From NCBI GenBank assembly GCA_017530735.1, contig JAFXMB010000009.1, forward strand, positions 1 through 33,567: a stretch of 33,567 nt of DNA. Direction: 5' to 3'. The DNA comes from Bacteroidaceae bacterium (GTDB taxonomy: Bacteria > Bacteroidota > Bacteroidia > Bacteroidales > Bacteroidaceae). Of the stretch, positions 1 through 33,567 are shown piece after piece. Position 1 is the first letter of the stretch. Every line of letters begins with the position of its first letter. Both the position numbers and the translations under genes were made by a program. Under the pieces are notes generated by a model. That model searched no databases, was not told the origin of the DNA, and saw nothing but the letters and a program-made list of their open reading frames with translations.

Positions 1-575
1 CCGATGAGCCCTATGTTGCCGGTGACTTGTATGCGTGGGGCGAGACAACAACCAAGTCTGAATACACCTGGGAGAACTACAAATTCTGCAACGGTATGGA
101 GGATGGCTGGATAGCGCAGTTATCCAAATACAATCTATGCCGTGATTTGGGACGTGTTGACAAGCGCACCATCTTGCAACGGTCTGATGACGCTGCTCAC
201 GTGAACCGGGGAGGAAAATGGCGTTTGCCAACCCGTGATGAGTGTAATGAATTGATAGACAACTGTACATTTGTGTGGGCCTCCATGAACGGTGTGTTCG
301 GTTACATTGTGATAAGCAACAAGCCTGGTTACACGGACCGTTTCATATTCCTTCCCATCAACACCACTACAGATCAGGGATACGGCATAATAAAAATGTG
401 CAGTTACTACTGGTCCAGCAATCTGAATGAAGCAATAATGGATGTAGGTGACTATCCCGGCTCTACCGAAGCTTACGCTATGTATATCCTTAAGCTTGGT
501 GAGATGTATGATGTCTGGAAAGATCAAAAAATCCAACGACGTTATAACCTGCCCATCCGTCCCGTCTGTGAGTAA
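1..575 (+). CDS. FISUMP-domain surface protein, C-terminal part (5' end outside window)
   Basis: The reading frame is open from the first bases (frame beginning at base 3 reads DEPYVAGDLYAWGETT) to TAA at 573-575, so only the C-terminal ~191 residues are present and no start can be assigned. Landmarks of the FISUMP family (Fibrobacter succinogenes major paralogous domain, TIGR02145) are visible: YAWGETT near the left edge, GGKWRLPTRDE, YYWSSN and the terminal LPIRPVCE. Such domains occur in many exported Bacteroidales proteins, often lipoproteins with upstream Ig-like or BACON modules; those parts would lie left of the window. The molecular function of the domain is not established. It converges on the kinase gene, with a palindromic element between them. 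Confidence 0.75.
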   Translation, partial: DEPYVAGDLYAWGETTTKSEYTWENYKFCNGMEDGWIAQLSKYNLCRDLGRVDKRTILQRSDDAAHVNRGGKWRLPTRDECNELIDNCTFVWASMNGVFGYIVISNKPGYTDRFIFLPINTTTDQGYGIIKMCSYYWSSNLNEAIMDVGDYPGSTEAYAMYILKLGEMYDVWKDQKIQRRYNLPIRPVCE

Positions 576-581
576 TGACAC

Positions 582-617
582 AAAATGATACAAAAGGGGT
601 CTGTCCCCTTTTGTACT
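582..617 (+). repeat. REP-like palindromic element, copy 1 (diverged)
   Basis: This 36-bp element begins AAAATGATAC and ends GTACT. It holds an 11-bp perfect inverted repeat (589-599 with 605-615, loop TCTGT) with a GGGG/CCCC core. It lies 6 bp after the FISUMP stop codon, and the TAG of the convergent kinase overlaps its right end (616-618). It shares the pattern AAAATGATACnAnnGGGGTCnGnCCCC with the copies at 1497-1532 and 5618-5653, with other outer stem bases. It can fold in RNA from both strands and probably also acts as a bidirectional terminator. Confidence 0.7.
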
Positions 618-1476
618 ATAGATAGAATGACTTTATAAGGCGTCTTATATATACGCCAAAGAACATCTTCTCCGGGAGACTGCATTTCTGGAATTCATAT
701 CTCAGTATCATGTCCAGACAGGCAAACCTGCCGGCTTGACTGTCAAACTCAGCATGGTCATCGTGGCCGGTGTATGCTTTTGCAAAGGCATCCCAGAACA
801 GATGTAGCTGTGGCTCTGTCATGTGGAAAATATCCTGAACCTGTTTCATGGGCGCATACACATTGCAGATCTGATAAAGATGGCCGATATCAAACATCGG
901 GTCACCATAACCGAATCGGTCCAGGTCTATCCATATGGGCCGGTCGCCGGACAGTACAAGATTTCCCATATTGAAATCACCGTGACTGCAGGTCTTTATG
1001 TCCTGTATGGTTCGGGCAAAGTCTTTGAGTATGCGGCGGTTCTTGCGGCTTACGAACTGTACCTTGTCCAGGGCTCTCATGAGTTGCTCCTTGCGGCTGG
1101 GAAAGAAATCCGTGTCACACTGGGTGCTGAAAAGTATCTTGCCGTTATGACACATGATCTGAGCCATCTCTTCTATGCGCTGCGGCTCATCGTGACAGAT
1201 ACGTGAAAGAGATTTCTTGTCCTTAATGCGGTCCGATATGGTTCCGTACAGATTACCCACCCGTACCATCTCATGCATCTTGGGAGTGGGTAACCCTAAC
1301 TTCTCCACAGCCTTGGAAACTTCAAACTCATGCTTGACAAACTCCAGGGTGTTAATCTGCTTTCTATCTACTTTCAGAATCAAATCCGGATGAGACGGAT
1401 TCTCATACGTGAATCCGTTACCCCCTTGTCCTACTAGGGTCCAAGCGCTCAAATCAATGTTCTTATACTCACTCAT
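616..1476 (-). CDS. APH-family (aminoglycoside phosphotransferase-like) kinase
   Basis: A 286-aa protein with the protein-kinase-like fold of small-molecule phosphotransferases. It has a nucleotide-binding glycine-rich stretch VGQGGNGFTYE (residues ~15-25), the Brenner motif HGDFNMGN (165-172, catalytic Asp167) and a metal-binding IDLDRFGYGDP (183-192). It resembles the family TIGR02172 of Fibrobacter and Bacteroidales kinase-like proteins, judged from memory. The substrate is unknown; nothing points specifically to antibiotic resistance. It has no signal peptide and is probably cytosolic. It lies 49 bp downstream of mutS on the same strand with a palindromic element between them. No clear TAnnTTTG is visible in that gap, so it may depend on read-through from gltS-mutS. 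Confidence 0.75.
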   Translation of the reverse strand: MSEYKNIDLSAWTLVGQGGNGFTYENPSHPDLILKVDRKQINTLEFVKHEFEVSKAVEKLGLPTPKMHEMVRVGNLYGTISDRIKDKKSLSRICHDEPQRIEEMAQIMCHNGKILFSTQCDTDFFPSRKEQLMRALDKVQFVSRKNRRILKDFARTIQDIKTCSHGDFNMGNLVLSGDRPIWIDLDRFGYGDPMFDIGHLYQICNVYAPMKQVQDIFHMTEPQLHLFWDAFAKAYTGHDDHAEFDSQAGRFACLDMILRYEFQKCSLPEKMFFGVYIRRLIKSFYL

Positions 1477-1496
1477 AGTCCGTTTTATAATAAAAT

Positions 1497-1532
1497 AGTA
1501 CCAATGGGGCCTGACCCCAATGGTATCATTTT
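1497..1532 (-). repeat. REP-like palindromic element, copy 2
   Basis: This 36-bp element is identical over its whole length to the copy at 5618-5653. On the minus strand it starts AAAATGATACC and contains two 11-nt arms (1499-1509 and 1515-1525) forming 5 bp + one mismatch + 5 bp around a 5-nt loop. Its TGA (1526-1528) is the stop codon of mutS and its AAA is the last lysine codon. It is followed by TATTTTATT on the minus strand, so it could also act as a terminator. Confidence 0.75.
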
Positions 1533-4147
1533 CCTTTCAGGATCTTCTTGATGTCGTTCAGTTTGTTCAGGGCCTCGATGGGGGTGAGGTTGTTGACATC
1601 GATTGAGAGCAGCTGGTCGCGGATCTGGCAGAGCACTGGATCGTCCAGCTGGAAGAAACTCATCTGCAGGCCCTCGCGGTGCTGACCGGTCTCTACGCTG
1701 GGGCGGGATATGCTCTTGTCGCTTCCGCTCTCCTCCATCTCCTTGAGGATTGTGCCGGCGCGCTTTACAATGCTGCGGGGCATTCCGGCCATCTCGGCCA
1801 CGTGGATACCGAACGAGTGCTCCGAGCCTCCGGGCACCAGTTTGCGCAGGAAAAGCACCTTTCCATCGGTCTCTTTTACTGATACGTTATAGTTGCGGAT
1901 GCGCGGGAATGACTGCGCCATCTCATTGAGTTCATGATAGTGGGTGGCAAATAGCGTGCGGGCATGGGCCGATGGGTGCTCGTGGATATATTCAACGATT
2001 GCCCAAGCGATGGATATGCCATCGTAAGTGGAAGTTCCGCGCCCAAGCTCGTCAAAGAGCACCAGGCTGCGGGCGGTCAGGTTGTTCAGTATGCTGGCAG
2101 CCTCGGTCATCTCGACCATGAAGGTAGATTCTCCGGCCGATATGTTATCGCTGGCTCCCACACGGGTGAATATGCGGTCCACAAGGCCGATGCGTGCGCT
2201 GTCGGCCGGTACGTAGCAGCCCATCTGGGCAAGCAGGGTTATAAGTGCGGTCTGACGCAAAAGGGCCGATTTACCCGCCATATTGGGACCGGTTATGATA
2301 AGTATCTGCTCCTTGTCGCTGTCAAGATAGACGTTGTTGGAGATGTAACTTTCACCCGGCGCCATCTGGGTCTCAATAACCGGATGACGCCCCTCTTTGA
2401 TATCGATAATCTGGCTCTCGTCAACCACAGGACGCACGTAGCGGTGCTCACGTGCCACGCGGGCAAATGAGAGCAGACAGTCTATGCGGCTCACCTGTGC
2501 GGCGTTTACCTGAATGGCAGGCACATACTCCAGTATAGATTGGGCCAGGCTGGCAAAAATCTGCGATTCCAGCGCAAGAATCTTGTCTTCGGCCCCAAGG
2601 ATCTTCTCCTCATACTCCTTAAGTTCAGGGGTGATGTAACGCTCGGCATTTACCAGCGTCTGCTTGCGTATCCAATCGGCCGGCACCTTGTCCTTGAATG
2701 TGTTGCGCACCTCAAGGTAATAGCCGAAAACGTTGTTGTATGCAATCTTGAGGCTGGATATGCCGGTCTGCTCGGCCTCACGCTGCTGGATCTGCATCAG
2801 GTAGTCCTTGCCGCTGTAGGCAATGCTGCGCAGCTCGTCCAATTGAGGGTCGATTCCATCGGCTATTACACCGCCTTTGCTTATCAGCAGCGGGGTATCG
2901 GGACGTATGGTACGGATGATATTTTCGCGCAGGGTTTCACAGAGGTCAATCTTTGCGCCCACCTCACGCAGTTGCGGGTTCTCGGATGCATCGCATATCA
3001 GTTTGATGGGCTCCAGCTGCTTGAGTGCCATACCAAGTGAGAGCACCTCACGCGGGTTGATTCGGCCCACGGCAGCCTTTGATACCAGGCGCTCCAGATC
3101 TCCCATGCGCTGCAGGGCATCGGTCAGGGCATCGGCCGTATCGGGATAGCGGAACAGATGGTCCACTACATCCAGGCGGTTGTTGATGGCTGCCGTATCC
3201 TTGAGCGGGAAGAGCATCCAGCGGCGCAGCAGGCGCGCTCCCATGGGCGATGACGTATGGTCAATAACCTGGAGTAGCGATGTGCCGTCCTCATTGTTTG
3301 ATGAGATAAGTTCCAGGTTACGTACCGTAAACTTGTCCAGACGCACATAACGCTCCTCATCAATCAGACGGATGGATGATATGTGGCCGATGTTGTTGTG
3401 CAGGGTCTCTGCCAGATATTCCAGAATGGCTCCGGCAGCTATCTTGCCGTTCTGCAGATGGTCAACGCCGAACCCCTTGAGGTTGCGCACATGGAAGTGG
3501 CGGTTCAGTTTCTCACGGGCAAAATCCTGTGTAAAGACCCAGTCATCAAGTTCGCGCAGGCAGTAGCGGGTGCCGAATGACTGCTCAAACTGCTGGCGGC
3601 GGCCGCGCTCAATGAGCGTCTCCTTGGGCGCAAAGTTTGAGAGCAGTTTGTCTATATGGTCGGCCGGGCCCTCGGCAATGAGGTATTCACCGGTGGATAT
3701 GTCCAGAAATGATATGCCCCAGGCACCCTTGCCAAAGTGAACAGCCGCAAGGAAATTGTTCTCCTTGTTCTGCAGCACGTTGTCACTCATGGCAACGCCG
3801 GGCGTAACAAGTTCGGTTATGCCGCGTTTTACAAGAGTCTTGGTGAGTTTGGGATCCTCCAATTGGTCACAGATAGCCACACGCCGGCCCGCACGTATAA
3901 GTTTGGGCAGATAGACATCGAGAGCATGATGCGGGAAACCGGCCATCTCGAGTGCCATGGCTCCGTTCTTGCCGTTGTTGCGGCGGGTCAGGGTTATGCC
4001 CAGAATCTCACTGGCCTGGACGGCATCCTGTGCGTATGTCTCATAAAAATCTCCGCATCTGAACAGCAGTACAGCATCGGGATGTTTCTCCTTGAGGCTG
4101 TAGAACTGCCGCATCATCGGCGTTTCATCGGGCTTGCTCTGTGCCAT
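1526..4147 (-). CDS. mutS: DNA mismatch repair protein MutS
   Basis: An 873-aa full-length MutS. MutS recognises mismatches and small loops in duplex DNA and, through ATP-driven clamp formation, recruits MutL. The mismatch-reading motif GDFYE (32-36, Phe34 and Glu36) is present. Then come connector, core and clamp domains, and the ABC-type ATPase with Walker A GPNMAGKS (Lys626), the signature/Walker B stretch DELGRGTST (Asp699-Glu700) and the downstream FATHYHEL. The C-terminal helices end in IKKILKGK. The start codon directly abuts the TAA of gltS, implying co-transcription from the gltS promoter. The last lysine and the stop codon are contributed by the palindromic element at 1497-1532. Confidence 0.97.
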
Positions 4148-5566
4148 TTATTTCTTGCGCTTACGGAAGAGGAACAGGGTTGCAACTATGAACAGCGCAA
4201 TGAGTATTCCAAGAGTAATGAATGTTGCCTTGAGGTTATGGGGTGCAAATCCCAACAGCAGCAAGACAGGGAATCCCATTATCATGGCCGGGATGTTCTG
4301 CAGCACCAGGTTGTTGGCGGCAGGAGTCTGGTAGCGCGGGTCTATCTCACGCAGCAGGATCATACCGTTGCTGGCGGTACCGGTAAGCATTCCGAACATT
4401 GAGAAGAAACCCTCGTACTTGTAATCGGGATAGATACGGAACGATACCCAGCGTACGTAAACGAATGTGATGAACGCACCAGCCACGCAGACGATGGTCA
4501 GCGGCAGCCAGATGGCCTTGAGGTTCTCAAAGCTGATGGCGGCGGTACCGGCCACGATCATTATGTCAAAGCAGATTCCGCTTACACGGTTCAGGAGGAA
4601 CTCGTTCAGGTATTCACGGGTCATCCAGCCACGCTTGCGCAGGCCGCGAATTACAATCTTGACCAATGATCCGAACAGGATACCCCAGAAGAAGTTGAAT
4701 CCGTAAACCAGCGGCTTGAGGGTCTTTTCACCAAAGTTTCCTAAGTCAAGACCGCCTATGAACGACATGAGCAGATATACCAGGAAGTAGGTCAGAAGAA
4801 CTATGCTCACTACGATGGTCAGCTTATCTACAGACTCAGAGTGGGGCAGTTCGTTGCCCTGCTCATAATCCTTCAGGGTGTGGCGCTGAACGCTATCCTG
4901 CTCGTGGATCTTGAGCTTGCCCTTGCCGTTAAGTATGTTCATGTAAATCACGCCAATCACGCTTCCTACCAGGAATCCGATAGCGGCGATGGAAAGGCCA
5001 AAATCAATGCCGTGGAAATCGATGCCCTGATCGGCGGCACCCAACTGGTAGATGGTACCAAAGTTCAGTGCCTGACCGGGACCCTGTCCATAGCCCATCG
5101 GCACCAGAAGACCTCCTGAGTAGAAAATGTCACGGCCTGCTTCCGGGTTCCTCCACCACAGATACATGGGGATTGTAACCAGAAGGCCGATGATACCCTG
5201 AATGATATATGTTCCGATGGTCAGTGTGCCGGTGTCGATAACGGTACGTGTGTTGGCGCGGTCAGTCTCCTTTGATGCGCGCAGTGACATGGCGATGAAT
5301 CCCAGTGCCAGTGTGTGGTAGGTGACCGTCTCCATGAAACGCTTGTCAATTATGCCGTTGAAATCGGCCCAAAGTTTCAGCAGCAGGATGATAAGACCAC
5401 CCAGCAGGGCAGATGGGATCAGGCTGCGGCGAAGAACCTTTACTTTACGACGGAGTATGTTTCCGGCCAGTACGGCCAGGGCAATGATGAAAACCTGAAC
5501 TAGTGCGCTCCACACTTCAGGAGCAGCGAACGAAGTCACTGCGATTCCATTTGAAGACAATAGCAT
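4148..5566 (-). CDS. gltS: Sodium/glutamate symporter family protein (GltS-like)
   Basis: A 472-aa multi-spanning inner-membrane protein with about 10-12 hydrophobic segments. The GltS-type motif GYGQGPGQALNFG is present in the first half, corresponding to the conserved re-entrant region of Na+/glutamate symporters. A related glycine-rich segment (MFGMLTGTASNGMILLRE) occurs in the second half, as expected from the family's internal pseudo-symmetry. The C-terminus is a short basic tail (FRKRKK). It should import glutamate or a related acid with Na+, although substrate specificity of Bacteroidota members is not proven. It is first gene of a pair with mutS (no gap); a -7 element lies at 5592-5599. 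Confidence 0.82.
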   Translation of the reverse strand: MLLSSNGIAVTSFAAPEVWSALVQVFIIALAVLAGNILRRKVKVLRRSLIPSALLGGLIILLLKLWADFNGIIDKRFMETVTYHTLALGFIAMSLRASKETDRANTRTVIDTGTLTIGTYIIQGIIGLLVTIPMYLWWRNPEAGRDIFYSGGLLVPMGYGQGPGQALNFGTIYQLGAADQGIDFHGIDFGLSIAAIGFLVGSVIGVIYMNILNGKGKLKIHEQDSVQRHTLKDYEQGNELPHSESVDKLTIVVSIVLLTYFLVYLLMSFIGGLDLGNFGEKTLKPLVYGFNFFWGILFGSLVKIVIRGLRKRGWMTREYLNEFLLNRVSGICFDIMIVAGTAAISFENLKAIWLPLTIVCVAGAFITFVYVRWVSFRIYPDYKYEGFFSMFGMLTGTASNGMILLREIDPRYQTPAANNLVLQNIPAMIMGFPVLLLLGFAPHNLKATFITLGILIALFIVATLFLFRKRKK

Positions 5567-5591
5567 ATAAGTCGCTTTTTCAATAGTCCTT

Positions 5592-5599
5592 CAAAGATA
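5592..5599 (-). promoter_or_regulatory. -7 promoter element for gltS-mutS
   Basis: The minus strand reads TATCTTTG, a match to the Bacteroidota -7 consensus TAnnTTTG, 25 bp upstream of the gltS ATG and just beyond the palindromic element that follows lgt. No convincing -33 box was seen. Confidence 0.55.
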
Positions 5600-5617
5600 T
5601 GAAAAAAGTATTGAAAA

Positions 5618-5653
5618 AGTACCAATGGGGCCTGACCCCAATGGTATCATTTT
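5618..5653 (-). repeat. REP-like palindromic element, copy 3
   Basis: Identical over 36 bp to the copy after mutS. Arms are at 5620-5630 and 5636-5646. On the minus strand its AAAATGA gives the last lysine codon and the TGA stop (5647-5649) of lgt. It is followed on the minus strand by CTTTTTCAATACTTTTTTC, so it can also serve as a terminator between lgt and the gltS promoter. Confidence 0.75.
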
Positions 5654-6477
5654 TTGCGGGAGTGGAGCATGAGCCAGATGCCGCCGATGATGAAGGGGAT
5701 GCTCAGCAATTGGCCCATGTCAAAGGTCATGCCCTGCTCAAAATCCACCTGGACCTCCTTGCAGAACTCAATGAAAAAGCGGAATGTGAAGATGGTGGCT
5801 ATGCAGAATCCAAAGTAAAATCCGGAGCCTATCTTGTCCTTGTGCTTGTGGTAGATAAGCACGATGACAGCAAAGATGATGAGGTAGGCAATAGCCTCGT
5901 AAAGTTGTGCCGGATGGCGTGCAAAATCCTCGCCGTTCTGGACAAAGATGAAACCCCAGTCGGTGCCGGTGGGCTTGCCCACAATCTCGGAGTTCATGAG
6001 GTTACCCAGACGGATGCAGGCTGCGGTGAGCGGGGTTGCCACGCAGACCATGTCAATGCACTCCAGGATCTTGACCTTGTACTTGCGGCAGTACATGATC
6101 ATGGCTATTATGATGCCGATGGTACCGCCGTGGCTGGCAAGTCCGCTGTAACCAACAAGCTTTATGCCTCCCTGAGGCATGAAACGTATGGGCAGGAGCA
6201 TCTCGATGAAATGCTTGCCGCTGGTAAGATAATATTCAGGTTCGTAAAAGATGCAGTGACCCAGGCGAGCGCCTATGAGTATGCCCAGGAAGCAGTAGAA
6301 GAACAGAGGCTCATATGTCTCTTCCTTGATACCGCGGTCCTTATAGAGTTTCTTGACAATAAAGTATGCGGCCACCAGACCTACTACCCACATGAGGGAG
6401 TAGTATCGGATAGGGAGTCCTAGTATCCGGCACAATTCAATGTCCGGATCCCATATTACTGCAAGAAAACTGTTCAT
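5647..6477 (-). CDS. lgt: Prolipoprotein diacylglyceryl transferase Lgt
   Basis: A 276-aa polytopic inner-membrane enzyme that transfers diacylglycerol from phosphatidylglycerol to the lipobox cysteine of prolipoproteins, the first step of lipoprotein maturation. Family landmarks are visible: GARLGHCIFYEP (69-80), SHGG (115-118), the Lgt signature region GNLMNSEIVGKPTGTDWGF (158-176) and HPAQLYEA (188-195). Seven or so hydrophobic helices fit the family topology. It lies 12 bp downstream of ychF with AAGGAT directly before the ATG, so the two are likely co-transcribed. The C-terminus SRKK and the stop codon run into the palindromic element. Confidence 0.95.
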   Translation of the reverse strand: MNSFLAVIWDPDIELCRILGLPIRYYSLMWVVGLVAAYFIVKKLYKDRGIKEETYEPLFFYCFLGILIGARLGHCIFYEPEYYLTSGKHFIEMLLPIRFMPQGGIKLVGYSGLASHGGTIGIIIAMIMYCRKYKVKILECIDMVCVATPLTAACIRLGNLMNSEIVGKPTGTDWGFIFVQNGEDFARHPAQLYEAIAYLIIFAVIVLIYHKHKDKIGSGFYFGFCIATIFTFRFFIEFCKEVQVDFEQGMTFDMGQLLSIPFIIGGIWLMLHSRKK

Positions 6478-6489
6478 ATCCTTAATGGT

Positions 6490-7590
6490 TTATACGTTGA
6501 AACGGAAATGCATGATATCACCGTCCTCAACCACGTAGTCCTTACCCTCCACATAGAGCTTGCCGGCATCGCGTACGGCAGCCTCGGAGCCCAGTTCCAC
6601 GTAGTCATTGTACTTGATGACCTCGGCACGGATAAAGCCCTTCTCAAAATCGGTATGTATAACACCTGCGCACTGAGGTGCCTTCCAGCCCTTGCGGTAT
6701 GTCCAGGCCTTTACCTCCATGGGTCCGGCGGTGATGAATGTCTCCAGGTTCAGAAGACTGAAGGCCGATTTCACCAGACGGTTTACGCCCGATTCCTCCA
6801 GACCCAGTTCCTCAAGGAACATCTGGCGGTCCTCATAACTCTCCAGTTCGGCAATCTCGCTCTCGGTCTTGGCAGCAATCACCAGCAGTTGAGCGTTCTC
6901 ATCCTTGATTGCCTCACGCACCTGCTCCACATAGGCATTACCGGTCTTGACGCTGCCCTCATCGACGTTGCACACATAGAGCACGGGTTTGGAGGTGAGC
7001 AGGAACAGGTCATGTGCAATCTTCTCCTCATCCTTGGAATCGAATGTAACGGTGCGGGCCGATTTGCCCTGCAGCAGGACGTCACGGTATGCATTGAGCA
7101 CATCGCAGACAATCTTGGCCTGCTTGTCACCTACGGCAGCCTGCTTGGCCACCTTCTGCAGACGCTGGTCTATGGTCTCAAGGTCCTTTATCTGGAGTTC
7201 GGTATCTATGATCTCCTTGTCACGGACAGGATTGACTGTTCCGTCTACATGGGTCACGTTCTCATCGTCAAAGCAGCGCAGCACATGGATTATAGCGTCG
7301 CACTCGCGGATGTTGCCCAGGAACTTGTTGCCCAGACCCTCACCCTTGCTGGCGCCTTTTACCAGTCCGGCTATATCGACAATCTCAACGGTGGCGGGAA
7401 CGATTCGGCCCGGATGAACCAGTTCGGCCAACTTGGTCAGACGCTCATCGGGGACGGTAATTGTTCCTACGTTGGGTTCAATGGTACAGAAAGGAAAGTT
7501 TGCTGCCTGCGCCTTAGCGCTTGACAGACAGTTGAAAAGTGTGGATTTGCCTACGTTGGGCAGGCCCACTATGCCGCATTGCAATGCCAT
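6490..7590 (-). CDS. ychF: Redox-regulated ATPase YchF (Obg-family)
   Basis: A 366-aa, full-length YchF/OLA1 protein. It has the G1 motif GLPNVGKS (9-16), a G3-like DIAGLVKGASKGEGLG and NVDE in place of the usual NKxD, the change that gives this family ATP rather than GTP preference. It ends with a TGS-type domain (…EDGDIMHFRFNV). YchF associates with ribosomes and is linked to stress and redox responses; its exact role remains unsettled. It is the first gene of a pair with lgt and is preceded by a consensus -7 element at 7617-7624. Confidence 0.96.
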   Translation of the reverse strand: MALQCGIVGLPNVGKSTLFNCLSSAKAQAANFPFCTIEPNVGTITVPDERLTKLAELVHPGRIVPATVEIVDIAGLVKGASKGEGLGNKFLGNIRECDAIIHVLRCFDDENVTHVDGTVNPVRDKEIIDTELQIKDLETIDQRLQKVAKQAAVGDKQAKIVCDVLNAYRDVLLQGKSARTVTFDSKDEEKIAHDLFLLTSKPVLYVCNVDEGSVKTGNAYVEQVREAIKDENAQLLVIAAKTESEIAELESYEDRQMFLEELGLEESGVNRLVKSAFSLLNLETFITAGPMEVKAWTYRKGWKAPQCAGVIHTDFEKGFIRAEVIKYNDYVELGSEAAVRDAGKLYVEGKDYVVEDGDIMHFRFNV

Positions 7591-7616
7591 TTGTTACGCT
7601 TTTATTAATCTGAGCG

Positions 7617-7624
7617 CAAAGGTA
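7617..7624 (-). promoter_or_regulatory. -7 promoter element for ychF-lgt
   Basis: The minus strand reads TACCTTTG (TAnnTTTG), 26 bp upstream of the ychF ATG. A T-run (TTTTTTTT) lies just upstream. No clear -33 box was identified. Confidence 0.5.
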
Positions 7625-7637
7625 GCAAAAAAAAGCG

Positions 7638-8246
7638 TTAGAGCATGTCGTTATCTATCATCCAGATAATCTCCTCGATCATGGCATCCTCATCGTCATG
7701 CTCGGGATCATACTCCTTCTTGAGCGACGCGCCGAACAGGGCTGCAAACGTCTGGTAGAATTTGGCCTTGAATCCTCCTATGAAAGCCTTTATCAGGTCA
7801 TAACTGGTCTGATTGCACTCGCGGTCTATGAGTTTTATAAGGAGTTTGCCCTGTGACAGCGTGCATCGGCGCATAATAGGATAATACTGGTCCCAGACTC
7901 CCTTCTCCACTTTTTCCAGATGCTCCTTGCGGGCCTCGTCATCCTGCAGAGTCTGCATGTAGAGATATGTCTCCACCAGTATGGCCTTTACCTCAAGGGC
8001 AATGGGATACATTTTCTGTACGTTGCGGGTCAGTTTATCGTATTTGCGCTGTTTGCGGGCGCTGGGGTATATGCGTCGGCCGTAAATGGTCACCTCCATC
8101 ATCTCGAAAGTGGGGACCGTATCGCCGTCTATGATGGTGGCCAATGCCACAAGCACACGCTGCTGCTTGTCGTCATCATCGGCCCCCGCGCAAAAGGCGG
8201 GTACGCACATAACCAGGGTCAGTAACAGTATGACGATACGTTTCAT
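7638..8246 (-). CDS. DUF4294 family exported protein
   Basis: A 202-aa protein with an N-terminal signal peptide (MKRIVILLLTLVMCVPAFCAGA, cleavage probably after residue ~20). The conserved DUF4294 block follows: YDKLTRNVQKMYPIA, then SQGKLLIKLIDRE and NQTSYDLIKAFIGGFKAKFYQ. The C-terminus is acidic (EYDPEHDDEDAMIEE). The family is widespread in Bacteroidota and its function is unknown. It is transcribed divergently from the HhH/beta-barrel gene. Its candidate -7 element (8252-8259) is so close to the ATG that the mRNA would have almost no leader, so either the transcript is nearly leaderless or the real promoter is further upstream. Confidence 0.85.
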   Translation of the reverse strand: MKRIVILLLTLVMCVPAFCAGADDDDKQQRVLVALATIIDGDTVPTFEMMEVTIYGRRIYPSARKQRKYDKLTRNVQKMYPIALEVKAILVETYLYMQTLQDDEARKEHLEKVEKGVWDQYYPIMRRCTLSQGKLLIKLIDRECNQTSYDLIKAFIGGFKAKFYQTFAALFGASLKKEYDPEHDDEDAMIEEIIWMIDNDML

Positions 8247-8251
8247 GTCTG

Positions 8252-8259
8252 CAAAATTA
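8252..8259 (-). promoter_or_regulatory. Candidate -7 element for the DUF4294 gene
   Basis: The minus strand reads TAATTTTG, 5 bp before the ATG. It matches TAnnTTTG, but the predicted start of transcription would fall at or next to the ATG. Confidence 0.35.
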
Positions 8260-8280
8260 TCAAATATCCCAAAAAAGACC

Positions 8281-8288
8281 TACTTTTG
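8281..8288 (+). promoter_or_regulatory. -7 promoter element for the HhH/beta-barrel gene
   Basis: TACTTTTG matches TAnnTTTG, 43 bp upstream of the ATG at 8332, in the divergent intergenic region. Confidence 0.45.
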
Positions 8289-8331
8289 GCCCAATCCTTT
8301 GGAAAACATTTGTTTCTAATACTATTATACT

Positions 8332-10287
8332 ATGAAATTAAGATTGTTAATCTCCTGGTTTGCCCTGCTGTCATATCCATTGACGGCGGTTTATTCCCAG
8401 AACATTACAGAAGAGGGATGGGAGAGCGTGCTTGAAACACTCCTGTCCGATGAAGAACTCACGGCCGATGCCCTTGAGGAGTTGTCCGATATGTACGAGT
8501 CGCTCCATGAGGCGCCCCTGAACATCAACACCGCCACACGCGATGAACTCTCCATGCTGCCCTTTCTGACCGACCGCCAGATAGAGGATATCCACGCCTA
8601 CATCTACATGCACGGGCCCATGCTCACCCTTGGCGAACTACAACTGACCGGCAGCCTTGACTACGCCACGCGGCAGTTGCTGCGCCACTTTGTCTATGCC
8701 GGTCCGCCCTCACCGCAAAAGGAGAGAATAAGGTTGGCCGATGTCCTGCGCGACGGACGCACTGAGGTTGTGGGGCGCATGGACATACCGCTTTACCTGA
8801 GGGACGGCTTTCGGAAAGGAACCTATCTGGGCGGCAGGCTGTCACATAACCTTCGCTGCTCATTCAACTGGCATAACCGCATAAGGCTGGGGATATCGGC
8901 CGATAAGGATGCGGGTGAACGGGGTTATGACTTTTGGTCACCCTATCTGTTCCTTAAGGATATGGGTGTTCTTAAGGAACTTGCGCTGGGAAACTTCAGG
9001 GCGCAGTTCGGGTTGGGCTTGCTGCTGGGCGGCGGATTCAGTGTGGGCAAGACCATGGCGCTGTCGTCAATGAGCCGTCAGACCCAAGGGTTGGGGCCGC
9101 ACTCATCAACCCGGGAGTACGGTTATCAGAGGGGTGGCGGTGCCGCCTTGGGGTGGGGTCATACCACATTCACGCTCATGGCTTCAAGGACTCCTGTTGA
9201 CGTCACTCTGAAAGGTGATACAGTCATAAGTTCATTCAAGGAGGACGGATACCACCGCACACCGCTGGAACTCTCCAAAAAGCACAACGTGACACTGAGT
9301 ATGGTTGCGGCCAATATGCGTTACAGTTTCCGTGGCCTGAAGTTCGGGGTAACCGCCATGACGGAGAGCCTGACGGTTCCGTACAAGGGGTACGGGCGTT
9401 TGAGCGGGGTGTCGGCAGACTGCTCAGTGAACAGGGCCAGATACTCTCTGCAGGCTGAACTGTCACTGTTGGACTCCAAACCAGCTCTGATTGCATCGCA
9501 GACCTTCAGGTTGGGTAACGGATGGACAGCCAACGCGGTGGTGCGCCATTACAGCCCGCAGTATTTGTCACTTCACTCAAATGCCATGGCCGAGGGCAGC
9601 GTGCAGAATGAGACGGGTCTGCTTACGGGCTTTGCACACAGCAGCCGTAACCTAAAGGTGAGCGGTTATGCCGACCTTTTCATGCATCCTGAACCCAGGT
9701 ATGGGGCATCGGCCCCCAGTAACGGGATGGATCTGAGGATGGAGGCCGACTGGAGGGTGGGACGGCGCGATGCCCTCTATGCCACGGCACGTTTCAAGTC
9801 CAAGCAGAAGGACTGCAAGTATACCCGCCAGTTGGAGTACTGCCTGACCGGACGTTACCGGCTGCGCTGGACCCATGACTGCCCCAGCGGTGCCAGCCTG
9901 AAGACCCAGTTTTTCTATGTCAGGTATGATTTCATTGCCCAGCCCATAACCAACGGATATGCGCTTACGGGCAGTTATGAGCGCAGTTTTCCGGATTCAG
10001 GACTGGATGTGGCCCTTTCGGTCGCGGCGTTCTACACCCAGAGTTATGACTGCCGGGTATCGGTCTATGAGAGCGGTCTGCGGTACTCGTATAACTTTAT
10101 CAGCCTGTACGGCAAGGGCGGACGTCTGGCGCTGACGGTAAAATACAGGCTGGGCAGCAACATGCAACTGAACCTGAAAGCGGGCGGGACTTACTACCTG
10201 GACCGTGACGAGATAAGTTCCTCGCATCAGCGCATAGACGCTTGCCACAAAGAGGACATATCGTTACAGTTCATATCAAAGTTCTGA
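8332..10287 (+). CDS. Exported helix-hairpin-helix protein with C-terminal beta-barrel-like region
   Basis: A 651-aa protein with a signal peptide (residues 1-23, ending VYSQ). A ComEA-like helix-hairpin-helix region spans ~62-124 (PLNINTATRDELSMLP … LTLGELQLTG). The rest (~130-651) consists of alternating polar/hydrophobic stretches rich in aromatic residues and glycine, ending in a terminal phenylalanine (SLQFISKF), as in outer-membrane beta-barrels. In the first hairpin the usual GIG is replaced by FLT, so DNA binding is doubtful. Related proteins are annotated only as HhH-domain proteins in Bacteroidota. A role in the outer membrane is inferred; ligand and function are unknown. It is a single-gene unit between divergent DUF4294 and the radical SAM-dacB pair. 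Confidence 0.8.
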   Translation: MKLRLLISWFALLSYPLTAVYSQNITEEGWESVLETLLSDEELTADALEELSDMYESLHEAPLNINTATRDELSMLPFLTDRQIEDIHAYIYMHGPMLTLGELQLTGSLDYATRQLLRHFVYAGPPSPQKERIRLADVLRDGRTEVVGRMDIPLYLRDGFRKGTYLGGRLSHNLRCSFNWHNRIRLGISADKDAGERGYDFWSPYLFLKDMGVLKELALGNFRAQFGLGLLLGGGFSVGKTMALSSMSRQTQGLGPHSSTREYGYQRGGGAALGWGHTTFTLMASRTPVDVTLKGDTVISSFKEDGYHRTPLELSKKHNVTLSMVAANMRYSFRGLKFGVTAMTESLTVPYKGYGRLSGVSADCSVNRARYSLQAELSLLDSKPALIASQTFRLGNGWTANAVVRHYSPQYLSLHSNAMAEGSVQNETGLLTGFAHSSRNLKVSGYADLFMHPEPRYGASAPSNGMDLRMEADWRVGRRDALYATARFKSKQKDCKYTRQLEYCLTGRYRLRWTHDCPSGASLKTQFFYVRYDFIAQPITNGYALTGSYERSFPDSGLDVALSVAAFYTQSYDCRVSVYESGLRYSYNFISLYGKGGRLALTVKYRLGSNMQLNLKAGGTYYLDRDEISSSHQRIDACHKEDISLQFISKF

Positions 10288-10298
10288 CAGAAAAGATG

Positions 10299-10306
10299 TA
10301 CTTTTG
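10299..10306 (+). promoter_or_regulatory. -7 promoter element for radical SAM-dacB
   Basis: TACTTTTG matches TAnnTTTG, 29 bp upstream of the radical SAM ATG at 10336. Confidence 0.5.
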
Positions 10307-10335
10307 CGTACAGAATAAAGGAAAGACAAGGAATC

Positions 10336-11112
10336 ATGTCAACCGTATTGTACAGTTCGCCTATTTTCGGACCCGTTCACAGCCGTCGCCTGGGTGTATC
10401 GTTGGGTATTAACCTGATGCCCGCCGACGGTAAGATATGCACCTTTGACTGCATCTACTGCGAGTGCGGCCGTAACTGCGAGCACCATCCGCATCATCAC
10501 AGACCCACCAGACAGGAAGTGTACGACGCCCTGCGCGCCACCCTTGCCAGAATGAAGGCCGATGGGCCCCAGCCCAACGTGCTGACCTTTGCCGGTAACG
10601 GAGAGCCCACGGCAAATCCCGAGTTTCCCGGTATAGTTGATGATGTAGTTGCATTGCGTGATGAGTTTTTCCCTGATGCCAAGGTGAGCGTGCTGAGCAA
10701 CGGCACCCGTGTGACTGATCCCGCCATATTCAAGGCTCTGCTCAAACTGGACAACAACATCCAGAAACTGGATACCGTTGACATTGACTACATAAGGCTT
10801 ATTGACAACCCGGTGGGGCACTATGACCTGGATGCCATAATCAAGGCCCTGTGTGAATTCAAAGGTCACGTCATCATTCAGACCATGTTCCTGACAGGAA
10901 CGCTTGACGGCCGCGATATGGACAACACTTCGGACGCCTACGTTCTGCCCTGGATAGAGACTCTTAAGAAGATAGGTCCCAGCCAGGTTATGATTTACAC
11001 CATAGACCGTGAGACTCCGGTCTCAACCCTGCGCAAGGCAAGCCGCGAAACGCTTGACGGCATAGCGGCCAAACTCAGGGCAAACGGTCTGGAAACATCC
11101 GTATCTTATTGA
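10336..11112 (+). CDS. Radical SAM protein (COG0731-like)
   Basis: A 258-aa radical SAM enzyme. Its 4Fe-4S cluster motif CTFDCIYC gives Cys35, Cys39 and Cys42 in CxxxCxxC spacing; two more cysteines follow at 44 and 48, before a His-rich HHPHHH. The opening PIFGPVHSRRLGVSLGINLMP is typical of a COG0731-type group distantly related to wybutosine-forming enzymes, and the SAM-binding GNGEPT is present. Reaction and substrate are not known for this bacterial group. Its TGA is one base before the ATG of dacB, so the two are co-transcribed. No functional link with peptidoglycan trimming is evident. Confidence 0.85.
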   Translation: MSTVLYSSPIFGPVHSRRLGVSLGINLMPADGKICTFDCIYCECGRNCEHHPHHHRPTRQEVYDALRATLARMKADGPQPNVLTFAGNGEPTANPEFPGIVDDVVALRDEFFPDAKVSVLSNGTRVTDPAIFKALLKLDNNIQKLDTVDIDYIRLIDNPVGHYDLDAIIKALCEFKGHVIIQTMFLTGTLDGRDMDNTSDAYVLPWIETLKKIGPSQVMIYTIDRETPVSTLRKASRETLDGIAAKLRANGLETSVSY

Positions 11113-11113
11113 A

Positions 11114-12532
11114 ATGAAACTTATAAGGACTATCATTGTTTCCCTTCTGCTGACAGTTTCACTGCCGGCGGTCAGTATTGACCTGGATTCGCTTACCGAG
11201 CGTATTGACCAGATCATTTATGAGGAACTGCCCGAGGGTACAGACATAGCCCTTATGGTTTATGACCTGACCAACGACACCACACTTTACGCTTACCGCG
11301 AGAAGATAATGTGCCGCCCGGCATCGGTCCAGAAGGTCATAACCTCTGTCACCGCACTCTCTTCACTTGGATCTGATTACATGTTCAAGACAACCCTCAA
11401 GACCCAGGGCACCATAGGTAATGACAGCGTGCTTAAAGGCAACCTCTATCTTGTAGGCGGTCTTGATCCGGCTCTCAATGAGCATGAGTTGCGCAGAATG
11501 GTGGGCGACCTTAAGAAGGCCGGAATAAACCGCATAGACGGTACCCTTTATGCCGATGTCTCTATCATGGATACCATGTACTGGGCCACCGGATGGTGCT
11601 GGGACGATGCTCCCGCCAGTTTCCAGCCTTATATCTCACCCCTTATGGTACATCAGGGCTTTGTGGGCGTTGAGGTAAAACCCACCTCCAAAGGCAAGGC
11701 TCCCCAGGTAAACATTTACCCGGCTAACACCCACATCAAGGTGGTTAATAAATCTCTTACACTCTGTGACACTCTGGGTCCGCTCACCATAACACGTGAC
11801 TGGATGCACAATGACAACACCATAATCATTGAAGGAAACTGCCGCCGCCGTCAGTCAACCGACCTGAGTGTGGTGGGATCGGCCGATTTCACATTCGCTC
11901 TGCTGCGTCAGTACCTTGACGAAGCCGGTATCAGTTACGGCAAGTATGACTGGGGCCGATGCCCGGTAATGGGACGTGAACTTTCAGTGGTGTCACATGA
12001 CCTGCCTTCGATAGTAAAAGAGGCCCTGAAGGAGAGCAACAACCTCTATGCCGAGGCCATGTTCCTGCAGACCGGACGCCTGCAGTATCCCAGGGAGATA
12101 AAATTCAAGGATGCCGCCAAGTACCTTCAGAACTTTGTATCGCGCAAGTTCGGTATGTTCTCGGCATCGTTCAACATAGTTGATGGAAGCGGACTCTCCA
12201 TGTATGACATGTGCTCACCGCAGTTCATGGTCGATATGCTGTCACTCATCTACAAAGACCAGGACCTGTTTAAGATAATGTACAAGAGCCTTCCCATATC
12301 CGGCGTGGACGGAACGCTCAAGACACGCCTGGGCAATAAGACCACACTTAACAAGGTGCACGCCAAGACCGGATCCGTAACAGGTTCCTGTACCCTGGCC
12401 GGCTATATACATACAGCCGATGGACGTGACCTGGCATTCTGCATAATGAATGAGGGTGCCATCAAGATGCCACCCTCAAGATCTGTTCAGGACAAGATCT
12501 GTACCGTCCTGTGTGAAATAGGTCTTAAATAA
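11114..12532 (+). CDS. dacB: D-alanyl-D-alanine carboxypeptidase/endopeptidase (PBP4, DacB family)
   Basis: A 472-aa class C low-molecular-mass penicillin-binding protein of the S13 peptidase type. It has an N-terminal signal peptide (about residues 1-21), the active-site SxxK as SVQK (Ser71, Lys74), an SNN second motif (ESNNLYAEAMF) and KTG at 418-420 (AKTGSVTGS). The long segment between SxxK and SxN fits the extra domains of PBP4. It should trim stem peptides or cleave cross-links in the periplasm. It is translationally close to the radical SAM gene. Its TAA directly abuts the stop codon of the convergent NodB gene, leaving no room for a terminator. Confidence 0.93.
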   Translation: MKLIRTIIVSLLLTVSLPAVSIDLDSLTERIDQIIYEELPEGTDIALMVYDLTNDTTLYAYREKIMCRPASVQKVITSVTALSSLGSDYMFKTTLKTQGTIGNDSVLKGNLYLVGGLDPALNEHELRRMVGDLKKAGINRIDGTLYADVSIMDTMYWATGWCWDDAPASFQPYISPLMVHQGFVGVEVKPTSKGKAPQVNIYPANTHIKVVNKSLTLCDTLGPLTITRDWMHNDNTIIIEGNCRRRQSTDLSVVGSADFTFALLRQYLDEAGISYGKYDWGRCPVMGRELSVVSHDLPSIVKEALKESNNLYAEAMFLQTGRLQYPREIKFKDAAKYLQNFVSRKFGMFSASFNIVDGSGLSMYDMCSPQFMVDMLSLIYKDQDLFKIMYKSLPISGVDGTLKTRLGNKTTLNKVHAKTGSVTGSCTLAGYIHTADGRDLAFCIMNEGAIKMPPSRSVQDKICTVLCEIGLK

Positions 12533-13141
12533 TTACAGCTGTTTGAACTGGTATCCCTGTTCCTTTAGCCACTCAATGGCTTTGGGTAGTGCGTAGCGCA
12601 GGTTCTTCTCGCTGCGCAGGGAGTCATGGAATACTATTATGGAGCCGTTGCGTGTGTACTTCTTTACTATCTCCAGAACCTTCTCGGGATTGAGTTTCTC
12701 ATTATAGTCACGTGTTATCACATCGTAGAATATAATGTCGTAATCGCCTTTCATGTAACGGTATGTCCATCGGCGCAGAACTCCGTGAGGAGGACGGAAC
12801 AGGCGGGTAGCAAAATAACTGTCACACTTGTGTACATTGTCAATGTAATCGTGGTTGCGCATGCGCATTCCGCGAACATGATTGAATGTATGGTTTCCTA
12901 TGTGATGTCCGCGCTCCACCACCATCCTGTATGTTTCGGGGTGTTTGCGTACGTTGTCACCTACCATGAAGAAGGTGGCTTTTATACCGTACTGGTCCAG
13001 AAGGTCAAGAACCCACGGAGTGACCTCAGGGATGGGACCGTCGTCAAAGGTGAGATAAACCGAATGGTCTTCCGGATCTTTCCGGAAGACGCCATTCGGG
13101 TAAATTTTACTCAGTATCGCTGTGGGCTGTTCAAGTATCAT
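12533..13141 (-). CDS. NodB-domain polysaccharide deacetylase family protein
   Basis: A 202-aa protein, essentially one NodB homology domain: TFDDGP (31-36, catalytic and metal Asp33/Asp34), the metal-binding HTFNH (His84, His88), FRPPHG and SIIVFHDS. These are the signature motifs of carbohydrate esterase family 4, which removes N-acetyl groups from sugars of peptidoglycan or other glycans using a metal ion. No signal peptide is visible, a pattern I recall for close Bacteroidota relatives, so the site of action is unclear. Its ATG overlaps the stop codon of DUF2723 by one base, indicating translational coupling and perhaps a shared role in envelope glycan synthesis. Confidence 0.88.
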   Translation of the reverse strand: MILEQPTAILSKIYPNGVFRKDPEDHSVYLTFDDGPIPEVTPWVLDLLDQYGIKATFFMVGDNVRKHPETYRMVVERGHHIGNHTFNHVRGMRMRNHDYIDNVHKCDSYFATRLFRPPHGVLRRWTYRYMKGDYDIIFYDVITRDYNEKLNPEKVLEIVKKYTRNGSIIVFHDSLRSEKNLRYALPKAIEWLKEQGYQFKQL

Positions 13142-16100
13142 CAGTTCAGACGACGTTCAAATTCATCGCACATGTTATGGAACTCAACAAACAACTCCTC
13201 ATACTGATCCTTGTCAATACATTTCTCCAACAACGGGAATACTAATGAATACTGATAGGATGCAATATCTGTGAACTGAGCATTGATGCGTCTGAGATTA
13301 CGGTCGTTCATACTCAGATACCATCTCATGAGCTGATAATAGTTGTTGGTTGTCTGGAATAGTATCTTGGCAGCCTTATCGGTATGACCTAAAGCAAGGT
13401 AGATGTTTGCTATCTCAGAACTTGAGCCATAGAATGCATCGTCAACGGGCATCAACTCATCGGAGATACCGTTAATTACTGATTCCAATACGTTGAAAGC
13501 CTTCTCCTTCTCACCCTTGTTGAAGAGTTCAATTGCAAGCTGAGCGGAAAGTCGGCGCTGTGACAGGCACATTCTGCGGTTGGTCTCATCCAGATAGACA
13601 TCAGGATTGTCCAGTCCGCCGTAATTGAATGTCATGAAGTTGTCATACATTGTGTCGGGATCAATACCGCCGTTGCTTGTACCTTCACCGATGGCCTTCC
13701 AGTTGAAAGGAGTGATACGGTATGCAAGACCTTCAAGCAGGAAGTAGTTTCCAAGTCCCAGAGTGTTTTCTTTGGCAACTGTGGTAGCAATGTAGAGAGG
13801 TCTCTCCCAGTTGCAGTTTGCCAGCAGGTCAAGCATCATGATCTCATTCTTCATAAGATTGCTCTTACCCTTAAGTGAGATGATCATGCGGTCCGGCATC
13901 TTTGCCTTGGTCTCCTCATCGGTTGCACCGCGATAGGCTTTGGGAATCATCATTCCTGAACGCAGAACGGCATCCTTGTCTATCTTGAACCAGATGGTAT
14001 CTGTAGGAATCATGTGATGCTGCTTGATCCAGTAGTTAAGGACGTTGTGAAGTTCAAATGACCTTTCAACCGCCTCCTTGCTGTTATTCTTGAGCAGGAT
14101 CTCCTTATCCTCAGGATTAACGGCTACATAATCATTGGTGCCGGTCTGGTAATCTATTCTCTCAAATGAGATGGGAAGAGCCGGTGAATCATATGCTGGA
14201 CGTTTCATCTGGTCGATATACCAGTCAGTCATGAGGTAACTCAGGTTGCAGCAACGTGCATCGGTACGGAATCCTTCGGTCTCAAAGTTATACCAGAGAG
14301 GGAAGGTATCGTTATCACCGTTTGTAAAGATTATCGGGTTACCCTGCTTGGAGAGTGATTTCAGATAGTTCTGACCAAAATCACGGCATGCATATCGGCC
14401 GCTACGGTCATGATCATCCCATGTTTGGCTTACCATCTGAAGTGGAACCATAAGACAGATGACAAAAGCCAACAGGGCCGATGCCTTCTTTCCGATAAAC
14501 TTGAATCTGCCCAGCCATTCGGCGATGGCGGCAACGCCTATTCCTATCCAGATGGCAAATGCGTAGAATGAACCCGCATAGGCATAGTCACGCTCACGAG
14601 GCTGGCGCGGAGTCTGGTTCAGGTAGAGCACGATGGCCAGACCTGTCATGAAGAAGAGCGCCAGAACAACGATGAACTGCTGTGAACCTTCACGTCCCTT
14701 TCCAATCTGCCATAACAGACCAAGCAGACCCAGAATGAGCGGCAGGCAATAGAATACGTTATGACCCTTTCCGGAGAGGGAGTCAGGTAAAAGTTTGCTG
14801 TCGCCTCCTGTAAGCAGGCGGTCTATGAAGTTGAAACCTGTAATCCAGTTACCGTTTTCAAAATCTCCGTAAAGGTTCTGATTGTCATTCTGACGGCCGG
14901 CAAAGTTCCAAAGGAAGTAACGCCAGTACATGAAGTTGACCTGATATCTGAAAAAGAACTTAAGGTTCTCGGCCTGTGTGGGAACGGTAACCTTGATGTT
15001 GTTTCCACGCTGGTTATAGGTGACTGTACGGCCCTTGATACCTCCGCACCATAACTTGTACGATGCAATATGATCGGGATCCCTGCTGTACATGCGGGGG
15101 AATAGCATATTCTGTGCATATACATAATCGATCTTTTCATCCATTATGTAGTAACTGTCCTTTTCAGAGTCGTTGGCCTTTTCCTTACGTCCGTAGGAGT
15201 TACCCTTGAACTTGGTTACAGGTGAGTAGTAAGTATACTTCTGGTCCTTCTTGAGTTCATATACCAACTCTGAACTGTAAGTCTGTCCGTAAAGGAGAGG
15301 TCTTGAACCGTACTGTTCACGTGCCAGATACTCACCCAGTGCAAAGATATCCTCGGGTGAATCCTGATCCATGGGCGGATTGGCGGTTGAACGGATCACG
15401 ATGACTGCATATGATGAATAACCTATGGTAATCATCATGACGCAGAGCATGATGGTGTTCAGCACGCTGGCCGACGGCTTAACCTTTTCAGGGATACCGT
15501 TTGAGAAGAGGTAGATGGCACCTGCGGCCAGAACAACCAGACCCAGTACGATACCGCCTGCCTTATGGCCGTAGAAAGGTATGCCGGCAAAGGCTACGGT
15601 AAGCAGGAATGAAAGGTACATGAGAGTCTTGCGGTCACCGCGCTGTGTCTCATATGCACCCCAGATCAGAAGTCCTACAAGCAGTATGATGTAGACCATC
15701 AGACCGGTGTTGAAGGGCAGACCCAGACCGTTTACGAACAGGAGTTCAAACCAGCCGCCAACCTTCACGATACCGGGAACGATACCGTACAGGACTGCCG
15801 CAATGATTACGCCTGAAAGTATGAATGCCAGAATTCCGCCTTTCCAGGTGGGGTTCTCTGATTTCTTGAAATAGTATACCAGTACGATGGCTGTGATACA
15901 AAGCAGGTTCAGCAGGTGAACGCCAACTGACACACCTATCAGGTATGCAATCAGTACCAGCCAGCGTGCGCTGTGAGGCTGATCGGCGTTCTCCTCCCAT
16001 TTAAGTATGAGCCAGAATGTAACGGCTGTGCAGAACGATGAGTATGCATAGACCTCACCCTCAACGGCACTGAACCAGAAGGTATCGGACCATGTATATG

Positions 16101-16482
16101 CAAGCGCTCCTACAATGCCTGAACCGAATATGGTTATCATCTGCCACATATCGGGATCCTTGGTACCTGCCACCAGTTTCTTTACAAGCATGGTTATGCT
16201 CCAGAAAAGGAACAGTATGCAGAGTGCGCTAAGTATTGCGGACATGATATTTACCATCATGGCTACCTTACTCGGGTCACTTGTAAACTGTGAGAACAGG
16301 TTTGCCGTAAGCATGAATATAGGTGCCCCGGGCGGGTGTCCTACTTCCATCTTGTAACCGGTGGTAATGAACTCCGGGCAATCCCAGAAGCTGGCGGTTG
16401 GCTCAATAGTCATACAGTAGGTCACTGCAGCGACTGCAAACACAAGCCATCCGATGATAGTGTTCAGTCTTTTGTAATTCAT
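13141..16482 (-). CDS. DUF2723 membrane protein (GT-C type glycosyltransferase-like)
   Basis: A 1113-aa protein. The N-terminal ~350 residues and a second block around 580-680 carry numerous transmembrane helices, followed by a large soluble C-terminal part ending in helical, TPR-like segments. Near the N-terminus, ASFWDCPEF and GHPPGAP (residues ~30-52) match the acidic periplasmic loop of DUF2723 (PF11028), a family with the GT-C fold related to protein O-mannosyltransferases. It is therefore a candidate lipid-linked-sugar-dependent transferase acting at the periplasmic face, for example in protein O-glycosylation; this is inference. It is transcribed from a -7 element at 16514-16521 and coupled to the NodB gene downstream. 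Confidence 0.88.
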   Translation of the reverse strand: MNYKRLNTIIGWLVFAVAAVTYCMTIEPTASFWDCPEFITTGYKMEVGHPPGAPIFMLTANLFSQFTSDPSKVAMMVNIMSAILSALCILFLFWSITMLVKKLVAGTKDPDMWQMITIFGSGIVGALAYTWSDTFWFSAVEGEVYAYSSFCTAVTFWLILKWEENADQPHSARWLVLIAYLIGVSVGVHLLNLLCITAIVLVYYFKKSENPTWKGGILAFILSGVIIAAVLYGIVPGIVKVGGWFELLFVNGLGLPFNTGLMVYIILLVGLLIWGAYETQRGDRKTLMYLSFLLTVAFAGIPFYGHKAGGIVLGLVVLAAGAIYLFSNGIPEKVKPSASVLNTIMLCVMMITIGYSSYAVIVIRSTANPPMDQDSPEDIFALGEYLAREQYGSRPLLYGQTYSSELVYELKKDQKYTYYSPVTKFKGNSYGRKEKANDSEKDSYYIMDEKIDYVYAQNMLFPRMYSRDPDHIASYKLWCGGIKGRTVTYNQRGNNIKVTVPTQAENLKFFFRYQVNFMYWRYFLWNFAGRQNDNQNLYGDFENGNWITGFNFIDRLLTGGDSKLLPDSLSGKGHNVFYCLPLILGLLGLLWQIGKGREGSQQFIVVLALFFMTGLAIVLYLNQTPRQPRERDYAYAGSFYAFAIWIGIGVAAIAEWLGRFKFIGKKASALLAFVICLMVPLQMVSQTWDDHDRSGRYACRDFGQNYLKSLSKQGNPIIFTNGDNDTFPLWYNFETEGFRTDARCCNLSYLMTDWYIDQMKRPAYDSPALPISFERIDYQTGTNDYVAVNPEDKEILLKNNSKEAVERSFELHNVLNYWIKQHHMIPTDTIWFKIDKDAVLRSGMMIPKAYRGATDEETKAKMPDRMIISLKGKSNLMKNEIMMLDLLANCNWERPLYIATTVAKENTLGLGNYFLLEGLAYRITPFNWKAIGEGTSNGGIDPDTMYDNFMTFNYGGLDNPDVYLDETNRRMCLSQRRLSAQLAIELFNKGEKEKAFNVLESVINGISDELMPVDDAFYGSSSEIANIYLALGHTDKAAKILFQTTNNYYQLMRWYLSMNDRNLRRINAQFTDIASYQYSLVFPLLEKCIDKDQYEELFVEFHNMCDEFERRLN

Positions 16483-16513
16483 TTTTGCTATGAACTAAGT
16501 AATTAGAGAGTCC

Positions 16514-16521
16514 CAAAGATA
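16514..16521 (-). promoter_or_regulatory. -7 promoter element for DUF2723-NodB genes
   Basis: The minus strand reads TATCTTTG (TAnnTTTG), 31 bp upstream of the DUF2723 ATG, in the 98-bp gap after purD. No clear terminator for purD was seen in that gap. Confidence 0.5.
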
Positions 16522-16580
16522 GTCCTTAAAAGGTTAACGGCTATCAATTGACAGTTATTTAATGTTATTCCCGCAATAGG

Positions 16581-17852
16581 TCAGAGGTCCTGACCAATAT
16601 CCCTGCGGAAGTATTTTTTCTCAAAATCTATGAGGCTTGCACCTTTGAATGAGAGTGCCAGAGCCTCGTCCTTGTCCTTACCGTAAGAGCTGACTGCGAT
16701 GACACGTCCTCCGGCGGTAACAACCTGGCCATTGTCATTGAAGGCGGTTCCGGCATGGAAGACTACGCTGTCCTTTACCTTATCGATTCCGCTTATGACA
16801 TAACCCTTGTCATAATGCTCCGGATAACCGCCTGATACCAGCATAACGCATACGGCAGAGCGGGGATCCTGCTCCAGGGTCTTGGTGTCCAGATTACCTG
16901 CGGCCACACCCTTGAAAAGTTCAACTATGTCACTCTTAAGGCGCAGCATCACGCTTTCGGTCTCGGGGTCACCCATACGGCAGTTGTACTCAATAACCTT
17001 GGGATCACCGTCCACATTGATTAGGCCAAAGAATATGAATCCTTTGTATACCAGACCCTCCTGGGCCAGACCTTCAACGGTGGGATGTATAATACGGTCC
17101 TCTACCTTTTTCATCCACTCCTTGGTGGCAAACGGAACGGGTGATACGGATCCCATGCCGCCGGTGTTCAGGCCGGTGTCATGCTCGCCTATACGCTTGT
17201 AGTCCTTTGCCTCGGGCAGTATCTTGTAGTGCTTGCCATCGGTCAGAACGAATACGGAGCACTCTATTCCGCTCATGAACTCCTCAATCACAACTCGTGA
17301 TGAGGCGTTGCCGAACATACCGCTCAGCATCTCCTTCAACTCCCTCTTCGCCTCCTCGAGAGTGGGCAGAATCAGCACGCCCTTACCTGCGCAAAGACCA
17401 TCGGCCTTGAGTACGTAGGGAGCCTTGAGTGTCTCCAGGAACTTGAGTCCCTCGTCCAGGTTCTCACCTGTGAATGTCTGATATGCTGCGGTGGGTATGC
17501 CGTGGCGCTGCATGAAACGCTTTGCAAAGTCCTTGCTGCCCTCCATCTGTGCGGCTTCCTTTGAGGGGCCGATGACCGGGATGGCCTTCAGTGCGGCGTC
17601 ATTAAGGAAATAGTCATATATGCCGTTTACCAGAGGATCTTCGGGGCCTACAACCACCATATCGATCTTCTTGTCAAGAACGAATGCCTTGATTGCCTCA
17701 AAGTCATTGGCCTTGATGGCTACGTTCTCACCTACGTTTGCAGTACCGGCATTGCCCGGAGCTATGTAAAGTTTGTCAAGCTGTGGGCTTTGGGCTATCT
17801 TCCAGGCCAGAGCATGCTCACGGCCTCCGCTTCCAAGTAACAGGATCTTCAT
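16581..17852 (-). CDS. purD: Phosphoribosylamine-glycine ligase (GARS)
   Basis: A 423-aa ATP-grasp enzyme of de novo purine synthesis: 5-phosphoribosylamine + glycine + ATP gives glycinamide ribonucleotide. Family landmarks are the N-terminal [37 protein letters not shown], and the ATP-grasp signatures [11 protein letters not shown] and [11 protein letters not shown]. Length is normal for a single-domain bacterial PurD. The ATG overlaps the TGA of the RNA methyltransferase gene by 4 bp (17849-17852), so it is translationally coupled to an rRNA-modification enzyme. That pairing has no obvious metabolic logic beyond growth-rate-linked expression. Confidence 0.97.
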
Positions 17853-19285
17853 TTCTTATTGTTTCTGAACGGTTTTTTCTCAGTTTTACGGAAAGGCTTC
17901 TTTCCCTCACTCTTGTGGAAAGGCTTGCCTCCTTCACTCTTGTGGAAAGGCTTGCCTCCCTCACTCTTGCGGAAAGGTTTGCCTTCTTCGCTCTTGCGGA
18001 AGGGCTTTCTCTCCTCCGATGACTTGCGGAAAGGCTTTTCGGTCTTGCGAGCCTCCTCTCTCTCGGCCAGACGTGCCTTGTGACGTAGAGTGCCGCTGCG
18101 GCGGGTGGGCAGATCGTCCTTCTTGAGACGGCGGTCACCACCGCGGAACTCGTTGTAGCGTCCGTCAAATATCTCGTACTTGCGCAGTTCGCAGGGCAGT
18201 GCTCCGTTAAACAGGGGAATCTTGGCCGACGGCTTGAGACCAATCTTGTCAAAGCACTCGTAGTGGTAACTTATGATCCAGGCCTCACCGCCTATCAGGG
18301 CATGCTTGAGGCGCTCACCTATCATCTCATACAATCCCAGCAGGTTCTCCTCAACCAGACGCTCGCCATAGGGAGGGTTGGTGATGATCACGGTGCGCTC
18401 CTTTACAGGCTCAAAGTCCTTGAAGTCACGCTGTTCAAACTGTATGGTGTCAAGCAGGCCGGCAGCCTTGGCGTTACGCTTGGCGGTCAGTATGGCCTTG
18501 GGATCCTTGTCATATCCCTTGATGGTGAACTCGAACTCACGCTCCTGTGAGTCATCATTGTATATCTCCTCAAACAGGTCACGGTCAAAATCCTTCCACT
18601 TCTCAAATGCAAAGTGGCTGCGGAACAGACCTGGTGCCATGTTCCTGGCTATGAGTGCGGCCTCAATGGGAATTGTACCCGATCCGCACATGGGGTCAAC
18701 AAAATCACACTTGCCGTCCCAGCCTGACATAAGGATCATGCCTGCTGCAAGCACCTCATTCAGAGGAGCCTCCATGGCCTCCTGACGGTAACCGCGCTTG
18801 TGCAGTGACTCGCCGCTGCTGTCAAGTGAAAGTGAGCAGTCGTCATGTGAGATGTGGATGTGGAACGTAAGGTCCGGATTGGCTACGCTTACATTGGGGC
18901 GTTTGCCGTATTTGTCACGGAAATAGTCGGCTATGGCATCCTTCACGCGGTAAGCCACAAACTTTGAGTGGCGGAAATCCTCGCTGTACACAACTGAGTC
19001 AACAGCGAAACTGTCGCTCAGGTCCATGTATTTTTCCCATTCCACCTTACGGCAGATTTCATATACATCGTCGGCGCTGTCGGCCTTGAAGTGAAGGAAA
19101 GGTTTCAGGATACGGATTGCGGTACGCAGGTGGAAATTGGCCTTGTACATCAGGGCCTTGTCTCCTTTAAAGGACACCATTCGGTTACCAATGGCCACCC
19201 CATTGGCTCCCAGATCAATAAGTTCTTTTGCAAGAATCTCTTCCAGCCCCTGGAAGGTCTTGGCTATCATTTCAAATTCTGTCAT
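17849..19285 (-). CDS. THUMP-domain RlmL-type RNA (guanine-N2-)methyltransferase with repetitive basic tail
   Basis: A 478-aa protein. An N-terminal THUMP/ferredoxin-like RNA-binding region (~1-160) is followed by a class I SAM methyltransferase of the UPF0020 type, with [15 protein letters not shown] (SAM-binding, CGSGT 200-204) and the catalytic NPPY (303-306) used for exocyclic amine methylation. It matches the N-terminal half of RlmL, which makes m2G2445 in 23S rRNA; the exact target here is inferred. From residue 417 to the end are seven near-tandem 8-10-residue units of the form KPF(R/H)KSEGG, encoded by ~27-bp repeats (17852-18037), giving a basic, probably disordered tail. It overlaps purD by 4 bp and has a -7 element at 19308-19315. 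Confidence 0.9.
17852..18037 (-). repeat. Tandem ~27-bp coding repeats in the methyltransferase tail
   Basis: Seven near-tandem units encode [54 protein letters not shown] and KPFRNNKK. The central units are most alike at DNA level (AAAGGCTTGCC recurs on the plus strand), as expected from slippage or unequal exchange. All units stay in frame. Confidence 0.85.
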
Positions 19286-19307
19286 CTACGGATGATGTTT
19301 CAGCCTG

Positions 19308-19315
19308 CAAAGATA
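19308..19315 (-). promoter_or_regulatory. -7 promoter element for the RNA methyltransferase-purD pair
   Basis: The minus strand reads TATCTTTG (TAnnTTTG), 22 bp before the methyltransferase ATG and immediately after the T-tract of the terminator that follows the GH31 gene. Any -33 element must lie inside the terminator hairpin. Confidence 0.5.
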
Positions 19316-19361
19316 CAAAAAAGGTGTCAAAGAGAACCTTCCCATTTGACACCTTTTTTGT
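19315..19361 (-). terminator. Rho-independent terminator after the GH31 pair
   Basis: A perfect 17-bp inverted repeat (19315-19331 with 19345-19361) around a 13-nt loop, with an A-run on one side and a T-run on the other. It starts directly at the TAA of the GH31 gene (19362-19364). The core is GGTGTCAAA/TTTGACACC. Confidence 0.8.
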
Positions 19362-21770
19362 TTAGAGAGTCACTGACACTTTCTTGCCCGAGTAAGTCAC
19401 GGTCTTGACCTCTCTCTTGTGACCGTCAGTAACCACCGTTATGCGGAAAGTACGCTGTTGTATCATTCCTTCGTATGAACCTTTGCGGGCGCCGATGGTC
19501 AGGTTGCGGCTCTTGCCATTGTAACTGAAATCAATTGTCGAGAATGCTCCGTTCTCATAGTTGTAATTGTCAAACTCATCCTCATACAGCGTGAACTTGC
19601 CGTCGGCTCCGGCATAGACCAGTATCTCCAGGTCATCCCAAGGTTTCTCGGTCGAATACTGTACATCGGGGCCGATGGGCAGGATGGTGCCGGCCTTTAC
19701 AAAGAGCGGGATGCTCTTGATGTTGACTTCACGCTCTATCTCCTGACCGCCGTCATACATCTTAAGGGTCTCAAAGTCATACCATTTGGTGCCTGCCGGC
19801 AGATATACCTTAGTGCTTTTGGCTTCCAAAAAGTCTACATCGCCTATGCCTGCGCGGCTCTTGCTCTGGGCTCTCTCAGGGGTGTATTTGGCTTCAAGCA
19901 CGGGGGCTACCAGCAGTGAGCGTCCGAACATGAACTCATTGTTGATATCCCATACTTTACGGTCGTTTCTGAAATCCATCATCAGGGCACGCTGATAGGT
20001 GCCGTTGTTTGCATTCACATCATGAGCCACTGAGTATATGTAGGGCAGAAGGCTGTAGCGCATCTTTACGGCACCCAGCAGGGCATCGAACACGGGCTCG
20101 CCTGCCTGGCCGTAGTAGTAGAGTTCACGCGGAACCTCGGTTCCGTGGCTGCGCATCATGGGGCAGAAAACGCCGTACTGCATCCAGCGTACATAGAGTT
20201 CCTGATAGAGAGGATTCTTGGTGGCGCTGCCGTCCTGTGAGCGCTCGTTGTAGCTGTTGGCAAAGAATCCGCCCAGGTCACTGTTAAAGTTGGGGTTACC
20301 GGTAAGCGCAAAGTTAAGGCCTGCGGGAACTTGAGCCCTGAGTGAGTTCCAGTTGGACTGCACGTCACCGGACCAGGTGTTGGATCCGTAGCGCTGTTGT
20401 CCGGCAAATACCGAGCGGGTAAGTATAAGGACACGTTTGTCATTGCCGTTTGGCATAGCACGCTGGTTGTCATAGACGCCGCCGACTGCCATAAGGGGGA
20501 ATGCGTTACGAACCCTGCGCCAGGGACCCATTGCGGTGGGCAGGTCCAGATCCTCCTCCTTAAAGTCCAAATGGTCGGGCTCGGTAGAATCCATCCACCA
20601 GCCGTCAATATCCAGATTGTACAGGCGGGTCAGGTGGTTCCAGTAGATGTCACGCGCCTCCTTGCTGTACGGGTCATACGGACGTACCCCTGACGGGTAG
20701 TCCCTGCGTGGAGGCCAGTCGGTAAGTCCGCTCTGCGGCCAGGTCTGGATGTCTATCAGCATGTTCTTGGGCTGCAGTTCGCGGTAGGGTTTGGTCATGG
20801 GGCCGAATGATGACCAGATGGATATCATCAGTTTGGCGTTCTGGTCATGGATATGCTTGATCCAGCGCTCGGGATTGCTGAACTCAGGAGCGTTGAACTC
20901 CATGGCGTTCCACAGATAGTTGCTGCCCCAGTACTGCCAGTCCTGTATCATCACGTCGATTGGCACTCCTATTGAGCGGTAGCGGTCCAGCACCTCGGTC
21001 AGTTCGGCCGATGACTTGTAACGCTCGCGGCTCTGCATGAATCCGTAGCTCCACAGAGGCAGCATGGGAACAGTGCCGGTAAGCTGGCGAATACCTGCTA
21101 TGACGCCGTCGGCATTGCCGCCCCAGATAAAGTAGTAATCCACGCATCCGGCGTTCTCGGAGGTAAAGTAGAACTTGCCATCCTCAATGCCCAGTGTGGT
21201 GGGGGAGTAGTTGTCCCAGAACAGGCCGTATCCCTTGATGGATTGGATTATGTTGCAGTAGTCATCGGTGTTGCCCTGTATCATGCGGCGGTAGGTTCCG
21301 CTCTTGGCCATCTTGCCGTCCTGTTGTATGCCGATGCCGTAAAGGGGTTCATCGGTATCCAGGTTGAATCCCTGGTCAACTGGTATATCGGCATAGTCCG
21401 GTCGGGTCATAGCCACATTGCCGTGACCGAAACCGTTCTCGGCCAGAAGGACCTTACCCTTGCTGTCCATGAATGTTACATCGTTTCCCGATACCTTAAC
21501 CGTCAGGGCCGAACTCTTGTAAACCTGGGCTCCGTTCTTATCGGCTGATTGGGAAACCTTGACCTGCTGAGGCTGCATTGTAACGGACAGACTCTGTTTC
21601 TTGTCAGGATTGTCAGGTCCGGTCTTGTAGATTCTTACTATGGACGGGCTGAAGAATGTAACCTTAGTAGTCCAGTTATCAGCCTCCTGCGCATTGCATA
21701 TGGCGGAAATACCTGCCAGAGCAACGAATAAGCTCAGTAACTTTTTCATTTCAGATTGATTTTTTTTCAT
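19362..21770 (-). CDS. GH31 alpha-glycosidase (alpha-xylosidase-like), periplasmic
   Basis: An 802-aa glycoside hydrolase family 31 enzyme. From the first ATG the catalytic nucleophile is Asp394 in DGWWMDSTEPD and the acid/base Asp469 in NTWSGDVQSNW; other family landmarks are QSRERYKS and VMIQDWQYWG. The WMDxTEP version resembles alpha-xylosidases and related exo-enzymes, but the substrate is not proven. A signal peptide (KLLSLFVALAGISAICNAQ) implies periplasmic export by signal peptidase I. The ATG at 21770 overlaps the preceding GH31 stop by 4 bp; a second in-frame ATG at 21749 (MKKLLSLF…) has the same upstream bases because of a 21-bp duplication and gives a more typical signal peptide. 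Either could be used. Confidence 0.9.
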   Translation of the reverse strand: MKKNQSEMKKLLSLFVALAGISAICNAQEADNWTTKVTFFSPSIVRIYKTGPDNPDKKQSLSVTMQPQQVKVSQSADKNGAQVYKSSALTVKVSGNDVTFMDSKGKVLLAENGFGHGNVAMTRPDYADIPVDQGFNLDTDEPLYGIGIQQDGKMAKSGTYRRMIQGNTDDYCNIIQSIKGYGLFWDNYSPTTLGIEDGKFYFTSENAGCVDYYFIWGGNADGVIAGIRQLTGTVPMLPLWSYGFMQSRERYKSSAELTEVLDRYRSIGVPIDVMIQDWQYWGSNYLWNAMEFNAPEFSNPERWIKHIHDQNAKLMISIWSSFGPMTKPYRELQPKNMLIDIQTWPQSGLTDWPPRRDYPSGVRPYDPYSKEARDIYWNHLTRLYNLDIDGWWMDSTEPDHLDFKEEDLDLPTAMGPWRRVRNAFPLMAVGGVYDNQRAMPNGNDKRVLILTRSVFAGQQRYGSNTWSGDVQSNWNSLRAQVPAGLNFALTGNPNFNSDLGGFFANSYNERSQDGSATKNPLYQELYVRWMQYGVFCPMMRSHGTEVPRELYYYGQAGEPVFDALLGAVKMRYSLLPYIYSVAHDVNANNGTYQRALMMDFRNDRKVWDINNEFMFGRSLLVAPVLEAKYTPERAQSKSRAGIGDVDFLEAKSTKVYLPAGTKWYDFETLKMYDGGQEIEREVNIKSIPLFVKAGTILPIGPDVQYSTEKPWDDLEILVYAGADGKFTLYEDEFDNYNYENGAFSTIDFSYNGKSRNLTIGARKGSYEGMIQQRTFRITVVTDGHKREVKTVTYSGKKVSVTL

Positions 21771-21784
21771 TTCAGATTGATTTT
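21742..21784 (-). repeat. 21-bp tandem duplication at the GH31-GH31 junction
   Basis: Two perfect 21-bp copies (21742-21762, 21763-21783) carrying AATCTGAAATGAAAAA on the minus strand. They span the stop codon of the upstream GH31 gene and both candidate start codons of the downstream one. As 21 is a multiple of three, the frame is kept and an extra seven residues are added. Confidence 0.9.
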
Positions 21785-24073
21785 ATGATCAGCTTTGACA
21801 AATACCGGAATACGGTCAATGGTAACGGGAACCTCCACATATCCGCCTCCTTTATAAGTCTTGGAGTCTGAGGAGTCAAAGAGTTTCCAGCCTGCCTCAT
21901 ACTTGGGCAGATATACGCGCATGGACTTGATGCCCTGCTCGGTTACGGGGCATACCAGCAGTGACGGTCCGAACATGAACTCTGTCTGCTGTTTCATAGC
22001 CTCGGTGTCACCCGGGAAGTCAAATACCAGCGGACGCATCATGGTGTAGTTCTCATTGCTCACTTTCTTGGCGCAATCCAGGATGTAGGGCTGCAGACGG
22101 TCACGCAGTTCTATCTGCTTGTGGAAATTGGCCTGTGTCTCTGCCGAGTAATTCCAGGGCTCAGTGCGGCTCATGTAACCGTGAACACGCATGAACGGCA
22201 GGAACACTGCTGTCTGAATCCAGCGCATCATACGCTCCTGATAAGCGGCATCATTGTACTGGTTGTTAGGACGGAAGAATCCGCCTGCATCGTATGTCCA
22301 CCAGGGCTGGCCTGTGGCCATCAGGTTCAGACCTCCTGCTATCTGACGGCGCAGTGTCTCCCAGTCATTGCCTACGTCACCCGACCAGTTGATGGCACCG
22401 TAACGCTGTATTCCTGTAAATCCGCTGCGGGTAAGTATCATCGGATCGCGGTCAGGCTGGTCCTTTATAAGTCCGTTATAAACGGTATGGTTGACCATGT
22501 TGGGGTAGGCGTTGCGGTAGAACTCTCCGGGAATCTTGCCGCCGGCCACCATGCGACCCTTCAGGTCATCGTTCTCAGGCTCGGTAGCATCCTGCCACCA
22601 GGCGTCTATACCTGTGGGGAGCAAACGCTCGCTGAAGTTCTTCCAGTAGGCTGCGGCTGCATCGGGATTGAAGAAATCTATCCAGTCGGTTCCCTTTATG
22701 TAATAGCCGGCGGCGTTCATCTGACGTCCCACCTCACTGTTCTTGTCTATCTTGGACCATACCGAGAGCATCAGTTTCATGTCCATGCCGTGCAGCTCAT
22801 CGGTCATGGCCTTGGGATCGGGGTACTTGCCCTCGTCAAACTGCATGGCGTTCCAGCCGTACTTGCCCCACCACTGCCAGTCCTGTACAATCACGCTGGT
22901 GTGGTAGCCCTCGTCCTTGAGACGGTGTGCGTTCTCAAGAAGCTCCTTCTGGCTGTCATAACGCTCACGGCAGTGAATGTAACCGAAAGCCCAGTCGGGC
23001 ATCTGCGGAACCTTACCGGTAAGGTTACGGTATGAACTTATTATCTGGTCGGCTGTGCCGGCAAATACGGTGTAGTCAAGTGCCACTGCTACGGGCGAGC
23101 TGAATGTGGTGACATCGGTAACCTTGCGTACGCCTACCGACGGCTTGTCACCGCGTGATCCGCTTACAAACACCTTATGTGTACCCTTGTCCAGATGGGT
23201 TATGGCCGATGATGTGGGCGGCAGCCAGGTGTTGTTGGCGTTGATTATGGTATCGCCGTCAATGGTGAGCAGGTGCTTGCGGGCCATTGACTGGCCAACG
23301 TCAAGCAGTATTGAGTAGTCACCGCTCTCCTTAACCTCGATTTCACCGCTGAAATCATTGAAGAAACGGCGCTCACGCACGTTACCAGCGGTGCCGGTGG
23401 CATTGACAGTTACCGATGTACCGTCCGATCCTCCCTGCTCCAGTTCAACCACATAGTCTGACGGGTTGAACTCTGTCAGGCCGTAGTTGTTCCACAGTAT
23501 TCCGTATCCCTTATTGGATATGATCATGGGTATAGAAATCTGGGTGTTGACCTGGGTAAGGCGGCGGGTCAGTCCGCGTATGTTCAGATAGCCGTCCTGG
23601 AACTGGCCGGTACCAAAGAGAAACTCATCGGGGGCGGTAACAAATGACTGGCTCACGGCAAGAGAGTTAAAATCACCGGTTTTGCCTACTACGACAGAGC
23701 GTGAACGGGCTGATTCGGACAGTATGACGTTATCCTGTGAATCCTTGAATTTTATCTTTCCGTTACGGGTGTTGACAACCGCCCGGAGATTGCCTTCAGT
23801 GCTGCTGACATATACCAGACCTCTCAGATTCTGCGAGCAAATTATTGATTGATGAGCAGGGTTTTCTGTATAAATAAGGTTTTCAAGTTCCGGCAGCTGT
23901 ATTCCATCGGGAATGTACTGCACGCGGATGGCGTCATCGGCCATAGGTGTTACGTAAAGGGTTCCGTCGGACATGCCGATTGACACTTTGTAATCTTGAA
24001 TCTTGACTGTTGCCTTCTGGCAGGCGGATAAGGACAAAACTGCCAAAAGAAGCAGATAGCAGATCTTTTTCAT
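21767..24073 (-). CDS. GH31 lipoprotein with inserted PA14 domain (alpha-xylosidase-like)
   Basis: A 768-aa GH31 enzyme with a lipoprotein signal peptide (MKKICYLLLLAVLSLSAC, lipid-bearing Cys18). QKAT after the cysteine does not look like the acidic Bacteroidota surface-export signal, so an inward-facing periplasmic location is likely. An insert at about residues 234-327 (FFNDFSGEIEV … DKPSVGVRKV) has the character of a PA14 domain, the architecture of Bacteroides alpha-xylosidases such as BoGH31A of xyloglucan degradation. The nucleophile is Asp495 in DAWWQDATEPEND and the acid/base Asp566 in NWSGDVGNDW. It is first gene of the GH31 pair and has a -7 element at 24108-24115. No SusC/SusD pair is nearby, so substrate assignment stays open. 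Confidence 0.92.
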   Translation of the reverse strand: MKKICYLLLLAVLSLSACQKATVKIQDYKVSIGMSDGTLYVTPMADDAIRVQYIPDGIQLPELENLIYTENPAHQSIICSQNLRGLVYVSSTEGNLRAVVNTRNGKIKFKDSQDNVILSESARSRSVVVGKTGDFNSLAVSQSFVTAPDEFLFGTGQFQDGYLNIRGLTRRLTQVNTQISIPMIISNKGYGILWNNYGLTEFNPSDYVVELEQGGSDGTSVTVNATGTAGNVRERRFFNDFSGEIEVKESGDYSILLDVGQSMARKHLLTIDGDTIINANNTWLPPTSSAITHLDKGTHKVFVSGSRGDKPSVGVRKVTDVTTFSSPVAVALDYTVFAGTADQIISSYRNLTGKVPQMPDWAFGYIHCRERYDSQKELLENAHRLKDEGYHTSVIVQDWQWWGKYGWNAMQFDEGKYPDPKAMTDELHGMDMKLMLSVWSKIDKNSEVGRQMNAAGYYIKGTDWIDFFNPDAAAAYWKNFSERLLPTGIDAWWQDATEPENDDLKGRMVAGGKIPGEFYRNAYPNMVNHTVYNGLIKDQPDRDPMILTRSGFTGIQRYGAINWSGDVGNDWETLRRQIAGGLNLMATGQPWWTYDAGGFFRPNNQYNDAAYQERMMRWIQTAVFLPFMRVHGYMSRTEPWNYSAETQANFHKQIELRDRLQPYILDCAKKVSNENYTMMRPLVFDFPGDTEAMKQQTEFMFGPSLLVCPVTEQGIKSMRVYLPKYEAGWKLFDSSDSKTYKGGGYVEVPVTIDRIPVFVKADHKINLK

Positions 24074-24107
24074 AATGATAGTCAGGGTTTTATTTTGGTT
24101 AGTGCAA

Positions 24108-24115
24108 CAAAGATA
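24108..24115 (-). promoter_or_regulatory. -7 promoter element for the GH31 pair
   Basis: The minus strand reads TATCTTTG (TAnnTTTG), 34 bp upstream of the GH31 lipoprotein ATG, in a 92-bp divergent intergenic region. Confidence 0.5.
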
Positions 24116-24137
24116 GTGTTATTTCAGGAAAAGAGCC

Positions 24138-24145
24138 TAATTTTG
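24138..24145 (+). promoter_or_regulatory. -7 promoter element for the lytic transglycosylase
   Basis: TAATTTTG (TAnnTTTG), 20 bp upstream of the ATG at 24166. It is divergent from, and 22 bp away from, the GH31 -7 element. Confidence 0.5.
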
Positions 24146-24165
24146 CGCCACTTAAGTCAAGTTTT

Positions 24166-25080
24166 ATGAGAAAGCAATTACTACTGTTCCTGATATCGGT
24201 CATATCATGTTTCTTAATTTCCGTAAAAGCCCAGACTGTACCGCCCCAGGTTCCTGAATCTGTGGTGTTTGCCGGCCAGAAGATCACTTTTGACAGGGCC
24301 GACCTGCGCGAGCGTATGGATCGCGAACTTATAGCATTCACGTACTCGCACAATATGTCCACGCTCATGATTAAGAGGGCCAACCGCCTGTTTCCGCAGA
24401 TAGAGCCCATTCTGCAGCGTATGGGTATCCCCGATGACCTTAAGTACCTGATGGTGATAGAGAGCAATCTGGACCCTCAGGCAGTATCGGGAGCGGGTGC
24501 CGCCGGACTCTGGCAGTTCACCCAGGCCACCGGCCGTGCATACGGACTTGAGGTGAACACCAACATTGACGAGCGCTATAACACATACAAGGCTACCGAG
24601 GCCGCATGCCGTTTTCTGGCCGAAGCCTACAGCAAGTACGGCAACTGGATGACTGTGGCTGCCAGTTACAACGGAGGTCAGCAGGGTATGGACCGTCGCA
24701 TTGAGGCCCAGCACACAAAGGACGGCCTTGACATGTGGCTGGTCGATGAGACATCGCGCTACATGTTCCGCATCCTGGCCGCCAAGATGATGTTTGAAAA
24801 CCCGGCCCTTTTTGGATTCAGTTTCAAGCGTGAGGACCTATATCCCTACATTCCCATCAAGGAGCAGATCAAGATAACCGATCCGGTTGAGGACCTGGTA
24901 AAGTTTGCCGAGGACCACGGCATCACATACGCCGACCTTAAGCGCGCCAACCTGTGGCTGCGTGAGACCAAACTAAACAACAAATCCCACCGCACCTATT
25001 ACATCGATATTCCCGATGTAAAGGCCCAATACTATAATCCCTCAAAGACTAAGGTTCATAACCCTGCTTGGGTGAAGTGA
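24166..25080 (+). CDS. Membrane-bound lytic transglycosylase, MltD-like (SLT domain)
   Basis: A 304-aa exported protein: signal peptide at about 1-23 (ending VKAQ), then a family 1 lytic transglycosylase domain with catalytic Glu99 in MVIESNLDP, followed by GAAGLWQF and AASYNGG. These enzymes cleave the MurNAc-GlcNAc bond of peptidoglycan to form 1,6-anhydro-MurNAc ends. The C-terminal ~70 residues (VKFAEDHGITYADLKRANLWL) look like a degenerate LysM-type segment, as in MltD relatives. The signal peptide has no clear lipobox, so membrane anchoring is unlikely despite the family name. The TGA abuts the stop codon of the convergent phosphonate operon. Confidence 0.92.
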   Translation: MRKQLLLFLISVISCFLISVKAQTVPPQVPESVVFAGQKITFDRADLRERMDRELIAFTYSHNMSTLMIKRANRLFPQIEPILQRMGIPDDLKYLMVIESNLDPQAVSGAGAAGLWQFTQATGRAYGLEVNTNIDERYNTYKATEAACRFLAEAYSKYGNWMTVAASYNGGQQGMDRRIEAQHTKDGLDMWLVDETSRYMFRILAAKMMFENPALFGFSFKREDLYPYIPIKEQIKITDPVEDLVKFAEDHGITYADLKRANLWLRETKLNNKSHRTYYIDIPDVKAQYYNPSKTKVHNPAWVK

Positions 25081-26262
25081 TTATTTCTGTTGTGAGGGAA
25101 GGATAATCCCGTTTATCAGAATCTGTGCGACCGTTTCGGCTTCGCTTATGGGAACCTCTTTGGGAATGTCCACTCCAAAGCGGGTCTTGACTTTTTCCAC
25201 CAATTCATCGGTGTAAATGAGCTTGCCGTCGGTCACGTTTTCAATACCGTCGTGGTAGATTGACTTGCGGTTGACTTGATGCATCAGCTCCAGGGGATAC
25301 TCGTCGGATATGTAGCCCTTGACATCCTGTCCGGTTGCATCAATAATGAAAGGATAACCGCCGATATTTCCGTCCACGCCGGGAGTATGAATCTTGATGC
25401 AGGTCCTGTTGCGGATAGCCGATATTATGCTGTAGATGATATCGAAATTGCTCGATGCGTTCATCATGTTGCGCTTTTGGTCGGTGGGCATGGATATGCT
25501 GCAAGCCTTGAACACTTCATCAGGATCGATATCCAGTTCTTTTCCCTTGTACCTGATGTTCAGAAGGAGTTTCTCGCCTTCGGTATGTCCCTCCTTGCTG
25601 ATGACAACGTCGTGGAAATGGCTTGCCACAAGCGTGATGTCAATGTCATTGAGATTTTCTATACCTTCCTTTTGGGCAACGTAGAATTTAATACGCGGAA
25701 TCAGATGGTTCAGATTACCGCTGCCAAAGTCAAAATATGCCATCCCCGCACTTTTGAGCCAAGGAATGACGGCGTCAGAGTATGATGTGTTGATGCTTAT
25801 GGCGTTGCATCCTGCAGCATCATAAGCCTCCATTATGTTCTTGCCAAGCAAAAGAGACATGGGTGTCCAGATGCCGTAAGCGCGCAGGTTGGACCATGAG
25901 ATGGTTCCGTATTTGAGGCCGGCATAAAGGCGGCTGCTGTTCACGATGAAATCGGGCTTTATCTTTCTTAAGGCTGCCTCAATGGATTTTACGTCCTTGA
26001 AGTCACAACCGCCACAGACCACTATTTCGCTGCGCATCTGACGGCGTATCGTAGCGGCAGTACGGATTATGTTCACGTCCTGCTGCATCTTGTCGGCATT
26101 GCGTCCCACCACTGCAATACGTAACTGGGGGTCGGCAAGTGAAACCAGATAATCCAACAGATAACAACCTACGCTTCCCAGACCAAAGATGGCTATGGTT
26201 ATCTTTTCTCCTCCATCAAGTTTCTTACGGATGAGGTTGAGTTTCTCATTTAATGTCTTCAT
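25081..26262 (-). CDS. Rossmann-fold NAD(P)-binding protein of unknown function (phosphonate operon gene 7)
   Basis: A 393-aa cytosolic protein. The dinucleotide-binding motif is IAIFGLGSVGCYLLDYL (GxGxxG at Gly27, Gly29, Gly32), followed by a second strand ending VVGRN. Later stretches (INTSYSDAVIPWLK, FGSGNLNHLIPRI, VASHFHDV) recall the arrangement of lactate/malate dehydrogenase-like enzymes, but I cannot assign it to a named family. It is not a myo-inositol phosphate synthase or a typical iron or zinc alcohol dehydrogenase. It is the last gene of the operon; its ATG overlaps the preceding nucleotidyltransferase stop by 4 bp. It is a candidate oxidoreductase in processing phosphonoacetaldehyde or the glycan partner; this is inference from context. 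Confidence 0.6.
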   Translation of the reverse strand: MKTLNEKLNLIRKKLDGGEKITIAIFGLGSVGCYLLDYLVSLADPQLRIAVVGRNADKMQQDVNIIRTAATIRRQMRSEIVVCGGCDFKDVKSIEAALRKIKPDFIVNSSRLYAGLKYGTISWSNLRAYGIWTPMSLLLGKNIMEAYDAAGCNAISINTSYSDAVIPWLKSAGMAYFDFGSGNLNHLIPRIKFYVAQKEGIENLNDIDITLVASHFHDVVISKEGHTEGEKLLLNIRYKGKELDIDPDEVFKACSISMPTDQKRNMMNASSNFDIIYSIISAIRNRTCIKIHTPGVDGNIGGYPFIIDATGQDVKGYISDEYPLELMHQVNRKSIYHDGIENVTDGKLIYTDELVEKVKTRFGVDIPKEVPISEAETVAQILINGIILPSQQK

Positions 26263-27011
26263 TTCTTCAAAGCTTTGATTGCTTCCTGATAATCAGCCAC
26301 AGTATTGCAGTTATACCAAAGATCAATCCTGATGATATCCAGTTCGGAACCTTTGCAGACTCCAAAGTACTTCTGGATTATCTCAAGATTGGTACCCTGT
26401 TGCTGGTTTGGGGTAAGGTTCAGGCAGATATCCTTTACCCTGGCTGCATCCTTGAACTTCCACATCTGACCTGAGTTGTAGATGGCCGTAAAAGGTTCCT
26501 TTATCTCAAGGCATGAGTGACTGGTATCGTAAATGTAGTGGGGGTAGTTGCCGGCATCAAAGTAAAGTGCAACGGCCTTGTTTGAGAGTATAGGCTCGTT
26601 GTTGACGGTGATGGCGTCTTTTGCCGATGTCAGCAGTCTGTTCACGCTCTCGGTGTCAAAGAACAGGTCTCCCTCAATAAATACAATTTCATCGGCCTTT
26701 TGGGATACATTCTGTATTCCTTTCAGAAGACTGAATCCTGATCCGTAATCACTGAAATGATCGTTGAATACCAGCTTTATCCTGCTCTTTACGTCAGTCA
26801 GATTCTTTTCTATGAAATGCTCCAGATCATCATACTTGTAGCCGCCCACAACGATTATTTCATCTACAAGGGCAAAAGCCTTATGTATCTGAATGCTCAA
26901 AAGCGCATTGTCAGGCGTATCCTCATAATAGAGGCACTTGAGCACCTTCTCCCTGGTGTCCCGGTTGAAACGGTTGGCCGTACCGGCTACTGTGATAATC
27001 AGACTTCTCAT
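26259..27011 (-). CDS. Nucleotidyltransferase (probable CTP-dependent, PntC/LicC-like; phosphonate operon gene 6)
   Basis: A 250-aa protein with the sugar-phosphate nucleotidyltransferase fold. The N-terminal nucleotide-binding loop is a variant, TVAGTANRFNRDTREKVLK (7-25), of the usual LAAGxGxR…PK. A metal-binding EGDLFFD and a C-terminal NCNTVADYQEAIKAL, equivalent to DIDTPEDY in relatives, support the assignment. In phosphonate clusters of other bacteria a PntC- or LicC-type cytidylyltransferase activates 2-aminoethylphosphonate or phosphocholine as the CMP/CDP ester for LicD transfer, and that is the suggested role here. The loop is unusual enough that substrate and even nucleotide choice are uncertain. 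It overlaps both neighbours by 4 bp. Confidence 0.75.
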   Translation of the reverse strand: MRSLIITVAGTANRFNRDTREKVLKCLYYEDTPDNALLSIQIHKAFALVDEIIVVGGYKYDDLEHFIEKNLTDVKSRIKLVFNDHFSDYGSGFSLLKGIQNVSQKADEIVFIEGDLFFDTESVNRLLTSAKDAITVNNEPILSNKAVALYFDAGNYPHYIYDTSHSCLEIKEPFTAIYNSGQMWKFKDAARVKDICLNLTPNQQQGTNLEIIQKYFGVCKGSELDIIRIDLWYNCNTVADYQEAIKALKK

Positions 27012-27850
27012 TTCTTATCGCCAAAATCAATACTTGAGAACGGTATGTGTGACTCTCTTTTGTCTTCGGGCGGCAATGTCATGTAGTCGCGGTACTGATA
27101 GACAAGTCTTTCGTCATATTCCCTTGTTCCCAGAAACTTATAACCTTCAAACTCATATTCACTAAGATCGGTAAACCACTTCTTGGGCATACTGTATCTT
27201 ATCTTGAGAGGACTCTTGAAATAGAGTTTTCCGTTTGAGATAAAGAGCAGCACCCTCACTCTGTTGGGAGAGTCGTTGCGGCTCCTGCTTGCCATGCGGT
27301 CAATACGTTTGTGAACGGTATTGGCCGATATATGATTGATCAGTTTGAACCATAGTTTCCAGAATCCTTTCTCATTTTTCTTGGCTACCTCTGACCAAAG
27401 GATCTTCCTCAGGCAGAAGCAGTAGAAATCAAGCAGCATCTGGCCGATAAGCGACTTCGGAGTATCATCCAACGGGAAAATATCAACACCGATTCCGGTC
27501 TTGAACTTGAGATGCTCCTGTCCGACCCTTACGAATGTAGTGCCGGTGCGGCGCAGTTTTGCATATCCCCAAAGGTAGTTGGGATCAGTTGAATGGTCCT
27601 GAAAGAAACAGATATCGGGATTCATCTCATGGGCCACCTTCTTGAACTTATCATACTCCTGGCGGAGCATTACTATGTCCATATCATCATCCCACGGAAT
27701 GAAACCTTTGTGTCGGACAGCACCCAGCAGGGTTCCTCCGTCAATAGAATAGAGAATGTTATGCTTACGGCAAACACGGTCAAACTCAGCGACCATCTCC
27801 ACTTCCATAAGCTGCATCTTGCGCAGCTGCTCTTTTGTAAGCTCTCCCAT
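27008..27850 (-). CDS. licD: LicD family phosphotransferase (phosphonate operon gene 5)
   Basis: A 280-aa LicD/fukutin-type transferase. The hallmark GGTLLGAVRHKGFIPWDDD starts at residue 38, carrying the metal-binding Asp54-56 and Asp58. GVDIFPLDD, which fits the second conserved acidic motif, follows near residue 125. LicD proteins move phosphocholine, or other CDP/CMP-linked small phosphate or phosphonate groups, onto glycans. With the upstream PEP mutase and decarboxylase and the downstream nucleotidyltransferase, this is the expected step that puts the phosphonate onto a surface polysaccharide or LPS sugar. No signal peptide or membrane segment is evident, so it would act in the cytosol on a lipid- or nucleotide-linked acceptor. 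There are 3 bp between it and the SDR gene, and a 4-bp overlap with the nucleotidyltransferase. Confidence 0.9.
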   Translation of the reverse strand: MGELTKEQLRKMQLMEVEMVAEFDRVCRKHNILYSIDGGTLLGAVRHKGFIPWDDDMDIVMLRQEYDKFKKVAHEMNPDICFFQDHSTDPNYLWGYAKLRRTGTTFVRVGQEHLKFKTGIGVDIFPLDDTPKSLIGQMLLDFYCFCLRKILWSEVAKKNEKGFWKLWFKLINHISANTVHKRIDRMASRSRNDSPNRVRVLLFISNGKLYFKSPLKIRYSMPKKWFTDLSEYEFEGYKFLGTREYDERLVYQYRDYMTLPPEDKRESHIPFSSIDFGDKK

Positions 27851-27853
27851 AAA

Positions 27854-28855
27854 TCAGCTGTTTTGAATGGATGCCACACACATCTCAAGACCCTTGTCAA
27901 GGTTGATTATAGGTTTCCAGTCGGTGCGGGTGCGTATCTTCTCGGTATTCAGAACCCTGCGCTCCGGGTCGGAACTGCGGAAACCCTCAAATTTGATTTC
28001 GGGTTTGGGCAGTCCCATCTTCTCGGCTATCTTGTAGGTAAGGTCTATGATGGTGATCTCTTCGTCGGTAGCCACGTTGTAGACTGTTCCGTCAAGAGCC
28101 TTATCGGAATTGATAAGTGCCATAACCGAACGGCAGCTGTCAATGTTGTGCAGGAATGCACGGCGGTTCTTCTTGGAGTTCTCAAGCAGGGTGACTGACC
28201 CCTTCTCAAGCAGTTCGTTGATGATATGCGGAATGATATGCTTGGCAAAACGCTCATGCTTGCTGTACACATTGGCAAAGCGTATGGAACAACCCTTGAT
28301 CTTTCCCTTGTCGACGGCATCTTTCATGAAGAACTCAGTCATCAGCTTTCCGCATGCGTAACTTGTACGCTGGCTGTGTTCGGCCGTTGACATAAGCAGA
28401 TAATCACTTTCACGGACTCCGCCATTGGCATTCCATGACTGCATGGAGTAAACCTCGGATGTAGAGCAGTTGATGTAGATATCGGCTCCTACGCGTATGG
28501 CCTGTTCCAGGAAAGACTTCATTGAGATCACATTGGTTTCCCAGGTATGTTCAACCTCATAGAAGTGCTCTGTATGTACCACTGCAGCGCAGTTGATGTA
28601 TACGACTCTGTCAAATGAGTCTTTTTCACTTTTGACCTGATACTCAATGGCCTGCATCTGCACGGCATTGTTTATATCGTATTCGTAGAATGTGAATCCG
28701 GGGTTATCCAGATACTCCTTTATGGTATCTATGGAACTGGCAAAGAAGTTGTCGAATCCTATGATCCGGCTCTCTTTCTCTGATTCCAGTATCTGGCGTA
28801 CAAGCTCGCTTCCTGTCATTCCCGAAGCTCCGCTTAAAACGTACAGTGTATTCAT
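27854..28855 (-). CDS. NAD-dependent epimerase/dehydratase, extended SDR (phosphonate operon gene 4)
   Basis: A 333-aa extended short-chain dehydrogenase. The cofactor motif is GASGMTG (Gly9, Gly12, Gly15), NCAAVV fits the SDR alanine-rich motif, NCSTSEVY contains the catalytic Ser/Thr, and the active-site YACGK gives Tyr166 and Lys170. Such enzymes usually act on nucleotide sugars (epimerases, dehydratases, reductases). Here it could modify the sugar that receives the phosphonate, or reduce phosphonoacetaldehyde to 2-hydroxyethylphosphonate in place of the usual enzyme. The second idea is speculative. The ATG overlaps the metallophosphoesterase stop by 4 bp. Confidence 0.88.
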   Translation of the reverse strand: MNTLYVLSGASGMTGSELVRQILESEKESRIIGFDNFFASSIDTIKEYLDNPGFTFYEYDINNAVQMQAIEYQVKSEKDSFDRVVYINCAAVVHTEHFYEVEHTWETNVISMKSFLEQAIRVGADIYINCSTSEVYSMQSWNANGGVRESDYLLMSTAEHSQRTSYACGKLMTEFFMKDAVDKGKIKGCSIRFANVYSKHERFAKHIIPHIINELLEKGSVTLLENSKKNRRAFLHNIDSCRSVMALINSDKALDGTVYNVATDEEITIIDLTYKIAEKMGLPKPEIKFEGFRSSDPERRVLNTEKIRTRTDWKPIINLDKGLEMCVASIQNS

Positions 28856-29586
28856 ATGCCTTTTTTTAATCTTTCCTTGTAAAATGAATCAACGCGCGGA
28901 TCAAACAGCGCCTGTTCCTTGTCTACATCATACCATACTGAGCGGTGCTCAAAGCTTTGGGTCTGTGTATCCAGAATGCCGTATTGTGCATACGGATTAT
29001 GGTTGCGGGGCTGACCTACGGAGCCGGGGTTGATGAAAACGGTGCGTTTTTTGTTTCGGTATTCGATGTTGTCCGATGCAAAGAAGTACTCCACGTAATG
29101 GGGAATATGTGAATGAGCCGATACCACATAGTCAAACCGGGCAAAACGGTTGTCGTTCAGACCGTCAACGCTGAACCTTCCCCATAATGGGTCATCAATG
29201 CTTCCGTGCATAAAAAGGAAGAGGCTGTTCTCTATCTCCTTGGTACAGGTTCCACTGTGATCCAACTCACGGTCCAGGTAATTCTTGGATTCTTTGGTCA
29301 GTATGGAGTTCGTGAACTGAAGTACCGAACGTCCTCTGTCGGTGGCGAACTTGTCAAGGCTTCCTCCAAACACAGAGTATTCATGATTTCCCCACAGGTT
29401 GACAAGAACCTTGTCTTTTGGCAGTGCGCGGATAATGTCTATGGTCTCGTTGGGACGTGGGCCGTAGTTTACAAGGTCGCCCAGAAGAACATAAGCATCA
29501 ACCGGTTCTTGACGCTGCAGATCAGACAGCACTGCCTGCAGGGCCGTGACGTTGGCGTGTATGTCGGCTAAAAACGCTATTCTCAT
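28852..29586 (-). CDS. Metallophosphoesterase, calcineurin-like (phosphonate operon gene 3)
   Basis: A 244-aa dinuclear metal phosphatase or phosphodiesterase. The motifs appear in order: LADIHAN (Asp8, His10), LGDLVNYGP (Gly36-Asp37, Asn40), GNHE (66-69), then SAHSHIPH and NPGSVGQPRN. It has no signal peptide, hence cytosolic. Relatives include YfcE/MJ0936-like and other small phosphoesterases of diverse substrate. Its position between phosphonopyruvate decarboxylase and the SDR, with 4-bp overlaps on both sides, makes it a true operon member. It might hydrolyse a phosphorylated or nucleotide-linked intermediate. Phosphoesterases of this type do not normally cut C-P bonds. Confidence 0.88.
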   Translation of the reverse strand: MRIAFLADIHANVTALQAVLSDLQRQEPVDAYVLLGDLVNYGPRPNETIDIIRALPKDKVLVNLWGNHEYSVFGGSLDKFATDRGRSVLQFTNSILTKESKNYLDRELDHSGTCTKEIENSLFLFMHGSIDDPLWGRFSVDGLNDNRFARFDYVVSAHSHIPHYVEYFFASDNIEYRNKKRTVFINPGSVGQPRNHNPYAQYGILDTQTQSFEHRSVWYDVDKEQALFDPRVDSFYKERLKKGI

Positions 29587-30707
29587 TTTTTCAGGAAGGC
29601 CATCAGTGCCTCTTTGTTTTGTATGGGTGTCGTGGTGGGACGTCCCAGGTCCTTGCGGTTGCCCTTCTTGACTTTCACCTCCAACAGGACAGGACCTGTC
29701 ATGCCTGACAGAGTTGATAATATGTTTTGCAACTCATCTTTCGTTGAAACGGAGTATACGGCATTATAACCTGCGGCTTTGGCTATGGCCGGCAGGTCAA
29801 TATTGAGACCGACAGTGGGCTGACCGCCTACCGAGTCGTGGGCTCCGTTGTTGAATACCACGTGAACGTAGTTGCCTGGTTTCTTGCTTGCCACGATGGC
29901 CATGCTGCCCATGTGCATTATGGTGGCGCCGTCACCGTCAAAGCACCATACCTTGCGGTCCTTTTTTTCAAGTGCGATTCCAAGTGCTATCTGGCTGGCG
30001 TGTCCCATTGAGCCCACGGTAAGGAAATCGCGTTCATGACCCTGTCCCCAGGCCTCACGTGCCTCAAACAGTTCACGGCTTATCATGCCGGTTGTGCTTA
30101 CAATCACATCCTTGTCACCAAGTACCGATGCTACTTCCTTTATTGCCTCTTCACGGCTCATGGTGAGATTGTTAACCTCTATGTTCTGGAGCTTGTAATC
30201 ATCAAAAGTATCCTTCTCGATAACCAAAGCAAATACTTCATTGTTCCTGAGTGCTGCAACTGCACGGTCAATCTGTGCGGCAGCCTGATCCTCCTCCTTG
30301 GAGAGAACTTCATAACCGATGCCCATCACGTCAAGCAGTCCTAAGGTCACTTTGCCCTGCTTTACGTGTTGAGGCTCGTCATGTACGCCGGGGCGTCCGC
30401 GCCAACCGATGACAAGCAGCACCGGTATGTTGTATACATCCTTGTCGGTAAGTGAAGCCAACGGGTTTATGGTATTGCCCTCTCCGCTGTTCTGCATATA
30501 GACGCATGCAGGTTGTCCGGTTGCCAGGTAATGACCTGCAGCAAAGCCTATGGCTGCACCTTCATTGGCCGTGATTATGTTATGTCCGGAATCGGAATGG
30601 TCTGTGATATAAGCACAAACATTCTTGAGAAGGCTGTCCGGCACACCTGCAAAACAGTCTATTCCGTTCTCTTTAAGCTTCTCTATGAAAAAAGCGGGCG
30701 TCAGCAT
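29583..30707 (-). CDS. ppd: Phosphonopyruvate decarboxylase (phosphonate operon gene 2)
   Basis: A 374-aa thiamine-diphosphate enzyme (also called AepY) that decarboxylates phosphonopyruvate to phosphonoacetaldehyde and CO2, pulling the unfavourable PEP mutase reaction forward. Visible features are the N-terminal pyrimidine-binding half with the catalytic glutamate in ITANEGAAIGFAAG (Glu49), the conserved QNSGEGNTINPLASL (72-86) and GWRGRPGVHDEPQH, and the ThDP/Mg2+ motif GDG (258-260) to NNGAH (287-291). Length is normal for the family. It starts 5 bp after the PEP mutase stop and overlaps the metallophosphoesterase by 4 bp. Confidence 0.95.
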   Translation of the reverse strand: MLTPAFFIEKLKENGIDCFAGVPDSLLKNVCAYITDHSDSGHNIITANEGAAIGFAAGHYLATGQPACVYMQNSGEGNTINPLASLTDKDVYNIPVLLVIGWRGRPGVHDEPQHVKQGKVTLGLLDVMGIGYEVLSKEEDQAAAQIDRAVAALRNNEVFALVIEKDTFDDYKLQNIEVNNLTMSREEAIKEVASVLGDKDVIVSTTGMISRELFEAREAWGQGHERDFLTVGSMGHASQIALGIALEKKDRKVWCFDGDGATIMHMGSMAIVASKKPGNYVHVVFNNGAHDSVGGQPTVGLNIDLPAIAKAAGYNAVYSVSTKDELQNILSTLSGMTGPVLLEVKVKKGNRKDLGRPTTTPIQNKEALMAFLKK

Positions 30708-30712
30708 GACAG

Positions 30713-32029
30713 TTACTGTTTAGTGCCGGGAATAAGATTCAGTATTTCTTTAATGGGCATGCAGTATTCATCGGATGCCTCCAGGCTTCGTGAGGTTTCA
30801 AGAATACGTTTTGCGCATTTTACCATGGCCGGATAGGCACTTCTGAGCATGTGGTTGGCATAGATGACGACGTTGATACCCCATGATGCCAGCTCCTCTT
30901 CGGTAAACTGGTTGTAGGTGGTTGGCACGGCTACAATGGGGGTGTGGTCATCTTTCTGGCGGAAACGCAGGCAGAACTCTTTGATATCCTGTCCGTCCTT
31001 GTTCCTTGAATGGATCATTATGCCGTCAGCTCCGGCTGCTACATATGCAAAAGCACGTTCCAATGCATCTTCGACAGGCTTTCCAGCTATCAGGCTCTCT
31101 ATGCGGGCAATTACCATGAAATCACGGGTTATCTGGGCGTTCTTGCCGGCCTTTATCTTGGAGCAGAAACCTTCAATTGTATCCTGAGTCTGGACGGCAT
31201 CGGTTCCAAACAGGGAGTTCTGCTTCAGACCCACTTTGTCCTCAATGATGACGGCCGATATGCCAAGTCTTTCAAGAGTCCTTACGGTAAAGATAAAGTG
31301 TTCGTTCTTTCCGCCGGTGTCACCGTCAAAGATTACGGGTTTGGTTGTTACCTCAAGAGTGTCATTCAGGTCGTGGAGACGTGTCGTAAGGTCTACAGCC
31401 TCTATATCGGGCTTACCCTTGCTGGTGCTGTCGGTAAGACTTGAAGCCCACATTCCGTCAAACTCCTTGTGCTGTCCGTTAACATCGACGGATGTATGCT
31501 CTGCTATGAGTCCGGTCAGACCGTTGTGGGATTCAATGATCCTGACAATGGGTTTTGCCGAAATCAGGCGGTGCAGGGATGAAAGACGCGCCTGGGGAGT
31601 TACTCCAAGAGAGTCTATGGTCTCTTTCAGACCGGAAGCGGATATACCTTTGGTGTACGGTATCTCTATTATCTTTCCGCCGATCTCCTCCATTACCTTG
31701 AAGGCCTGCTCGCGCAGATACTTGCTGGGTCCCTCTTTCCAGTCGTCGCCGTGAATCATAAAATCAGGCTTGTACTTGATCAGATTGGGAACATAATTCC
31801 AGTCATCCTGCGGAACGATGCAGGATACTCCCTTTATGTTTTCTATGACGTTTTTTCTCTGTTCGTAGTTGAGATAAGGCAAGCGTTTGTGTGTGGCGAT
31901 AGCCTTGTCGGTAAACAGACCGATCATCAGATCACCGTATTTAGCCCCTTCATTAATGATATTGATAAGACCCGGATGCATGATATCGCCTATCATGCCA
32001 AGGTATACCGTTTTGTTCTTTTTTGCCAT
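30713..32029 (-). CDS. pepM: Phosphoenolpyruvate mutase with N-terminal cytidylyltransferase-like domain (phosphonate operon gene 1)
   Basis: A 438-aa two-domain protein (also called AepX). Residues ~1-135 form a cytidylyltransferase-like domain (YLGMIGDIMHPGL … ISASGLKETI). Its HxGH catalytic motif reads HPGL (18-21), with Leu21 replacing the second histidine. Residues ~150-438 are the isocitrate-lyase-superfamily PEP mutase: DGDTGG for metal binding and EDKVGLKQNS (Glu263-Ser272), which fits EDKx5NS, the signature separating true PEP mutases from relatives. It makes the C-P bond by converting PEP to phosphonopyruvate. It heads the seven-gene operon, with a -7 element at 32060-32067. Confidence 0.95.
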   Translation of the reverse strand: MAKKNKTVYLGMIGDIMHPGLINIINEGAKYGDLMIGLFTDKAIATHKRLPYLNYEQRKNVIENIKGVSCIVPQDDWNYVPNLIKYKPDFMIHGDDWKEGPSKYLREQAFKVMEEIGGKIIEIPYTKGISASGLKETIDSLGVTPQARLSSLHRLISAKPIVRIIESHNGLTGLIAEHTSVDVNGQHKEFDGMWASSLTDSTSKGKPDIEAVDLTTRLHDLNDTLEVTTKPVIFDGDTGGKNEHFIFTVRTLERLGISAVIIEDKVGLKQNSLFGTDAVQTQDTIEGFCSKIKAGKNAQITRDFMVIARIESLIAGKPVEDALERAFAYVAAGADGIMIHSRNKDGQDIKEFCLRFRQKDDHTPIVAVPTTYNQFTEEELASWGINVVIYANHMLRSAYPAMVKCAKRILETSRSLEASDEYCMPIKEILNLIPGTKQ

Positions 32030-32059
32030 GTCTTTTAAAAAGAATACTACATAAATTCA

Positions 32060-32067
32060 CAAATATA
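32060..32067 (-). promoter_or_regulatory. -7 promoter element for the phosphonate operon
   Basis: The minus strand reads TATATTTG, a match to TAnnTTTG, 30 bp upstream of the pepM ATG and downstream of the metK terminator. Transcription would start near 32053 and give a leader of about 24 nt. No convincing -33 box at the usual spacing. Confidence 0.6.
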
Positions 32068-32102
32068 ATACTTTTATGATAAACGCTCTCTTTCAGACAG
32101 GC

Positions 32103-32140
32103 AATAAAAAAGCAGACCGGTCAACTTAAGGCCGGTCTGC
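32103..32140 (-). terminator. Rho-independent terminator of metK
   Basis: A perfect 9-bp stem (32132-32140 with 32112-32120; GCAGACCGG/CCGGTCTGC) with an 11-nt loop, followed on the minus strand by TTTTTTATTG. It begins 20 bp after the metK stop codon and separates metK from the phosphonate operon. Confidence 0.9.
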
Positions 32141-32160
32141 CAATTGTATGGTTTGTTTAA

Positions 32161-33453
32161 TCAGAGATTAAAAGCCTTTTTAATCTTATCTACATAGTCC
32201 AGTTTTTCCCATGTGAAGAGTTCCACTTGAATGGTCTTGGCAGGCATGTAGTGTGATGTGAAGACCTTTGTGACGGTCTGCGGCTCGCGACCCATGTGTC
32301 CGTATGCTGCGGTCTCGCTGTAGATGGGGTTACGCAGTTTCAGGCGGTTCTCAATGGCCTTGGGACGCATATCGAACAGCTGGTCCACAATCTTTGCAAT
32401 CTCGCCGTCGGACATCTTCACATGACTTGTTCCGTAAGTATTGACAAAGATATTGATGGGCTTGGCAACGCCGATAGCGTAAGAAACCTGCACCAGGACC
32501 TCATCGGCCACACCTGCTGCAACCAGGTTCTTGGCGATATGACGTGTTGCATAAGCTGCGCTGCGGTCAACCTTGCTGGGATCCTTGCCACTGAATGCGC
32601 CTCCGCCGTGGGCTCCTTTGCCTCCGTAGGTATCGACAATTATCTTACGTCCGGTAAGGCCGGTATCTCCGTGCGGTCCGCCTATCACGAACTTGCCGGT
32701 GGGATTGACAAAATACTTGATTCCATCGTTGAAAAGGGCTCTTACTTTGTCCGATGCAATGGTGCTGATTACACGGGGTATCAGTATGTTCTTAACGTCC
32801 GATTCAATCTGAGCGAGCATCTTGCGGTCAGCCTCAAGCTGAGCCTCGACTGTGGCGTTCTCAGGTGCGATGAATTCATCGTGCTGGGTTGAAACCACGA
32901 TGGTATCGATGCGTACGGGTTTTCCGTTATCATTGTATTCAACAGTTACCTGACTCTTTGAGTCGGGACGCAGGTAGGTCATTACCTTGCCCTCGCGGCG
33001 GATATCGGCCAGCACACGCAGTATGCGGTGTGACAGGGCCAATGATACGGGCATGTACTCATCGGTCTCGTTTGTTGCGTAACCGAACATCATTCCCTGG
33101 TCGCCGGCACCCTGGTTCTCGGGGTCCTCGCGCTCAACGCCGCGGTTGATATCGGCGCTCTGCTCATGAATTGCGCTGAATACGCCGCAGGAGTCACCGT
33201 CAAACTTGTACTCTGAACGGGTATAGCCAATTCGGTTAATCACTCGGCGTGCAGTCTCCTGAAGGTCAATATAGGCCTTGGATTTTACCTCACCTGCAAG
33301 TACCACCTGACCGGTGGTTACAAGGGTTTCACATGCAACCTTTGAGTCTGGGTCAAAGGCCAGAAGTTCGTCAACGACGGCATCGGATATCTGGTCCGCT
33401 ACCTTGTCAGGGTGTCCCTCAGACACCGATTCGGATGTGAATAAGTATGACAT
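32161..33453 (-). CDS. metK: S-adenosylmethionine synthetase
   Basis: Methionine + ATP gives S-adenosylmethionine, phosphate and pyrophosphate. From the start chosen ([17 protein letters not shown]) the protein has 430 aa. Landmarks are GHPDK (13-17), the [12 protein letters not shown] hexapeptide region, [21 protein letters not shown] and [16 protein letters not shown]. The frame is open up to an ATG at 33504, but those 17 extra residues are unlike any MetK and are encoded by a hairpin, so the ATG at 33453 is preferred. It supplies SAM for, among others, the radical SAM and methyltransferase proteins in the window. It is followed by a strong terminator. Confidence 0.97.
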
Positions 33454-33470
33454 ATTATATATAAAAATAT

Positions 33471-33500
33471 AGCCCCACTGTCTTTTGGGACAATGGGGCT
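33471..33500 (-). promoter_or_regulatory. Stem-loop just upstream of metK (terminator or leader hairpin)
   Basis: On the minus strand AGCCCCATTGTC pairs with GACAGTGGGGCT, a 12-bp stem that is fully paired only in minus-strand RNA, through one U-G wobble; the other strand has a C-A mismatch. The loop is CCAAAA. It is followed by ATATTTTTAT and the metK ATG 17 nt after the stem. It could terminate transcription of a gene to the right of the window or sit in the metK leader. No known SAM-riboswitch fold was recognised. Confidence 0.5.
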
Positions 33501-33567
33501 GCAATTCAAATTATATGCTGTCAGTAAGTGTGACTTTTAGCATTTTTTTGTGTGGTTGCAAGCTGTC

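Follow-up and report, generated by a model that had tools for sequence, protein, structure and literature searches.

Which phosphonate is made by a gene cluster that forms a carbon–phosphorus (C–P) bond and then continues with neither an aminoethylphosphonate (AEP) transaminase nor an iron-alcohol dehydrogenase (Fe-ADH)? The question is raised by seven genes in a 33,567-nucleotide stretch of DNA from a Bacteroidaceae bacterium (contig JAFXMB010000009.1 of assembly GCA_017530735.1), which we call the window. Most of the bacterial capacity for phosphonates is believed to serve cell-surface decoration, and tailoring after C–P bond formation is described as still enigmatic (PMC6697681). We propose that the seven genes are probably a surface-phosphonate operon that was inserted here and has at its core a third head-group module that is apparently undescribed. 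Across the literature searched, mostly titles and abstract openings, we recognised no description of its four-gene block, and nothing came up under DUF6564 or 'Vibrio phage Va2'.

A compact operon of seven genes

The seven open reading frames (ORFs) lie on the minus strand at positions 25081-32029, with the boundaries that a sequence-only reading of the window had given them. That reading described genes joined by 4-bp overlaps or gaps of at most 5 bp, and the successive intergenic distances are indeed 5, -4, -4, 3, -4, and -4 bp. The metK intrinsic terminator that it placed upstream of the operon is also present (about 32106-32140, minus strand; identified by eye), with a 9-bp stem (GCAGACCGG/CCGGTCTGC), a loop of 11, and then T6. 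The computed terminator scan omits it because the scan's loop limit is 8. The claimed TAnnTTTG promoter element fares less well. It occurs as TATATTTG (32060-32067, minus strand), with the ATG of pepM 30 bases downstream; however, the window has 21 copies of the motif where 14.8 are expected, and 21 was reached in 5 of 100 shuffles. With a count so near chance, this possible Bacteroidetes-type promoter element is, alone, weak evidence. Promoter and terminator scans of the window gave results near chance.

PepM and Ppd commit the operon to a C–P compound

PepM (30713-32029, minus strand) scores 408.6 bits against TIGR02320 (cut-off 319.55) and has the EDKx5NS signature as EDKVGLKQNS, which identifies it as a PEP mutase. 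Ppd (29583-30707, minus strand) scores 521.8 bits against TIGR03297 (cut-off 312.5), as expected of a phosphonopyruvate decarboxylase. The earlier claim that these two enzymes commit the operon to a C–P compound is therefore confirmed. Conversion of PEP to phosphonoacetaldehyde by PepM and Ppd is established family chemistry and would open the pathway here.

A CTP_transf_like domain at PepM residues 15-135 had been overlooked. Its top solved match is the PEP-phosphomutase chain 5x3d (E 1.7e-44), which we take to be the Fom1 CyTase domain; PepM residues 6-138 align to 5x3d residues 25-157. The window protein has HPGL instead of HxGH and ISAS instead of ISST, and so lacks the motifs of an active Fom1-type cytidylyltransferase. 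HxGH mutants were reportedly described by Park in 1997 and Veitch in 1998. The HxGH histidines are critical in Plasmodium CCT (PMC6060094). HxGH is lost (as HPGL) in 8 of 8 PepMs from loci with the four-gene block and kept in 13 of 13 Fe-ADH-type PepMs. Fusion to PepM does not guarantee that a cytidylyltransferase domain is active: among the 51 PepMs compared, 27 (the window's and 26 others) have lost HxGH. These 27 form one clade, and the loss is a single event on the PepM tree; therefore, the tree offers no independent replication of its link to a separate nucleotidyltransferase. There is also a counter-case, as the PepMs of L144-L147 retain HHGH despite PntC nearby.

A four-gene block occupies the place of known head-group modules

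The block mpp-sdr-duf6564-g7 adjoins pepM-ppd in all eight bacterial loci in which we found it, namely in the window, in six Prevotella/Bacteroidales loci, and in a diverged locus with rearranged genes (L126). All six Prevotella/Bacteroidales loci have the six core genes (pepM, ppd, mpp, sdr, duf6564, and g7) in the same order and on the same strand. In L126, block order is preserved but the block is positioned before pepM (identities 46/67/49/61%). When linkage of the four distal genes to pepM-ppd was checked, as the sequence-only reading had suggested, it held for sdr, duf6564, and g7 but not for licD, which is not a fixed member; mpp is also linked to pepM-ppd in the window and seven other loci.

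At the head of the block, mpp (28852-29586, minus strand) encodes a YfcE/Metallophos_2-type phosphoesterase (MPP). The next gene, sdr (27854-28855, minus strand), encodes an extended short-chain dehydrogenase (SDR; Epimerase-type) that retains S131/T132-Y166-K170 and D35 and is 89-91% identical in the six loci. The SDR, the phosphoesterase, and the Rossmann gene g7 do lie outside the aepXYZ set, as had been claimed. One caveat to a head-group module is that an extended SDR could use an ordinary nucleotide sugar.

Related clusters start with the same pepM-ppd pair, followed by PntC and/or AEP transaminase (AEPT), or by Fe-ADH. Markers for Fe-ADH, AEPT, and PntC were absent from 7 of 7 fetched block loci, and none was found among the window's annotated genes. 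Neither the window nor any of the seven other block loci has the in-cluster AEP transaminase that marks an AEP pathway or the PhpC/FomC-type Fe-ADH that marks a 2-hydroxyethylphosphonate (HEP) pathway. The PntC/AEPT phosphonyl-tailoring clusters of Rice et al. 2019 (PMC6697681) have PepM with a fused nucleotidyltransferase domain, Ppd, a LicC-fold protein, and LicD in common with the operon; in contrast, the operon is without AEP transaminase or a PF12804-scoring PntC and has mpp, sdr, duf6564, and g7. The Bacteroides fragilis aepXYZ genes for capsular 2-aminoethylphosphonate (PMC6697681) share PEP mutase and phosphonopyruvate decarboxylase with the operon, which has four other genes instead of the aepZ transaminase.

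Could the missing enzymes lie elsewhere? Searched at 1e-5, the own genome has no match to the L026 Fe-ADH, although this genome is 83% complete and the lack of either enzyme, Fe-ADH or AEPT, therefore falls short of proof. Fe-ADH matches in the other five block genomes have E values of 2.5e-25 or weaker (the 382-aa ORF of G779, L077, being left out), compared with 1.1e-53 or better for Fe-ADHs inside HEP-type clusters. A search of the own genome confined to class-V aminotransferases returned two strong matches, SufS and SerC, which we rejected as AEP transaminase candidates, and four weaker ones (L022-L025).

These results bear on whether the operon follows an ordinary HEP route with a swapped reductase, in which SDR or g7 makes HEP by reduction of phosphonoacetaldehyde, the product is activated as CMP-HEP, and the other genes are accessory. 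We regard this as possible but doubtful. There is no shortage of HEP-like clusters with a PepM of this type: among 51 PepM loci, 13 have Fe-ADH near pepM without PntC, and 5 further loci are triple fusions with Fe-ADH and fused PntC. The lack of Fe-ADH in block loci and of an L026 match in the own genome also fits a swapped reductase. The operon PepM has the domain architecture of the Fom1 CyTase-PepM/Fe-ADH route; however, it has HPGL and ISAS for HPGH and ISST, which makes activation by the fused domain unlikely, and no Fe-ADH accompanies it. Furthermore, the window PepM falls in the AEP-type clade and not with the Fe-ADH types, and the Fe-ADH-type clusters compared carry a single reductase without a separate PntC; the block, by contrast, keeps four genes together.

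Under the head-group module reading, the block would replace the PntC and AEP transaminase, or the Fe-ADH, of sister clusters. g7 and/or SDR would reduce or reductively couple the aldehyde, giving a reduced or N-linked phosphonate. DUF6564 is the candidate for nucleotide activation because the Fom1-type domain of PepM is without its catalytic motif. MPP may hydrolyze a phosphate ester en route, and LicD, or a TagF-like enzyme in one other locus, would transfer the activated phosphonate to a glycan. We infer these roles of the block enzymes, and the product. A conserved set of four uncharacterised enzymes that alternates with the known AEP module behind PepM-Ppd opens the idea of a new head group, and of new phosphonoacetaldehyde enzymes, to direct testing.

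DUF6564 and g7 resemble known enzymes in part

DUF6564 (26259-27011, minus strand) scores 334.1 bits against PF20202 (cut-off 25). Its sequence is homologous to PntC and LicC over the fold: hhalign gives 98% with PntC over 129 columns, in the N-terminal half, and the closest solved relative is LicC (1jyk, E 1.2e-5, profile positions 5-224 of 249). The LicC match came from a profile including the L126 and Va2 sequences; the window protein alone and a 7-row profile yielded no solved relative. Near the C-terminus, where 16 of 16 PntCs have W.EID, the ExD metal-site motif is NxN in 8 of 8 bacterial DUF6564 proteins and in that of Va2. Both acidic residues aligning to ExD are missing, and DUF6564 might therefore not be an active nucleotidyltransferase. 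Its sequence places it with PntC and LicC, though with a changed metal site, and the block context gives it a probable role.

g7 (25081-26262, minus strand) encodes a Rossmann protein, a putative oxidoreductase, that falls under the Pfam cut-off, with no NCBIfam match at 0.01. Its best profile match is carboxyspermidine dehydrogenase (8deb, E 7.2e-6), limited to the N-terminal Rossmann part (profile positions 9-113 of 371). This part is what g7 has in common with saccharopine and carboxyspermidine dehydrogenases, the rest being unmatched, and on this profile evidence g7 is saccharopine-dehydrogenase-like. In a genus sample of 249 genomes, three carry it, beside pepM each time, and its own genome was the sole match among 295 class and 201 family genomes. 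Plasmid homologues occur in 15 records, including rhizobia and Planktothrix, at 22-29% identity. Five of their neighborhoods showed other contexts, with no phosphonate gene among the features annotated in an incomplete gene table. Plasmids had no match to duf6564 at 1e-5 or to sdr at 1e-20.

LicD probably attaches the phosphonate to a glycan

LicD (27008-27850, minus strand) scores 141.8 bits against PF04991 (cut-off 22.6) and is a LicD-family phosphotransferase. Its gene is optional, with a close copy (60-62%) in three of the six Prevotella/Bacteroidales loci. The sequence-only reading took a nucleotidyltransferase and LicD to mean activation and transfer to a glycan. Attachment to a glycan is probable, given LicD/TagF family membership and polysaccharide neighbors in other genomes. 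The CyTase domain of PepM is degenerate and the metal ligands of DUF6564 are altered, so we only infer which enzyme activates.

Polysaccharide genes flank the block in L054-L056, which would also suit a block whose activated product is a sugar or polyol that is unrelated to the phosphonate but destined for the same glycan, with phosphonoacetaldehyde left to a housekeeping enzyme encoded elsewhere, a transaminase or a reductase. Nucleotide-sugar or polyol pathways commonly employ extended SDRs and LicC-like proteins. We nevertheless find this improbable. In the 249 sampled genomes g7 never occurs without pepM, and the block and PntC/AEPT replace one another behind pepM-ppd. Of the class-V aminotransferase matches in the own genome, the two strong ones are SufS and SerC. 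Phage Va2 combines the set with homologues of PepM and Ppd but gave no LicD match at 1e-3.

No polysaccharide locus was recognised around the operon in the window. Together with the degenerate CyTase domain, this could suggest a decayed, functionless capsule remnant, an explanation that we find hardly credible. The seven ORFs are intact, with ends overlapping or almost touching, catalytic motifs are retained in PepM, SDR, and MPP, and the CyTase change is common to 26 other PepMs rather than local.

The operon was probably inserted by horizontal transfer

Possible transfer had been suggested earlier, and we now rate horizontal insertion of the operon as probable. The genes slt and metK are directly adjacent, without the operon, in 16 of 29 same-genus relatives. 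On the PepM tree, block loci are interspersed among AEP-type loci, where the window PepM nests, and the block label requires five changes, at least four of them forced by well-supported branches. When block loci were paired with AEP-type loci, DNA similarity stopped on the block side within about 20 bp of the ppd end in all 6 of the 6 pairs. The A+T richness noted by eye in the distal part is real but modest: GC is 0.445-0.505 in the seven operon genes, against 0.523 in slt, 0.515 in metK, and 0.523 in the next gene. Such values are not unique to the operon in the window (gene 13141-16482 has 0.475).

Vibrio phage Va2 has distant homologues of the core set

Vibrio phage Va2 encodes distant homologues of all six core genes. 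Searches with mpp, duf6564, and g7 each matched the Va2 record alone among 50,697; the window PepM search did not reach it at 1e-5. Va2 PepM (89 of 320 bits) and Ppd (152 of 312) are far under the equivalog cut-offs, the former has EDKx6NS, and the Va2 SDR scores about equally with GalE-type models. Neighboring genes encode DNA ligase, actin-like, deoxyribosyltransferase, and phosphoesterase domains, among which we recognised no clear base-modification pathway. In viral contigs, nothing was confirmed for DUF6564 or g7. Among PHROGs, these two and four Va2 proteins had no family, and mpp and sdr matched general families only (phosphatase, RNA ligase, phosphoesterase; nucleotide-sugar epimerase).

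A bolder version of the head-group module, which we consider rather unlikely, is a portable pathway to a new natural phosphonate head group. In it, g7 would join phosphonoacetaldehyde to an amine by reductive coupling, giving an N-substituted aminoethylphosphonate, DUF6564 would activate this compound through an unusual metal site, and the finishing steps would fall to SDR and MPP. The Vibrio phage would have taken up the same pathway and would use the activated phosphonate without LicD, for example on DNA or the virion. For a phage that has homologues of the entire core set, the use of phosphonate chemistry would be a surprise.

Operon layout and gene families

The operon (25081-32029, minus strand) comprises seven ORFs with successive spacings of 5, -4, -4, 3, -4 and -4 bp, flanked by the convergent slt (24166-25080, plus strand) and by metK (32161-33504, minus strand). 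Profile matches assign pepM (PEP mutase, with a CTP_transf_like domain at the N-terminus), ppd (phosphonopyruvate decarboxylase), mpp (Metallophos_2), sdr (Epimerase-type SDR), licD (LicD) and duf6564 (DUF6564). The sole family match of the seventh gene, g7, was the Saccharopine-dehydrogenase NADP-binding domain, below threshold. The sequence-only reading had rightly called the PEP mutase but overlooked its N-terminal domain, whose nearest solved relative is 5x3d (E 1.7e-44), which we take to be the Fom1 cytidylyltransferase (CyTase) domain. Elsewhere in the window, an ORF of 651 aa (8332-10287) has no Pfam match at 1e-5.

A four-gene block linked to pepM-ppd

The genes mpp, sdr, duf6564 and g7 form a block that is linked to pepM-ppd in every bacterial locus with the full block that we found. 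Searching 84,980 species genomes for DUF6564 returned 6 loci in 5 genomes, which is a lower bound given that the scan needs exact 8-residue patterns. The hosts are one uncultured Prevotella MAG (two loci), Prevotellaceae bacterium HUN156, Prevotella sp. ne3005 and two uncultured Bacteroidales. Order and strand of pepM-ppd-mpp-sdr-duf6564-g7 are identical in all six, some with intervening genes. These include a licD with 60-62% identity (L057, L058 and L059), LicA-, LicC- and IspD-like genes inside the block and adjoining licD (L059, 6342-8802), and, among the core genes of L055, an acyltransferase-like gene split over two ORFs. Other LicD genes flank L055 on both sides, and a TagF-like gene follows g7 in L054; these two block copies share a single contig (CAMHAM010000004.1) with polysaccharide-type neighbors. 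A marker search of L056 found no LicD/TagF homolog. In the window's own genome, a second LicD gene lies on contig C103.

Across the six loci, identity to the window proteins is 89-91% for sdr, 76-82% for g7, 70-75% for duf6564 and 65-68% for mpp. A further locus found via PepM (L126) keeps the internal block order, with the block placed before pepM-ppd, at 46% (mpp), 67% (sdr), 49% (duf6564) and 61% (g7) identity. Among 249 sampled genomes from the genus of the L058 host, PepM occurs in 30 and the g7 profile in 3, beside pepM in all 3. In an order sample of 295 genomes, 17 match PF20202 (DUF6564) at 0.001 and 13 exceed the Pfam cut-off of 25 bits; the full match (333.9 bits) is in the window's own genome only, while the others cover about half the profile and score no more than 34.2 bits.

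The CyTase motif differs among PepM cluster types

We compared 51 PepM proteins, leaving out one truncated protein (L148) and including one from a 3-kb contig (L035). Cluster types are labels from marker genes near pepM, and so describe gene content alone, not products. We counted 13 2-hydroxyethylphosphonate (HEP)-type loci (Fe-alcohol dehydrogenase, Fe-ADH, without the LicC-fold nucleotidyltransferase PntC), 20 2-aminoethylphosphonate (AEP)-type loci (PntC and/or AEP transaminase, AEPT), 4 of them in one family of the phylum (f199), 6 triple PntC-CyTase-PepM fusions (L036 and L138-L142; Fe-ADH beside 5), 8 block-type loci and 4 with no type assigned. Beside LicA, L059 has a LicC-like gene that is below the PntC threshold used. 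Outside f199, PntC was found in every AEP-type locus except L123 (15 of 16); DUF6564 was found in all 8 block loci. In L124, L127 and L129, single ORFs of 626-694 aa match both Ppd and PntC and are apparently Ppd-PntC fusions.

The CyTase motif of PepM is degenerate in the window and the block loci. The HxGH site reads HPGH in 13 of 13 HEP-type loci and HPGL in 8 of 8 block loci. The 16 AEP-type loci that do not belong to f199 have HPGL (13), HPGY (2) or HPGI (1). However, the site is HHGH in all four f199 AEP-type loci, counter to a simple rule. The triple fusions have HSGH (five) or LGAH (one), none with the second signature, ISST; the untyped loci have HPGL (three) or HPGH (one). A study of Plasmodium phosphocholine cytidylyltransferase terms the two histidines critical and describes T761A and T762A mutants as practically inactive (PMC6060094). 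These threonines would correspond to the ISST site.

In a maximum-likelihood PepM tree, a branch with 100/100 support sets all 27 HPG[LYI] rows on one side, and HxGH loss is therefore best read as one event. Within that side, the block label needs five changes, at least four of them forced by well-supported branches. The label is also clustered, as only 2 of 500 shuffles were as low as five changes. The pepM-ppd DNA of block/AEP-type pairs aligns at 66-80% in six of six tested, and the match ends within about 20 bp of the ppd end on the block side, except for one 96-bp piece. Thus, PntC/AEPT and the block alternate, with the same kind of pepM-ppd pair in front of them. Either exchange or ancient coexistence followed by loss would produce this alternation.

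An empty operon site in 16 of 29 relatives

The slt gene is present in 31 of 37 same-genus genomes, own genome counted, and we compared its neighborhood in 29 relatives. In 16, slt adjoins a convergent metK with gaps of at most about 320 bp, too small for the operon; the operon site is therefore empty in these relatives. In 3 metK is there in the opposite orientation, and in 10 it was not seen within the slt stretch covered. Only the own genome has g7 in a family sample (201 genomes, 11 being other genus members) and in a class sample (295 genomes). GC is 0.445-0.505 in the operon genes versus 0.523 in slt and 0.515 in metK. No mobile-element genes were found among the 12 other annotated window genes.

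Homologs of the core genes in Vibrio phage Va2

Vibrio phage Va2 is the only one of 50,697 phage records to match mpp (limit 1e-8), duf6564 (1e-4) or g7 (1e-3), and it is the best match of sdr (1e-12). With three rarely matched proteins in a single record, this co-occurrence is hard to explain by chance. One Va2 stretch (MW073017.1, 80916-122525) has 60 features, of which we compared 26, with E-values against these 26 proteins. All six core genes (the operon without licD) have homologs there, dispersed across about 42 kb: mpp 39% (E 3e-49), g7 30% (5e-48), sdr 30% (2e-42), ppd 29% (7e-27), pepM 27% (1e-10) and duf6564 25% (1e-10). LicD has no Va2 match at 1e-3. Va2 PepM and Ppd fall under equivalog cut-offs, and searching all phage records with window PepM gave no Va2 match at 1e-5. 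Va2 may encode a phosphonate pathway. Note that its record labels the SDR gene a metallophosphatase. Three short fecal 'Bacteriophage sp.' records (MT837901.1, MT836947.1 and MT837899.1) carry a window-like CyTase-PepM (52%) or LicD (58%), and may be capsule DNA of bacteria recorded as phage.

Block enzymes and proposed pathway

By the established chemistry of their families, PepM and Ppd would convert PEP to phosphonopyruvate and then phosphonoacetaldehyde. The block would act on phosphonoacetaldehyde, with DUF6564 as the putative activating enzyme and LicD as the candidate transferase. The head group may be HEP made by a new reductase, an N-linked aminoethylphosphonate or another compound. 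In the own genome (assembly 83% complete), the HEP-type Fe-ADH of L026 has no match at 1e-5, and SufS and SerC account for both strong class-V aminotransferase matches.

The SDR conserves its G-rich loop, D35, S131/T132, Y166 and K170 in all aligned rows, phage included. The MPP, whose nearest solved relative is 3rqz, conserves the metal motifs DIH, GD, GNHE, H and HxH. Over the nucleotide-binding half, DUF6564 and PntC align with 98% probability. A four-row DUF6564 profile including L126 and Va2 has LicC as best solved relative (E 1.2e-5, positions 5-224 of 249); the window protein alone and a seven-row profile gave none. Where 16 of 16 PntCs carry a C-terminal W.EID, the eight bacterial DUF6564 sequences have W[YF]NCN and the phage sequence has INLN. 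We infer that this is the position of LicC Glu216; the Asp two residues beyond is presumably also a ligand. Glu216 is given as metal-coordinating in LicC (PMC6697681).

For g7, the window protein alone has no solved relative below 0.1. An eight-row profile including phage and plasmid homologs has carboxyspermidine dehydrogenase (8deb, E 7.2e-6) as its best match and saccharopine dehydrogenase (4rl6, 0.0013) as the next, over the N-terminal third only. Distant g7 homologs (L003-L007) are plasmid-borne in rhizobia, a rhodobacterium and Planktothrix; three rhizobial regions have an alanine-racemase-like gene, a DMT transporter and a TIGR01459 HAD hydrolase alongside.
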